NCBI GenBank assembly: GCA_902534325.1
Contig: CACAPQ010000013.1
Location: forward strand, 1 to 57,384
DNA: 57,384 bases
Source: Paracoccaceae bacterium
Lineage (GTDB): Bacteria; Pseudomonadota; Alphaproteobacteria; Rhodobacterales; Rhodobacteraceae
Reading direction: 5' to 3'
Shown here: piece by piece, positions 1 through 57,384 of the stretch
How positions within the stretch are numbered: position 1 is the stretch's first letter
How the letters are laid out: each line of letters begins with the position of its first letter
Notes under the pieces: model-generated
The model's database searches: none
What the model was told of the DNA's origin: nothing
What the model saw: the letters and a program-made list of their open reading frames with translations, nothing else
Position numbers and translations under genes: made by a program

Positions 1-1392
1 TTAATAGCTGATTATGAAAAAAGCATACATTTTCTAAGAGAGAACTTTGATAAATTTCTACAGAACGGATATAAAGGTGAAAGGTATAGAGCTTACTATC
101 CTGAGATTTTTATAGAGGTAAAAAGTTTTGCTCCAACTGATAGCAGGCTCAGTTTTGGACACGTTACAGAGCCCGGTATTTATTCTGCGACAGTTACACA
201 ACCAGAATTATTTGAAAATTATTTAATTCAGCAGATATCACTATTAATTGAAAATCATAATGTTCCAATCACGATAGGGGTTTCAAAAACACCAATACCA
301 CTGCACTTCGCAATGAAGGGCAAGCTGGTCGCCAGTCCCAACAATGAAATAGACGAATTTCCACTTAGGGATGTTTTTGACGTACCTGATTTATCAACGA
401 CAAATGACAGTATAGTCAATGGAACAGCATCACCTTCCAAAGAAGAACCGAGTTCATTGTGTCTCTTTACTGCTCAAAGAGTTGATTATTCTTTGGCAAG
501 ACTAGACCACTACACAGCAACTGACCCAAAACATTTTCAAAATTTTGTTCTTTTTACAAACTATCAGTTTTATGTTGATGAGTTTGAACGTTTTGCTCGG
601 AAGGCATTAAGTAATTCAGAAAGTGGCTACGAAAGTTTTGTGGGTCCAGAAAACTTTGAAATATTCTCTGCGAAATCTGAAATTCCCGAACCAAACAAAC
701 TTCCCCAAATGCCGTCCTACCATCTTAAAAAATCAGACGGTAATGGAATAACTCTCGTGAATATTGGTGTTGGTCCAAGTAATGCTAAGACCGCAACTGA
801 TCATATAGCTGTTTTGAGACCTCAAGCTTGGCTAATGCTGGGGCACTGTGCTGGGTTACGAAACAGCCAGCGACTCGGCGATTTTGTTCTCGCGCACGCA
901 TATTTGAGGGAAGATAAGGTTCTTGATGAAGATTTGCCATCATGGGTACCAGTGCCCGCATTGGCAGAAGTGCAAATTGCTCTAGAGCAAGCAGTCGCAG
1001 ACGTCACACAGCTCAAGGGTTATGATTTAAAGCAGATAATGCGAACTGGCACGGTAGCCACGGTAGATAACAGAAATTGGGAGTTACGTGAACAGACCGG
1101 CCCCGTTCATAGGTTAAGTCAATCTCGTGCGATAGCCTTAGACATGGAAAGCGCAACGGTAGCAGCAAATGGATACCGATTTAGAATACCGTACGGAACT
1201 CTTTTGTGTGTTTCTGATAAACCGTTGCATGGAGAACTAAAACTTCCTGGAATGGCTTCAGAGTTTTATAAAACCCAAGTTTCGCAACATTTAAGCATAG
1301 GTGTTCGTACAATGGAAATATTACAAGAAATGCCTTTGGGGCGGCTCCAAAGTCGAAAATTGAGGAGTTTTAACGAGACGGCCTTCCTTTAA
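1..1392 (+). CDS. amn: AMP nucleosidase, 5' end outside the window
   Basis: Hydrolyses AMP to adenine and ribose 5-phosphate in the cytoplasm, as part of purine nucleotide salvage and breakdown. The frame is open from base 1. The first in-frame ATG (313) is internal, because the upstream residues (for example YYPEIFIEVKSF and PITIGVSKTPIPLHFAMKG) are the typical N-terminal domain of Amn. About 463 residues are visible against a usual length near 480, so only about 20 N-terminal residues are missing. The C-terminal half is a nucleoside-phosphorylase fold, with TGTVATVDNRNWEL and ALDMESATVAANGYRFRIP around the base-binding and catalytic region. It is followed by the HU gene on the same strand. 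Its adenine product could feed purine catabolism, although no adenine deaminase is seen here. Confidence 0.93.
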   Translation, partial: LIADYEKSIHFLRENFDKFLQNGYKGERYRAYYPEIFIEVKSFAPTDSRLSFGHVTEPGIYSATVTQPELFENYLIQQISLLIENHNVPITIGVSKTPIPLHFAMKGKLVASPNNEIDEFPLRDVFDVPDLSTTNDSIVNGTASPSKEEPSSLCLFTAQRVDYSLARLDHYTATDPKHFQNFVLFTNYQFYVDEFERFARKALSNSESGYESFVGPENFEIFSAKSEIPEPNKLPQMPSYHLKKSDGNGITLVNIGVGPSNAKTATDHIAVLRPQAWLMLGHCAGLRNSQRLGDFVLAHAYLREDKVLDEDLPSWVPVPALAEVQIALEQAVADVTQLKGYDLKQIMRTGTVATVDNRNWELREQTGPVHRLSQSRAIALDMESATVAANGYRFRIPYGTLLCVSDKPLHGELKLPGMASEFYKTQVSQHLSIGVRTMEILQEMPLGRLQSRKLRSFNETAFL

Positions 1393-1432
1393 ATGACAAA
1401 AAAAGGCGAAAAAAGCTATTTTTATGTACTTT

Positions 1433-1476
1433 TTGACCACTATTGGTTGTGTCCGGACACAATATACAGTTAAAAT
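1433..1476 (+). promoter_or_regulatory. Putative HU promoter with 16-bp perfect palindrome
   Basis: The gap between amn and the HU gene holds a perfect palindrome, TTGTGTCCGGACACAA, at 1447-1462. A possible -35 (TTGACC, 1433-1438) lies just upstream. A possible -10 (TAAAAT, 1471-1476) lies 18 bases after the TTGTGT half-site, so a protein bound to the palindrome would cover the -35 region. The symmetry is plain in the sequence. Its role as an operator and the identity of the binding protein are inference. Confidence 0.45.
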
Positions 1477-1521
1477 AGAATTACGAGGTCCAAAACTTTG
1501 GGCAGTGTAAGGAGAAGTATA

Positions 1522-1809
1522 ATGTCTAAACCAATGACAAAAACACAACTGGTTGCGGCTCTGGCCGATGAAATGGGCTCAGATAAAAAGTCTGCAAGTG
1601 CAGCTTTGGATGCGGTATGTAGTATAATTACTCGCGAAGTTTCGGGAGGCGGCGCTGTTGCTCTTCCAGGAGTTGGAAAAATCCAATGTCGTGCGCGTCC
1701 GGAAAGAATGGTTCGCAACCCCGCTACTGGAGAGCAGTTCATGAAGGCTGCAGATAAAGTAGTAAAAATGACTATAGCTAAAGCATTAAAGGATAGCGTT
1801 AATAGCTGA
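1522..1809 (+). CDS. HU family DNA-binding protein
   Basis: Small basic histone-like protein of 95 residues that bends and compacts DNA. The start at 1522 (MSKPMTKTQLVAAL) is chosen over a start at 1498 because AAGGAG at 1509-1514 sits seven bases upstream. The sequence has the HU layout: an N-terminal helical dimerisation segment, then GVGKIQCRARPERMVRNP, the beta-arm DNA-binding motif that normally carries a conserved RNP, then a short C-terminal helix. It is a single gene with its own candidate promoter palindrome and a strong downstream terminator. The sequence is a divergent HU rather than a typical HupB, and IHF identity is not supported. Confidence 0.88.
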   Translation: MSKPMTKTQLVAALADEMGSDKKSASAALDAVCSIITREVSGGGAVALPGVGKIQCRARPERMVRNPATGEQFMKAADKVVKMTIAKALKDSVNS

Positions 1810-1828
1810 GCTTAAAATCTTTGGTAAA

Positions 1829-1864
1829 AAAAGGGGTCGCTTTTAGCGGCCCTTTTATTTTTTA
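1829..1864 (+). terminator. Rho-independent terminator after the HU gene
   Basis: A stem of about ten pairs with two G-T wobbles (AAGGGGTCGC at 1831-1840 against GCGGCCCTTTT from 1846) is followed by a T-rich tract TTTATTTTTT. It lies 20 bases after the HU stop codon and closes that unit before the EamA gene. Confidence 0.85.
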
Positions 1865-1904
1865 GCTTATATAAATATTACGGGATAGAACCGAAAGAAA
1901 ACTT

Positions 1905-2771
1905 ATGAATATTCGCGCACTTTTATTAGGCTTAATTTTTGTGATCATTTGGTCATCAGCGTTTACTTCCGCTCGGATAATTGTCTTATATTCTTCACCA
2001 TTAGCAGCTCTATCAATTAGATTTTTTATTTCAGGCCTAATAGGTGTGTTTATAGCTCTAGCTTTGGGGCAGTCTTTTAAGCTTACAAAGTCTCAATGGC
2101 GGGCAACTTTTGTTTTTGGTTTATGTCAGAACGCTCTTTATCTGGGTTTGAATTTTGTTGCGATGCAGTCCATTGAAGCTTCGCTTGCTGCGATAATTGC
2201 ATCAACTATGCCGCTTATGGTGGCATTTGCTGGCTGGTTATTTGTATCGGAGCGTCTTTCGTCTTCTGGGGTTCTTGGTCTAGTGCTTGGGTTTTCTGGG
2301 GTAACGATAATTATGTGGGCAAGATTAAACCACGGTGTCGATATTTTTGGTTTGGTGCTTTGTGTCATTGGAGCACTAGCGCTTACTGTAGCTACACTCA
2401 CACTTAAAGATGCTAGTTCTGGGGGAAATATAATGATGATAGTGGGACTTCAAATGCTTGTTGGTTCTGCGGTATTGGCTGTATTTTGTTTGTTATTCGA
2501 GAACATTCATTTTTCTTTAAACAGTTCTTTTGTTTTGGCATTTGCATATACTACTATTTTTCCCGGGCTGGTTGCTACAGTAGTGTGGTTTAAACTTGTC
2601 AATCATATTGGCGCAGTGAAGGCAGCAACCTATCATTTTTTAAACCCATTCTTTGGGGTAGTAATAGCATGGCTGTTTTTAAGGGAAACCATTAGTTACA
2701 TGGACGCCGTGGGCGTGATTGTTATAACGGTGGGTATATATATGGTTCAAACGTCTAAGCGGAAGTCTTAG
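1905..2771 (+). CDS. EamA/DMT-superfamily membrane transporter
   Basis: Inner-membrane protein of 288 residues with about ten hydrophobic segments in two repeated EamA domains (roughly residues 5-140 and 150-285). This family typically exports metabolites or amino acids. The N-terminal LLGLIFVIIWSSAFTSAR and the second-repeat tail FFGVVIAWLFLRETISY are classic for the family. It stands alone between the HU terminator and the convergent isocitrate dehydrogenase gene. Substrate cannot be predicted from sequence. Confidence 0.85.
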   Translation: MNIRALLLGLIFVIIWSSAFTSARIIVLYSSPLAALSIRFFISGLIGVFIALALGQSFKLTKSQWRATFVFGLCQNALYLGLNFVAMQSIEASLAAIIASTMPLMVAFAGWLFVSERLSSSGVLGLVLGFSGVTIIMWARLNHGVDIFGLVLCVIGALALTVATLTLKDASSGGNIMMIVGLQMLVGSAVLAVFCLLFENIHFSLNSSFVLAFAYTTIFPGLVATVVWFKLVNHIGAVKAATYHFLNPFFGVVIAWLFLRETISYMDAVGVIVITVGIYMVQTSKRKS

Positions 2772-2787
2772 CAGGCGAACTCAAATA

Positions 2788-5001
2788 TTAGGGAATAATT
2801 TGATTGAAGGTTTTGCTTGGTCGCATAATTTTTTGGACTTTGATTGGATCCATATGGTAATAACCTCCAAGATCTACCCCCACTCCTTGTAGCGCCATTA
2901 ATTCTTCAATGATTTTTTCTTCATTTTCTTCAAGAGAATTTGTTATTTGTTCAAAATAGCTTGAAATTTCTAAATCTTGGTTTTGCTTAGCAAGCGCTTT
3001 TGCCCAATAAAGCGCAAAGTAAAAGTGACTTGTCCGATTATCTTCCTCGCCGACTTTTCTAGCGGGCGATTTGTTTTTATTAAGAACTTCTTGTGTAGCA
3101 ATTTCAACGGCTGCACCTAGTATCGCGGCTTTTGGATTATCGTGAGTTTTAGCAAAAAAGTTTAGGCTTTCACCTAAAGCGCAAAACTCACCTAGACTAT
3201 CCCAGCGTAAGTGGTTTTCTTGCTTTAATTGTTGGACATGCTTGGGTGCTGACCCACCAGCGCCAGTCTCAAACAGGCCACCACCACTTAATAATTTTAC
3301 AACAGAAAGCATTTTTGCAGATGTGCCCAGCTCCAATATGGGAAATAAATCAGTTAAATAGTCTCTTAGAACATTACCTGTAATAGCGATACTATCTTGA
3401 CCCAGCCTTATAGTTTTCAACGTAAGGCGGGTAGCTTCTCGTGGAGCCATAATTGAAAATTTTTCAGTTAACCTTTCGCTTTCAATCGCAAATTTTACGT
3501 ATTCAATAAGTTCAGCATCATGTGGCCTATTTTTGTCCAGCCAAAAAATAGCTTGTGAGCCGGCTTCTCTTTGTCTTGTAATAGCAAGATTAATCCAGTC
3601 GATGATTGGTGCCTTTTTTGCGGTAGAGGATCTCCAAATGTCACCATCGTTCACCTCGTGCTCATGGAGTACCTCGCCATTTTCCAGAACATAACGCACC
3701 ACTCCACTCTTCTTGATTTCAAAAGTAGTAGGGTGCGAACCATATTCTTCGGCTTTTTGAGCCATTAGTCCCACGTTAGCAACTGCACCAGAGGTTTTCG
3801 GATCAAGAGCACCTGTCTCTTTAAAGTATTTGATGGCCTCATCATAAATAGGAGCATAGGAGTTATCTGGAATAACACATTTTGTATCCGAAGGCCTTCC
3901 ATCTGGCCCCCATCCTTTACCTCCTGCTCTGATAAGTGCGGGCATTGAAGCATCTATTATAACGTCCGATGGAACGTGAAGGTTTGTTATACCCTGGTCA
4001 CTATCAACCATATACATTTTAGGCCCATCATTCATTTCAACTTTAAAGTCTTCGAGTATTTCTGGTGCAACAGTAATTTTATCCAAAATATCACCAAGAC
4101 CTAAATTTGGATTTGCCCCTAGTTTTTCAAGAGCAACATTGTGTTTTTGAAAAGATTTTTCAAAAAATGATGAGACAGCGTGTCCAAATATAATTGGGTC
4201 AGAAACTTTCATCATAGTTGCCTTAAGATGGACAGAAAAAAGAAGATTTTGACTTTTTGCCTCAGCAATTTGTCTTTTTAAGAAGAGCTGTAATGCTTTT
4301 GAGCTCATGAAAGTGGCATCTACAACGGTGCCTTCTTCCAGATAAATATTATCTTTCAATAGATTTATTGTCCCATCATCAGAAATAAACTCTATTTTTG
4401 CATTTCCTGTCTGGCTTGAGGATATAGTTGCGGATTTTTCATTTGAGTAAAAATCATTTCCTGTCATCGATGAGACATGGGTTTTGCTTTCACTAGACCA
4501 AGCGCCCATAGAGTGAGGGTTTGCCATTGCATAGTTTTTAACTGCTTTTGCTGCTCGTCTATCTGAATTACCCTCACGCAAAACAGGATTTACAGCAGAT
4601 CCTTTTATAGCATCATATCGAGCTTGAATTTCTCTTTCTTCGTCTGTTTCTGGTGTTTCTGGGTAATTTGGTAGATCATACCCTTGTTTTTGTAGTTCGC
4701 TTATGGCTGATAAAAGTTGTGGGACAGAAGCTGATATATTTGGTAGCTTTATTACGTTGGCAGTTTTAGTTTTAACAATCTTTCCAAGATTAGCTAAGTC
4801 GTCAGGTTGTTGCTGATTTTCTGTGAGGTATTCTGGAAAAGCAGAGATTATTCTGCCTGCAAGGGAGATATCTTTTGTTCCAATATTAATTCCGGCTGCT
4901 TTTGAGAAAAGCCGTATTACAGGCAGTAGTGAAGCACTTGCTAGCTCTGGGGCTTCGTCTACAATTGTATACAATATGTCGGGGTTAGTCATTTCTGCCA
5001 T
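2788..5001 (-). CDS. icd: Monomeric NADP-dependent isocitrate dehydrogenase
   Basis: Converts isocitrate to 2-oxoglutarate and CO2 with NADP in the TCA cycle. The 737-residue length and motifs such as IKLPNISASVPQL, GSAVNPVLREGNSDRRA, TNLHVPSDVIIDASMPA and ITGNVLRDYLTDLFPILE identify the large monomeric class, which is unrelated in length to the 45-kDa dimeric form. The ATG at 5001 is preferred over a TTG at 5016, because a GGAA Shine-Dalgarno lies at the right distance and overlaps the upstream TTG. It is separated by 102 bp from the upstream catabolic operon on the same strand, so it may have its own promoter or be the distal gene. Its 3' end converges on the EamA gene. Confidence 0.96.
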   Translation of the reverse strand: MAEMTNPDILYTIVDEAPELASASLLPVIRLFSKAAGINIGTKDISLAGRIISAFPEYLTENQQQPDDLANLGKIVKTKTANVIKLPNISASVPQLLSAISELQKQGYDLPNYPETPETDEEREIQARYDAIKGSAVNPVLREGNSDRRAAKAVKNYAMANPHSMGAWSSESKTHVSSMTGNDFYSNEKSATISSSQTGNAKIEFISDDGTINLLKDNIYLEEGTVVDATFMSSKALQLFLKRQIAEAKSQNLLFSVHLKATMMKVSDPIIFGHAVSSFFEKSFQKHNVALEKLGANPNLGLGDILDKITVAPEILEDFKVEMNDGPKMYMVDSDQGITNLHVPSDVIIDASMPALIRAGGKGWGPDGRPSDTKCVIPDNSYAPIYDEAIKYFKETGALDPKTSGAVANVGLMAQKAEEYGSHPTTFEIKKSGVVRYVLENGEVLHEHEVNDGDIWRSSTAKKAPIIDWINLAITRQREAGSQAIFWLDKNRPHDAELIEYVKFAIESERLTEKFSIMAPREATRLTLKTIRLGQDSIAITGNVLRDYLTDLFPILELGTSAKMLSVVKLLSGGGLFETGAGGSAPKHVQQLKQENHLRWDSLGEFCALGESLNFFAKTHDNPKAAILGAAVEIATQEVLNKNKSPARKVGEEDNRTSHFYFALYWAKALAKQNQDLEISSYFEQITNSLEENEEKIIEELMALQGVGVDLGGYYHMDPIKVQKIMRPSKTFNQIIP

Positions 5002-5103
5002 ATTTTTTATTTCCAAAATAGCTATGGGTAGGATTGGGCGCCTTGTAAAAGAGTTGATTCAAAAAGGCCAACTTAAATTAAGTGTGTCTTATAATAATGA
5101 AAT

Positions 5104-6501
5104 TTATAATTCAATTGCTTTGATAGATTTTCCCGCAACATATCCTAAGCTTATGGCTGTCAATAATCCATTGCCTGAGAGGTAACCCGCAACGTCTGGT
5201 CCAGAGACACCACACGCAGCACCACCACATGCATAAAGCCCCTGAATAAATGCACCATTTTTTTGAATAACCCGCGCTTGACTGTCTATTAAAAGACCTC
5301 CTTGCGTATGAAATAAGGCCCCTGTAACCTTGACCGCATAGTAGGGTGGCTGCAGACGGTTTTTAGAGTTAAAATTGCGTCCAAATGTGTCGACTGCGTT
5401 CTGTTCGGCAAGAGCATCAATTTCTAGCATAGTTTCACATAAAGGGCTGATGCTTATATTAAGCTTACTTGCCAAATCTTCTATAGTATCTGCAGAGATA
5501 ATAGCATTGGCTTTTTCTGCTTTACGAAAATCTTCAAATTTTCGACCAAGTGCACATAGCCTTTCATCAAAAATATTAAAAGCTATCTTTTCTGGTTGTG
5601 AAAGAACGTTAACGGCTTGCTCAGAGTAGCCTTTGTGCTCATTTGAAAACCTTTTGCCGTTTGTATTTACTTGAATACCGCCTTCCATCATCAGTGCCCA
5701 GGTAACTAATATACCATGTGGATGCGCTACGGATCCATGTCCCTGATAACCTGATAGATGATCGATTTTGGCATCAAGTTGTCGACCCCAAATAACGGCT
5801 TCACCTTGGTTGCCAGCATGCCCAAAATAAATAGCATTTTGCATTTCAGGAATATTTTCCGCTATTAATGCAGAATTTCCGCCATACCCGTTACAAGCCA
5901 AGATAATTGTTTTTGACGATATTGCTTCAGTTGAACCGTCCGGCCTCTCTCCAATTGCACCTAAAATTTTTCCATTATTTGATTTGACCAAATTTACTAT
6001 TTTGAGATTGCAACTCACGTAAATACCGAGTTCTGAAACAGCTCTTTCCAAATAATTAACCAGTGCTTCGCCAGTAACTTCTGGGACAGCATGCATTCGA
6101 AAATTAGTGTGATTTGGATAAAGAAAGTCATCTAAAACATGAAATGGAATTCCATGCTGTGCTTCCAGCCAATCGAGGGCAAGAGTTATATTTTCAACGC
6201 AAAGATTAACATGACTAGGGTCAGCAGAGTTACAATTTTTTTCCATTATGTCTGCAAAGAAAGTTTTTTTTGAGTCCCTTATATCTTGTCTTTTTTGAGC
6301 ATTTGTTTCTGCAGCTGGGATTAATCCCGATGATAAAGCTGTAGATCCGGAAAGTCGGTTTTCGCGTTCAGCTACTAAAACTGCAGCACCACCCTCCGAA
6401 GCTGCCAAAGCGGCAGTTAGGCCAGCAGCCCCACCGCCAATGATTAAGCAATCAATTTCTGTGTCTCCAGAAAAATTGTCATTTATTAGCACGTCAGTCA
6501 A
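5104..6501 (-). CDS. FAD-dependent oxidoreductase, fumarate reductase/tricarballylate dehydrogenase type
   Basis: Flavoprotein of 465 residues in the FAD_binding_2 family. The dinucleotide-binding motif GGGAAG is at residues 22-27, the substrate-domain segment includes GNQGEAVIWGRQL, and the C-terminal FAD motif is GGAACGVSGPDVAGYLSGNG. Relatives oxidise or reduce the carbon-carbon bond next to a carboxylate (fumarate reductase, tricarballylate dehydrogenase, 3-ketosteroid dehydrogenase). It is the last gene of the tight minus-strand operon, 2 bp after the isochorismatase-fold gene. In that setting it could set up a C=C bond for the LeuCD-like hydratase. The substrate is inferred only as a carboxylic acid. 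No signal peptide is seen, so it is probably cytoplasmic. Confidence 0.8.
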   Translation of the reverse strand: MTDVLINDNFSGDTEIDCLIIGGGAAGLTAALAASEGGAAVLVAERENRLSGSTALSSGLIPAAETNAQKRQDIRDSKKTFFADIMEKNCNSADPSHVNLCVENITLALDWLEAQHGIPFHVLDDFLYPNHTNFRMHAVPEVTGEALVNYLERAVSELGIYVSCNLKIVNLVKSNNGKILGAIGERPDGSTEAISSKTIILACNGYGGNSALIAENIPEMQNAIYFGHAGNQGEAVIWGRQLDAKIDHLSGYQGHGSVAHPHGILVTWALMMEGGIQVNTNGKRFSNEHKGYSEQAVNVLSQPEKIAFNIFDERLCALGRKFEDFRKAEKANAIISADTIEDLASKLNISISPLCETMLEIDALAEQNAVDTFGRNFNSKNRLQPPYYAVKVTGALFHTQGGLLIDSQARVIQKNGAFIQGLYACGGAACGVSGPDVAGYLSGNGLLTAISLGYVAGKSIKAIEL

Positions 6502-6503
6502 AA

Positions 6504-7109
6504 TTAATTTCCGTTTATTAGAGAAATAGCATCAGCTATTTTCATTACCTTTCCTACTGTTTTAAGTGATTGAATTGCTAAATTATGAGTATCTTTTGAA
6601 AATGCTGCGCATCCGTCTTCCAAGGTTATAGTATGAAAGTCCCTTACGTGAGCATCGCGAACCGTTGATGCCACGCCACCATTTGTTACAATGCCACATA
6701 CGAATAATGTTTTAATGCCAGCTTTTGATAGTGAATAGTCCATCCGTGTTTGGTAAAACGCCGAGTATGCAATCTTCTCTACAGTTATGTCTGCAGGCTG
6801 TAGGTTGTCTACAAGTGAATTTCCCCATGAAGCTGGCGAAAAGTCACCTTTTCCCAAGAAAGGTCTTAGTTTCTTCAGGTGGTTTGATATGAATGGCTCC
6901 CCGCCTTTGCCCGGTACAAGCGTAAATTGTGTTGAAACAACCCATCCTCCTGCCTTTCTAATGGCTTTTAACAGAGGCAAAACACGAGATGGCAAAGCGG
7001 CAATTTCTGAGCTGGTTTGTCCTGCTCTTCCATAGGCACCTTTTGGGTCTAGAAAATCATTTTGCAAATCAACAATTAAAACGGCGGCCGTTTTTGGATC
7101 AAAAGACAT
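6504..7109 (-). CDS. Isochorismatase-fold hydrolase with Gly at the nucleophile position
   Basis: A 201-residue protein of the isochorismatase/cysteine hydrolase family. Asp14 (LIVDLQNDF) and Lys112 (VEKIAYSAF) of the usual Asp-Lys-Cys triad are present. The position where amidases carry the nucleophilic Cys (TxxCV) reads TNGGV, giving Gly145. Isochorismatases such as EntB and PhzD also have Gly here and hydrolyse a vinyl ether, whereas N-carbamoylsarcosine amidase and nicotinamidase need Cys. It lies one base after HyuA and two before the FAD enzyme. The gene neighbourhood would suggest amide hydrolysis, but the residue argues against the usual mechanism. Confidence 0.82.
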   Translation of the reverse strand: MSFDPKTAAVLIVDLQNDFLDPKGAYGRAGQTSSEIAALPSRVLPLLKAIRKAGGWVVSTQFTLVPGKGGEPFISNHLKKLRPFLGKGDFSPASWGNSLVDNLQPADITVEKIAYSAFYQTRMDYSLSKAGIKTLFVCGIVTNGGVASTVRDAHVRDFHTITLEDGCAAFSKDTHNLAIQSLKTVGKVMKIADAISLINGN

Positions 7110-7110
7110 T

Positions 7111-9166
7111 TTAAAACACCTCCTCGCTCAAGATTATATTACCGTAGCTATCTACTTTTCCTTTTATTTTGGGTTCAATAAAAATTGTTGCATCAGGTTG
7201 TGTAAGCAATGCAGGACCAGCAATTATGGAGTCACCAGGCAAAAGTAACCGATCGAAAATTTTAGCCTCATGCCAGGCTCCGTTCGAATAAATTTTCTGT
7301 TTTGAGATTACACAATCGCTAGTTTCTTTTGCCCGTACGCCTTTAGAAAAAACAGATAGATCTATGTCTGGCCGAACGCCAATCATGGATACCCTTAGAT
7401 TTAAAACCCTGATACTTATTCCTTTAAGTGGTCTGCTATAGGTGCGGGCGTAGCTTTCTAAAAAGGCTTTTTCTATATTCTGCCTTGTTAAATCTTTTAA
7501 GTCGTCGGAAACAGATACTGAAACTGAATGTGTTTGCCCCAAATACAACATATCCAGTTCAATAATTCGTTCCTTTTTAATTAGAGGTGCCTTAGACCGA
7601 TCAATAACCTTTTTTGACTCAATTGTGATTTCTTCAATATTTTTTGCCAGATTTTTACAATCCAACTCTTCCAAAGAAATGTTTAATGTTCTAACTTCAT
7701 CGTGACGCAGATCGGACATAATGCATCCAAGAGCCGAATTTACTCCAGGATAACGCGGGACTATAGAAGCGGATAGGCCAATATCTTTCATAAGAGCGCC
7801 AGCATGCAAAGCTCCTCCACCTCCGAAAGGCATTAAGGCAAATTTCTTAGGATCATATCCACGCTCTATTGAGATTAATCTGATAGCACCACTCATTTTT
7901 GCATTCGCAACTTTGATTATTGCTTCGGCTGCGTCATGAATAGACAGGTTCAGTTTTTTTGCGATATGATTATCGACGGCTCGAGTTGCCGCATCGTAGT
8001 CCAGTGATTTTTGCTTTCCGCCAATTGGATTACTTGCATCAATCCTTCCCAACACTAAATTGGCATCGGTAACAGTAGGTCGATCGTTTCCAAATCCATA
8101 GCATGCTGGACCAGGATCTGAGCCAGCAGATTCGGGGCCAATTTCAAGAAGTCCGGTTGAGTCTATATGAGCTATAGATCCGCCACCTGCTCCTATAGTA
8201 GTCATTTCGATCATGGGTGTTCTTATGGTCATTCCAAAGTCAATATTGGCCTGTGATGTAAGCATATTTTGATTGTTAGCTATCAAGGAAATATCAAAAG
8301 ATGTTCCGCCCATATCGCCCGTTATGATATTTTCAAAACCCGCAGCCTTAGCAATCTGACGTGCGGCAACAACACCTGCTGCTGGTCCAGAAAGAGCCGT
8401 TCTAATGGGAAGAGATTTTGCTGTTTCAACAGACATCACACCACCATTAGATTGCACAATTAAAATTTCAGACTTCTTTCTTTCTTCAGAAATTCTTGTT
8501 TCTAGCCGCTCAAGATAATTAGCCACAGGTGGTTGCAAATATGCGTTCAGGGTTGCAGTAGAGCAACGCTCAAACTCTCTAATTTCGGGTAAGATTTCAG
8601 TTGCTACACTGACATGTTTGTTGGGCCAGACTGACCGAAGAACTTTTGCTGCTCGTCTTTCATTCTCTGGGTTAGCATAACCATTGATGAAAAATAAACA
8701 CACAGCAGAACATCCATTTTCAAGTAAAGTTTTCGCGCAATTTTCAACTTCCTTTTCATCAATTGGACTTCTAATAGTTCCATCTGCTAAAGTTCTCTCA
8801 CCAACCTCTAATCTATTTTTTCGTTCAACAACTGGGGTAAATGTTCCCCAAAGCCCCCAAGTTTTTGGGCGATCGCGGCGACGCATTTCCAAAACGTCAC
8901 GAAAACCTCTAGTAGTTATAATCCCAGTTTTTGCACCCTTTCTCTCTAAAAGGGCATTGGTCGCTACTGTAGTCCCATGAATAATAGTAGAAACTAATGA
9001 TAAATCATTTGTAGTTTTAAGTATGCCTTCTAAGAAACCTTTAGATTGGTCTTGTTTTGTAGAAGGAGTTTTGGCAACAGACACACGCCCCGATTTTTTC
9101 TTCAAATGCTAATATATCGGTAAATGTTCCCCCGACATCTACCCCAATGACGATTTTCTCAGTCAT
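7111..9166 (-). CDS. hyuA: Hydantoinase/oxoprolinase subunit A, apparent frameshift in an A6 run
   Basis: ATP-dependent ring-opening subunit of the hydantoinase/5-oxoprolinase/acetone carboxylase family. The true N-terminus starts at the ATG at 9166 with IGVDVGGTFTDILAFEE, the ATP-binding motif. The frame then breaks at a six-base homopolymer (plus-strand T6 at 9094-9099) and continues in another frame as KSGRVSVAKTPST. With one base removed it gives 684 residues, the normal size. Later motifs include IIHGTTVATNALLERKG, LSGPAAGV and GDMGGTSFDI, and the rest is intact. Its ATG overlaps the HyuB stop by 8 bases, typical of coupled hyuBA genes. Substrates of the family are cyclic amides or imides such as hydantoins and 5-oxoproline. 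The actual substrate is unknown. Confidence 0.85.
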
Positions 9167-10821
9167 CTTTTGTCTCCGTCACGTAGCCTTGCTCTAGATC
9201 GTAATTTAATTTTTCCAAAGACCTTTCGGAGCTCTTTCCAAATCCACCACCTCCGGGGGTCTCAAGCCTTACACGCTGACCCCTTTTTAAGCTAATGCCA
9301 GTTATTTTCGATGTTAGAGGTGGAGATAGTTGTTTTTCTGGAGGGTCATTCGCTTCATAACCGTAATAGAATTGGTTCAATGCCCCTTCTTCGCCCTCTA
9401 TAACTCCTTTTGGGGCAAATTTTCCGCGTTCTCCAAACAGAAAAGCATTGGCTTCTTCCTCTAGCAACTCTATTTCGTAAATTGCGCCTAATCCACCCCT
9501 ATGTTTTCCTTTCCCCACCTGAGTTAGGCCTTAGACCCCATTTGGTAAATTGAATTGGATAAGCTGCTTCAAGAATTTCAAGTGGTGGTATGGTTGCAGT
9601 AGAAATTGGAGCATTACCGTGATTTAAGCCATCACCTTCGGGGTGACCACCATGACCACCGCCAAAGAAGGAAAACATGACCCACCTACTTCCATTTTTA
9701 CGATAACCAGAAAGGGATAATGCATTGATTGTTCCATACGCACACCCATTAACCTTATCGCTTGCTGAATTTTGAAAAGCCTGAAAGATCACGTCTATCA
9801 GGCGTAAAATTGTTTCAGTGTAACCACCAACTGGCTTTGGTGCACGAACGTTCAGAAAGCTGTCTTCAGGTATGATAAATTCAACAGGTTTTAATACTCC
9901 GGCATTTGCGGGAACATCAGTGAATATATGTTTTAAAGCTACATAAGTTGCGGCAATTGTTGTTGATTTAGAAATATTGACTGGTCCAGCGCACGCACTG
10001 CTTGACCTGCTAAAGTCAATAGTCATTTTATCATCTTTTATGGTTAGGTCGATAGCAAGAGTAAGAGGATCGTCTGTAACACCGTCATTATCAAGATAGT
10101 CTTCGACTGAAATTGTTTCGTTTGGCAAAGCGCCTATGTGTTGCCGCATCATTTTCTCGGCTCTTTCACGAAGTTCTTTTAATGCACTTGTGATTTTTTC
10201 CTCTGTATATTCATCTAAAAGCGAATGTAATCTCTCCTCGCCCAAATCAAGAGCATTTATTTGACCGTTTAAATCTCCATATAGCGAGTTAGGTAGGCGA
10301 GAATTTGCAGACAGAATGTTAACTATATCTTGATTAAGTTTTCCTTCTGTAAATAATTTGACAGGTGGAATTAACATTCCTTCTTGGAAACTTTCAGTTG
10401 CCTCAGGGTTATAGTTCCCAGGCACGTTTCCACCAACATCGTGCCAGTGACCCACAGAGGCTATATAACAAAAAACTGCACCGTTTCTGAATATAGGTTT
10501 AACCAAGCGAAAATCAGAAAGGTGGGTACCTCCGTCGTAGGGATCATTAAATATATAGACGTCACCCTCTTTAAGGTCATCTCCCGAGGAGACCTTATCG
10601 ATTACAGCCTGAACAGCAAAAGCCATTACGCCGACAAAAATGGGCAAACCTGACTTTCCCTGGATTAAAGTTTCGCCTGTATGGGCATCATAAATACCGT
10701 GGCTGGCATCATGTGCCTCGGCAATTATAGGGTTAAAGGCAGAACGAAATAGAGTTGCATCCATTTCATCAGCAATTTGTTCTAGTCTGCCCTTAAGAAT
10801 AGCAAGTGTGACAGCATCCAT
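9159..10821 (-). CDS. hyuB: Hydantoinase/oxoprolinase subunit B, apparent frameshift in a G4 run
   Basis: Partner subunit of HyuA. The ATG at 10821 gives MDAVTLAILKGRLEQIADEM, the standard family start. The frame runs to about residue 440 (LRPNSGG) and hits a stop at 9499. The expected next residues (GKHRGGLGAIYEIELLEEEA) follow at once in the frame shifted by one base. Removing one base from the G4 run (plus-strand CCCC, 9513-9516) restores a protein of about 553 residues, normal for the family. Family motifs include FNPIIAEAHDASHGIYD, NDPYDGGTHLSD, HWHDVGG and the C-terminal LETPGGGGFG. A GTG inside the downstream fragment could imitate a separate start, but the fragment lacks independent meaning. 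Confidence 0.85.
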
Positions 10822-10848
10822 ATTAAAGCCCAAAAGCTATTAAAGGTT

Positions 10849-11697
10849 TCATTCGTATTTTTTCCCTATACTTAAAAGTTCTGGAGTTCCTATAACTGCG
10901 TTAAGGCTATCAAAATCATGCATACGTTTAGAAAACTCTGCGTTGCTGCCGTTTTCTAATAATCCTGCATAATACTCTTGCAATTGAAAAGTGGCCGCTC
11001 TTACTGCGCCCCCAGGAAATATAACGATATTAAAACCTAGACTTTTTAAATCATCGGCAGTTTTTACAGGTGTTTTGCCACCTTCGACCATATTTGCTAA
11101 AAGAGGGGTATTTTGGTGGAACGATTTTCGGATTATTTTCAATTCATCAACTGAACGAGGCGCTTCTATGAAAAGGATATCTGCTCCTGCTTCCTTGTAG
11201 GTGTGCGCTCTATCAATTGCTTCTTGAAGGCCTTCAACAGCTCGAGCATCCGTTCTTGCAATAATTAAAGTATCACTTGTCTTTCTAGAATCCACAGCAG
11301 CTTTTACTTTGCCAACCATTTCATCTGTTTTTATCAAGACCTTTCCGTCGAGATGCCCACAGCGCTTTGGAAATGATTGGTCTTCTATTTGGATAGCTGC
11401 GGCACCGGCCCGTTCAAAATTACGGATTGTCCTCTGTACATTTAGGGCATTACCAAATCCCGTATCTGCATCAACGATAATAGGAATTTTTATTCTATCA
11501 GTTACCGCAGCAAGAGTATCATGAACTTCGGAAACTGAAACAAGTCCTACATCCGGCCTTCCAAACCTAGTATATGCTATACTGGCCCCCGAAAGGTAAA
11601 CGGCTTGGGCTCCGGATTGTTCCGCTATAAGTCCAGAAAGAGCATCATATATACCAGGGGCTAAAAGCGTTTCTGTTTTAATAATAGATTTGAGCAT
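10849..11697 (-). CDS. Isocitrate lyase/PEP mutase family C-C lyase
   Basis: A 282-residue enzyme with the family's TIM-barrel hallmarks: APGIYDALSG at the N-terminus, metal-binding Asp76 and Asp78 (VDADTGFG), and the flexible-loop motif KRCGHLDGK with Cys113. The Cys marks true lyases (2-methylisocitrate lyase, 2,3-dimethylmalate lyase), not phosphonopyruvate mutases or hydrolases. Such lyases cleave 2-hydroxy-dicarboxylates to pyruvate or glyoxylate plus an acid. It sits 9 bp after the LeuD-like gene and 27 bp before hyuB. Immediate linkage to an aconitase-type hydratase suggests it cleaves the hydrated product. Exact substrate unknown; 2-methylisocitrate or dimethylmalate are guesses. Confidence 0.82.
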   Translation of the reverse strand: MLKSIIKTETLLAPGIYDALSGLIAEQSGAQAVYLSGASIAYTRFGRPDVGLVSVSEVHDTLAAVTDRIKIPIIVDADTGFGNALNVQRTIRNFERAGAAAIQIEDQSFPKRCGHLDGKVLIKTDEMVGKVKAAVDSRKTSDTLIIARTDARAVEGLQEAIDRAHTYKEAGADILFIEAPRSVDELKIIRKSFHQNTPLLANMVEGGKTPVKTADDLKSLGFNIVIFPGGAVRAATFQLQEYYAGLLENGSNAEFSKRMHDFDSLNAVIGTPELLSIGKKYE

Positions 11698-11706
11698 AAT
11701 AAGGCC

Positions 11707-12201
11707 TTACTTTTCATCAAAACGTTTTTCAAGATGAGGAACCAAACCGCCGTCATTTATGAGTTCCTGCAAGAAGGCTGGTAAAGGGTCTAAATTTATT
11801 TGGATACCTGAACCCTCTAAAAAAAGGATGCTATTTTCAAAATCAAATACTACGGATGAGCCGTCAACAAATTCTTTGGGTAATTGACTATCTTTTGGCA
11901 ACAAAAAAGCAGGCAAACCTAGATTAATTGCATTGCGATAAAAAATACCTGCAAAACTTTTAGCAATAATACAGGATATACCAAGAAATTTTAAAACTTC
12001 CGCTGCTTGTTCTCTAGAAGACCCTACCCCCATATTGTCACCAGCTAATAATACATCACCTTTTTTTACTTTGGAGGCAAATTCTGGACGAACAGCTTCT
12101 AGGCAATGTTGTGATAGTTCAGCTAATGGCGATTTCATATAAAAACCTGGCGCCAAAACGTCGGTGTTTATAGTTTCCTCAAAAAGCCAAAGTCTACTCA
12201 T
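11707..12201 (-). CDS. LeuD-like aconitase-family small subunit
   Basis: Small swivelling subunit (164 residues) of a two-subunit hydro-lyase in the isopropylmalate isomerase/homoaconitase/dimethylmalate dehydratase group. The key motif GDNMGVGSSREQA (around residues 54-66) and SFAGIFYRNAINLGLP are clear. The short length matches the archaeal and clostridial-type small subunit rather than the roughly 200-residue LeuD of proteobacterial leucine synthesis. It starts directly after the large-subunit stop codon. No other leucine genes (leuA, leuB) are near, so a catabolic role is more likely. Confidence 0.82.
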   Translation of the reverse strand: MSRLWLFEETINTDVLAPGFYMKSPLAELSQHCLEAVRPEFASKVKKGDVLLAGDNMGVGSSREQAAEVLKFLGISCIIAKSFAGIFYRNAINLGLPAFLLPKDSQLPKEFVDGSSVVFDFENSILFLEGSGIQINLDPLPAFLQELINDGGLVPHLEKRFDEK

Positions 12202-13470
12202 TTAGTTTACCATTAGCTTTCTAGGATCTGTCATTTTTCCTACAACCGCAGAGGCTGCAACTGTATAAGGTGAAGCCAGATAAACCTCCGAAGTTGGAGC
12301 TCCCATTCGGCCTTGGAAATTTCTTGCCGTCGAGGAGAGACATACCTGTCCTTCTGCTAGCCTTTCCTTTCCGTACCCTGCACAAATGCCACAAGAATTT
12401 GGCAGAAATTCTGCACCAGCGTCTTGCAAAATTTTAAGTATTCCATCTTCTAAAGCTTGCTTTTCATCCTTTAGGCTAGCGGGCGCTACTTTAAGAGAGA
12501 TACCTGAAGCAATTTTTCGTCCTTTTAAAACTGACGCAGCAGCTGCCAAATCTACATATTTAGCTCCAGTACAGGCACCAATGTAAGCAACATCAAAAAC
12601 TGTATTCGAAAACTCATCTGCATTTTCAGAGTTTTCAGGTGAGTGCGGTGCAGCAATTTGGGGTGATAGCGTTGATGCATCAAACTCATTAACGTTAGCA
12701 CCAGAAGTGGGCTCATCTAAACGAAAACTCTTCCAGTTTTCAGGAACTAATCCACCAGAGCTCTTTATGTAGTCAATAGTTTTATCGTCTGGAGCTATTA
12801 ATCCAGTTTGCGCACCGAGTTCTGCAGCCATATTTGATAAAGTCATACGATCCTGGACTGAGAGATCATAAATAGCTTCTCCAATATATTGAATAGCCTG
12901 GTATTGTCCGCCACCCATCCCAATTTTGCGACAAGTTGCGAGCATCATATCTTTGGCAGTTACAAGATTGTTAAGTTTTCCTTTCCATTTTATAAAAATG
13001 GTTTTTGGGACTTTTAACCAAATTTCTCCAGTTGCTAAAACGCCAGCCATCTCAGTGGCTCCAATACCAAACATATAAGCACCGAATGCGCCTCCTGTTG
13101 GAGAGTGACTATCGCCCCCTACGCAAAACATTCCTGGTTTGAGATGCCCTTTTTCCGGAACAACCACGTGACAAATACCCTGCTGGTCATAAAAATTTTG
13201 TATATCTTGATTAAGAACCCATTTTTTTGTGAGTTCGTGAATTGCCCGCGTTTCTTCACTTTCAATCGGTACATAGTGATCTGTTACCACTACAACCTTC
13301 TCAGCGTCCCAAACTTTTCGATTAAGTTTTTCTAAAATAGGTTTTACTCGTCGCGGTCCACCAGAGTCATGGATCATAGCTAAATCGACTTTACAAACGA
13401 CAACCTCTCCCGGCGCTACATCGGATTTTTTACAGGCGTTCGCAATTATTTTTTGGGCAAGTGTAGTCAT
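12202..13470 (-). CDS. LeuC-like aconitase-family large subunit (3-isopropylmalate/dimethylmalate dehydratase type)
   Basis: Large [4Fe-4S] subunit of 422 residues. The cluster cysteines are in YIGACTGAKYVDL and PNSCGICAGYG. Other family motifs are GGDSHSPTGGAFGAYMFGIGATEMA and SSTARNFQGRMGAP. The length matches the shorter LeuC/HacA/DmdA class (about 420), not bacterial LeuC (about 466). It is the first gene of the seven-gene minus-strand operon and starts divergently to the tautomerase-SnoaL gene. I see no convincing Shine-Dalgarno before the ATG at 13470. Hydration or dehydration of a substituted malate is the likely reaction; the substrate is unknown. Confidence 0.85.
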   Translation of the reverse strand: MTTLAQKIIANACKKSDVAPGEVVVCKVDLAMIHDSGGPRRVKPILEKLNRKVWDAEKVVVVTDHYVPIESEETRAIHELTKKWVLNQDIQNFYDQQGICHVVVPEKGHLKPGMFCVGGDSHSPTGGAFGAYMFGIGATEMAGVLATGEIWLKVPKTIFIKWKGKLNNLVTAKDMMLATCRKIGMGGGQYQAIQYIGEAIYDLSVQDRMTLSNMAAELGAQTGLIAPDDKTIDYIKSSGGLVPENWKSFRLDEPTSGANVNEFDASTLSPQIAAPHSPENSENADEFSNTVFDVAYIGACTGAKYVDLAAAASVLKGRKIASGISLKVAPASLKDEKQALEDGILKILQDAGAEFLPNSCGICAGYGKERLAEGQVCLSSTARNFQGRMGAPTSEVYLASPYTVAASAVVGKMTDPRKLMVN

Positions 13471-13574
13471 TGGGTAAATCTAGCACAAAAACATCCAATG
13501 GAAATATCTTTCCATTATATGAAAGGTGGTACAAAAATAAGAAAACATTTTATGCGCATAAGCGGAGATTAAAA
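13471..13574. promoter_or_regulatory. Divergent promoter region with two inverted repeats
   Basis: This 104-bp gap separates the LeuC-like operon from the tautomerase-SnoaL gene. It contains an exact inverted repeat AATGGAAA-TATC-TTTCCATT (13497-13516) and a 12-bp palindrome TTATGCGCATAA (13550-13561). GGAG at 13564-13567 is the Shine-Dalgarno for the rightward gene. The arrangement suggests one regulator controlling both directions, but no regulator gene is nearby. Confidence 0.5.
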
Positions 13575-14132
13575 ATGCCAATGATCGAATGTACTTTAAT
13601 TAAGGGTTACGAAGAAAAAACTCGTAAATTACTTGCAGAACGCGTGACAGATGCGGCCTGTTCAACTATTGGAGCCCATCCCGATCAGGTGATAGTAACT
13701 ATAAAAGAAGTGCTTTCCGCTAATTACATGCGTGGCCGTGTAAACAAAAAGCCTGCTGCAGCTCCTACTGAACCAGAGGTTATTGTTAGAGAGTATTTAA
13801 GTGCTATGGAAAAAAGAGATCTAGAGAAAGCTAAGCAGTATCTAGCTAATGATTTCACTATGATCTTTCCTGGAGGAGCAAGTTTCAAAAAAATTGAAGA
13901 TTTAATTTCTTGGTCTAGTAAAAGATACAGGCATGTAAAAAAATCATTTGAAAACTTTGACACTTCTTTTAAAGGGCTGAACGCCACGGTCTATTGTAAT
14001 GGCTATTTAGAGGGCACATGGTTAAGTGGCGAAACCTTTTCCCAAATTCGCTTTATTGATCGCTTTAGTATTTCGGATATGAAAATTACGTCACAAAGTG
14101 TTTGGAATGATATGGGTGAAAGATTGCGCTAA
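13575..14132 (+). CDS. Tautomerase-SnoaL (NTF2-like) fusion protein
   Basis: A 185-residue protein. The ATG at 13575 is chosen because GGAG lies 7 bases upstream and because it places Pro directly after Met, as the 4-oxalocrotonate tautomerase fold needs for its catalytic N-terminal proline. Residues 1 to about 60 (MPMIECTLIKGYEEKTRKLL) form the tautomerase unit. Residues from about 65 to the end (VREYLSAMEKRDLEKAKQYL, then FPGG and a beta-rich tail) are a SnoaL/NTF2-like domain. The partner of the divergent hydantoinase-lyase operon may be isomerisation of an unsaturated keto or enol acid, which is inference. Its stop overlaps the convergent uraD stop by 4 bases. Confidence 0.72.
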   Translation: MPMIECTLIKGYEEKTRKLLAERVTDAACSTIGAHPDQVIVTIKEVLSANYMRGRVNKKPAAAPTEPEVIVREYLSAMEKRDLEKAKQYLANDFTMIFPGGASFKKIEDLISWSSKRYRHVKKSFENFDTSFKGLNATVYCNGYLEGTWLSGETFSQIRFIDRFSISDMKITSQSVWNDMGERLR

Positions 14133-14626
14133 AGAGCTTTTAGTCTAAGAAGAGCTATTTTGTGAACTTCCCTAAGGGCTGTTTCGAATTCCATTTGACT
14201 ATCATTATTAATTCTCTGTTTAAATGAAGTTAATATCTCAGACCGTCTGAGACCTTTTACAGCTATGATAAAAGGGTGGCCAAATTTTTTTGTATATTCA
14301 AAGTTTAATTTACTGAATTCAGCAAATTCTTCTTTTGAACATTGATCAAGTCCAGCGCTGGCTTGTTCAGCGGTAGAATCTTTTGTTAAATTGCCTGAAA
14401 TAGAGAGCTTGCCTGCTAGTTCTGGATGAGCCTGAAGAAGGTTGAGTTTCATCTCTTCACTTGATGTGTCTACAATTCCCTTCATTCGTTCTGCTAAAAA
14501 ACCAACATCATTATCTTGCGATGTAATTCCTTGTGAAAATAAGATTTCGGCAACCCAAGGAGAGTGTTCGTAAATACTCCCTAATAAATCTATAATTTCA
14601 GCTTGATTTAATTTTTCTAAAACCAT
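14129..14626 (-). CDS. uraD: 2-oxo-4-hydroxy-4-carboxy-5-ureidoimidazoline (OHCU) decarboxylase
   Basis: Decarboxylates OHCU, the product of UraH, to (S)-allantoin. The 165-residue length and the motifs [21 protein letters not shown] and [11 protein letters not shown] are characteristic; the two histidines in the first and last motifs belong to the active site of this family. It is transcribed divergently from uraH and the xanthine dehydrogenase operon, sharing the 111-bp promoter region at 14627-14737. Its 3' end overlaps the tautomerase-SnoaL gene tail to tail. Confidence 0.93.
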
Positions 14627-14737
14627 TTTGTTATCTGTTACGAATTTAATTTGGAAAACGATAGTACAAAATGTACACTAGTTTTGAATAATTTGTTTTG
14701 CAAAATAAATTACAAGGAATTGAAACAGGAGTTCGCT
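14627..14737. promoter_or_regulatory. Divergent purine-operon promoter region with inverted repeats
   Basis: The gap between uraD and uraH holds GTACA-AAA-TGTAC (14664-14676) and the palindrome TTTTGCAAAA (14696-14705). AGGAG at 14727-14731 is the ribosome binding site of uraH. These are plausible operator half-sites for common control of both purine units, by inference only. No -35/-10 pair stands out. Confidence 0.4.
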
Positions 14738-15091
14738 ATGGGCCGCCTTACAACCCATGTTTTAGACACTGCTCGCGGTACGCCAGCAGCCAATTTGGCG
14801 ATAGATCTTTACAAAATTACTGGGAACACTGAGCAGAAGTTAAAATCTGTTTCAACCAACGGTGATGGTAGGTGTGACAAACCTCTCTTAGAAGGGGATT
14901 CATTTAACCCCGGTAAATATAAGCTTATTTTTCATGCAGCTCCATATTTGGAAGAAAAGGGTGATGCTTTGCCGAAAACACCATTTCTAGATCAGGTAGT
15001 TATTGCTTTCGGAATTGATGACGCTGAACAGCATTATCATGTCCCATTATTGCTCTCAGCATATGGATACTCTACCTATCGTGGGAGCTGA
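14738..15091 (+). CDS. uraH: 5-hydroxyisourate hydrolase (transthyretin-like)
   Basis: Hydrolyses 5-hydroxyisourate to OHCU, the second step after urate oxidation. The 117-residue protein starts [17 protein letters not shown] and ends YRGS, the family signature at the tetramer interface. The conserved histidines are in TTHVLD and QHYHVPLL. The start at 14738 is supported by AGGAG 6 bases upstream; an open frame further upstream has no family similarity. No signal peptide, so cytoplasmic. It heads the xdhABC-puuD-puuE-alc-allA gene string. Confidence 0.94.
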
Positions 15092-15101
15092 TGGTGGTGA
15101 C

Positions 15102-16571
15102 GTGAGAAATTATCTTACTTTTATTTTAAATGGGAAAACCCAGAGAGTCGATAATATCGCTGGTGATATGACTCTATTGAAATGGTTAAGAAACCAAAAA
15201 AGCTTAGTTGGATCTAAAGAGGGTTGTGCCGAAGGTGACTGCGGAGCGTGTACGGTTGCAATAGTTAAAACCGATGATACTGGAAATTTAACTTGGCGGT
15301 CCGTAAATGCATGTATTGTTTTTATGGGTATGCTTGAAGGTTGTGCGGTCATTACTGTTGAGGGCTTAAATGGGCCTGATAGTGAACTGCATCCCTGTCA
15401 AAAAGCGCTGATAGACTTTCACGGATCTCAATGTGGGTTTTGTACGCCTGGTTTTGTTATGTCACTATTTACAGCTTGGTCAAACAAACACGGTTTGATG
15501 GCAGAAGATATAGACGATACTTTGGCGGGGAATTTATGTAGGTGCACAGGCTACAGGCCAATTGTCGAAGCCGGGCTTTCGCTGAAAAATGCAAAGCAAC
15601 CTCAGTGGGAATTGGATCGCAATGAAATTCTTAAAAAAGAACTTTTAAAAATAAAGAGCTCAGAGCCAGTTGAAATTACAAACGGAAAAAATTCATTTTC
15701 TGTACCTACTAATTACGAAGATTTTTCAACAACTTACGCAGATCAACCTTCCTCTACCATTGTGTCTGGTGCTACAGACATTGGTCTTTGGGTGACAAAG
15801 CAAAATCGGAACTTATCAAACATGATTTGGACTGGTCGTGTTAAAGAATTCAGCAAAATCGACCAGCAAGAGGATTTTATAATTATTCGACCCGCAGTAA
15901 CCCATCAGGAAGCCATGGAAAAGTTAGGTAGTAAATGGCCAACAATTAACGCTTTATGGAAGCGTTTTGGATCAGTGCAGGTGCGAAATTCTGGAACGGT
16001 GTGTGGGAACCTAGCTAACGGGTCTCCAATTGGTGATTTGCCTCCTGCTTTGATTGCACTGGGATCATTAATTGAGCTTACAAATAGAAATAAAAAGCGA
16101 AAACTACCTTTAGAAGAATTTTTTATCGAATACGGAAGACAAGATCGTCATTCCGGCGAATATGTCTCTGGAGTATTTGTGCCAAATAAATCAGGGATTA
16201 ATTTTCGATGCTATAAATTATCCAAGCGATTTGATCAGGACATTTCTGCTGTTATGATGGGTGCAAATCTCAGTGTAGAAAAAACCAAGATAACTAAGGC
16301 TACAATTTGTTTTGGCGGTATGGCCGGCACCCCAAAGAGAGCAATAGAAGTGGAAAAAGCTCTTTTGGACCAACCTTTCGAGCCACAGTCTTTTATTAAG
16401 GCGTCAAAAAATATAAATAAGGATTTTGACCCTTTAACGGATGTTCGCGGTAGTGCAGATTATAGACGTAAAGCGGCGCAAAATTTGGTGATGAAATATG
16501 GGTACGAACTTACAGGTTCATTCGTTCCTAATTTGGCGGATCGCAACCAAGTTGAGAATTTGGTGAGTTGA
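15102..16571 (+). CDS. xdhA: Xanthine dehydrogenase small subunit (Fe-S and FAD domains)
   Basis: Oxidises hypoxanthine to xanthine and urate together with XdhB. It carries the plant-type [2Fe-2S] motif CAEGDCGAC, the second cluster motif CGFCTPG and CRCTGYRP, then the FAD domain starting at VSGATDIGLWV and the CO-dehydrogenase-flavoprotein-like C-terminal domain. The GTG at 15102 gives the family-like start RNYLTFILNGK. An in-frame ATG at 15063 inside uraH is possible but lacks a Shine-Dalgarno. About 489 residues, normal for proteobacterial XdhA. Its stop is immediately followed by the xdhB ATG. Confidence 0.94.
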   Translation: MRNYLTFILNGKTQRVDNIAGDMTLLKWLRNQKSLVGSKEGCAEGDCGACTVAIVKTDDTGNLTWRSVNACIVFMGMLEGCAVITVEGLNGPDSELHPCQKALIDFHGSQCGFCTPGFVMSLFTAWSNKHGLMAEDIDDTLAGNLCRCTGYRPIVEAGLSLKNAKQPQWELDRNEILKKELLKIKSSEPVEITNGKNSFSVPTNYEDFSTTYADQPSSTIVSGATDIGLWVTKQNRNLSNMIWTGRVKEFSKIDQQEDFIIIRPAVTHQEAMEKLGSKWPTINALWKRFGSVQVRNSGTVCGNLANGSPIGDLPPALIALGSLIELTNRNKKRKLPLEEFFIEYGRQDRHSGEYVSGVFVPNKSGINFRCYKLSKRFDQDISAVMMGANLSVEKTKITKATICFGGMAGTPKRAIEVEKALLDQPFEPQSFIKASKNINKDFDPLTDVRGSADYRRKAAQNLVMKYGYELTGSFVPNLADRNQVENLVS

Positions 16572-18902
16572 ATGAAAGATACAGATGGATCAGCAAAAGA
16601 AGGCATAGTTCACAAGGCTATTCGACATGATAGCGCCCATAAGCATGTAAGTGGCGCTGCGAAATATGTAGATGATATAGCTGTTCCGCCGAATACTCTT
16701 GAGATCTTATTGGGGCAAAGCAAATTTGCACATGCTAAAATTTTAAGTATGGATTTATCTAAGGTTGAAAACTTTCCAGGTGTTATAAAAGTTTTAACTG
16801 CAGCAGATATACCAGGAACAAATGACTGTAGTCCTTTCGCGGGTGATGACCCAATATTTGCTGAAAATGTAGTAAGTTACTTAGGACAGTCTGTATTTGC
16901 GGTTGTTGCCGAAGATATCAAAACCGCTCGTAATGCCATTGAGTTAGCCGACATCAAGTATGAAGAACTTCCGGCTGTAATAAATATTGATCAGGCATTA
17001 GAGACAGGAAATGTTTTAGGGCCGCCGGCTGTAATTGAATGTGGAAAGGTAGATCAAGCATTAGCAAAAAGTAAAAACAAGCTTGAGGGCAAAATCATAC
17101 TAGGCGGCCAAGAACATTTTTATCTTGAAGGCCAAGCGGCCTTTGCTGTTGCCGGCGAAGATACTGATATTGTTGTGCACTGTTCGACCCAGCATCCAAC
17201 GGAAATTCAGCATAAAGTTGCAATGGCGCTGGGGCTATCCAATCACGATGTTACAGTAATAACGCGTAGAATGGGAGGTGGGTTTGGCGGAAAAGAGAGC
17301 CAAGGCAATCTACCAGCTATAGTCGCTGCACTTGCGGCAAAACTAACAGGTAGACCGGCTAAATTAATTTATGACCGAGATGACGACTTTATTTTAACAG
17401 GAAAACGGCATGATTTTCAAATATCCTATAAAGTAGGTTTTGAAGATAATGGGTTAATCAACAGTGTAATTGTTGATCAGGCAATGCGTTGTGGAATGTC
17501 TTGGGATTTATCCGAGGCTATTGCTGCCCGCGCTATGTGCCATGCCGAAAATTCTTATTTTATAAAAAATATGCGAATTACATCCCATCGCCTCAAGACT
17601 AACACTCAATCCAATACTGCTTTTAGAGGATTTGGAGGGCCGCAAGGAATTGTCGGTATGGAGCGGGTCATCGACCATGTGGCGCATCATTTGAATGTCG
17701 ATCCCCTTTTGGTTCGGGAACGAAATTTTTATCCCCACAAGACCTCTGCCACACATGGGATCACTCCGTACGGACAAACCGTTCACGATTGCATAATCCA
17801 AGATATTATTTCTGAATTGAAGAAAACAAGTGACTATGCTGACCGCCGAAAAGATATCGAAAAATTCAATAAAAATAGTGAGTTTTTAAAACGAGGGATT
17901 TCTCTTACTCCTGTAAAGTTTGGGATTTCCTTCAATGCAAGCTTTTTAAACCAAGCAGGTGCACTACTACATGTTTACAATGATGGTTCTGTTTATCTTA
18001 ATCATGGTGGAACAGAAATGGGCCAAGGGTTAAATACCAAAATTGCCCAGATAGTAGCCAATGAGTTTCAGCTGCCCTTAGATGCAATTAAAATCACTGC
18101 CACGTCGACGGGAAAAGTTCCTAATACATCTGCTACTGCTGCTTCTTCTGGAAGCGATCTAAATGGAATGGCAGCAAAAAATGCAGCAGAAAAAATTAAG
18201 TCCAGAATGGCTGAATATCTTGCAGCTGAGGCCCAAATTAAGCCTGAAGCGATAGCTTTTGAGGATGGAATGGTGATAGTTGGAGCCAACAGTTACGATT
18301 TTGCAGAGGCTGTGAGGCGTTGTTACATGGGAAGGATTTCGTTGTCTGCAACTGGATTTTATTCCACACCCAAAGTCCATTGGGATCCAAAAACATTTAA
18401 AGGCAGGCCATTTTACTATTTTGCTTATGGTGCTGCATGCAGTGAGGTGGCTCTCGATTTGTTAACAGGAGAGAATAGAATTTTACGAGCCGATATCTTA
18501 CATGATGTAGGCAGATCACTTAATCCAGCTATAGATATTGGACAAATAGAAGGTGGCTATGTTCAGGGCGCAGGTTGGTTAACTACTGAGGAGCTTGTTT
18601 GGGATAGTAAAGGTAAACTTCTAACTCATGCACCATCAACTTACAAAATCCCAGCTTGCTCAGATAGACCTCTAGATTTTAGGGTTCAACTTTTCTCTGA
18701 AGGAGAAAATTGTGAAGACACAATTCATAGGTCAAAAGCTGTTGGTGAGCCTCCGCTCATGCTAGGGACCAGCGTTTTAATGGCTTTATCACATGCTTTA
18801 CAGTCGGTGAATGGAAGCAGTAGTTATCCAAACTTAAATGCGCCCGCAACACCTGAAAGGCTGTTGATGCAATCTGTAGGACTTGATCAAGCTAATGTTT
18901 GA
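16572..18902 (+). CDS. xdhB: Xanthine dehydrogenase molybdenum-binding subunit
   Basis: Catalytic subunit of 776 residues binding the molybdopterin cofactor. The signatures RRMGGGFGGKESQ and TAFRGFGGPQG contact the cofactor, the substrate-channel region contains ATAASSGSDLNG, and the C-terminal GEPPLMLG holds the conserved catalytic Glu of the xanthine oxidase family. It starts with no gap after xdhA, which suggests translational coupling. Together with XdhA it would take hypoxanthine from the nucleoside phosphorylase at 47.8 kb to urate. Confidence 0.95.
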   Translation: MKDTDGSAKEGIVHKAIRHDSAHKHVSGAAKYVDDIAVPPNTLEILLGQSKFAHAKILSMDLSKVENFPGVIKVLTAADIPGTNDCSPFAGDDPIFAENVVSYLGQSVFAVVAEDIKTARNAIELADIKYEELPAVINIDQALETGNVLGPPAVIECGKVDQALAKSKNKLEGKIILGGQEHFYLEGQAAFAVAGEDTDIVVHCSTQHPTEIQHKVAMALGLSNHDVTVITRRMGGGFGGKESQGNLPAIVAALAAKLTGRPAKLIYDRDDDFILTGKRHDFQISYKVGFEDNGLINSVIVDQAMRCGMSWDLSEAIAARAMCHAENSYFIKNMRITSHRLKTNTQSNTAFRGFGGPQGIVGMERVIDHVAHHLNVDPLLVRERNFYPHKTSATHGITPYGQTVHDCIIQDIISELKKTSDYADRRKDIEKFNKNSEFLKRGISLTPVKFGISFNASFLNQAGALLHVYNDGSVYLNHGGTEMGQGLNTKIAQIVANEFQLPLDAIKITATSTGKVPNTSATAASSGSDLNGMAAKNAAEKIKSRMAEYLAAEAQIKPEAIAFEDGMVIVGANSYDFAEAVRRCYMGRISLSATGFYSTPKVHWDPKTFKGRPFYYFAYGAACSEVALDLLTGENRILRADILHDVGRSLNPAIDIGQIEGGYVQGAGWLTTEELVWDSKGKLLTHAPSTYKIPACSDRPLDFRVQLFSEGENCEDTIHRSKAVGEPPLMLGTSVLMALSHALQSVNGSSSYPNLNAPATPERLLMQSVGLDQANV

Positions 18903-19892
18903 ATGAGCAGAATTATGCATAAGTCTTTGATTAATCCGAATGGAAATTGGATAGCCGCTGCAAATCATTTGATTGGTGATGAGACAGCAGTAGCTCACGC
19001 TGTAATTATTTCGGTTCGTGGTTCTGCACCTCGAGAGTTGGGTGCCAATATGTTAATTTCTGAAAATCAAATTTGGAACACCATAGGCGGCGGCTCTCTA
19101 GAATTTGAAGTCATGGAGCAGGCAAGAAGATTAATTAAAGAGATTGGCTTAAAAGTAGAAGGCAGAAATAGAAAAGTTTTAAATTTAGCACTTGGCCCAG
19201 ATATGGGACAATGCTGCGGTGGCACTGTAAAGGTTCTTTTGGAAATTTTAAGTCATGCAGATATCAACAAATTGTCAAAGCACTCCCAAAAACTAGTAGT
19301 GTTAGAGCATCCATTAAAATCTGGAGCTTCGACGGAAGTTTTGAGAACTGATGATGATAAAAATTTCAAACCATTTTTAAAAAAAGAAAGTTTTATTCTC
19401 CCAACAGCTAGAAATCTTGATCCTTTATTTATTTACGGTGCTGGCCATGTTGGCAGGGCATTGGTAAAAATAATAGAACATACGGATTTTGACATTCATT
19501 GGGTAGATATTGATGAGAAACGATTTCCGGAAGGATCAACATCTAACTTTTCCAAAGTGATTGCTTTAGATCCAGCTGTAATTGCGTCTCACGCCCCAAG
19601 TAATGCTTATCATGTGATAATAACTCATTCACACCCTTTGGACGAGGCTATCTGTTTCGCGTTATTGTCAAAAGATCAATTTCGTTTTTGTGGATTGATA
19701 GGATCTAAAACGAAGAATGCTCGATTTAGAAGTCGACTGTCAAAAATGGGTATTAAAGCTGAACAATTAAAAAAATTAACCTGTCCCATTGGCATAGATG
19801 AAATTAATTCAAAACAACCGGTTAAGGTTGCTATTTCGATTGCTGCCCAGCTTTCAATATGGCAGGAAACAAACGGGATAAGGATGGTATGA
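18903..19892 (+). CDS. xdhC: Xanthine dehydrogenase accessory protein, molybdenum cofactor insertion
   Basis: XdhC binds and sulfurates the molybdenum cofactor and delivers it to XdhB. The 329-residue protein has the N-terminal XdhC/CoxI domain (VRGSAPRELGANMLI, IGGGSLEFEVM, MGQCCGGTVKVLLE) and a C-terminal Rossmann domain (PLFIYGAGHVGRALV). It starts directly after the xdhB stop codon. The order xdhA-xdhB-xdhC is the usual one. Confidence 0.94.
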   Translation: MSRIMHKSLINPNGNWIAAANHLIGDETAVAHAVIISVRGSAPRELGANMLISENQIWNTIGGGSLEFEVMEQARRLIKEIGLKVEGRNRKVLNLALGPDMGQCCGGTVKVLLEILSHADINKLSKHSQKLVVLEHPLKSGASTEVLRTDDDKNFKPFLKKESFILPTARNLDPLFIYGAGHVGRALVKIIEHTDFDIHWVDIDEKRFPEGSTSNFSKVIALDPAVIASHAPSNAYHVIITHSHPLDEAICFALLSKDQFRFCGLIGSKTKNARFRSRLSKMGIKAEQLKKLTCPIGIDEINSKQPVKVAISIAAQLSIWQETNGIRMV

Positions 19893-19895
19893 ATA

Positions 19896-21104
19896 ATGTT
19901 TGATTATTTTTGGTTGTGGTCCGAAATGATCGTTCGTTGGGTGCACGTGATTGCGGGCGTTGCATGGATTGGCTCTTCCTTTTATTTTATTGCGCTGGAT
20001 TTGAGTTTAAAGCCTGGAAAAGAATTGCCCAAAGAGGCTAATGGCCAGGCCTGGCAAGTTCATGGCGGTGGTTTTTATAATATGGTCAAATATCTGGTAG
20101 CTCCCAGCAAAATGCCTGACGAGTTGACCTGGTTTAAGTGGGAGGCTTATAGCACTTGGATTTCGGGCATGGCCTTAATGTCTCTGGTCTATTACGGCTC
20201 TACTAGTCTTTACATGATTGATTTAGAAGTTCTTGATATAACACAAGGTCAAGCAGTTCTATTAAGCTTGGGTGGTATTTTATTTGGGTGGGTAGTTTAC
20301 GATGGTTTATGCCGCAGTCCGCTTGGAAGAAATGACCTGGTTTTGGCTCTATCCGGACTGATTTTTCTCATAGTACTATCTTACATTTATACGCAAATTT
20401 TTTCCCATAGGGGCGCTTTTATGCAAATGGGTATTTCGATTGGAACCATGATGGTTGCTAACGTTGCAATGGTCATAATCCCTGGTCAGAAAAAAGTTGT
20501 AAAGGCACTTAAAGCTGGCGAAGAGCCAAATCCTATTTATGGAGCCAGAGGGAAACAGAGATCTTTACATAACAACTACCTTACGCTTCCAGTTATCTTT
20601 GTAATGCTTGGTGTTCATTACCCAATAATTTTTGCTACAGAATATAGCTGGTTAATTCTTGGACTGATTTTGATAATTGGTGCACTGATAAGACATTTTT
20701 TCAATACTAAGCACAAAGGCTTGCCAGCGCCCTATTGGACATGGCTAGTGGCTTCTTTCCTCGTCGTTTGCTGTATCTCACTATCATATGTTGGAGGGCC
20801 GACTAACGAAGATTACGAGATAAGTAATCTTAATCTATCAAAAGACGAAGTACATAATTCCGCAGTCGAATTAGTAATAGAGAGATGCAGTGCTTGCCAC
20901 GCAAAGGAGCCTGTTTGGGATGGCTTGGCTTTTGCGCCTAAGGGGGTTTATCTTGAAACAGAGGCGCAAATTTTAAAACTGGCGAATGAAATTTATTGGC
21001 AGTCAGCAGCTTCTTGGGCCATGCCTCCAGGGAACATAATATGGTTGGATGATGAAGAGCGAGCTTTATTGTCTGAATGGCACAAAAAGTTAAAAGATAA
21101 TTGA
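19896..21104 (+). CDS. puuD: Membrane-bound urate hydroxylase with C-terminal cytochrome c domain
   Basis: PuuD-type urate oxidase: oxidises urate to 5-hydroxyisourate and passes electrons to the respiratory chain rather than to O2. Residues 1 to about 310 contain about eight or nine hydrophobic segments, beginning RWVHVIAGVAWIGSSFYFI with conserved histidine. The tail carries a heme-c motif CSACH at residues 331-335 and a likely axial Met in AMPPGN. It lies 3 bp after xdhC and 7 bp before puuE. No uricase (uaZ) or HpxO-type flavin urate oxidase is present, so this is the urate step here. Membrane location with the heme domain facing the periplasm is expected from the family. Confidence 0.93.
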   Translation: MFDYFWLWSEMIVRWVHVIAGVAWIGSSFYFIALDLSLKPGKELPKEANGQAWQVHGGGFYNMVKYLVAPSKMPDELTWFKWEAYSTWISGMALMSLVYYGSTSLYMIDLEVLDITQGQAVLLSLGGILFGWVVYDGLCRSPLGRNDLVLALSGLIFLIVLSYIYTQIFSHRGAFMQMGISIGTMMVANVAMVIIPGQKKVVKALKAGEEPNPIYGARGKQRSLHNNYLTLPVIFVMLGVHYPIIFATEYSWLILGLILIIGALIRHFFNTKHKGLPAPYWTWLVASFLVVCCISLSYVGGPTNEDYEISNLNLSKDEVHNSAVELVIERCSACHAKEPVWDGLAFAPKGVYLETEAQILKLANEIYWQSAASWAMPPGNIIWLDDEERALLSEWHKKLKDN

Positions 21105-21111
21105 GGTAAAA

Positions 21112-22023
21112 ATGAACGAATATCCTCGAGATATGGTTGGTTACGGTCAAAAAAGGCCACAGTTGACTTGGCCAGATGGTTCGAAAATAGCCGTTCAATT
21201 TGTCTTAAATTATGAGGAAGGTGCTGAAAACTCTATTTTGCATGGTGATCCAGCCTCGGAAATTTTTCTATCTGAAATAATTGGTGCGGCTCCATTTGAA
21301 GGAGCGCGGCATATGTCCATGGAGTCAATTTATGAATATGGCTCGAGGGCAGGTGTTTGGCGTATTTTAGATTTATTCAGATCCAGAAAAGTACCCATAA
21401 CTTTATTTGCTGTTGCAATGGCAATGCAAAGAAATCCTTCAGTGATTGAACAAGCACTTAAAGATGGACATGAAATCGCATCACACGGATACAGGTGGAT
21501 TAATTATCATGGAATGCCAAAGTCAGAAGAAATGGCCCACATGAGGAAAGCAATTGAAATCCACAAAGACATTTGTGGTGAGCGTCCACTAGGATGGTAC
21601 ACTGGTAGAACCAGTGAAAACACACGTGATTTGGTTTCAGAAGAAGGTGGTTTCATTTATGATGCAGATGATTATTCAGATGATCTTCCTTTTTGGAGCA
21701 AGCAGGTAAAAAAGCCTCATCTCATTGTTCCCTATACTCTTGATGCAAATGATATGAGATTTGCAACCACCCAAGGATTTAATACAGCAGATCACTTTTC
21801 TAATTATCTTATCGATGCATTTGATACGTTATATTCTGAAGGCGAAATATCGCCGAAAATGATGTCCGTGGGTTTGCATTGCAGATTAGTTGGGCGTCCT
21901 GCAAGATTTAGGGGGCTCGTCAAATTTTTAGATCATATACTTTCACACGAAAAAGTTTGGATAGCCAAGCGTATTGATATAGCTAAGTATTGGACTGAAA
22001 AATTTCCGCACCCAAGTTTTTAA
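21112..22023 (+). CDS. puuE: Allantoinase, polysaccharide-deacetylase fold (PuuE type)
   Basis: Hydrolyses (S)-allantoin to allantoate. The 303-residue protein starts YPRDMVGYGQKRPQLTWPDG, typical of PuuE, and has the NodB-like fold with HEIASHGYRWINYHGM near the metal site. It is a metal-independent class that differs from the amidohydrolase-fold allantoinase AllB. It follows puuD by 7 bp and is followed by allantoicase after 26 bp. Confidence 0.93.
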   Translation: MNEYPRDMVGYGQKRPQLTWPDGSKIAVQFVLNYEEGAENSILHGDPASEIFLSEIIGAAPFEGARHMSMESIYEYGSRAGVWRILDLFRSRKVPITLFAVAMAMQRNPSVIEQALKDGHEIASHGYRWINYHGMPKSEEMAHMRKAIEIHKDICGERPLGWYTGRTSENTRDLVSEEGGFIYDADDYSDDLPFWSKQVKKPHLIVPYTLDANDMRFATTQGFNTADHFSNYLIDAFDTLYSEGEISPKMMSVGLHCRLVGRPARFRGLVKFLDHILSHEKVWIAKRIDIAKYWTEKFPHPSF

Positions 22024-22049
22024 GATAGAAAATATTTATTAAGGTTTTT

Positions 22050-23048
22050 ATGGATATAGAGACGCCACCAACGGAAGCAAGAAGATATGGTCTAGGATTG
22101 GTCAATCTGGCTTCACCTAGAATGGGCACTAAAATTCATTCGGTCAGTGATGATTTTTTTGCTGAAGCTCCCAGAATGTTACAAGATACAATACCAGTTT
22201 TTGTACCGGACAAATTTGATGATAACGGAAAGTGGATGGATGGCTGGGAGTCTAGCAGGCGCCGTCGAGGAGGTCACGACTGGTGCATCATTAGTTTGGG
22301 TGAACCGGGTGTAATAAAACTTGTGGACATAAATACTGCCCACTTCACTGGAAATTATCCGCCAGGAGCCATGGTAGAGGTGGGGTATTCATTAAATGGT
22401 GATATAAACAAAGTTGAGTGGCACACTCTTATTGAACATGTTAATCTGGGCCCTGATGCACACCATTTATTGGAGTCAAAATATTTAAGTACAGTAAACT
22501 TGGTGAGGTTAAATATCTTTCCAGATGGAGGGGTAGCAAGGCTTCGGTTATTTGGAGACGTGCAGCGCGATTGGGCAAATCAAAAAAATGATATCTTTGA
22601 GCTATCCGCGCTTCGCTCAGGAGGAAGCATTTTAGGTTATAATGATGCGCACTATGGTGATGTAAATGCTCTTATATCTGAAGGCCGCGGTTTGACAATG
22701 GGAGATGGATGGGAGACGCGCAGACGACGAGAGCCAGGAAACGACTGGATAGTTGTTCAACTTGGCACCTCAGGTTTCGTTGATGAAATAGAAATTGATA
22801 CCGCACATTTTAAAGGTAACTTTCCAGATAAGTGTAGTATCCAAGCTGCTCTAGTTGAGAAGGGTTTTGATGTAAATTCTGCAGAAAATTGGAAAGAGCT
22901 AATGCCTAAACAAAGTCTTTCTGCTAACGCCATCCATAAATTTAAAAAAGAAATCGTTAATGACTTCGGTCCTGTTAATGCTGTCAGGTTGAATATTTAT
23001 CCAGATGGAGGTGTTTCAAGACTAAGGATATTTGGTAAAGCATTATAG
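22050..23048 (+). CDS. alc: Allantoicase
   Basis: Splits allantoate into ureidoglycolate and urea. The 332-residue protein is built from two repeated allantoicase domains. GWESSRRRRGGHDW (near residue 67) is mirrored by GWETRRRREPGNDW (near residue 220), and RLNIFPDGGVARLRLFG by RLNIYPDGGVSRLRIFG. The urea it releases is the substrate for the urease operon 11 kb downstream. It is 3 bp from allA. Confidence 0.95.
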   Translation: MDIETPPTEARRYGLGLVNLASPRMGTKIHSVSDDFFAEAPRMLQDTIPVFVPDKFDDNGKWMDGWESSRRRRGGHDWCIISLGEPGVIKLVDINTAHFTGNYPPGAMVEVGYSLNGDINKVEWHTLIEHVNLGPDAHHLLESKYLSTVNLVRLNIFPDGGVARLRLFGDVQRDWANQKNDIFELSALRSGGSILGYNDAHYGDVNALISEGRGLTMGDGWETRRRREPGNDWIVVQLGTSGFVDEIEIDTAHFKGNFPDKCSIQAALVEKGFDVNSAENWKELMPKQSLSANAIHKFKKEIVNDFGPVNAVRLNIYPDGGVSRLRIFGKAL

Positions 23049-23051
23049 AAG

Positions 23052-23594
23052 ATGACTTTAAATAATCTAAAAATCAAACCTCTATCTAAATCCAACTTTG
23101 CACCTTATGGTCAGGTTATTGAGCTGAAAAATGCTGAAAAATTAATGATCAATCAGGGAACTACTACGCGTTTTAACGCACTCTCATCAGTAGATGTGGC
23201 AACTGAAAATGGTGAACCAATAATATCTATTTTCGAAGGCCAGCGGCGACCTGATCCGATTAGGCTGGAAGTAATGGAAAGACATCCTCTAGGCTCACAG
23301 GCCTTTTTTCCTTTATCCGAGCACGGTTGGTTAGTCGTGGTGTGCAAGTCTAATAGCTCAGGTAATGAGCCTGATTTGAGCACGGCTGAATGTTTTTTCG
23401 CAGAAGGCAATCAAGGTGTAAATTACTTCAGAGGTGCTTGGCACCATCCATTACTAGTTCTGCAAGAGAGCCAAAAATTTTTGGTAGTTGATAGGCAGGG
23501 TGGCGGCTGCAATTTAAATGAATTTTTTATTGAAAATATGGACCTAAAAATAGACTTGGAAAGTATTAGAAATCCAGTTTCAGATATTGATTAA
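23052..23594 (+). CDS. allA: Ureidoglycolate lyase
   Basis: Converts ureidoglycolate to glyoxylate and urea, the last step of ring degradation. The 180-residue cupin-like protein has the family features SKSNFAPYGQVIE at the N-terminus, ERHPLGSQAFFPL and the C-terminal FRGAWHHPLLVL. It closes the rightward purine operon. Its 3' end overlaps the convergent 8-oxoguanine deaminase gene by 15 bases, so there is no room for a conventional terminator between them. Confidence 0.93.
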   Translation: MTLNNLKIKPLSKSNFAPYGQVIELKNAEKLMINQGTTTRFNALSSVDVATENGEPIISIFEGQRRPDPIRLEVMERHPLGSQAFFPLSEHGWLVVVCKSNSSGNEPDLSTAECFFAEGNQGVNYFRGAWHHPLLVLQESQKFLVVDRQGGGCNLNEFFIENMDLKIDLESIRNPVSDID

Positions 23595-24959
23595 ATCTCG
23601 GGATAATTTACTATGTTCGTGAACAAGCTTATCCATAGAAATAGAGGTTAATTGTCCTTCACTAACGACTATTTTCCCATTGATTATAGTATAATTAGCT
23701 TTGCTTGGACCACAAAAGACCAGTGAGGCAACAGGATCCCAGTCACTACCTGAAAAATCGACGTTGTCTCTCTTAAAAGCAGTAATATCTGCTGCATAAC
23801 CTGGTACAAGCATGCCGATATCATCTCTATTAAGAACGGATGCACCACCTTTGGTTGCAACTCTCAAAGCCTCTCTTGCGGTCATAGTACTGGCTTTGGA
23901 ATTTACTCTTTGTAAAAGCATAGTTTGGCGCGCTTCATTTAGCATGTTTCCACTGTCATTAGATGCTGAACCATCAACGCCAAGTCCAACTTTTACACCA
24001 GTATCCAGCATTTGCCTGACTGGTGCTATACCGCTTGCAAGCCTCATATTAGAGCAAGGGCAATGAGCAATGCCTGTGCCTGTTTTTGCAAACAAATTAA
24101 TTTCTTCTGAATTCAATTGGACGCAGTGTGCATGCCAAACGTCATCTCCTGTCCATCCCACTGCTTCAACATATTCACCTGGCCGCATTCCAAACTGCTG
24201 TAAACCATATTCAATATCTTCGGCATTTTCGGCAAGATGAGTGTGCAAACCCACTCCATAAGAACGTGCCATCGCTGCACTTTCTCGCATCAAATCTACA
24301 CTCACTGAGAAAGGAGAGCAGGGCGCTAAAGCAACTCGCTGCATAGCATAACGACTGCTGTCATTATAAGTTTCAATAAGTCTCTGACTTTCAGACAGGA
24401 TAAAAGTCTCTTTTTCCGTCAGACTATCAGGTGGCAGTCCGCCTTGTGACTCTCCTATACTCATTGATCCTCTTGTTCCATGGAACCTGACGCCAATGTC
24501 TGATGCTGCAGATAAAGAGTCATCTAACTTAGCACCATTGGGATAAATATACAGATGGTCAGAAGATGTTGTGCATCCACTCAAAGCTAGTTCAGCCAGG
24601 CCTAAAGCGGTTGACCAGTAAACATGCTCTGGTCCAATATTACTCCAAATAGGATACAGTGTTTTCAGCCAGCCAAAAAGTTCTGAGTTTTGTGCTGCAG
24701 GCACCGCGCGTGTTAAGTTTTGGAACAGATGATGATGGGTGTTGACCATTCCTGGAATTACAACATGCCCCTTCATGTCAATGATTGTATCTGCTATTTG
24801 GGGCAGAGAGCTACTTTCTCCAACCGCTTCAATAATACCATTACGCGCAAAAAGCCCACCACCTTTAATTTCGCTTTCAATATTGCTTTCATTTTCCCAT
24901 GGCTCTGACATTGTACATAAAACATCAGCATTTTTTAAAAGTAGTGTTTGGTCTGGCAT
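23580..24959 (-). CDS. Amidohydrolase, probable 8-oxoguanine deaminase
   Basis: A 459-residue metal-dependent amidohydrolase of the TrzN/AtzB/8-oxoguanine deaminase clade. The metal ligands His75-x-His77 (VNTHHHLFQNLTR), the HTHLAEN motif, WHAHCVQL and GLGVDGSASND are present, and CSNMRLASGIAPV is typical of the 8-oxoguanine deaminase branch. Deamination of 8-oxoguanine gives urate, which feeds PuuD directly and explains its position beside allA. Guanine or another aminopurine is an alternative substrate. GGGACG lies before the ATG at 24959. Confidence 0.82.
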   Translation of the reverse strand: MPDQTLLLKNADVLCTMSEPWENESNIESEIKGGGLFARNGIIEAVGESSSLPQIADTIIDMKGHVVIPGMVNTHHHLFQNLTRAVPAAQNSELFGWLKTLYPIWSNIGPEHVYWSTALGLAELALSGCTTSSDHLYIYPNGAKLDDSLSAASDIGVRFHGTRGSMSIGESQGGLPPDSLTEKETFILSESQRLIETYNDSSRYAMQRVALAPCSPFSVSVDLMRESAAMARSYGVGLHTHLAENAEDIEYGLQQFGMRPGEYVEAVGWTGDDVWHAHCVQLNSEEINLFAKTGTGIAHCPCSNMRLASGIAPVRQMLDTGVKVGLGVDGSASNDSGNMLNEARQTMLLQRVNSKASTMTAREALRVATKGGASVLNRDDIGMLVPGYAADITAFKRDNVDFSGSDWDPVASLVFCGPSKANYTIINGKIVVSEGQLTSISMDKLVHEHSKLSRDLINI

Positions 24960-24981
24960 TCAAAACGTCCCTATTTTCTGT

Positions 24982-25004
24982 TTTTTAAAGCCAGACTTTA
25001 AAAA
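24982..25004 (-). terminator. Weak AT-rich inverted repeat after the PrpD-family gene
   Basis: TTTTTAAAG (24982-24990), loop CCAGA, then CTTTAAAAA (24996-25004) is an exact 9-bp inverted repeat in the 90-bp gap between two minus-strand genes. It could act as a weak terminator for the PrpD-family gene, but its G+C content is too low for confidence. Confidence 0.3.
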
Positions 25005-25049
25005 TCCGTAGCTTTCATTTTAGATTTTAAGCTCGTGAGTGGGTTAAAT

Positions 25050-26384
25050 TCAATTTATAATGCTGTTTATTAGATCATCTAATGCTATTTTTTCTAGCTT
25101 TATAGATTTTGAGTAGACATTAAGTGCTTTTTTTTGTGACCAAAGTCTTGTCGTGAGACTGATAAATTTTAGTTTTAATTCTTCTTCAGAATATGGATCC
25201 TGCCAATCGCCTCTATTGGTTGTGACCTGTGCTTTAAAAGCGGATCCATTCTCCATTAGAACATGGACATTAGCTGGTCTTAGGTCAGGAGTTTTTTCTG
25301 TCATAGTCGTATCCTCAACTATAGTGACCTTTTGACATAGGTTTTGAATATTTTTGTTAGTCCGCATAATCTCTGTGAAACTCAAAACCCCAGAATCTAG
25401 ATTTACCAAAGTCGTTGATATTGCAAACGGGATAGAGAATTTACAGGCTAGGACATTACGTGGGTTTTGATCGCTAAGTTCTGCAGCAAGATTATAGCTT
25501 TGGACTTTAATTTTTTTGATTTGATTTATGTTTTTAACTTCACTGTGTTGTTCAATAATTTTCCATAAGGCGTCTAAGGCGGCATGATTATAGCGGCAGC
25601 AAGCATGAAGTTTGAAATAATTTCTACTAACTTCAAATCTTTTCCCAAGTAATTCAACTGCACTTTTATCATCAAATTTATCTGAAGTGACACCATCAAA
25701 GATCGATTTGATACCATCTTGTTCACCAGTGAAACCTGCTCTCAGCAACATTAGGCCGACGTGCGCCATTTTATTTGAAATTCCAGTATATGAATTTCTA
25801 ACGGTAGCGCCTTCCAACATGGTTTTCCTGCTAGTTGCTAATGTGAGGCTAGAAACTATGTTGAGATATTCGGTGGCGTCCCGAGCGTTCATTTTATTCA
25901 ATACTGCTAGACTTGCCGCAGCTCCTAAGCCACCCCAAGTTCCATGCGGGTGCATTTTTGGATTAAGGTTGGAAGCCAAACCTATTCTGGCCCCAACATC
26001 GTATCCAATTATAAAAGCTCTTAAAAATTCTTCTCCTGAAAACCCTTTGTTTCTTGCTGCTGCCAAAAGTGCTGGAAAAACATGCATGCCAGGGTGGCCT
26101 TTTGCAAATTGGTGCCCCTCATCCATTTCTAAAACTGTTCCGGCCGTACCAAATAGTAAGCTTATGGATTCATCAGTAGCTTTTTTAGCCTTATCTAGAA
26201 TCTCAAAAAGGTTTTCGCTTTCAGAATCGGCAAGCATGCGAATTTCGGGTTCTGCCATACCCCCAACTATTGCACCCAGGCAATCTGCGACAATTAGCTT
26301 TGCTGAGTGTAGTGTTGAATCTGGGATTTCAATATCTGCTGATTTCTCAATGAAATTAGCAAATTCTGTAACAGTGCTCTCCAT
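25050..26384 (-). CDS. MmgE/PrpD family protein
   Basis: A 444-residue member of the family that includes 2-methylcitrate dehydratase and cis-aconitate decarboxylase. Family features are VADCLGAIVGGMAEPE near the N-terminus, DEGHQFAKGHPGMHVFPALLA, GYDVGARIGLA and YFKLHACCRYNHAALDALW. No other methylcitrate-cycle gene (prpB, prpC) is present, so a dehydratase or decarboxylase on an unknown hydroxy-acid is the most that can be said. It diverges from the adjacent ABC importer and could act on the imported compound. The 134-bp gap with the binding-protein gene probably holds both promoters. Confidence 0.85.
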   Translation of the reverse strand: MESTVTEFANFIEKSADIEIPDSTLHSAKLIVADCLGAIVGGMAEPEIRMLADSESENLFEILDKAKKATDESISLLFGTAGTVLEMDEGHQFAKGHPGMHVFPALLAAARNKGFSGEEFLRAFIIGYDVGARIGLASNLNPKMHPHGTWGGLGAAASLAVLNKMNARDATEYLNIVSSLTLATSRKTMLEGATVRNSYTGISNKMAHVGLMLLRAGFTGEQDGIKSIFDGVTSDKFDDKSAVELLGKRFEVSRNYFKLHACCRYNHAALDALWKIIEQHSEVKNINQIKKIKVQSYNLAAELSDQNPRNVLACKFSIPFAISTTLVNLDSGVLSFTEIMRTNKNIQNLCQKVTIVEDTTMTEKTPDLRPANVHVLMENGSAFKAQVTTNRGDWQDPYSEEELKLKFISLTTRLWSQKKALNVYSKSIKLEKIALDDLINSIIN

Positions 26385-26518
26385 TTTTTTACCTTATAGA
26401 GTTTGTTTAAATTCAAGCTGTAAACAATAAAGCTTGCTTAACCTTTACATTATATCCTTTACTTTAATTAAAGACGAAACAGTTCTTAAAAAAAATATAA
26501 AATTGAAGGGAGAAAAGT
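26385..26518. promoter_or_regulatory. Divergent promoter region of PrpD-family gene and ABC importer
   Basis: A 134-bp AT-rich gap between the divergent PrpD-family and binding-protein genes. CAAGCT and AGCTTG form a 6-bp inverted repeat spaced by 11 bases near its left end. GAAGGGAG just before 26519 is a strong Shine-Dalgarno for the binding protein. No clear -35/-10 pair is visible. Confidence 0.35.
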
Positions 26519-27745
26519 ATGAATAAATCAATTTTAAAAAAGAATACCTCACGGCGTAATTTTTTGGGAGGTACCGCTGCAACTGTTGCCTTAACAGCTG
26601 GCGTTGGAACGCCATGGATTGCTCAAGCGGCAAGCAATGTGAAAATAGGTCTAATTCATCCAGCGACCGGTTGGGCTGCATATCCAGCTGCTCAGCTTCG
26701 GTATGGAGCGCAAATGGCCATAGCTGATATAAATGCAGCTGGTGGGATAAAGTCTATGGGTGGAGCCCAGTTAGAAGCACTTTTAGGGGACTCGCAGACA
26801 AAACCTGAAATTGGTGCTGCGGAAGTTGAAAAAATGAATGAAGCCGGCGTTCATGCAATTCAAGGTTGCTATCAGTCTGCCGTTGGCCTTGCTGCTTCAG
26901 CCGCTGCTGCTAAGTATAACATTCCTTTTTCAGTAGATGTTGGGGTTTCTGATAAGCTTGTTCAGCGCGGACTTCCAAATGTTTTTCGCATGGCTGATGG
27001 CTATGGTCGAATAGCGCGAGATGCGGCTACTAATTTGGGTGAGATAAACCGCCTAGCGGGTAATCCGGCTAAAACAGTTATCATAGTTCATGAGGAATCA
27101 GAATTCGGATCTGGTACAGCCAAACTGATGACTGCAGCTTTGAAAGAGCATAATATTGAAGTCATTGATACTATTAAGCACGCAAACCCTACACGTAACT
27201 TTGACAACGTGGCTCTAAGAATAAAATCTGCTAAGCCTGATATTGTCATGCCAATTAACTATCCTGGTGAGTATGTATTACTAGCTAAAACGTTGCGCCA
27301 GCAGCGGGTTGATTTCATGGCAAGTTATTCAGTGTTGGGTGGGGGTTTCAACTTTAAATTTGTTGATGATCTGCCTCAGATTGCTGAAAATATGATTGAT
27401 GTGAACCACTGGTACAATCCAAGCTCTGCTTCAGGTCAAGCAATGAGAGCCAGAACAGAAGCTGATGGTAATTATTTCACTTTTGAAGTCTATTGCGCAT
27501 ATATGTCAGTAATGTTCTTAGCTGATGGTTTTGAGCGTGCAGGTACAACAGATAAAGAAGCTGTTAATGCTGCTCTTGCTGCCTCAACCATTGACGTTGA
27601 TTTTATGCCTTACGGCAAAACAGAGATGGTAAATGGTCAAAATATGGGATCAAGAGCCGTTGCTATTCAGGCACAAAAAGGTGACGTGCAAATTATTGCT
27701 CCCTCCGAGTATGCCTCAGCCAAAGCAATTTTTCCTCGTACGTAA
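26519..27745 (+). CDS. Branched-chain-amino-acid-type ABC transporter substrate-binding protein, Tat-exported
   Basis: Periplasmic ligand-binding protein of 408 residues, family LivJ/Peripla_BP_6. The N-terminus has a twin-arginine signal SRRNFLGG followed by a hydrophobic stretch and a cleavage site after IAQA. The mature start (NVKIGLIHPATGWAAYPAAQ) is typical of amide, urea and branched-chain families. Motifs such as GAQMAIADINAAGG and VHEESEFGSG follow the family fold. A hairpin follows the gene, then the permeases. The ligand is unknown. Its position between 8-oxoguanine deaminase and urease suggests a nitrogenous compound, which is inference. Confidence 0.9.
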   Translation: MNKSILKKNTSRRNFLGGTAATVALTAGVGTPWIAQAASNVKIGLIHPATGWAAYPAAQLRYGAQMAIADINAAGGIKSMGGAQLEALLGDSQTKPEIGAAEVEKMNEAGVHAIQGCYQSAVGLAASAAAAKYNIPFSVDVGVSDKLVQRGLPNVFRMADGYGRIARDAATNLGEINRLAGNPAKTVIIVHEESEFGSGTAKLMTAALKEHNIEVIDTIKHANPTRNFDNVALRIKSAKPDIVMPINYPGEYVLLAKTLRQQRVDFMASYSVLGGGFNFKFVDDLPQIAENMIDVNHWYNPSSASGQAMRARTEADGNYFTFEVYCAYMSVMFLADGFERAGTTDKEAVNAALAASTIDVDFMPYGKTEMVNGQNMGSRAVAIQAQKGDVQIIAPSEYASAKAIFPRT

Positions 27746-27758
27746 TACGTTTATACAG

Positions 27759-27782
27759 ACAGGCAGTCCTTGGACTGCCTGT
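27759..27782 (+). terminator. Intra-operon stem-loop between binding protein and permease
   Basis: An exact 11-bp inverted repeat, ACAGGCAGTCC and GGACTGCCTGT, separated by TT. It is followed by only a short T-rich stretch. In ABC operons such a hairpin often lets the binding-protein mRNA accumulate over the permease mRNA. It also makes a permease start at 27770 unlikely, because that codon falls inside the loop. Confidence 0.65.
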
Positions 27783-27808
27783 TTCTTCTAATAACAGGCA
27801 AATTTTCT

Positions 27809-28687
27809 ATGATTTCAGCCTCTCTTTCTATGCTCCCTGCTGCTATTATAAATGGACTTATGTATGGGGCTATTTATGCGCTTGTAGCTTTAGGTCTGAC
27901 CCTAATCTATGGTGTTTTACACATCATAAACTTTGCACATGGCGCTATGCTAATGCTGGCTTTGTACGCAGCATTTTTCTTATTTCACTTATTTAATATC
28001 GACCCATATTTCTCGATACTTATAGTTACGCCGTGCGCGGGAATCTTTGGTTACATGATTTATAGATATGGAATAGGGCCTCTAGCAAAAGGTAAAGACC
28101 AAAACATACTTCTGATTACTTTAGGTTTATCAATTATTATTGAGAATGGAGCTCTATTTTTCTTTAGTGGTGATCAGCAAACTGTAAATCTATCCTACGG
28201 GTTTGAAGCTTTTGATTTGGGTTTTATGTACCTTTCATATCCAAAAGTTATTTCATTTTTCGCGGCCTTACTGATGTGTGCTATTCTTTGGGCTGCTATG
28301 AGCCTTACGGATATGGGGCGTGCTATTCGAGCTGTTGCAAAGGAGAGGCAAGGCGCAAGGCTCGTTGGTATAAATGTTGAGCGTATTTTTGCTGTGACTT
28401 TTGGAATTGGAATAGCTTGTTTAGGTGCTGCTGGCTGTATGATGCTTCCTATATTTTATGTAGACCCTTACACGGGCAACATTTTCGTTTTGGTCGCTTT
28501 TACCATTGTTGTTCTTGGAGGTATGGGCAGTGTGGTGGGAGCCCTTGTCGGTGGTTTTATAATAGGAATTACCGAGTCAGTTGGCGGGCTTTTATTAGGA
28601 GAAAGCCTTGGCCAAATAGGGATATCGTTAATCTTTATACTTATACTGATATTTAGACCAACAGGTTTGTTCGGGAGCAAGGTATAA
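27809..28687 (+). CDS. Branched-chain-type ABC transporter permease (LivH-like)
   Basis: Integral membrane permease of about 292 residues. The start at 27809 (MISASLSMLPAAIINGLMYGA) gives the usual LivH N-terminus; the earlier in-frame codon at 27770 lies in the hairpin. Motifs include LGLTLIYGVLHIINFAHGA and the cytoplasmic EAA-like loop MGRAIRAVAKERQGARLVGINV. The C-terminal GGMGSVVGALVGGFIIG is family-typical. Its stop overlaps the next start (TAATGA). Confidence 0.93.
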   Translation: MISASLSMLPAAIINGLMYGAIYALVALGLTLIYGVLHIINFAHGAMLMLALYAAFFLFHLFNIDPYFSILIVTPCAGIFGYMIYRYGIGPLAKGKDQNILLITLGLSIIIENGALFFFSGDQQTVNLSYGFEAFDLGFMYLSYPKVISFFAALLMCAILWAAMSLTDMGRAIRAVAKERQGARLVGINVERIFAVTFGIGIACLGAAGCMMLPIFYVDPYTGNIFVLVAFTIVVLGGMGSVVGALVGGFIIGITESVGGLLLGESLGQIGISLIFILILIFRPTGLFGSKV

Positions 28688-29655
28688 TGACCAACTTTCG
28701 CAATCATCTATATTTTTTACTATTGGGAGCACTAGCTCTAATTATCTTACCTTATTTTATAAGTAGCAGGTTTTATATTGATGTGCTCACTTTGATTTTT
28801 TTTACCGCTTATTTAGGGCAGTCGTGGAATATTTTGGGTGGCTATGCTGGCCAGTTTTCCTTTGGGGGCGTTATGTTTTTTGGTACTGGCGCTTATGTCT
28901 CTTCAATTCTATTAACCACCTTTGGTTTTCCTCCTATATTTGGGATTTTTCTGGCTATACTGGGCGGCGCACTTTTAGGTCTGATCGTTGGGTATATGTC
29001 TTTTAGATCTGGTCTTAAAGGTTCTTATTTTGCTCTAATAACATTGGCTTTTGCTGAGTTATTGAGAGTTTTGGCAAACTCTGTGGAATTCACAGGTGGT
29101 GGAGTTGGCCTCTTTCTCACCTATGCTCCTGGCCTAAGCAATTTGCAATTTGAAACTCCAGTTGGTTTTTACTACTTTGCCTTAGTTTTAATGTTTATTT
29201 CGATAGCAATTGTATATTGGTTAGAGAGTTCGCGCTTTGGTGCTCAGCTTGTCGCCATCCGCGAGAATGAAGATGCTGCTGAAGCATTAGGAATAAATAC
29301 CTTAAAGTGCAAAATTTACGCAATTATGATAATGGGCGCTATGGGTGGAGCGGCTGGCACTTTTTATGCTCAGAAGTATTTATATTTGGATCCCCCCATA
29401 GCATATTCGATACATCTTTCAGTTGAGATGCTTTTGGTAACAATTGTTGGGGGTATGGGTACAATTTTTGGACCACTAGTTGGTGCTTTTGTTTTACATA
29501 CAGTTAATGAAGTAGCTCGTCATTTCATAGACACACCAGGGTTAAGTTTAATCGTATATGGTCTGATTTTGATAGTTATCATTGGATATCTTCCAAATGG
29601 ATTAATTGGAGCATTTAAGAAAAAAAGAAAAAAAGTCAGATTCTACTTCGCTTGA
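28687..29655 (+). CDS. Branched-chain-type ABC transporter permease (LivM-like)
   Basis: Second permease of 322 residues with about eight to ten membrane segments. GGYAGQFSFGGVMFFGTGAY, the loop RFGAQLVAIRENEDAAEALGIN and GGMGTIFGPLVGA are the family signatures. It overlaps LivH by one base and ends in a basic tail (KKKRKK). It probably forms a heterodimeric channel with the preceding permease. Confidence 0.93.
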   Translation: MTNFRNHLYFLLLGALALIILPYFISSRFYIDVLTLIFFTAYLGQSWNILGGYAGQFSFGGVMFFGTGAYVSSILLTTFGFPPIFGIFLAILGGALLGLIVGYMSFRSGLKGSYFALITLAFAELLRVLANSVEFTGGGVGLFLTYAPGLSNLQFETPVGFYYFALVLMFISIAIVYWLESSRFGAQLVAIRENEDAAEALGINTLKCKIYAIMIMGAMGGAAGTFYAQKYLYLDPPIAYSIHLSVEMLLVTIVGGMGTIFGPLVGAFVLHTVNEVARHFIDTPGLSLIVYGLILIVIIGYLPNGLIGAFKKKRKKVRFYFA

Positions 29656-29684
29656 TAAAAAAACATCACGTGGAGATTCTTAAA

Positions 29685-30419
29685 GTGCTGAAGGTCAATA
29701 ATGTAACAAAGAGATTTGGTGGTTTAGTAGCGGTTTCTTCAGTGGATTTGGAGGTCAATGAAAAAGAAATTGTTTCACTGATAGGACCAAACGGAGCAGG
29801 TAAAACAACCTTATTTGCAATGGTGGCAGGATTTTTGAAGGCAGATGAAGGTAGAGTAGATTTTGAAAATGCTTCCGTCTTAGGAATGAGGCCTCACCAA
29901 ATTTGTCAACTTGGGATGGTAAGGACATTTCAAATAACTCAACCATTTGCGGGTTTGACCACTCTACAAAACATTATGGTTGGTGCATACAGTAATACTT
30001 CTGAGACTGATCTCGCTCGAATAAAAGCAGAAGAAGTTGCTGAAGTTGTTGGTATGACCTCATTGTTAAATCAAGGTGCTGACGGGCTTACGGTAGCAGG
30101 AAGAAAACGTCTTGAGTTAGCCCGAGCGCTTGCTACAGATCCAAAACTTCTACTTCTTGATGAGGTGATGGCTGGTTTAAATCCAGCAGAAATCGACGAT
30201 ATCGTTACGGTTATTAAGGGGATAAGAGATAGAGGCGTAACTATTTTCTTGATAGAGCATGTTATGAAAGCTGTAATGAATTTATCCGATCGTACATATG
30301 TTCTTAATGATGGCAAACTTATCGCCAGTGGAACTCCTTCCTCGGTAGCTGAAAATCCACAGGTGATCGAAGCTTATTTGGGACATGGTGCTGCCGAAGC
30401 TATGGCGGAGGGTGCATGA
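29685..30419 (+). CDS. Branched-chain-type ABC transporter ATPase (LivG-like)
   Basis: ATP-binding subunit of about 244 residues. GTG at 29685 (LKVNNVTKRFGGLVAVSS) is preferred, because GGAG at 29672-29675 lies 9 bases upstream; the alternative TTG at 29652 overlaps livM and has no ribosome site. The Walker A motif is GPNGAGKTT and Walker B is LLLLDEVMAGLNP, with the helical insert typical of LivG. The signature region reads VAGRKRLELARALA, a common LivG variation of LSGGQ. It overlaps the next gene by ATGA. Confidence 0.92.
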   Translation: MLKVNNVTKRFGGLVAVSSVDLEVNEKEIVSLIGPNGAGKTTLFAMVAGFLKADEGRVDFENASVLGMRPHQICQLGMVRTFQITQPFAGLTTLQNIMVGAYSNTSETDLARIKAEEVAEVVGMTSLLNQGADGLTVAGRKRLELARALATDPKLLLLDEVMAGLNPAEIDDIVTVIKGIRDRGVTIFLIEHVMKAVMNLSDRTYVLNDGKLIASGTPSSVAENPQVIEAYLGHGAAEAMAEGA

Positions 30420-31123
30420 GCCTAGTTAAAGTTGAAAATCTGGCTGCTGGTTATGGACTGGTTGAAGTTTTAAGGAACATATCCCTGGAAATAAGCACGG
30501 GAGAGGTAGTCGCAGTACTTGGAAGTAACGGGGTTGGAAAAACCACTTTAAATAATTGCTTGTCGGGTCTGATAAAGCCAAAAGATGGGAAAATTTTTTT
30601 TGAAGATAAGCTAATATCGGATAAATCGCCTGAAGAAATAGTTGATATGGGCTTAATACATGTTCCAGAAGGAAGAAAGCTTTTTCCGAATCTTACTGTT
30701 AAGGACAATTTAGAATTGGGGTCTTATCGAAGAGGTAAGAATAATCGATCCACCAATCTAGAAAAAGTTTTAGCAATTTTTCCAAAGCTTTCTGAGAGAA
30801 TAAGCCAAACAGCTGGCACACTTTCGGGTGGTGAGCAGCAGATGGTTGCTATTGGGCGCGGGCTGATGGGTGATCCGCGCCTTTTATTACTTGATGAACC
30901 ATCATTGGGACTTTCCCCATTATTGGTAGAGCAAATGTTCGAATTAATAAAAAAAATTAGTGATAACGGCCTGACCGTGCTGCTCGTCGAGCAAAATGTT
31001 ACCCAATCGCTTTCCATAGCCGACCGAGCCTATGTAGTCGAGGAAGGGTCGATTGCTATTTCTGGCTTATCAAAAGACTTATTAAAAAATGCAGATCTAA
31101 AAAAATCTTATCTCGGGCTTTAA
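30416..31123 (+). CDS. Branched-chain-type ABC transporter ATPase (LivF-like)
   Basis: Second ATPase of 235 residues. Walker A GSNGVGKTT, signature LSGGEQQMVAIGRGLM and Walker B LLLLDEPSLGLSP are intact, and the YGLVEVLRNISLEI start is typical of LivF. It ends the five-gene importer operon. The convergent SDR gene ends 3 bp away, so there is no separate terminator. Confidence 0.93.
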   Translation: MSLVKVENLAAGYGLVEVLRNISLEISTGEVVAVLGSNGVGKTTLNNCLSGLIKPKDGKIFFEDKLISDKSPEEIVDMGLIHVPEGRKLFPNLTVKDNLELGSYRRGKNNRSTNLEKVLAIFPKLSERISQTAGTLSGGEQQMVAIGRGLMGDPRLLLLDEPSLGLSPLLVEQMFELIKKISDNGLTVLLVEQNVTQSLSIADRAYVVEEGSIAISGLSKDLLKNADLKKSYLGL

Positions 31124-31126
31124 TTT

Positions 31127-31855
31127 TTAATTTGCTGTAAAACCACCATCCACAACAATTACTTGTCCAGTAACAAAGGATGCTGAGTCAGATAGTAAAA
31201 ACCCTATTACTTGTGCAACCTCTTTTGCTTCTCCAAAACGCCCAAGTGGAATTTTACTTTTAATTTTCTCATAACGGCTTTGATCAGATCTGGCAGCTTC
31301 CGTCATCGGTGTAATTATTGGGCCTGGTGCAACCGTGTTTACTCTTATTTGTCGATTGGCAAACTCTAAGGCTATAGATTTTGCAAACCCATTTAATCCA
31401 GCTTTAGAAGCTGCATATGCAGCTGCATTATCGTGGCCAACAAGACCTATTTGGCTCGAAATGAAAATGAGACTTGCGCCAGATTTCAAAAATGGATTGG
31501 CAAATTGGGCCAGTCTAAAATTTGCTTTAAGGTTCACATCAATGGTTTGATCCAACTCTTGAGCGGTTGTTGCCTCAAAAGTTTTTAATTTTATAATTCC
31601 AGCAGCACCAACTAAACCATCTAACCCCTTATATTTTTTTGCAGAAGACTGAATGCAATACTGAAGCTTTTCACTATCGTTTAAATCGAGTAAAAAACAA
31701 TCTTCGGTAAGAGCTATTACATTTTTCTTTTGATCTTCATTTTCAATTGTGCCTGCTAGGTTTCCCCCTAAGCTTTTGATAAGCTTCCCAGTTTCATAGC
31801 CTATTCCACTTCCTAGACCAGTAACAAAGAAAGTTTTATTGACAAGAGAAATCAT
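31127..31855 (-). CDS. Short-chain dehydrogenase/reductase
   Basis: An NAD(P)-dependent SDR of 242 residues. The cofactor motif TGLGSGIG lies near residue 11, followed by the catalytic ISSQIG and YAASKAG (Tyr and Lys) motifs and the C-terminal VTGQVIVVDGG. The ATG at 31855 (MISLVNKTFFVTG) is preferred, because AAGGA lies 9 bases upstream and the usual SDR start follows at once; an upstream TTG at 31894 is less likely. Transcribed convergently to the importer and divergently from the racemase-like gene. Substrate unknown. Confidence 0.88.
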   Translation of the reverse strand: MISLVNKTFFVTGLGSGIGYETGKLIKSLGGNLAGTIENEDQKKNVIALTEDCFLLDLNDSEKLQYCIQSSAKKYKGLDGLVGAAGIIKLKTFEATTAQELDQTIDVNLKANFRLAQFANPFLKSGASLIFISSQIGLVGHDNAAAYAASKAGLNGFAKSIALEFANRQIRVNTVAPGPIITPMTEAARSDQSRYEKIKSKIPLGRFGEAKEVAQVIGFLLSDSASFVTGQVIVVDGGFTAN

Positions 31856-31906
31856 TCGTGTCGTCCTTACGATAGTATTTCTAACTCTAAACAATATATT
31901 ATATTT

Positions 31907-32671
31907 ATGAAGAAAATTCTCGTTATTGTTCCCTTTCCAATGTCACAGGAAAACCTTTCATCGCGACAAGCCCAGTTAAAGTCTGTCGACATTAGTGAGG
32001 GTTTTGAGTTTGTATTTAGACCTGTAAAAGCAGCTCCAAGAAATTATGTCAGTCAGTCGGACATGGTGCTGGCAGATGTTGTTATATTAGAGGCTGGATT
32101 AGATGCAGAAGAAGAGGGTTTTTCAGCAGTATGCATAGACACAATGAGCGACTCTGGTGTTTCAGCTCTCCGGTCAGTTCTTTCAATACCCGTTATTGGC
32201 CCTGGTAGAACGTCTATGCTAACTGCAATGTCACTTGGCTCTAAATTTTCAATAATAACTATGTGGAAAAAATGGTTTCATCTTTATGAAAAAACCATAA
32301 ATGATCTTGGAATAAAAAGCTCACTGGCATCGATCAGGTCAATAGACGTGACTCCTGACAATCAAGCATTGTTAGAGGGAAAAGAAGAAGAAATTTTTCC
32401 TCTTTTAGAAATTGCAGCTAAAAAGGCTATAGACGAGGACAATGCGGAAGTTATTATTTTGGGTTCAACAACAATGCACCAAGCACATAGTTTCTTGTCA
32501 TCTCACTTGCCGGTTCCCGTAATTAATCCAGGGCCACTCACTTATAAAAAAGCAGAGCTACTTTTAAGCTCTGGCCTCTCTCATAGCCGCAATGCTTATC
32601 CTAACTCTCCAGTAGATAAAAGCAGTATGCTAAAAGCAATGTTGAAGACGGCTTCAGGCTTTGAGCACTAG
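31907..32671 (+). CDS. Asp/Glu/hydantoin racemase-fold protein lacking both catalytic cysteines
   Basis: A 254-residue member of the Asp/Glu/hydantoin racemase superfamily. Family features are LVIVPFPM-like start, VCIDTMSDSGVSALRSV and IPVIGPGRTSML. Aligned by the DxG of the first loop, the usual catalytic Cys is Thr (IDTMSDSG). The second Cys of the family (LGCAGM) is Ser in LGSTTMHQAH. A cofactor-independent two-cysteine racemase reaction therefore looks impossible as written. A related subfamily may use another chemistry, for example an isomerase or decarboxylase. Transcribed divergently from the SDR, after a 51-bp gap. Confidence 0.75.
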   Translation: MKKILVIVPFPMSQENLSSRQAQLKSVDISEGFEFVFRPVKAAPRNYVSQSDMVLADVVILEAGLDAEEEGFSAVCIDTMSDSGVSALRSVLSIPVIGPGRTSMLTAMSLGSKFSIITMWKKWFHLYEKTINDLGIKSSLASIRSIDVTPDNQALLEGKEEEIFPLLEIAAKKAIDEDNAEVIILGSTTMHQAHSFLSSHLPVPVINPGPLTYKKAELLLSSGLSHSRNAYPNSPVDKSSMLKAMLKTASGFEH

Positions 32672-32675
32672 ATCG

Positions 32676-33092
32676 TCAACCTTTCTTATCCAATGTGTTT
32701 TCACCGGCCATATACACGCGCACTTCAGAAAATATACCTTTTTTTAAGGTGAAAAAATTGCAATTCGATTTTAATACAATTTGACCATTGTGAAGAACGT
32801 TTTTGACTTGGAACCTTACAGCAATCCGATTGCTAATATGGTCTTTTACAAAATAAAACTCTTTATGCTCAACAGATTTATGGTTTTTCCATAATCTTTT
32901 AAACATACTTGTGATTTCTGCATGCCCAACCAATTTAATTTTATGAGTTTCTATCGAAAAAACGCAGTCTTTGGTCAAGGTTGTAAGAATTGCGTTGATA
33001 TCCTCATTATCAACCCCTTTGAAGTATTGTAGTACTAGGTCCTCAGAGTTAATTTGTTGATTTAGATTCTCTAATGTAACTGGTTTTTTCAT
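32676..33092 (-). CDS. SnoaL/NTF2-like small protein
   Basis: A 138-residue alpha+beta protein of the SnoaL-like, steroid-isomerase-fold group. It has the N-terminal helical region (LVLQYFKGVDNEDINAIL), then CVFSIETHKIKLVGHAEI and a beta-rich tail. Such proteins are small isomerases, hydrolases or uncharacterised ligand binders; nothing here identifies the ligand. It converges on the racemase-like gene with a 4-bp gap. It may be transcribed from the same 162-bp region that precedes the urease operon. Confidence 0.7.
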   Translation of the reverse strand: MKKPVTLENLNQQINSEDLVLQYFKGVDNEDINAILTTLTKDCVFSIETHKIKLVGHAEITSMFKRLWKNHKSVEHKEFYFVKDHISNRIAVRFQVKNVLHNGQIVLKSNCNFFTLKKGIFSEVRVYMAGENTLDKKG

Positions 33093-33254
33093 AAAAGTAT
33101 TTCAGCCTCATGTCACTTTATGATCAAATTTTAATCGTTTTGTAAAAATTCTGCAAAAAAATCTCTCAACAAGCTTATAAAAATTTAAATCTTGCAGCAA
33201 TTAGTCCAACATTTAATGGGTCAGCTTAAATTTTTATCCATTTTTGGAAATCAA

Positions 33255-34071
33255 ATGTATTTAGAACAAATAAACAAAATGGATAGCCTTCCGCGTGCTA
33301 AAGGTGCTTTACATCTGGCGACCTCTGGCCAGAGTAAAATTAAAAGCCTATTTCAGCAAGGATCTACAAGGGTTCTCTTCCCTAGGCGGGCTAAGGGGCT
33401 CGAATGCATAATGATTAATACGTCCGGTGGGCTTACGGGAGGTGATAAATTTTCGAATTCTATCATCTGTGAAGGTCAGTCACATTTGACTATTTCCACT
33501 CAAGGCTGTGAACGAATTTATAAAAGTGGTGATGGAACCGCTGCTGTTGTTGAAAATATAGTGACAGTAAAAAATTCTTCGCGAGTTTATTGGCTTCCTC
33601 AGGAAACGATTATTTTTGATCAGGGCAGAATAAAACGACATCTAAAGGTTGAATTATCATCTGAAGCAGAAGCGCTAATTGTTGAACCAGTAATTTTTGG
33701 TAGATTGGCTATGGGTGAGACTGATATATCTGGACATTTTGAAGATAAGATAGAAATACATGTTGATGGCAAGATCACCTATTTAGATAAAACCCAATTG
33801 ACTGGTGAAATATCAAAAACCTTGAAAAGACCAGCAGTTTTAAATGGTAGTGCGGCAACAGCCATTTTAATTTTTTAAATCAGAAACAGCCAAGTCATTT
33901 CTGAATTTTGTAAGAGAGCAATTAAACGCTCAATCAGGAGCAAGCCTTATAAATACAAGCTTTATGGTGGCAAGGTTTGTTGCCCCAACTGGATATGAAT
34001 TAAGGAAAATGCTTTTACCAGTTATTAACAAAATTACAGATGAAAACCTACCAAAAACGTGGAGGCTATAA
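33255..34071 (+). CDS. ureD: Urease accessory protein UreD, apparent frameshift in a T6 run
   Basis: UreD scaffolds the UreDFG complex that loads nickel into urease. The ATG at 33255 ([19 protein letters not shown]) follows a GGAAA site. Family motifs are [35 protein letters not shown] and [10 protein letters not shown]. The frame stops at 33876, but the next bases, read one base on, continue the protein to the TAA at 34069-34071. That gives the UreD-like ending [19 protein letters not shown]. Deleting one T from the run at 33871-33876 restores about 271 residues, the usual length. The stop overlaps the ureA start (TAATG). Confidence 0.9.
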
Positions 34072-34373
34072 TGCAATTATCACCTCGTGAGAAAGATAAA
34101 CTTTTAATAGCAATGGCAGCGGAAGTTGCTCGAAAAAGAAAAAGCCGCGGTGTTAAGCTTAATTATCCAGAAGCAATTTCTTTAATTTGCGATGCTGTAG
34201 TCGAGGGAGCTCGTGATGGCAAAAGTGTGGCTGAAATGATGGAATATGGTGCAACAATAGTTAAATCTACTGACTGTATGGATGGTGTGCCAGACATGAT
34301 ACCAGAGGTTCAGGTTGAGGCTACATTCCCTGATGGAACGAAGCTTGTTACAGTTCACAATCCAATAAGATAG
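34071..34373 (+). CDS. ureA: Urease gamma subunit
   Basis: Structural subunit of 100 residues. The ATG at 34071 is preceded by a perfect GGAGG (34061-34065), so an upstream in-frame GTG at 34059 is rejected. [27 protein letters not shown] and the C-terminal [18 protein letters not shown] are diagnostic. Its start overlaps the ureD stop codon, so translation of the two is coupled. Urease converts urea to ammonia and CO2. Confidence 0.97.
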
Positions 34374-34433
34374 GCGCAAAATGAAATATTTTATTCTCTT
34401 AATATTGTTTTATGTGAAAAAAGCGAGAAGCTT

Positions 34434-34739
34434 ATGAAGCCAGGTGAAATAATAACTTTAGAGGGCTTTATAACTTTGAATGAGGGCCGTGAGAGCATAT
34501 CCATAATGGTTTCTAATTCTGGTGATCGCCCCATTCAGGTAGGTAGCCATTACCATTTCTTTGAAACGAACGAAGCTCTAAATTTCGATAGAGAAATTAC
34601 ACGAGGAATGAGGCTAGACATAGCCTCTGGCACAGCAGTCCGTTTTGAGCCTGGCCAATCTAGAGAAGTAAATCTCATTCCCTTGTCTGGAGTAAAAAGA
34701 GTCTATGGATTCAACGGAAAAATAATGGGTGATCTTTAA
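34434..34739 (+). CDS. ureB: Urease beta subunit
   Basis: Structural subunit of 101 residues, starting [20 protein letters not shown] and carrying [19 protein letters not shown] and [16 protein letters not shown] 60-bp gap separates it from ureA; nothing convincing is seen in it. Its stop overlaps the ureC start (TAATG). Confidence 0.97.
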
Positions 34740-36448
34740 TGGCAGTAAAAATTACAAGATTTGATTACGCAGGAATGTACGGACCCACAAAAGGGGATAA
34801 GATTAGGTTGGCTGACACGGACCTTTTTATTGAGGTTGAAAAAGATTTAACAACCTATGGTGAAGAGGTTAAATTTGGTGGTGGGAAAGTTATTCGTGAT
34901 GGAATGGGCCAGTCTCAGGCAACAAGAGCTGAGGGAACACCTGATACAGTAATCACAAATGCTCTTATTTTAGATTACACTGGAATTTATAAAGCAGATG
35001 TTGCCCTCAGAGATGGGAGAGTCGAGTGTATAGGAAAAGCGGGAAATCCAGATACCCAACCAAATGTTGATATAATAATTGGTCCAGGTACAGAAATTAT
35101 TGCAGGAGAAGGCAAAATACTTACGGCAGGCGGATTTGATAGTCATATTCATTTTATTTGTCCGCAACAAATAGATGATGCTCTGCATTCCGGTGTGACT
35201 ACAATGCTAGGTGGAGGAACTGGACCAGCTCACGGTACTTTGGCCACAACTTGTACGCCAGGTAGTTGGCATATTGGAAGAATGTTACAAGCAGCAGATG
35301 GATTGCCAATGAATTTAGCGTTTGCAGGTAAAGGAAATGCTTCTCTGCCTGATGCTCTGATAGAACAAGTTGTAGGTGGTGCTTGTGCTTTGAAACTTCA
35401 TGAAGATTGGGGAACTACACCACAAGCAATTGACTGCTGCTTGGGAGTTGCTGATGATCTTGATGTGCAGGTGATGATTCATACTGATACTTTAAACGAA
35501 AGTGGATTTGTTGAGAGAACCGTAGATGCTATGAAAGGCAGAACAATACATGCTTTTCATACTGAAGGAGCTGGCGGAGGCCATGCGCCTGATATTATAA
35601 AAATTTGTGGCGAAGAATTCGTCTTACCTTCCTCAACAAATCCGACAAGGCCATTTACCAAAAATACAGTGGAAGAACATCTTGATATGTTAATGGTTTG
35701 CCATCACCTCGATAAGTCTATTCCTGAAGACATAGCATTTGCTGAAAGCCGAATAAGGCGGGAAACAATTGCAGCCGAAGATATATTGCACGACATGGGG
35801 GCCTTTTCTATCATTGCTTCCGACAGCCAAGCTATGGGGCGAGTTGGGGAAGTTATAATAAGAACCTGGCAAACTGCCGACAAAATGAAAAAGCAAAGAG
35901 GAAAACTCAAAGAAGAGGTGGGTGATAATGACAATTTAAGAGCTCGTCGTTATATCGCAAAATATACAATAAACCCAGCAATAGCTCATGGAATATCTCA
36001 AGAAGTTGGCTCTGTTGAGCCTGGTAAACGAGCTGACTTAGTTCTTTGGAACCCAGCCTTTTTTGGAGTAAAGCCAGAAATGGTTTTATTGGGAGGGACA
36101 GTAGCTGTTGCTCAAATGGGTGACCCAAATGCTTCAATTCCAACCCCACAACCAGTTTATACCAGATCCATGTTTGGCGCTTATGGGCGATCGCTTACAG
36201 AATCCTCTGTGAGTTTTGTTTCAGGTGCCGCTCAAAATGACGGTATTCGAAGCAAACTGGGCTTAGCAAAGCAAACTGTACCGGTTAAAAATACAAGAAA
36301 AATTGGAAAACTAGATTTAAAGTTAAATGTGTCGCTGCCGAACATTGAAGTTGATCCAGAGACTTATGAAGTCCGAGCAGATGGTGAACTTTTAACTTGC
36401 CAGCCAGCCGATGAAGTGTCGATGGCTCAGCGTTATTTTATGTTTTAG
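34739..36448 (+). CDS. ureC: Urease alpha (catalytic) subunit
   Basis: The 569-residue nickel enzyme subunit. The metal ligands and catalytic residues are in [27 protein letters not shown] (carbamylated Lys), [24 protein letters not shown] and the flap [22 protein letters not shown]-terminal SMAQRYFMF is the usual end. The protein is complete and without substitutions at these sites. It would consume urea from Alc and AllA as well as any exogenous urea. Confidence 0.98.
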
Positions 36449-36457
36449 GAAAGAAAA

Positions 36458-36925
36458 ATGTTATCAGCTCAAACAGTCATTACCAGCCCAACTTCAAGTG
36501 CAGATTTTAGATGCTCTTTGAATTACTCTGATCGTTTTGTTCGCAGAAAACGCTTGCATACTGATTGTGGAATGGCTTTTTTGCTGGATTTGGATAAGGC
36601 AACAAATTTGAGGCATACAGATCAATTGAAATTAGCTGACCAAACGCTAATTGAAATCATAGCAAAACCAGAATTTTTAGCAGAGATTACAGGAGACAAG
36701 ATGCTAGAATATGTCTGGCATCTTGGGAATCGCCATACTCCAGCACAAGTTGAGGCAAAAAGAATATTAATACAGCACGACCACGTTATAGAACATATGA
36801 TAGAGCACTTAGGTGGAAGTGTTACCCATATTACCGAACCATTTATGCCTCTCGGTGGAGCTTATGGACATGGTAGAACACATTCACACGAACACGTTAA
36901 AAGTACCCATGCACACACCCACTGA
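36458..36925 (+). CDS. ureE: Urease accessory protein UreE, nickel metallochaperone
   Basis: The 155-residue nickel chaperone. The conserved core has LHTDCGMAFLLDL and WHLGNRHTPAQVE. The C-terminal tail is rich in histidine (HGRTHSHEH and THAHTH), the typical nickel-binding tail, of medium length. It starts 9 bp after ureC. It overlaps the ureF start by 17 bases. Confidence 0.95.
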   Translation: MLSAQTVITSPTSSADFRCSLNYSDRFVRRKRLHTDCGMAFLLDLDKATNLRHTDQLKLADQTLIEIIAKPEFLAEITGDKMLEYVWHLGNRHTPAQVEAKRILIQHDHVIEHMIEHLGGSVTHITEPFMPLGGAYGHGRTHSHEHVKSTHAHTH

Positions 36926-37553
36926 TTCAAAACTCATCACTTTAATGCAATGGTTGTCGCCCGCATTTCCTATTGGCGGGTTTGCTTACTCCCATGGTTT
37001 AGAATGGGCAATTAATAAAGGTCATGTGAGTAATCGCGAAGAATTACAAAAGTGGATCAGTGATCTATTAGAATATGGATCATTAAAAAACGATGCTATC
37101 TTAATCAATCTTGTCCTACAGGGTTCTGACCCTAAAGAAATAAACGAACTTGCAATGGCTTTATGCCAAGCCAACGAGCGCCTATCAGAAACTAAGCTTC
37201 AAGGTGGCGCGTTTTGTAAAATTATGGGAGACGTATGGAACCTGGAAATAGACAATTTGACTCTTCCAATTGCACTTGCTCTTGCAGCAAAAAATGAAAG
37301 TATCGATCAGAATTTAGTTGTGCCAGCTTATCTACACTCTTTTTGCTCTAATCTTATATCCGTTGCAATACGGTTGGTTCCAATTGGTCAAACAGATGGT
37401 CAAAAAACACTTCGTGAACTTTCGCCTTTAATTTTAGATAGTGTTAGAGCAGTTGCTAAAAGTGACATAGATGACTTGGGTTCCACCTGTTTTTTATCAG
37501 ATGTTTCAGCAATGCAACACGAATATCTTCAGCCAAGGGTTTTTAAAACATGA
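36909..37553 (+). CDS. ureF: Urease accessory protein UreF
   Basis: A 214-residue member of the UreDFG maturation complex. Start at 36909 ([15 protein letters not shown]) fits the family's short N-terminus before [18 protein letters not shown]; an earlier in-frame start at 36813 lies inside ureE and adds unrelated sequence. The end [17 protein letters not shown] is typical. ATGA overlap with ureG. Confidence 0.92.
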
Positions 37554-38164
37554 ATAGAGACAAACGTTCTGCGGTGCGCATTGGAATTGGTGGGCCAGTG
37601 GGTGCAGGAAAAACTTCTTTGACAGCAGCAGTTGTAAAAGATTTAAGAGACCGTTTTTCAGTTGGGGTTATTACAAACGATATTTATACTAAGGAAGATG
37701 CGGAAGCTCTGATGCGGATGCAAGTTCTTCCAGAAGAGCGTTTAATTGGAGTTGAAACAGGAGGCTGCCCCCATACGGCCATTAGAGAAGATGCTTCAAT
37801 CAATCTGGCGGCGGTCGAAGAGTTGCAGCAACGTATCGAGGGCTTAGATTTAATTTTTATTGAAAGTGGTGGAGATAATTTATCAGCAACCTTTTCACCA
37901 GAATTAGCAGATATTACTGTTTATATGATAGATGTGGCAATGGGCGCTGATATACCAAGAAAGCGAGGCCCAGCGATGATGAAATCAGATATTTTACTTG
38001 TTAATAAAACTGATTTGGCCCCTTACGTTGATGTTGATTTAGCTTCAATGGAAAGCGATCTAAAAGTAGCAAGGGAAGATAGGCCTTATTTTTTGATACA
38101 AGCAAAAAATAATTTAAATATTGAAAAGGTTTCGCAAGCTATAACTGAATTAGCTGGGCTATGA
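37550..38164 (+). CDS. ureG: Urease accessory GTPase UreG
   Basis: A 204-residue SIMIBI GTPase that powers nickel delivery. Walker [27 protein letters not shown] with the CPH nickel motif, [17 protein letters not shown] and the NKTDLAP G4 motif are intact. It ends the urease operon; its stop codon (38162-38164) lies within the terminator stem. Confidence 0.97.
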
Positions 38165-38197
38165 GCTGGGGAGTAAATTCCCAGCTCATAAAGTTTT
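38161..38197. terminator. Terminator between ureG and the ribose-type importer
   Basis: ATGAGCTGGG (38161-38170) and CCCAGCTCAT (38180-38189) form an exact 10-bp stem with a 9-base loop, followed by AAAGTTTT. The ureG stop codon is inside the left arm. The convergent binding-protein gene ends at 38196, so the hairpin could serve both directions. Confidence 0.75.
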
Positions 38198-39242
38198 AGC
38201 GCTTAGGCAATGGCATCCAGCTTGGGACTGATACATCAGCGTGAGCAAATTGTGGCATTTTCGATGATAAATCTTCCATATTTTTAATGTCATTGTCATT
38301 TAAGAATTTCTGAGTGATCAGAGTTGGTGGGACAACAACATTACTTCCTGGGTTTTCACCTGCAAGCATCATTGCGAGTGATCTGACAGATACTTCTCCA
38401 ACAACAGCTGGGTTAGTAGCAACAGTTGCTGCCCAAGCAGAGTTAGGTTCACGCATTGCTGATATGTCTGCTGTTGAAACATCTGCAGAATATATATCAA
38501 TTTGATCTGTAAGGCCTGCTTCATCTACTGCAATTTTTACGCCTTTAGCAAATTCATCATATGGGGCAAACATAACTGTAATATCTGAGTTTGCCTGTAA
38601 TACAGATCTTGCTTGGTTGGCGTTTGTGTTTGCAATCGGGTTATCAAGCGTTCCAAATTGAGCTACTTCTTCAATGCCTGGATTTGCGGCTTTTATGTCT
38701 TCCCATGCGGCATGCCGTCTATCTAGTGGTGCAATCCCTGGGACATAAACATACCCTGCTTTCCAGGAAGTTCCATTGTCTTTGATTGCTTGCTCCAAAG
38801 CAAGTTTACCTAGTAAATAGTCTGATTGCTCTATTTGCGGAATTGCGGAATTTTCAACGTTAACGTCAAATGCAACGACTTTTATTCCTGCATCGACTGC
38901 TCGTTGAGCGGCATCTCGCATGCTCTCGGTTAATCCATGTTGAATTACTATTCCGTCAACACCTAAAGCTATAGCTTGATCCACCATATCCGACTGTAAA
39001 GCCGCATCTTGCCGACTATCAAAAACCCTTAAATCAACACCTAGTGCAGCAGCTTGTGTCTCCACACCTGATAGATAAGCTTGGAAAAAGTCCCCTGTTG
39101 AAAGATACCTGACAAGAGCAATTTTTACATCACCAGGATTATCAAACGGAGCAGGCAAATCACCGGCAAATGCAGAGGTTGAAAGCGTCACAGGCAATGC
39201 GACCATCCCTCCAATTAATTTTAATAACGATCTTCTAAACAT
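38196..39242 (-). CDS. Ribose-type ABC transporter substrate-binding protein
   Basis: Periplasmic sugar-binding protein of 348 residues (Peripla_BP_4). A signal peptide MFRRSLLKLIGGMVALPVTL ends near AFA, residues 23-26. Motifs DGIVIQHGL, AGIKVVAFDVN and VMFAPYDEFAKGVKIAVDEAG belong to the ribose/rhamnose-type group. With its permease and ATPase it lies divergent to mtnK and mtnA, which points to a methylthioribose, 5-deoxyribose or nucleoside-derived pentose ligand. That assignment is inferred from context, not from binding residues. Confidence 0.88.
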   Translation of the reverse strand: MFRRSLLKLIGGMVALPVTLSTSAFAGDLPAPFDNPGDVKIALVRYLSTGDFFQAYLSGVETQAAALGVDLRVFDSRQDAALQSDMVDQAIALGVDGIVIQHGLTESMRDAAQRAVDAGIKVVAFDVNVENSAIPQIEQSDYLLGKLALEQAIKDNGTSWKAGYVYVPGIAPLDRRHAAWEDIKAANPGIEEVAQFGTLDNPIANTNANQARSVLQANSDITVMFAPYDEFAKGVKIAVDEAGLTDQIDIYSADVSTADISAMREPNSAWAATVATNPAVVGEVSVRSLAMMLAGENPGSNVVVPPTLITQKFLNDNDIKNMEDLSSKMPQFAHADVSVPSWMPLPKR

Positions 39243-39274
39243 AGTTTTCCTCCCTAAGTTGTTTAAGTCACGTG

Positions 39275-40297
39275 TTAGTGACCACTTTTACGCCCACTAA
39301 ATGAAAGGGCAAATGTAAAAATCAACGCAATCACGAGCACTGCGCCTTTTACAAAATCTTGAGTATAATATGGTGCATTCATCATAGTGAGACCTTGTAA
39401 GAGAATACCCACAAAAAGAGCCCCTATTGCTGTACCAAATGCATTTGGTTTAGCCGCACCAAGAACAGCAAATCCGATTAATGCCGCAGCTACCGAATCC
39501 AGTAATAAATTATTTCCTGAAGCAATATCCCCTCTGCCCAGACGTGCAGAAAGCAAAATGCCGCCGATTGAAGCCATTACGCCTGATATAACGTATGCTA
39601 AAATCTTATATTTATTTACGTTAGCTCCGGCCAAAGCTGTGGCGGTTTCATTTGAGCCAATAGCATACATTAATCTTCCATGTCGGGTTAACTCGAGAAA
39701 AATCCATATAAATACACCAACGAGAATAAAAATAATTACTGGTATTGGGATAAGCTTTTCTAAGAAAAAATCTAGCCTGTGCCTTCCAAGCCATAAAAAA
39801 GCTTGGGAGTACACTCCTTCAGTAGTAGATCCATCCGGTAATTTCATCCCAGTGGAAATGGAGCGACCTTCTGTTGGAATACGTTGAAGTCCGATTAAAA
39901 GGAACATCATCCCAAGAGTTGCTAGTAGGTCGGGAACTCTAGCTTTTACTATTAGTAAACCATTGATAAATCCAACTGCAGCGCCCATGAACAAACATGC
40001 AACAATTGCAGAGAAAGCAGACATCTCTAATACGACCATTACGTATGCAGATAGCATTAGAGCTGAAGTCGCGACGGAGCCTATAGAAAGATCAAAACCA
40101 TCTACTACCAACGTGGCTGTAACACCAAGGGCTAAAATACCTGTTATAGAAACAGATTGAAAAATAAATACAGCAGATCGAGGTCCAGCAAACCCTTCTG
40201 CTGCTATCGAAAAGAAAATTACCAATCCTACGAGTAGAATAAGAAAGCCGTATTTTATAGCAAAACGTCTTGAATTCATTTTTTGATCATTAGCCAT
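39275..40297 (-). CDS. Ribose-type ABC transporter permease (RbsC family)
   Basis: Integral membrane permease of 340 residues with about eight to ten membrane segments. The RbsC-family segments are TLVVDGFDLSIGSVAT, ARVPDLLATLGMMFLLIG and the cytoplasmic loop RLMYAIGSNETATALAGANV. One permease gene is present, so it probably works as a homodimer. The gap to the ATPase gene is 2 bp. Confidence 0.93.
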   Translation of the reverse strand: MANDQKMNSRRFAIKYGFLILLVGLVIFFSIAAEGFAGPRSAVFIFQSVSITGILALGVTATLVVDGFDLSIGSVATSALMLSAYVMVVLEMSAFSAIVACLFMGAAVGFINGLLIVKARVPDLLATLGMMFLLIGLQRIPTEGRSISTGMKLPDGSTTEGVYSQAFLWLGRHRLDFFLEKLIPIPVIIFILVGVFIWIFLELTRHGRLMYAIGSNETATALAGANVNKYKILAYVISGVMASIGGILLSARLGRGDIASGNNLLLDSVAAALIGFAVLGAAKPNAFGTAIGALFVGILLQGLTMMNAPYYTQDFVKGAVLVIALIFTFALSFSGRKSGH

Positions 40298-40299
40298 AT

Positions 40300-41823
40300 T
40301 TAAGTTCCGTAATTTGAACTATCTTGTTTATAAGCGCTTCCACTAAAACTCGATACAATTTCTGGTATATTTTCACTTTTATTTTGATATTCACCAACAA
40401 GATTTCCTTCGTGTAACACTATGACCCTATCTGCTATTTCTAGAGCTTCATCAAGTTCAGCAACAAATATGAGTGTTGCTCTTTGGCTAGAAGTTGATCG
40501 TATTTGAATACCAATATCGCGCCGAGCTTTTATATCTACTCCTTGAAAGGGTTCGTCTAAAAGGAGTACCGAAGACTCCTCAGCCAACCATCTTCCAACC
40601 ATAACTTTCTGCTGGTTGCCCCCGGATAATGTTGTAACGGAGTCTGCCTCAGATTGGCACACTATTCCAAGTTCACTAATAGAATTTCTAGCATTTTGAG
40701 AAAGTCTTTTAGTACGAAGGAAAGAAAATCTGCTGTGCTTTTTAAAAAATGGTAACGCTAAATTGTTAGATATATCAAACTCAGAGACAACAGCATTTGA
40801 TGCCCTATCTTTAGGACACATAAAAACGCCTTCTGCGATGGCTTCTTTTGGGCTTTGGGGACTGTATGGATTCCCATTTAAAGTCATTTTAACTTTTGAA
40901 TTTGGACTTAATCCAAATATTTGCGATGCCAAAGTAGTTTTTCCACTACCTATAAGGCCGGTGATTGAAACAATTTCATTTTTATAGAAAGATAAGTCAA
41001 AGGGTTCGCTGTCATTAGCTAATCTTACCCCTTTTAGATTCAATATTTCTCGTTTTCGCGCGTTTATTTTTATCTCATTTTGCGACAGCTTCTGGCCAAG
41101 CATTGCCGTCACAGCCCCCTCATAATTTAAGGGCTTTTCTTCGAATAGTCCTGATATTGTACCGTCTCTCATGGCTACGATGCGATCGGCAATACTATTT
41201 ATATCTGACATCCGATGAGAAATATATAAAATAGCAACGCCTTGGCCTTTCAGTTTTTGTAATAGTGTAAAAAGTCTTTTGGCTTCATTTTCAGAAAGAG
41301 AGGAAGTCGGTTCGTCCAAAATAAGCAGTTTGGGAGCATGGGCCATCGCGCGCGCAATGGCAATCATCTGTTTATCAGCTGGTCCCAAATCCCTAACCAA
41401 AGTTGCTGTATCCAAGTTTATATCCATGGCTGACGCAATTTTATCAGCTTCTTTTTTTAGCTTTTCTGAATTAATAAAGAACCCTGAATTTTGTTCTGCA
41501 AGTTTATCAATCATAAGGTTTGAAATCACGTCTAAATCAGGAATAACACCGTTATTTATTGACTGATGAACAGTCACTACTCCAGATTTAAACGCATCGG
41601 CTGGTGAAACTGGCTCGAACCTTTCACCCAAAAGATAAACCGATCCAGCATCTGCCTGATGCACACCACATAGTATTTTAACTAAGGTTGATTTTCCTGC
41701 ACCATTTGCGCCCATGAGTACAGTAATCATACCAGCAGGCAAATCTAAATTGATTTCCTGAAGGACTTTGTTCGGCCCAAATGACTTTACAATACCTGAA
41801 ATTTGGCAAGCAGTTTTCGACAT
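40300..41823 (-). CDS. Ribose-type ABC transporter ATPase with two nucleotide-binding domains (RbsA family)
   Basis: A 507-residue tandem ATPase. The first domain has Walker A GANGAGKST and Walker B LLILDEPTSSLSE. The second has a degenerate Walker A, GLIGSGKTT, and LSGGNQQKVMVGRWL with LLLDEPFQGVD. This two-domain layout is the norm for pentose importers. It is the first gene of the leftward importer operon and diverges from mtnK across a 128-bp region. Confidence 0.93.
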   Translation of the reverse strand: MSKTACQISGIVKSFGPNKVLQEINLDLPAGMITVLMGANGAGKSTLVKILCGVHQADAGSVYLLGERFEPVSPADAFKSGVVTVHQSINNGVIPDLDVISNLMIDKLAEQNSGFFINSEKLKKEADKIASAMDINLDTATLVRDLGPADKQMIAIARAMAHAPKLLILDEPTSSLSENEAKRLFTLLQKLKGQGVAILYISHRMSDINSIADRIVAMRDGTISGLFEEKPLNYEGAVTAMLGQKLSQNEIKINARKREILNLKGVRLANDSEPFDLSFYKNEIVSITGLIGSGKTTLASQIFGLSPNSKVKMTLNGNPYSPQSPKEAIAEGVFMCPKDRASNAVVSEFDISNNLALPFFKKHSRFSFLRTKRLSQNARNSISELGIVCQSEADSVTTLSGGNQQKVMVGRWLAEESSVLLLDEPFQGVDIKARRDIGIQIRSTSSQRATLIFVAELDEALEIADRVIVLHEGNLVGEYQNKSENIPEIVSSFSGSAYKQDSSNYGT

Positions 41824-41951
41824 TTCCCTCTCCCAAAGAAAAGCTTAACCTAAGCTATTCGACTGTCAACACTATTGACAAAAGTCAATTCATGCACTTG
41901 CTTGTTTATGTTCAATTTTAATTAAAAATTTAAATAAGGAGGAGCGATTGT
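41824..41951. promoter_or_regulatory. Divergent importer/mtnK promoter region with inverted repeats
   Basis: Two short exact inverted repeats are visible: AGCTTA-ACC-TAAGCT (41842-41856) and ATTGAC-AAAA-GTCAAT (41874-41889). A further TGTCAA half-site is at 41864-41869. A strong AAGGAGGAG ribosome site precedes the mtnK ATG. They are candidate operators for shared control of the importer and the salvage genes; the cognate regulator is not in the window. Confidence 0.5.
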
Positions 41952-43211
41952 ATGTCTTCGGAAAAGTACGAGCCGCTTACAATCGAAACGCTTGCCGATA
42001 GATTAGGGTCAGTTGATGCTATCTGTAAAATAGTAGGTGACGATACAAGCAAATGGAACATTGATGAAGTGGGTGATGGGAACTTAAATCTTGTCTATAC
42101 GGTTTCAAGTGAATCAGGAAATATAATTATAAAGCAGGCCCTTCCTTATGTGAGGTTAGTAGGAGATAGCTGGCCATTGCCCTTAAGCCGCTCGTTCTAT
42201 GAGCATGAGGTTTTAGTAAGACAAGCCAAGCGTGATCCGGGAAGCGTGCCGGCAATATACTATTTTGATAAAGAACAAGCCATCATCGCTATGGAAATGC
42301 TCTTGCCGCATATCATTTTAAGAAAAAAATTAATTGCTGGGGAATATGTAAACGGATTAGCGCAAAGGCTTGGAGAATTTTGTGCCCGTAATGCATTTAG
42401 AGGATCTGATTTATCGCTCCAAACAGCGGATAAAAAAAGTGATACAGCAATGTTTCAGGGTAACCTTGCGCTAATGGCAATCACCGAAAGCCTCGTTTTT
42501 ACGGAGCCTTATTTTGAAGCAGAAATGAACCATCATACGGAAGGGCTAGATCCGGTTGTTAAAACACTAAGATCAGATGTAAAAATGAAAAGTGAAGCTC
42601 AGAAAATGCTTATGAAGTTTACATCGAATACAGAGACCTTGTGTCATGGTGACTTACATTCTGGTTCAGTGATGTGCACAGATAATGAAACAAAAGTTAT
42701 AGATCCCGAATTTGGCTTCTACGGTCCAATGGGCTTTGATATTGGAATGCTAATTTCAAATTACTTAATGGCATATTTCAGTCAACCAGGGCATCGCGAT
42801 AGTGAAAAATTGTTAGAATATCAAAATTGGATTTTGAAAGTTATCGAAGAGACTTTTAAGACATTTCAGCAGGAGTTTAAAAAACTATGGAATTCTGAAA
42901 GAGCAGGTATTTTGTTCCCTAGATCAATGTTTGAAGATCAGGGAGATAGCTCAGACTTTGCGCTCAACAAAATGCTTGAACACATATGGCAAGATGCTGT
43001 TGCTATATGTGGTATTGAAATGCATAGGCGTGTCTTATCACTTGCGCACAATGCGGATTTTGAGGAAATTAGTGATACTAAGAAAAGGTCCCAGCTCGAA
43101 GCTAGAAATTTAATGATGGGACGAGAGTTAATCTTAAATAATAATTCGATAAAAAATGCTAGTGCGCTTACTAGCTTGGCAAAAAAGTTCAATTCGGAGA
43201 ATTACCTATGA
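41952..43211 (+). CDS. mtnK: S-methyl-5-thioribose kinase-like protein
   Basis: A 419-residue kinase of the APH/choline-kinase fold, MtnK branch. [12 protein letters not shown] and [14 protein letters not shown] form the N-lobe, [10 protein letters not shown] is the catalytic loop and [19 protein letters not shown] the metal-binding and C-lobe signature. It phosphorylates methylthioribose at O-1; 5-deoxyribose is also a possible substrate. The strong ribosome site and divergent importer suggest it traps imported sugar. ATGA overlap with mtnA. Confidence 0.88.
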
Positions 43212-44305
43212 AGGTTCAAGGAACTCACTATCGATCAATCTGGTATGATCATAAGGATTGTCAGGTAAAAATTATAGATCAAAGATGGCTACCTCATGAT
43301 TTTAGAATAGTCGCTCTGACAAATTTAGATGAATTTGCTGTAGCAATTCGTGATATGTGGGTAAGGGGCGCACCTCTCATAGGCGCTACTGCTGCCTATG
43401 GTGTAGCAATATCTTTAAGTAGTGACGCTTCAGACTCTGGTTTGAAAAACACATATGATTCTCTGATAGAGACTCGTCCAACAGCAATCAACCTAAAGTG
43501 GGCTCTGGATCGACTTCTAAGGGCACTGGGTCAAGTGTCTAAGGAAGAGCGTGCTTCAAAAGCATTGGAACTTGCCCATCTGGTGGCAGAAGAAGATGTT
43601 GGTATAAATAAAAAGATAGGTGAGCACGGATTAGATATTGTTAAAAAAATAGCATCTAATAAACCGGCAGGGGAACCCGTTAGGATGTTAACACATTGCA
43701 ATGCTGGATGGCCGGCAACAGTAGACTGGGGCACAGCTACTTCACCAATGTATCATGCACACGAGGCAGGCATTCCTATTCATGTTTGGGTTGATGAAAC
43801 AAGGCCAAGAAATCAAGGCGCAATGACCGCCTGGGAGCTTGAGAGCCATGGCATTAGTAATACTTACATCACAGATAATGCTGGTGGGCACCTTATGCAA
43901 AAGGGCCTTGTTGATATGGTTATTGTGGGTACTGATCGAACCACTGCCCAAGGTGATGTCTGTAACAAAATTGGCACGTATCTCAAGGCACTAGCAGCTC
44001 ATGATAATAATGTTCCATTTTATGTAGCTTTGCCTTCACCCACAATAGATTGGACAATAAGTGATGGCGTAGCAGATATTCCAATTGAAGAGCGAGCCGC
44101 TCGGGAGGTAACCCATATTTTTGGACACCACGAAAAAAATAGTATTGAAGAAATAAGGGTTACTTCAGAGGGTGTTTCTGGAGGAAATCCAGCTTTTGAT
44201 GTTACCCCAAACAGATTGGTTACAGGATTAATAACTGAGCGGGGTGTTTCTGATGCTTCTGAAAAAGCTTTAGCAAAAATGTTCCCAGATTTAGCAGGAT
44301 TTTGA
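43208..44305 (+). CDS. mtnA: S-methyl-5-thioribose-1-phosphate isomerase
   Basis: A 365-residue member of the eIF2B-alpha/MtnA family that converts methylthioribose 1-phosphate (or 5-deoxyribose 1-phosphate) to the ribulose 1-phosphate. The catalytic Cys164 ([14 protein letters not shown]) and Asp243 ([18 protein letters not shown]) are in place, with [13 protein letters not shown] near the N-terminus. The gene overlaps mtnK and is 4 bp before the aldolase-SDR gene. The usual next steps MtnB, MtnC, MtnD are not in the window. Confidence 0.95.
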
Positions 44306-44309
44306 AAAT

Positions 44310-46343
44310 ATGATCAAAAATAATTATAAATCTAGCGAAGCTAAATCTTATGTTGATCAAGTAGGCAAAGATGTTGCTGATCAAGAGCTCGCGCTTCGAG
44401 TTTACACATCAAGAATAATTGGACAAAATCCTGATCTTGTAATGCATGGTGGTGGTAACACCTCCGTTAAAGTTGAACGGAAAGATCTTTTTGGAAATAC
44501 TAAACAAGTAATACATGTTAAGGGATCAGGCTGGGACTTAGATACGATACAAGCACCTGGGCTACCTGGCCTTTGGTTAGACCCGTTGAGAGATTTACGA
44601 AATCTAGATAAGCTATCTGATGAAGATATGGTCAACGCTCAAAGGGCTAATTTGCTGGACAGTTCGGCACCAAATCCTTCAGTCGAAACATTATTACATG
44701 CTTTTCTTCCGCATAAATTTGTCGATCACACCCATGCTACACCGTTTTTAATCCTTGCAAACCTTCCAAACGCTGAAGAAGTTTGTAAAGAAATTTTTGG
44801 CTCAAGGCTAGGAATAGTTCCGTATATAATGCCTGGCTTCGATCTGGCAAAAAAAGCGGCTGAAGTTTATGATCAAGATCCTAGTGTTGAAGGTTTAATG
44901 CTTCTGGGTCACGGACATTTTGCTTTTGGTGAGACAGCTGAAGAAAGCTACAATCAAATAATATCACATACACAAATTGTTGCAGACTATTTTAACTTGA
45001 AAAAGCCGACTGCTCTTAATGTGAAAGCCAGCCATACATCTCATAAAGTCTTACCAGTGATAAGGGGTCTGATAGCCGAAATGATTGGGCCTAATGCTGC
45101 TATGCCAATTATCGATGTAAGAAATGGCCCAGAAGAAATGGAGTTTCTAAAGAGAGCTGATTTGGACAGTTTATCTGAGCGGGGAACTGCATCACCAGAT
45201 CATGTTATAAGGATTAAGGGTCGCCCATTAGTTTTACGAAAGTCAGTATGGGAGCAGGGAAGTTCTGCGATTAAAGAAGCGCTTAAGGACTATGAAAACG
45301 AATATAGGGCAATGTTTGAGCGCCAGGCTGCTAAAGCGGTCCAACCTAAAACTATTCTTCCACCAGATCCTAAAACAATATGGATGGAGGGTGTGGGTCT
45401 TTTAGGCCTCGGATCAAATTTTAAAGCAGCCAGTATAGCAGGTGATCTTGTTGTTCAGAATGCTCGTGTGAGGTCAGTTGGTGAGGATGCGGGTGGGTTT
45501 TATCCAATCTCCGAAAAAGATTTATTTGATTGTGAATATTGGTCATTGGAACAAGCCAAACTTGGCAAAGGAAAAGCGCCGGTGTTTCAGGGAAAAGTTG
45601 TAATGGTAACTGGAGGATCGGGGACAATTGGGTTTGAAACAGCAAAGGCATTTGCATCATCAGGCGCACAATGTTTTTTGATTGATTTAAACCAAGAAAA
45701 TTTGGACGCTGCTCTAGAAAAATTGGGCAAAGGCCATTTTGGAAAAGCGCTGGATGTAACTGATCCAAAGGCGGCAATAGAGGCAATTACATCTGTTACA
45801 GAGGCGTATGGAGGTCTTGACATACTAGTTTCTAACGCAGGGTCAGCGCAGTCGGGGTCAATGCTAGATATGACTAGCTCTTCCGTTAGGAAGGCTTTTG
45901 AGCTGAACTTCTTTTCTCATTACGAGTTTGCAAAAGAAGCAGCAAACTTGATGAAATTGCAATCTAGAGCAGGTCAGATCTTGTTTAATATATCGAAACA
46001 AGCTGTAAACCCTGGTAAAAATTTTGGTGCATACGGGATGCCAAAGGCAACAACTTTTTTTATGATGCGACAGCTTGCACTGGAGTTAGGGAGCGACGGA
46101 GTTCGCGTCAATGGAGTAAATGCTGACAGGATAAGGTCAGGCTTGCTTACAGATAATTTTATAGCTGAACGTGCAAATGCCCGAGGTGTTTCTGAAGATA
46201 GCTATATGGCTGGTAATTTACTCAATGCAGAAGTCAAAGCAAGTCATGTAGCAAAAGCTTTTGTTTCACTCGCCCAAGCCGAGCGAACGACTGGACATGT
46301 AATGACGGTAGATGGTGGTAATATTGAAGCTTCCTTGCGTTAA
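44310..46343 (+). CDS. Bifunctional class II aldolase-short-chain dehydrogenase
   Basis: A 677-residue fusion. Residues about 20-400 are a class II (adducin/RhaD-type) aldolase: HGGGNTSVK near residue 46, metal-binding His140 and His142 (DHTHATPF), and His201 and His203 (HGHFAFGE). Residues about 425-677 are an SDR: cofactor motif TGGSGTIG from residue 434, Tyr575 and Lys579 (YGMPKA) and VDGGN at the end. The family is usually annotated as rhamnulose-1-phosphate aldolase/dehydrogenase, but no rhamnose isomerase or rhamnulokinase is here. Position after mtnK-mtnA suggests cleavage of 5-methylthio- or 5-deoxyribulose 1-phosphate to DHAP and an aldehyde, which the SDR domain would then handle. 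Confidence 0.88.
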   Translation: MIKNNYKSSEAKSYVDQVGKDVADQELALRVYTSRIIGQNPDLVMHGGGNTSVKVERKDLFGNTKQVIHVKGSGWDLDTIQAPGLPGLWLDPLRDLRNLDKLSDEDMVNAQRANLLDSSAPNPSVETLLHAFLPHKFVDHTHATPFLILANLPNAEEVCKEIFGSRLGIVPYIMPGFDLAKKAAEVYDQDPSVEGLMLLGHGHFAFGETAEESYNQIISHTQIVADYFNLKKPTALNVKASHTSHKVLPVIRGLIAEMIGPNAAMPIIDVRNGPEEMEFLKRADLDSLSERGTASPDHVIRIKGRPLVLRKSVWEQGSSAIKEALKDYENEYRAMFERQAAKAVQPKTILPPDPKTIWMEGVGLLGLGSNFKAASIAGDLVVQNARVRSVGEDAGGFYPISEKDLFDCEYWSLEQAKLGKGKAPVFQGKVVMVTGGSGTIGFETAKAFASSGAQCFLIDLNQENLDAALEKLGKGHFGKALDVTDPKAAIEAITSVTEAYGGLDILVSNAGSAQSGSMLDMTSSSVRKAFELNFFSHYEFAKEAANLMKLQSRAGQILFNISKQAVNPGKNFGAYGMPKATTFFMMRQLALELGSDGVRVNGVNADRIRSGLLTDNFIAERANARGVSEDSYMAGNLLNAEVKASHVAKAFVSLAQAERTTGHVMTVDGGNIEASLR

Positions 46344-46497
46344 TCAGAGATAATAAAACTCTGTGCTGCGAAAGAGCCATAGCGAAACTGAAGTTAGAGT
46401 AGCATGTTCTATAAAAGATGAGAATTTTTCACACCAAATAGCTCTTTTTTATTAATTAGGCGGATTAAAGATCTACTAGGTATGAGAGGATATGATA
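46344..46497 (+). promoter_or_regulatory. Intergenic region before the nucleoside deaminase
   Basis: A 154-bp gap in an otherwise tight plus-strand cluster. AAAGAGC near 46370 and GCTCTTTTTT from 46441 are complementary across a spacing of about 65 bases, and the T-run suggests either a long-range terminator stem or a leader. AGAGGA at 46485-46490 is the ribosome site for the next gene. Confidence 0.3.
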
Positions 46498-47814
46498 ATG
46501 GATGATATTTTAATTACAGATGCCTTAATTGTCACATGTGACGGCAAACATTCTATTTTCGAAAATGGTGTAATGGCTGTTAATAACGGCAAGATAACAG
46601 CTTTAGAACGCTCTAACACATCAGCTGCAAAAAAACTTACTGCAAAAAAAATAATTGGAGCAAATGGCAATATAGTGATGCCGGGTTTAATAAACATGCA
46701 CTGTCATGCTGCAGATAGTTTGTTCAGAGGGCTGGTTGAGAACCTTCCTCTTGAAGAATGGTTGGGAAGGGTTTGGATAGCTGAAAAAGCCATACTTACT
46801 CCTGAAACTACTTACCTTGGCTCAGTCTTAGGTTTGGCGGAAAATCTGTTGAGCGGATCGACAACTGTCATGGATATGTTTTGGTATCCAGACGAAACTG
46901 TTAAAGCTGCAAAAGATTTAGGCATGCGAATATCCACTGGTGGTATCTTTTTTGATTTGCCAGGAATAGGCGGGCGCTCTCATGAAAATTATGTCTTGGA
47001 GGCCCAAAACTTTTATAAAAGCCACTCATCCGATGACAGTGTAATTCCTGCTATCTTGCCACATGGTAGTTACACTGTTTCCCCACAAAATTTGAGTGAG
47101 GCCAAAAGCATTGCAGATCAATATGGGATATTATTTTGTACTCATGCTGCAGAAACCCAAGCCGAGCAAAATGATATAAAGACACGTTATGATAACTCGG
47201 TCATACGGCATTTAGATAAGTACAAATTGTTGGGTGAAACTTCAGTACTTGCTCATTGTGTACATCTAGACGAAACAGAAATTTCACTCTTAGCCCAAAG
47301 TAAGACAAATGTAGTCCTTAACCCAATGTCAAACCTTAAGTTAGGGTCAGGTATTGCTCCAGTTAAAGAAATGTATAGAGCAGGAATAAATCTTACACTT
47401 GGTACAGATGGGGCAATCAGTGGAAACGACTTAGATATGTGGTTGGCAATGCGATTAACCTGCGGTTTAGCAAAAGGCTTAAATATGGAAGCTGATGCCT
47501 TAACTGCTGAGCAGGTACTTCACATGGCAACCATTAGCGGAGCGAAGGCTCTAGGGCGATCCGATTCACTTGGTAGTCTAGAAGTAGGTAAAAATGCAGA
47601 TTTTATTTTGGTAGATATAAACAATTCTCATTCTATTCCTCTTTTCGACCCAATTACTCATCTTGTTTTTGGTGCAGGACGTTCGGACGTTACAGATGTA
47701 TTTGTTTCTGGAAAACATGTTGTAGAAAATAAAAAAATCAGTGGTCTTGATATCGAAAAAATTCACACAAAGGTTCGTCAATTAGCTCCATCTATCAAAG
47801 CTAGCCTCGAGTAG
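46498..47814 (+). CDS. Nucleoside deaminase, MTA/SAH deaminase family
   Basis: A 438-residue amidohydrolase related to 5-methylthioadenosine/S-adenosylhomocysteine deaminase. The ATG at 46498 is preferred over 46492 because AGAGGA lies 7 bases upstream. The metal ligands are in MPGLINMHCHAADSLFRG (HxH), FCTHAAETQAEQ and LAHCVHLD, and GTDGAISGNDLDMW is diagnostic of this family. It would turn MTA or 5'-deoxyadenosine into the inosine analogue, which is the substrate of the phosphorylase 13 bp downstream. Broader specificity for other 6-aminopurine nucleosides cannot be excluded. Confidence 0.82.
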   Translation: MDDILITDALIVTCDGKHSIFENGVMAVNNGKITALERSNTSAAKKLTAKKIIGANGNIVMPGLINMHCHAADSLFRGLVENLPLEEWLGRVWIAEKAILTPETTYLGSVLGLAENLLSGSTTVMDMFWYPDETVKAAKDLGMRISTGGIFFDLPGIGGRSHENYVLEAQNFYKSHSSDDSVIPAILPHGSYTVSPQNLSEAKSIADQYGILFCTHAAETQAEQNDIKTRYDNSVIRHLDKYKLLGETSVLAHCVHLDETEISLLAQSKTNVVLNPMSNLKLGSGIAPVKEMYRAGINLTLGTDGAISGNDLDMWLAMRLTCGLAKGLNMEADALTAEQVLHMATISGAKALGRSDSLGSLEVGKNADFILVDINNSHSIPLFDPITHLVFGAGRSDVTDVFVSGKHVVENKKISGLDIEKIHTKVRQLAPSIKASLE

Positions 47815-47827
47815 GAAAGAGCCTCCA

Positions 47828-48658
47828 ATGGAAAACAATTTTGTAAAAAAAATAGAACTTGCAGCGGAATATATTGGTCAGCGAATAAGTCAGAGCCCAG
47901 AACTTCTATTAATTTTGGGATCTGGTTTGGGTGATGTAACGAATGAAATTTCAAAGGAAGCAGAAATCTCCTATAAAGAAATTCCAGAATTTCCTTTTTC
48001 CACTGCGCCGTCTCATGCAGGAAATTTAGTTTCGGGAAATTTCAATGGAAGGCCCGTACTGGTTATGCAGGGTAGGTTGCATTTATATGAGGGTTGGAAA
48101 GCTAACGAGATAGCATTCCCAATCAGGGTTGCCAAAAACTTAGGTGTAAGAAAGATGATTGTAACTAACGCTGCTGGTGCTTTGAGTACAAGTTTGGAAC
48201 CTGGAAGTGTTATGATGCTTACTGACCATATAAATTTTACTGGCCACAATCCACTTATTGGCCCACATGACGATGAATTAGGATTACGCTTTCCTGACAT
48301 GTCCGACGTTTATGATAAAAAGATACAGGGGATAGTGTCTCACTGCTTTAAAAATGCTGGTATCAAATTGAGCAAAGGAATTTACGCTGGTATAACCGGC
48401 CCTTCTTTGGAGACTTCGGCGGAGCGACGTTTTCTAAGGGAGAGTGGAGCCGATGCTGTTGGGATGTCTACAATAATGGAAGTGATTGCAGCAAAACAGG
48501 CTGGTTTTGAGATTGCTGGTCTATCAGCAATTACCAACAAGGCTGATGGTGGACCAGAACAGCAGACCGATACAATTGAAGAAGTGTTAGAGTATGCCAG
48601 TGTAGCGGGAAAAAAGATTAAATCTATTTTACCAGGACTTTTACAGGCATGGACTTAA
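47828..48658 (+). CDS. Purine nucleoside phosphorylase, 6-oxopurine type
   Basis: A 276-residue trimeric-type PNP (class I). GSGLGDV, HAGNLVSG, QGRLHLYEGW, TNAAGALSTSLEPG and GPSLETSAERRFL match the family. The base-contacting residue in AITNKADGG is Asn237, the residue typical of inosine/guanosine phosphorylases. MTA phosphorylase normally has Asp here. This fits a deaminated nucleoside made by the upstream enzyme. Products would be a pentose 1-phosphate for MtnA and hypoxanthine for XdhAB. Confidence 0.92.
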   Translation: MENNFVKKIELAAEYIGQRISQSPELLLILGSGLGDVTNEISKEAEISYKEIPEFPFSTAPSHAGNLVSGNFNGRPVLVMQGRLHLYEGWKANEIAFPIRVAKNLGVRKMIVTNAAGALSTSLEPGSVMMLTDHINFTGHNPLIGPHDDELGLRFPDMSDVYDKKIQGIVSHCFKNAGIKLSKGIYAGITGPSLETSAERRFLRESGADAVGMSTIMEVIAAKQAGFEIAGLSAITNKADGGPEQQTDTIEEVLEYASVAGKKIKSILPGLLQAWT

Positions 48659-48702
48659 TACTATTGAATGAAAATTTTAATATATTCGAGGAGTTTGTTT
48701 GA

Positions 48703-49458
48703 TTGACTGAGCTGACAGGAAAGCGGGCTTTGGTTACGGGCTCCAAAAGTGGTATTGGATTTGCCATCGCAAAAAGACTGGTGCAAGCTGGGGCAGAAAT
48801 TATTCTGCACGCTAGGAACGATAGTTCTGAAGTAGAAGCAGCTAAAATAAAATTAGCAAAACTCGCAAACGAAGATATATCGACGGTGTTTGGGGATTTC
48901 TCAGATCCAAATTCCTGCTGTTCACTGTTTGAAGCCATAAAAAAAGATTCTAAACCAATCGATATTCTGGTAAACAATGCAGCCATTCAACCTGTGTGTG
49001 CATTAGCCGATTTGGGGCCTTCCGAGATTAGTCAAATGTTAGAAACTAATTTACAGGTGCCGATTATGATGACACGATATTTTGCTGAATATTCTGAAAA
49101 TGGTGGATCGATTGTAAATATCTGTTCGATAGAGGGGCTCACGCCTGCCATAAACCATAGTCACTACGCAGCTTCAAAAGCAGGTCTTATTAATTTTACT
49201 AAAGCATCGGCTCTTGAGCTTGGATCTAAAAATATCCGTGTAAATTCTATTTGTCCGGGATTGACTGATAGACAAAATTTAGACAAACACTGGCCCCAAG
49301 GTGTTCAAAACTGGTTAGAAAATGTCCCTCTTAAACGATTAGGAACTGGTGAAGATATTGCAAATGCTACCTTATTTTTGGTTAGTGACGCTGCTAGTTT
49401 TATTACGGGGGCAAATTTGATTGTTGATGGCGGTATGGAATGTGTGCCTAGCTGGTAG
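48703..49458 (+). CDS. Short-chain dehydrogenase/reductase (sugar or acyl type)
   Basis: An SDR of 251 residues with a TTG start at 48703 supported by GAGGAG at 48688-48693. Cofactor motif TGSKSGIG, structural NNAAIQP, catalytic YAASKAG and C-terminal GANLIVDGG are intact. It precedes a cupin and a convergent aldonate-type dehydratase, so a sugar or polyol substrate is plausible. No residue fixes the substrate. Confidence 0.88.
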   Translation: MTELTGKRALVTGSKSGIGFAIAKRLVQAGAEIILHARNDSSEVEAAKIKLAKLANEDISTVFGDFSDPNSCCSLFEAIKKDSKPIDILVNNAAIQPVCALADLGPSEISQMLETNLQVPIMMTRYFAEYSENGGSIVNICSIEGLTPAINHSHYAASKAGLINFTKASALELGSKNIRVNSICPGLTDRQNLDKHWPQGVQNWLENVPLKRLGTGEDIANATLFLVSDAASFITGANLIVDGGMECVPSW

Positions 49459-49482
49459 GGCAAATGAATAAGGAATAGTCAA

Positions 49483-49857
49483 TTGAAGTTGCCTAGAGAT
49501 GATATCAGCTCCCCAGAATTTTGGACTGACGAGAGATGTTTTATAACTGAGTGCCTAAATAGCGAAAAGGTCGAAGAGTTTTCGTTGGCTGTCGCGCGAG
49601 TTAAACCTTCTGTAACAACACAATTGCATTGCCTTAGAAATACGAAAGAAATTTATATTATCCGAAAGGGTACCGGTTTGGTTCTTGTGGGGGAAAAAGA
49701 AATTGAGGTCTCCGTTGGCGACAGTGTTATTATCCCAGCTAACACCCCTCAAAGGATTACCAATTTGAGCAATTCTGAAGACCTAGAGTTTTATTGCCAC
49801 TGTTCTCCCAGATTTAAACCAGAAGTTTATGAAAATTTAGAAACAAACGGTAGCTAG
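49483..49857 (+). CDS. Small cupin-domain protein
   Basis: A 124-residue single-cupin protein with a TTG start and AAGGA eight bases upstream. TQLHCLRNTKEIYIIRKGTG is cupin motif 1 and VGDSVIIPANTPQRITN is motif 2; metal-binding His and Glu are partly recognisable. It ends in a 4-base convergent overlap with the dehydratase gene. It could be a sugar isomerase/epimerase or a ligand-binding protein. Function not known. Confidence 0.75.
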   Translation: MKLPRDDISSPEFWTDERCFITECLNSEKVEEFSLAVARVKPSVTTQLHCLRNTKEIYIIRKGTGLVLVGEKEIEVSVGDSVIIPANTPQRITNLSNSEDLEFYCHCSPRFKPEVYENLETNGS

Positions 49858-51584
49858 TTTATTTCTGGTTCTTCAACTGCAGCTCCAAAGTCAGTGCTTA
49901 GAAAGTCGAAATCGCAACCCTTGTCAGCTTGTTCAATATGTTTTGAATATATATACCCGTATCCACGTTCGTATCGAGGTTTAGGTGCAACCCAATCCTC
50001 CTGGCGCTTTTTCATTTCACTTTTGGAAATATCAACGTCAAGTTTACGGTTGGGAATATCTACCTGAATAATATCTCCGGTTCTAATTAATGCTAGCGGT
50101 CCACCAATAAAGGCTTCAGGTGCTACATGTAGAATGCATGCACCATAGGAAGTTCCTGACATGCGCGCATCCGACAGCCTTATCATATCTCTATGTCCCT
50201 GTTTGAGTAATGCTTTGGGCATAGGGATCATGCCCCACTCTGGCATACCTGGCCCGCCTTTTGGGCCGGCATTTCTTAAAACTAAAATATGGTCCGCTGT
50301 TATGGGATAATCTTCGTCATTTATAATTTCTTTTAATTCAGCATAGCTATCAGCAACTATTGCTGGTCCCCTATGTTTTTGAAATTTGGGGTCCATAGCC
50401 GCTGGTTTTATGACGGCGCCATCAGGTGCGAGATTACCTTTCAAAACAGCTAATGATCCTTCATGATAAACCGGATTTTTAAGAGTTCGGATCACATCAC
50501 TATTATAATTCTTGGACCCTTTGATACATTCCTTGAGGGTTTGCCCTGTAACTGTTTTTACATTCAGGTCCAGCTTATCGCCCAGTTCAACCATAAGAGC
50601 ACGCAAACCTCCTGCGTAGAAAAAGTCTTCCATCAAATAGTTTTTTCCTGATGGTCTGATATTAGCAATGACGGGTGTCGTTCTGCCGATTTCGTCGAGT
50701 TGATCTAACGTCAGATTTACGCCAGCACGGCGGGCCATTGCGATTAAGTGAATTATCGCATTAGTTGAGCAACCTGTTGCCATTGCTACGGTGACTGCGT
50801 TTCTTGTACTTGCTTCGTTTATTATTTGATCAGGAGTTAAGTCTTCCCAGACCATATCAACAATTCGACGACCGCTCTCCGCGGCCATGCGTTTATGGCT
50901 TGCGTCAGGCGCTGGTATTGAAGAAGCCCCGGGTAATGTTAAGCCCCAGCCGTCGGCAATGCTCATCATGGTAGAAGCGGTTCCCATTGTCATACATGTG
51001 CCGTAGCTTCGAGCAATTCCACCCTGTACCCCTTCCCATTGCTCTTTTGAAATATTGCCAGCTCTTCGTTCATCCCAGTATTTCCATACATCAGTACCAG
51101 ACCCTAGCTTTTCACCTGCATAGTTGCCTCGCAACATTGCTCCTGCAGGCATGTAGATAAAAGGTAAGCCCATGCTGGTTGCGCCCATGATTAAAGCAGG
51201 TGTTGATTTATCACAGCCTCCCATGAGGACTGCTCCATCAATGGGGTGAGCGCGCAAGGTTTCTTCAACTTCTAAAGCGCCCATGTTTCGATATAGCATT
51301 GATGTAGGTTTAAGAAATTGCTCAGAGAAGGAATGAACTGGCATTTCCACAGGCATTCCACCAGCCTGATAAACGCCTTTTTTAACAAACTCGGCCCGGT
51401 CTCTCAAATGATGATGGCATGGAGATAAATCTGACCAGGTATTAATAATGGCAATTATAGGTTTTCCTTCCCAATCCTCTCGTTCTAGCCCCATCTGCAT
51501 GGCACGTGATCTATGCCCCATGGATCTTAAGTCATCTGGGGCAAACCAACGTGCGGATCTTAACTCATCTTTTTTCTTAGCCAT
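49854..51584 (-). CDS. IlvD/Edd-family dehydratase, probable aldonate (arabonate/xylonate-type) dehydratase
   Basis: A 576-residue Fe-S dehydratase. The cluster cysteines lie in LSPCHHHLRD, LMGGCDKSTPA and SYGTCMTMGTASTM. SARWFAPDDLRSMGHRSRA and FLSEQF-like segments place it nearer L-arabonate and D-xylonate dehydratases than IlvD. The ATG at 51584 (MAKKKDELRS) is preferred; an extension to 51650 has no homology. It removes water from an aldonate to give a 2-keto-3-deoxy acid, a catabolic step. No matching aldolase is next to it. Confidence 0.85.
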   Translation of the reverse strand: MAKKKDELRSARWFAPDDLRSMGHRSRAMQMGLEREDWEGKPIIAIINTWSDLSPCHHHLRDRAEFVKKGVYQAGGMPVEMPVHSFSEQFLKPTSMLYRNMGALEVEETLRAHPIDGAVLMGGCDKSTPALIMGATSMGLPFIYMPAGAMLRGNYAGEKLGSGTDVWKYWDERRAGNISKEQWEGVQGGIARSYGTCMTMGTASTMMSIADGWGLTLPGASSIPAPDASHKRMAAESGRRIVDMVWEDLTPDQIINEASTRNAVTVAMATGCSTNAIIHLIAMARRAGVNLTLDQLDEIGRTTPVIANIRPSGKNYLMEDFFYAGGLRALMVELGDKLDLNVKTVTGQTLKECIKGSKNYNSDVIRTLKNPVYHEGSLAVLKGNLAPDGAVIKPAAMDPKFQKHRGPAIVADSYAELKEIINDEDYPITADHILVLRNAGPKGGPGMPEWGMIPMPKALLKQGHRDMIRLSDARMSGTSYGACILHVAPEAFIGGPLALIRTGDIIQVDIPNRKLDVDISKSEMKKRQEDWVAPKPRYERGYGYIYSKHIEQADKGCDFDFLSTDFGAAVEEPEIN

Positions 51585-51705
51585 GATATTTAAGTTTATA
51601 GATAGCTTTTCTGAGGGAGGATAGCTTTTAAATTTTTTGATCTGGCACAATATCTTACACTGAATCTACATTGCAAAAGTCTTAAAAGACTTCTAGATTG
51701 CGTAG

Positions 51706-52371
51706 GTGAAATCCATCTCAAAAATATTTTCATTAACAAGTGTTCCAAGTTTATTTTGGAGTGCTCCAACACCATTTTCAATTAAGCCACCTTTATTATC
51801 GGTTCTATTTCTATTTGTTGGCTTATCGATTTTTGGTTTTGGTCACGCGATATTATTCGGCTCAAATTTTGGTGTTAGCCCGTGGATGGTTTTGGCCCAA
51901 GGGTTAGCAATTCAATTTGAAATAGGAATAGGCCTGTCAATTATAGTTGTAAGTTTTGGTGTTTTACTTTTTTGGATACCACTTAAAGAAAACCCAGGTA
52001 TTGGAACTTTTATAAACTTCTTTGTCGTGGCAGCAGTTATCGAAATCACTTTGCCATATATACCCTATCAAACAGATATTTTCCTTAAACTTCTCCAAGT
52101 CTTTTTGGGGATTTTGGTTATAGGAATAGGGGGAAGTATCTATCTTATCGCTAACCTTGGTCCAGGGCCGCGGGATGGGCTTATGACTGGCATCAGTAAA
52201 AAAACCGAAATTCCGATGGCCTACGTAAGGAACGCACTAGAAATTTCAGTTGTAATTATAGGGTGGTCTTTGGGGGGAACAGCTGGTTTAGGCACACTGA
52301 TCTTTGCAATTATGATAGGTCCAGTAATTGTGGCATATATGTATTTTTTGAAGACTATTTTTGAAAAATGA
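51706..52371 (+). CDS. YczE/YitT-like integral membrane protein
   Basis: A 221-residue membrane protein with about five to six hydrophobic segments. The YczE-type motifs are FGHAILFGSNFGVSPWMVLAQG and IANLGPGPRDGLMTGISKK. The GTG start at 51706 is uncertain and no good Shine-Dalgarno is seen; the conserved part starts near residue 28. The family function is unknown. It is followed by the HDAC-fold gene after 47 bp. Confidence 0.75.
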   Translation: MKSISKIFSLTSVPSLFWSAPTPFSIKPPLLSVLFLFVGLSIFGFGHAILFGSNFGVSPWMVLAQGLAIQFEIGIGLSIIVVSFGVLLFWIPLKENPGIGTFINFFVVAAVIEITLPYIPYQTDIFLKLLQVFLGILVIGIGGSIYLIANLGPGPRDGLMTGISKKTEIPMAYVRNALEISVVIIGWSLGGTAGLGTLIFAIMIGPVIVAYMYFLKTIFEK

Positions 52372-52418
52372 CCATGGGCTTCTAAATCTATAATACAGAG
52401 CCACTGGAAGTATTACAT

Positions 52419-53534
52419 TTGTCAAAAGCTGTTCTCATAGGTTCAGAAATTTACCGTAACTCCCAATTTGGAGGGAATCATCCGCTTTCTATTCCACGGG
52501 TATCTGCAGTTTTGGATTTAATAAGAGCCACTGGTATTTGTGATAAAGAAGAATATCAGACTGGCCCCTGTGCTAAGCCCAAGTTGCTTCAGAGATTTCA
52601 CACTCCAGAATATATTTCCGTTTTAAAAAAAACTGAGGAGTCTCAAGAAATTTCTGAAATAGACGCGAAGACCTATAACATTGGTTCGCTCTCGAACCCA
52701 GTTTTCCCTGAGATGTTTAAGAGACCTGCGACTTCTGTGGGAAGTTCATTATTGGCGGCTGATTTAGTTACTGATGGAGGCCGTGCCTATTCATTAGGTG
52801 GTGGACTGCACCACGGCATGGCAGGCTATGCAAATGGCTTTTGTTTTCTAAATGATTTGGCTTTTGCAATTCACCGCCTTCGTGAGCTTGGAATACAAAG
52901 AGTTGCTTACATCGATTTAGATGCGCATCATTGCGATGGCGTAACAGCTGCATTTCCAGAAGACGAAAACCTATTCATAGTTTCGGCTCACGAAGAAAAA
53001 AGATGGCCGTTTACTGGAGGTATAGAAGAAAACCTAGTTGATAGATTTCTTAATATACCTCTTCCCAGTCAGTGCAATGATACAGAATATATGTTTGTAT
53101 TTGAAAATTTAGTATTTCCTTTGCTGGAAAGGTTTCAGCCGGAAGCATTAATCATTCAAGGTGGTGCAGATGCACTGAAAGATGATCCCATGTCACGGCT
53201 ATCCCTTTCTAACCAAGTTTTGTACAAGGTACTGGGTGTACTTTTGGGACTTTCCCACCGAGTAATTCTGACAGGCGGTGGCGGATATAATCCCTGGACA
53301 GTTTCTAGATTATGGACTGGGTTTTGGGCCTTACTAAGTGGACGCTCTATTCCTGAAAGTTTGCCTGCAACGGCTATAGATCTTTTGAAATCACTATCGT
53401 GGCAAAGGAAAACAATGCCTAAAGAAAGTCTCCTGACTTCTGTTCGAGATATTCCATTGGAAGGTCAGTTAAGAATGGAGGTTCGCAATCTAGTAGAACA
53501 AGTTTTAATACTACACAGATATAATGTTAAATAG
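52419..53534 (+). CDS. HDAC/AcuC-family deacetylase
   Basis: A zinc deacetylase-fold protein of 371 residues with a TTG start at 52419 (GGAAG nine bases upstream). The active-site motifs are present: GGGLHHGMAGYANGFC with the tandem His, IDLDAHHCDG with zinc-binding Asp and His, and QGGADALKDDPM with the second Asp, then LTGGGGYNPWTVSR. Substrates in bacteria include acetyl-polyamines, acetyl-CoA synthetase and other acetyl-amides; none is indicated here. Context gives no help. Confidence 0.87.
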   Translation: MSKAVLIGSEIYRNSQFGGNHPLSIPRVSAVLDLIRATGICDKEEYQTGPCAKPKLLQRFHTPEYISVLKKTEESQEISEIDAKTYNIGSLSNPVFPEMFKRPATSVGSSLLAADLVTDGGRAYSLGGGLHHGMAGYANGFCFLNDLAFAIHRLRELGIQRVAYIDLDAHHCDGVTAAFPEDENLFIVSAHEEKRWPFTGGIEENLVDRFLNIPLPSQCNDTEYMFVFENLVFPLLERFQPEALIIQGGADALKDDPMSRLSLSNQVLYKVLGVLLGLSHRVILTGGGGYNPWTVSRLWTGFWALLSGRSIPESLPATAIDLLKSLSWQRKTMPKESLLTSVRDIPLEGQLRMEVRNLVEQVLILHRYNVK

Positions 53535-53535
53535 A

Positions 53536-54744
53536 TCAGCTAGTTGTTAGATCTAATCTTTCAGATGCAGCCTGATTGGGTAAGAGCATTGCAGCTAAAA
53601 AAATAAAAACTGCGAAAAAACTCATCAAGGCAAATATTTGTCTCATCTCAAAACCATTCTGCATCATAAGGCTACAGATTGGCAACACGCTAGCACCAGC
53701 AGAAAGATTGAGGACATACTTAATACTTAGAATTTTTGCACGTTTTATGTCGGGAACGTATCGAGATAAAATAATATCATTAATGGGTACCTGCCCGAAT
53801 ACAAACGCCATCGCAAAAAGTGACATAAAAAATAGCGACCAATTTTCAAAGATAGATGAGGAATAAATAAATAAAATCTGCCCAACAGAAATCACCAGCA
53901 GGATTAGTTTTGGTGAAAATTTATCAGTCATTTTACCTACAAAAATTTGTGAAAATGATGCAATGGCGTATACAACCCCAGCAAGTAAACCTGTGATTGC
54001 CACTGATGTTGAAATACTTGACAGAGAAGTTTCAAAATATCTTGGAATAATAAAAGTCATTGTTCCAAAAATAAATCCAGCGCTCAAAGTTGATAAGCCG
54101 ATTGAACTTAACGCTCTCAGCCAGTTTTTAGCGAAGGGCTGATCCAAGTTTTCTTTGGTAGCTGTTTTACTGTCCCGCTCCGTCTTTAACGCATATAAAA
54201 ACTTAAGTCCGTATAAGATGCAGAAAACGCCTGGTAATAAAAAACACAGTCTCCAGTTTCCATAAAATAATATAAAACCCGTAATAAGTGGAGCAGCAGC
54301 AACGCCCATATTGCCAAAAACGCCATTTATCCCAATTCGAAGACCGTTATTTTTATTTTTTGCTAAAAGCATTGCAACGCCAACTGGGTGGTAAATTGCA
54401 GCAAAGATGCCAATTAAAGATAAGCTTAATGCAAAGAACCAAATATTTGCCGAAAGGGCAGCTAGTATCGAAGAAACTCCAATTCCAAAGTGATAAACAA
54501 TCATTAAAAATGATCTCGAGATTTTGTCTGATAAATGAGCTGCCAGTGGGGCAAAAGCCCCAAAAAATAAAAATCCAGCAGCGCCATAAGCGATTATTTC
54601 ATCGTAAGTAAACCCAAAGTATTTTCCAGCGTCATATGCTGCCTTGGCGAATATCAGCATCATAAAATGATCTAAGAAATGACTTATATTTATGTATATG
54701 TCACTGACACTTTTTGGTTGAAATATTGAGCTCTGGGAATTCAT
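53536..54744 (-). CDS. Major facilitator superfamily transporter
   Basis: A 402-residue protein with about twelve hydrophobic segments. MFS features include FGAFAPLAAHLSDKISR (the motif-A-like loop 2-3) and FVGKMTDKFSPK in the second half. The ATG at 54744 (MNSQSSIFQPKS) avoids the overlap with the upstream gene that a start at 54774 would make. Substrate unknown. Confidence 0.85.
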   Translation of the reverse strand: MNSQSSIFQPKSVSDIYINISHFLDHFMMLIFAKAAYDAGKYFGFTYDEIIAYGAAGFLFFGAFAPLAAHLSDKISRSFLMIVYHFGIGVSSILAALSANIWFFALSLSLIGIFAAIYHPVGVAMLLAKNKNNGLRIGINGVFGNMGVAAAPLITGFILFYGNWRLCFLLPGVFCILYGLKFLYALKTERDSKTATKENLDQPFAKNWLRALSSIGLSTLSAGFIFGTMTFIIPRYFETSLSSISTSVAITGLLAGVVYAIASFSQIFVGKMTDKFSPKLILLVISVGQILFIYSSSIFENWSLFFMSLFAMAFVFGQVPINDIILSRYVPDIKRAKILSIKYVLNLSAGASVLPICSLMMQNGFEMRQIFALMSFFAVFIFLAAMLLPNQAASERLDLTTS

Positions 54745-54751
54745 TCTAGGG

Positions 54752-55159
54752 CTATGCTTTTGGCACGCGCTCAAAATTTGGGATCTCTTTTGGTATGTGC
54801 TGATAAGACTGTTTGTCTATGCAATAAATTGCCGACTGTGGACTAAACCAAGAATGATCATCCAATGTTCCAATTTTCAAGACTAACATTCCTGGACGAG
54901 GAGGGCTTTTAACGCAAATATGAGTGCCACAATTACCGCAGAAAAAACGTATACGCGGCTTTTCTAAATCGCCGCGCTTAAAAGTTTTGGGTGTACCTTT
55001 TGTGAAACGAAAACTGTTTTCAGATATCACGATAGAGGCGTTGGCTTCTCCTCCGGATAAATACCTACATTCTCTGCAATAACATAGAAGTTGAGAGTGT
55101 ATTGGTTCATCAAATTCATATTTCAAATCACCGCAGTAACATCTACCTTTATAAGACAT
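54752..55159 (-). CDS. GFA/CENP-V-like zinc protein
   Basis: A 135-residue glutathione-dependent formaldehyde-activating-type (GFA) protein. Zinc-binding cysteines are in GRCYCGDLKYEF, CYCRECRYLSGG and FCGNCGTHICV. GFA proteins bind glutathione adducts or act in sulfur chemistry; the exact role is unknown. It lies 7 bp from the MFS gene and 14 bp from the sugar-isomerase gene on the same strand. Confidence 0.83.
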   Translation of the reverse strand: MSYKGRCYCGDLKYEFDEPIHSQLLCYCRECRYLSGGEANASIVISENSFRFTKGTPKTFKRGDLEKPRIRFFCGNCGTHICVKSPPRPGMLVLKIGTLDDHSWFSPQSAIYCIDKQSYQHIPKEIPNFERVPKA

Positions 55160-55173
55160 ATGGGCTCCTCAGA

Positions 55174-55995
55174 TTATTGATTTTGGATTAATTCAGAAGT
55201 TAGGCTTTTTAAATAAACTATGCTTTCAGCCGTCCATTTATCTTCATTCTTTTTGGCATCCTCAAAGTTTCCCGGCCACGGCAACCAGTGTTCGTAAATG
55301 GCACTAATTTCCGTATCTATAAACTTTGATAAAAGACTTTGAATATTTGTGAGGCCATCACCCATGGGCGCGCCTTCGATGCAAAAACCTACACCATATG
55401 GATCTAACTTAAATTGATAGTCTTTAATGTGTAAGTTGATGGTATGTTCTGCCAGGCAGTCTATCGTTTCATCTGGCCATTCCCCAGCACAGATAGAGTT
55501 AGCGACATCTAAGCATGCTCCTAGATATTCATGATCAACAAGTTTAATTATGTTTGCCATTCTTGTTGAGGGGAAAGCAAAATGATTTTCTATGGCGATT
55601 TTACATTTTATTTTCTCTGCTATTGGAAGAATTTTTTTAAATTCTTTAGCGATGTCATCATCTGAAGTCTGAACGTCATTGCCGTCTAAAGCTATTCTTA
55701 ATATTCTTGCGTTTAGGCGTTCAGCAATTTGTAAATATTCCTTAGTGGTTTCTGGTGAAAAAGATTGCAAACCTATTTCGAGATTAATACCTAAGTTGTT
55801 TGCCGACTTAGAAAGGTCTTCAAGAGTTTCGCTTGCTATAGTGTGGATGGGCATATTATCTGCAATCTGCAAAACATCCAAGTCAAGTTGAGATGTTATC
55901 TCTAGCAATTCCAAGCAGCCTAAAGGTCTTTGCGGTACTCGATCTTTATGGCCAATTGACCAACGGTAAGAATATGATCCCAGCCCAAGCTTCAT
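55174..55995 (-). CDS. Sugar phosphate isomerase/epimerase-fold protein (AP endonuclease family 2 type)
   Basis: A 273-residue TIM-barrel protein. IAIENHFAFPS, LGACLDVANSIC and LHIKDYQ give the usual metal-site residues Glu, Asp and His/Lys. It overlaps the next gene by four bases (ATGA). Likely isomerises, epimerises or dehydrates a sugar or polyol. Specific substrate not recognisable. Confidence 0.83.
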   Translation of the reverse strand: MKLGLGSYSYRWSIGHKDRVPQRPLGCLELLEITSQLDLDVLQIADNMPIHTIASETLEDLSKSANNLGINLEIGLQSFSPETTKEYLQIAERLNARILRIALDGNDVQTSDDDIAKEFKKILPIAEKIKCKIAIENHFAFPSTRMANIIKLVDHEYLGACLDVANSICAGEWPDETIDCLAEHTINLHIKDYQFKLDPYGVGFCIEGAPMGDGLTNIQSLLSKFIDTEISAIYEHWLPWPGNFEDAKKNEDKWTAESIVYLKSLTSELIQNQ

Positions 55996-56951
55996 AATAA
56001 ATTCTTAATGAGTTCTTTCGCAACATATGCGCTATCGCCACTTTCTGAGAGTTCTTGAATTTTTGTATCTCCAATTTTTGCAATCAGAGACCTTAGATCC
56101 TCCATTGTCTCAAAAGTATGCGATATTGCATCGCTTCCTTTTCCTGCTCTTGTGAAGACATCATATGCAATCCAGCCATCATAGCCAATTTTATCCATAA
56201 AATATATTGCTTCTAGCGTCTCCCATAGATTCACAGATCCAACGGGCATGTCCCAATCAGCCTGTCGATTGTTGTCATTAAAGTGAATATAGAAAAGACG
56301 TCCTGCATCATGTGCGGCCGCCATTTCTGCGGCTGGGCTTTCCTGCTCAATTAATGCGTGACCCAAATCCATAGTTACACCAAGATTTTTCGATCCCACC
56401 CTGTCACAAAAGTGCAGTGTCTTGCCCATTGATGGCAAAATAATTCTATTTCGCACTTCGTAGGCCTTGTACTCAATAGAAATTTTCACATCACTATTAT
56501 AGTTTGACACTTCTTGAAATGCTTCGATGGCCCAGTGCCATTGTTTCATATGATCGACTTGGAATGGATGATCACTTCCATCGATTAATGGACAAACTGA
56601 AATCATATTTGCGTTAAATTCAGTCGAAATATCAATAGCTTTTTTCATATACTCAACCGATTTTTTTCTTATTGAAGCGTCTGGGTTTGTGAACGAACCA
56701 GCTCTGAACAAATCTTCGCCTTTTAAATTCACATTAATAGCAGAAACCTTATGGCCACTATCTTTCAAAATTTGAACATTCTCTCCATTGTGTCCTAAAT
56801 CTTGAGGATAAACGGGCTCGACGCCATCAGTTCTGGGAATGGACTTTGCAACTTCCAAGCGTTCACTAAAGCTCTTTTCGGGTTGGTAAGTATGAAACCG
56901 GTCAGAATATTTTCCAAGCGTTCCTAGAAGTATAGAATTTTTTGTTGCCAT
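55992..56951 (-). CDS. Xylose-isomerase-like TIM-barrel protein
   Basis: A 319-residue sugar isomerase-fold protein. Start at 56951 (MATKNSILLGTLGKYSDRF) has GGAG with seven bases spacing; an upstream in-frame codon at 56987 adds unrelated residues. Metal-site motifs are KISIEYKAYE, GVTMDLGHAL and YIHFNDNN. The two paralogous-fold genes at 55.2 and 56.0 kb probably act in one sugar pathway, possibly with the aldonate dehydratase. No clear name. Confidence 0.82.
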   Translation of the reverse strand: MATKNSILLGTLGKYSDRFHTYQPEKSFSERLEVAKSIPRTDGVEPVYPQDLGHNGENVQILKDSGHKVSAINVNLKGEDLFRAGSFTNPDASIRKKSVEYMKKAIDISTEFNANMISVCPLIDGSDHPFQVDHMKQWHWAIEAFQEVSNYNSDVKISIEYKAYEVRNRIILPSMGKTLHFCDRVGSKNLGVTMDLGHALIEQESPAAEMAAAHDAGRLFYIHFNDNNRQADWDMPVGSVNLWETLEAIYFMDKIGYDGWIAYDVFTRAGKGSDAISHTFETMEDLRSLIAKIGDTKIQELSESGDSAYVAKELIKNLL

Positions 56952-57050
56952 GACTTTTCTCCGGTTCTGTTGCGATAAATTAAACACAAATATTTGGAAG
57001 CACCAAATGAAACTTAAAGATTCATTGGGTTACTTTGTGAAAGCTAATTT

Positions 57051-57384
57051 TCAAATTTTTTTAACCGCAGAGCACATCACGCTTAATTTTGCCACTGCTA
57101 AATCTGGAGTGAGTAATCCGAGACCACAATCAGGAGCAATGACTAGTCTATTTCTATCGATATGATTGAGCGCCGAATTAATTCTGTTTATGATTTCATC
57201 CTCTGTTTCAATTCGGCTCGAAGCGATTGCAACTGCTCCAAAGATGACTGATTTTTTCTCAAATTTTTCCAATAAATTGAGATCATTTTGGCAATGAGCG
57301 TCCTCAATTGATACCTCATCAATATTCAAATCATCAACCTCTCTTGCTAACTGATGGTAACTGCCTGGGTCAGCCTTCTTATAA
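57051..57384 (-). CDS. MetE C-terminal-like methyltransferase, 5' end outside the window
   Basis: The last 111 residues of a vitamin-B12-independent methionine synthase-type protein (cobalamin-independent methyltransferase, UROD/MetE-like fold). The frame is open to the window edge, and upstream residues (YKKADPGSYHQLAREVDDLNID) continue the similarity, so the TTG at 57329 is not a start. VSIEDAHCQNDLNLLEKF and IAPDCGLGLL hold the conserved His and zinc-binding Cys positions. The tail ends with a stop at 57051. It may process methylated substrates other than homocysteine. Confidence 0.8.
   Translation of the reverse strand, partial: YKKADPGSYHQLAREVDDLNIDEVSIEDAHCQNDLNLLEKFEKKSVIFGAVAIASSRIETEDEIINRINSALNHIDRNRLVIAPDCGLGLLTPDLAVAKLSVMCSAVKKI

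Follow-up and report, generated by a model that had tools for sequence, protein, structure and literature searches.

The 57,384-nucleotide stretch of DNA analyzed here (the window), from a probably marine alphaproteobacterium, carries a locus that likely encodes a DHAP shunt by which imported 5-methylthioribose (MTR), and probably also 5-deoxyribose, is broken down, as judged from gene families and gene context. The kinase and isomerase genes mtnK and mtnA form one unit with a gene encoding a class II aldolase fused to an SDR, an ABC importer is encoded next to it, and this linkage recurs in many Alphaproteobacteria. A shunt with these components had been proposed in a first-pass annotation, and it gained support from the comparisons described below, namely the recurrent linkage, the match of the importer's binding protein to structure 4ry8 and the failure of the tests for a rhamnose role.

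Organization of the locus

ORF calling on the window yielded eight intact open reading frames that together span exactly positions 38196–48658 (Table 1). Gene order and families were as first annotated: the reading frames of mtnK and mtnA overlap, the fusion starts 4 bp past the end of mtnA, and the importer genes lie upstream of mtnK and are divergent from mtnK-mtnA-fusion. The deaminase-type gene and the PNP gene announced after the fusion were also found there. The "44.3-kb protein" of that annotation denotes the protein whose gene sits at 44.3 kb.

Table 1. Features of the locus, in window coordinates; scores are given with curated cut-offs where available.
Feature	Position	Strand	Assignment
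Periplasmic binding protein, importer	38196..39242	-	PF13407
ABC importer permease	39275..40297	-	PF02653
ABC importer ATPase, two ABC domains	40300..41823	-	PF00005, two stretches
Inverted repeat TGTCAA-N5-TTGACA, importer/mtnK gap	41864..41880	.	Perfect; operator or back-to-back -35 pair
mtnK	41952..43211	+	TIGR01767, 473 bits vs cut-off 275; PDB 2pyw, 2olc
mtnA, 5-methylthioribose-1-phosphate isomerase	43208..44305	+	TIGR00512, 405 bits vs cut-off 279; PDB 1t9k
Class II aldolase-SDR fusion, 677 aa	44310..46343	+	NF006192, 809 bits vs cut-off 639
TRZ/ATZ amidohydrolase, possible MTA/5'-deoxyadenosine deaminase, accessory	46492..47814	+	PF01979; PDB 4dzh, 4f0r
Purine nucleoside phosphorylase, accessory	47828..48658	+	PRK08202, 330 bits vs 218; TIGR01700, 301 vs 293

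The three enzymes of a DHAP shunt were recognized by their profiles, an MTR/5-deoxyribose kinase gene by TIGR01767, an MTR-1-phosphate isomerase gene by TIGR00512 and, in the mtnKA unit, the aldolase by PF00596 (66 bits vs a cut-off of 22). For the binding protein of the importer, 4ry8 (Tlet_1677 of Thermotoga lettingae), titled 5-methylthioribose transporter solute binding protein, was nearest by both sequence and fold: it was the top match among PDB sequences (231 bits), and the three best Foldseek matches were all 4ry8 chains (TM 0.87–0.88 by target), although an identity of just 38% leaves the ligand unfixed. The ligand is probably 5-methylthioribose or a similar 5-modified ribose.

The classical methionine salvage route (mtnB, mtnC, mtnD, mtnE) had been reported as not visible, and the genome-wide search for mtnB and mtnD agreed: among the own genome (77.8% complete) and 40 relatives, neither mtnB (TIGR03328) nor mtnD (PF03079) was found over cut-off (0/41 genomes for each), the same two models each exceeding it in 2/14 control genomes. 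Sub-threshold matches to mtnD occurred in 2/41 genomes; partial ones to mtnB occurred in 34/41 genomes, the own genome having none, and may reflect general class II aldolase similarity.

The aldolase-SDR fusion and its rhamnose relatives

The fusion consists of a class II aldolase half (approximately residues 1–420, with Aldolase_II at 33–219) and an SDR dehydrogenase half (approximately 425–677, with adh_short at 429–611), and is a member of the NF006192 family (bifunctional aldolase/SDR); no second Aldolase_II protein was detected in the recovered own genome. Its structure model (mean pLDDT 87.7) matched the 3m4r aldolase domain and also SDRs in Foldseek. Residues E126, H140, H142, H201, Y575, K579 and D459 are each found 29/29 in A3. 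In the model, D459 is placed where the second SDR strand ends, which by a general rule for SDRs fits NAD(H). Assignment as a short stand-alone aldolase of the Ald2/DrdA type was discarded, given the length of the protein, its family and the attached SDR.

An identical two-domain architecture is found in RhaEW (rhamnulose-1-phosphate aldolase / lactaldehyde dehydrogenase), which shares domain order and full-length homology with the window fusion, and the TIGR02632 model aligns to almost the whole fusion. The fusion could on these grounds be the rhamnose enzyme itself, lying beside mtnKA by chance, but the evidence makes this highly improbable. The TIGR02632 score, 423 bits, falls short of the cut-off of 567.75. 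In the tree, five rhamnose-type fusions are split off by a branch with SH-aLRT 100; the window fusion is about 30–36% identical to this group, and 22 aldolase positions are fixed differently between the two types, including E126 -> D. RhaEW orthologues are described as always inside rha loci (PMC3870299), and a rhamnose isomerase gene adjoins the fusion in 4/5 rhamnose-type genomes (G061 and G016, at loci L092 and L093, as well as G021 and G039), the fifth, G022, having no TIGR02629 match. The window fusion instead has mtnKA and the importer as neighbours, and its own genome gave only two weak partial TIGR02629 matches, of 49 and 30 bits, against a cut-off of 647. A rhamnose role was rejected because of the curated score, the neighbours, the position in the tree and the absence from the own genome of any TIGR02629 match reaching the cut-off.

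Recurrence, accessory genes and regulation

Recurrence of the unit was surveyed at 80 named fusion loci, a sample biased by being made up of the closest relatives. mtnK and mtnA were both present at 38/80, 35 of these 38 also having the importer, so that importer, mtnK, mtnA and aldolase/SDR fusion, for whose conserved order a survey had been suggested, occur together at 35/80. A further 24 loci carry mtnA and/or mtnP (15 mtnA and mtnP, 8 mtnA only, 1 mtnP only). An APRT gene (a protein cluster with one member identified) lies at 8/80 loci and could salvage the adenine that MtnP releases. None of the tested neighbours was found at 17/80 loci, and a deaminase-like gene alone was seen at one more, some of these loci being on short contigs; the four Nitrospina/Nitrospinota fusions, which form deep branches, have no such neighbour. 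These observations count against the shunt reading.

In a tree of 127 fusions, the mtnK-linked ones fall mainly in one clade. Three loci (L160, L170, L172) have the same importer, mtnK and mtnA, yet their fusion belongs to the mtnP-linked lineage. At minimum, the tree requires two switches between mtnK-linked and mtnP-linked labels. This pattern points to one shared reaction.

The proposed entry through a deaminase and PNP stood in part: both genes lie with the fusion here and in its nearest relatives within the genus, but they are an accessory, lineage-specific module, present in the fetched flanks of 4/35 named importer-mtnK-mtnA-fusion loci. A gap of 148 bp separates the fusion from the deaminase. 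The latter also follows the fusion directly in G001, G003, G004 and G014 and lies farther downstream in G006 and G010; G008 has no deaminase within 1.5 kb of the fusion and its PNP is about 6 kb off, and members of about 73% identity (L076–L079) have neither gene in the fetched downstream stretch. Outside the closest genus members, the module adjoins the fusion at one distant named locus, L144, where it comes with a Bmp-type importer, as it does at L075 of the genus. With this distribution, the module was rejected as a fixed part of the unit. An amidohydrolase near the fusion of Rhizobium rosettiformans was left uncounted, being a cytosine deaminase with 23% identity over 248 residues to that of the window.

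The window amidohydrolase reached none of the curated NCBIfam cut-offs listed (highest score with PRK09045, 384 vs 540), among them those of the named deaminases PRK07228 (313 bits vs 522) and PRK15493 (239 vs 779); of its best PDB matches, 4f0r is named an MTA/SAH deaminase. The PNP is far under the cut-offs of the MTA and MTI phosphorylase models.

The inverted repeat between importer and mtnK is the sole 0-mismatch match in the window. At no more than one mismatch, it occurs in 45/46 importer+mtnK loci vs 3/78 other loci (loci not dereplicated). Since TTGACA is the sigma-70 -35 consensus, the repeat may be a back-to-back pair of divergent -35 elements and not an operator, and in the window sequence each side of it offers a weak -10-like hexamer at a distance of about 17 bp. 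This is a real possibility, though we lean slightly against it: in those 45 loci the repeat is near-perfectly symmetric and its half-sites are 5 or 6 nt apart, and a promoter scan, which demands a better -10 match, reported none of its 11 promoter-like sites (18.7 in shuffles) at the repeat. A terminator scan gave 10 terminator-like sites vs 5.7 in shuffles, none of them between genes of the unit.

In relatives, a SorC-type regulator gene adjoins the fusion; none was found in the recovered own genome (77.8% complete), a point against the shunt reading. In two relatives this regulator shares 31% identity with E. coli YjhU, renamed MtnR. A shared operator ahead of the fusion in relatives was considered and dropped, the weight-matrix matches between the SorC gene and the fusion being weak and mostly a TGACA direct repeat, not the palindrome. 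One close palindrome copy was seen there, at L127; in the fusion-deaminase gap of the window, the weight-matrix scan gave nothing above shuffles.

Proposed pathway and comparison with known systems

Substrates, every reaction and redox direction are predicted here from homology and gene context. The ABC importer would take up a 5-modified ribose, MtnK would phosphorylate it to the 1-phosphate, and MtnA would convert this to the ribulose 1-phosphate, which the aldolase half would cleave to DHAP and 2-(methylthio)acetaldehyde (or acetaldehyde). In the lineage of the window, the deaminase and PNP might supply the same 1-phosphate from MTA or 5'-deoxyadenosine. The SDR half would then convert the aldehyde within the same polypeptide. 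Classical SDRs convert alcohols and carbonyls both ways, which leaves room for reduction to 2-(methylthio)ethanol or ethanol and excretion. R. palustris yields 2-(methylthio)ethanol, with a putative alcohol dehydrogenase postulated (PMC5893883), and the same direction is therefore conceivable in the window's shunt too. It appears rather unlikely, as RhaEW, the closest characterized fusion, required NAD+ and was inactive with NADH (PMC3870299). The most likely outcome would be that the aldehyde is oxidized with NAD+ to (methylthio)acetate (or acetate), in the way that RhaEW oxidizes lactaldehyde.

In PMC10986504, kinase and isomerase carry names that span both MTR and 5-deoxyribose. In B. thuringiensis, DrdK/DrdI/DrdA process 5-deoxyribose, and some clusters of this kind contain sugar transporters, one also a fucose mutarotase homologue (PMC6079011); a FucU-like gene is present at 3/80 named fusion loci. 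These points would suit 5-deoxyribose from radical-SAM 5'-deoxyadenosine, not MTR, as the true substrate. We consider this unlikely in view of the title of 4ry8 and of the gene order on plasmids: downstream of mtnA, 4/5 plasmid regions inspected carry a pair of transketolase-like genes and, after it, a gene for a RuBisCO-like protein. Since known MTA pathways include RuBisCO-like proteins, such a gene near mtnA suggests a thio-substrate.

With MTR as the preferred substrate, a broader scheme may be advanced tentatively: a dedicated island in many Alphaproteobacteria that scavenges environmental MTR, in which the RhaEW-like fusion would cleave 5-methylthioribulose 1-phosphate and, in one polypeptide, oxidize the resulting aldehyde, with a RuBisCO-like/split-transketolase second branch in rhizobial and some rhodobacteral members. 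If true, the fusion would account for the aldehyde step, to which no enzyme of the DHAP shunt is assigned, and the RuBisCO-like protein and split transketolase would be an undescribed second branch from 5-methylthioribulose 1-phosphate. In R. rubrum and R. palustris, 2-(methylthio)acetaldehyde is assigned only to a "putative alcohol dehydrogenase" (PMC5893883); the conserved fusion, encoded within or close to the mtnKA unit, is a specific candidate for this step in a large bacterial group. A shunt role would also sharpen the generic label "bifunctional aldolase/short-chain dehydrogenase" on many public records, and the locus suggests that MTR or 5-deoxyribose is eaten from seawater or soil, beyond detoxification alone.

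The claim of a new layout was overstated: the fusion family is already named, RhaEW is its characterized relative for rhamnose, and transporters have already been described in DHAP-shunt clusters (PMC6079011), clusters of this type also including a DeoR-family repressor (PMC6079011, PMC12632272). In the open-licence literature no report was found of the fusion in a DHAP shunt or of the corresponding transporter, which does not prove absence.

Entry by an MTA deaminase plus a nucleoside phosphorylase, as occurs in Pseudomonas, is resembled by the window's 4f0r-related amidohydrolase with its adjoining phosphorylase, although the latter fits PNP models (PRK08202, TIGR01700). M. jannaschii has such an entry (PMC6302742). 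With known DHAP shunts (MtnK or MtnN/MtnP, MtnA, Ald2/DrdA), the window shares kinase, isomerase and class II aldolase as one unit. By contrast to their stand-alone, fuculose-1-phosphate-aldolase-like Ald2/DrdA, its aldolase forms a long domain joined to an SDR, and its importer is an ABC system whereas the E. coli counterpart is one putative permease gene. RhaEW provides the model of DHAP-forming cleavage followed by aldehyde conversion, from which the window fusion is set apart by its clade, its neighbours and its fixed residue differences.

The locus and its predicted importer

The first-pass annotation had proposed a tight unit of mtnK, mtnA and a class II aldolase fused to an SDR, with a divergent importer before it and a deaminase (amidohydrolase) and a PNP after it, and its coordinates were borne out, the ORFs standing exactly at those positions. 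MtnK, MtnA, the fusion and the PNP passed curated NCBIfam cut-offs; the amidohydrolase was above none of those listed. The mtnK and mtnA reading frames share 4 bp, a gap of 4 bp separates mtnA from the fusion start, and 148 bp lie between the fusion and the amidohydrolase start. The single 57,384-base contig belongs to a 2.09-Mb assembly that is 77.8% complete. By fusion identity, the closest named contigs among the matches listed were from Rhodobacteraceae isolates AG-422-J09 (97%), AG-461-P07 and AG-359-N23 (96% each), which we take to be marine single-cell genomes.

The importer binding protein was 72–95% identical to those of 18 other aligned loci. Its top PDB sequence match was 4ry8 (E 1.6e-67), entitled crystal structure of 5-methylthioribose transporter solute binding protein TLET_1677, with 5ulb second. 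Foldseek, queried with a model of pLDDT 87.5, ranked three 4ry8 chains first (38% identity), then 5ulb (30%), ribose binders being at about 20–25%. Alignment revealed an FF pair and LDRR/LDKR, DEFAKG and YSxD motifs common to the window protein and 4ry8, which would line the pocket by analogy with the ribose-binding family.

Other features of the contig were also recorded. An Rfam 5_ureB_sRNA match (104.5 bits, gathering threshold 40) lies antisense to an ORF judged by eye to encode the urease catalytic subunit, and may merely mirror conserved coding sequence. Two stretches downstream of the PNP contain SDR and cupin ORFs, a dehydratase-like ORF recognised by eye, and one ORF whose match to a rhamnose-isomerase model is weak and partial (30 bits); these may belong to a separate sugar-acid pathway. 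The AMP nucleosidase ORF, called without approximately the first 140 profile positions, lies at the contig start and is probably cut there.

Coordinates of features in the window and in other fusion loci
Feature	Location	Strand	Remarks
AMP nucleosidase	313-1392		
Putative urease catalytic subunit ORF	34739-36448		
5_ureB_sRNA match	34895-35180	-	
Importer	38196-41823	-	
Perfect inverted repeat TGTCAA-N5-TTGACA	41864-41880		between importer ATPase and mtnK; pattern search
mtnK	41952-43211	+	
mtnA	43208-44305	+	
Aldolase-SDR fusion	44310-46343	+	677 aa; NF006192
Deaminase (amidohydrolase)	46492-47814	+	
PNP	47828-48658	+	
SDR, cupin, dehydratase-like and weak isomerase-match ORFs	48703-51650 and 55992-56987		
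Two transketolase-like genes (N-/C-terminal parts) and RuBisCO-like protein	L183:26328-29385		Rhizobium rosettiformans plasmid p1; after mtnA; also L184, L185, L186
Cytosine deaminase, amidase, BMP-type importer set	L183:9511-18004		R. rosettiformans; adjoins SorC gene and fusion
Fusion locus with SorC gene, FGGY-type and PfkB-type sugar kinases	L107:2743-5228		Nitratireductor

The fusion protein and its lineages

The fusion was modelled from 29 sequences with a mean pLDDT of 87.7. In Foldseek its N-terminal part matched the class II aldolase domain of a Thermoplasma protein (3m4r), and SDR enzymes were the matches for the C-terminal part. In the 29-sequence alignment, aldolase residues E126, H130, H140, H142 and H201 and SDR residues N533, Y575, K579 and D459 were invariant, and S562 was kept in 28 sequences; by family, these presumably comprise the catalytic acid, metal ligands, SDR residues and an NAD-preference residue. 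The fusion was the only Aldolase_II protein detected in the recovered genome (77.8% complete).

A quick-search tree of 127 fusions (out of 155 sequences, near-duplicates removed), with SH-aLRT support only and with long branches and uneven composition flagged, placed five rhamnose-type rows behind a separating branch (support 100, length 1.04). Two of these adjoin rhaA (L093, 668 bits) or a RhaI-type isomerase (L092, 711 bits), and an isomerase also adjoins the rhamnose-type fusion in genomes G021 and G039. Twenty-two aldolase positions held in more than 93% of the other 122 rows were differently fixed in the five, including E126 (D) and H46 (Y). The main mtnK-linked clade contained 49 rows, 39 of them mtnK-linked; seven mtnP-linked rows fell in its sister group and 22 in the other large lineage. 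Loci L160, L170 and L172 have the first-kind importer with mtnK and mtnA, yet their fusions come from the other lineage, where L164, with no tested neighbour, groups with them. Fusions of Nitrospina/Nitrospinota (L153, L155, L159, L161) formed a deep branch, and mtnK, mtnA and mtnP were absent from their fetched flanks. A minimum of two changes separated mtnK-linked from mtnP-linked labels. The simplest reading of these sequence relationships is that both lineages would carry out one and the same conversion of the MtnA product.

Linkage, nucleoside entry and regulation

Fusion matches (E≤1e-60) were found in 20 of 41 genomes (own and relatives) and, across the class, in 81 of 385, in two identity groups of about 42–97% and 30–36%. 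Since mtnA is present in 182 of those 385 genomes (E≤1e-40), the informative part is linkage rather than presence alone. A contig scan yielded at least 589 relatives among at least 596 stretches, of which the best 80 were retained, a sample thus biased to window-like proteins: 38 loci had mtnK and mtnA (35 with the importer), 15 mtnA and mtnP, 8 mtnA only, one mtnP only, one a deaminase-like gene only, and 17 none of the tested neighbours. A second set of 40 stretches (38 window-type, two rhamnose-type), sharing some organisms with the first, gave 7 with mtnK, mtnA and importer, 10 with mtnA and mtnP, 8 with mtnA, 3 with mtnP, and 12 without tested neighbours, including both rhamnose-type stretches. 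In the Nitratireductor locus, mtnK was not found in the fetched flank.

Plasmid records gave 327 matches (E≤1e-60), a count that may mix rhamnose-type and Mtn-type fusions; wherever a label was given among 30 of them, it was bifunctional aldolase/short-chain dehydrogenase. Five regions were viewed. On the Ruegeria sp. THAF33 plasmid, mtnA alone precedes the fusion, with no mtnK or importer within the stretch. On those of Rhizobium rosettiformans, Shinella, Mariluticola and Pararhizobium, two transketolase-like genes plus a RuBisCO-like gene come after the importer, mtnK and mtnA, and the SorC gene and fusion lie on the importer's other side. The R. rosettiformans RuBisCO-like protein scored 202 bits against PRK09549, under the cut-off. 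At least one of these three genes had matches in L103, L104, L117, L120, L122, L126-L128, L131, L132, L143, L144 and L172; the three possibly form a further branch that starts at methylthioribulose 1-phosphate. The own genome (77.8% complete) yielded no RuBisCO-type protein. The cytosine deaminase of the R. rosettiformans plasmid is unlike the window deaminase.

Entry through the deaminase and PNP, as originally proposed, is plausible and lineage-specific, both genes occurring in 4 of the 35 importer-mtnK-mtnA-fusion loci among the best 80. PNP_UDP_1 proteins of the recovered genome (77.8% complete) were the unit PNP, a DeoD-type PNP and AMP nucleosidase, with no MtnP or MtnN among them. In relative G010, fusion and deaminase are separated by a SorC gene and an ABC importer of Bmp type; L144, from another alphaproteobacterium, has next to its fusion a block that comprises a PNP, a deaminase, ORFs of ATPase and permease size, and a Bmp-type binding protein sharing 55% identity with the one in G010. 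Recurrence with a Bmp-type importer in these two cases suggests nucleoside entry. Relative G005 carries no deaminase/PNP pair behind its fusion within the fetched stretch and has a PNP on another contig.

A repeat search allowing two mismatches gave 5 hits in the window versus 3.8 expected, which leaves the perfect hit as the sole informative one. With at most one mismatch and a spacer of 5 or 6, the repeat occurred in 45 of 46 importer-mtnK loci versus 3 of 78 others, and 45 of 51 hits lay between the importer ATPase and mtnK, near-duplicate loci being retained in both counts. The repeat may be an operator or represent a pair of -35 elements. Among the best 80 of at least 589 loci, 25 have a gene for a SorC-type regulator, in most cases immediately before the fusion; in genus members G005, G006, G007, G010, G011 and G013 it lies beside the fusion. 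The repeat is perfect in the window despite no SorC-type protein being found in the own recovered genome or its five closest relatives (G001, G003, G004, G008, G014; genomes 58–78% complete); the remaining fusion-bearing genus members have the regulator beside the fusion.

Comparison with known systems

Two of the locus SorC-type regulators share 31% identity with E. coli YjhU, which PMC12632272 reports as MtnR, a DHAP-shunt repressor. In PMC6079011, DHAP-shunt clusters comprising a kinase or phosphorylase, an isomerase and a short class II aldolase are described in six phyla, four of the clusters drawn containing sugar transporters. RhaEW, which combines a rhamnulose-1-phosphate aldolase with an NAD+-dependent lactaldehyde dehydrogenase in one fused protein, is described in PMC3870299 as always inside rha loci. 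The portions consulted of PMC6079011, PMC3870299, PMC10986504 and PMC6302742 make no mention of an aldolase-SDR fusion in the DHAP shunt. Comparison gives good support to the prediction that the locus encodes a conserved DHAP-shunt variant, in which a RhaEW-like fusion would act with a dedicated MTR-type importer.
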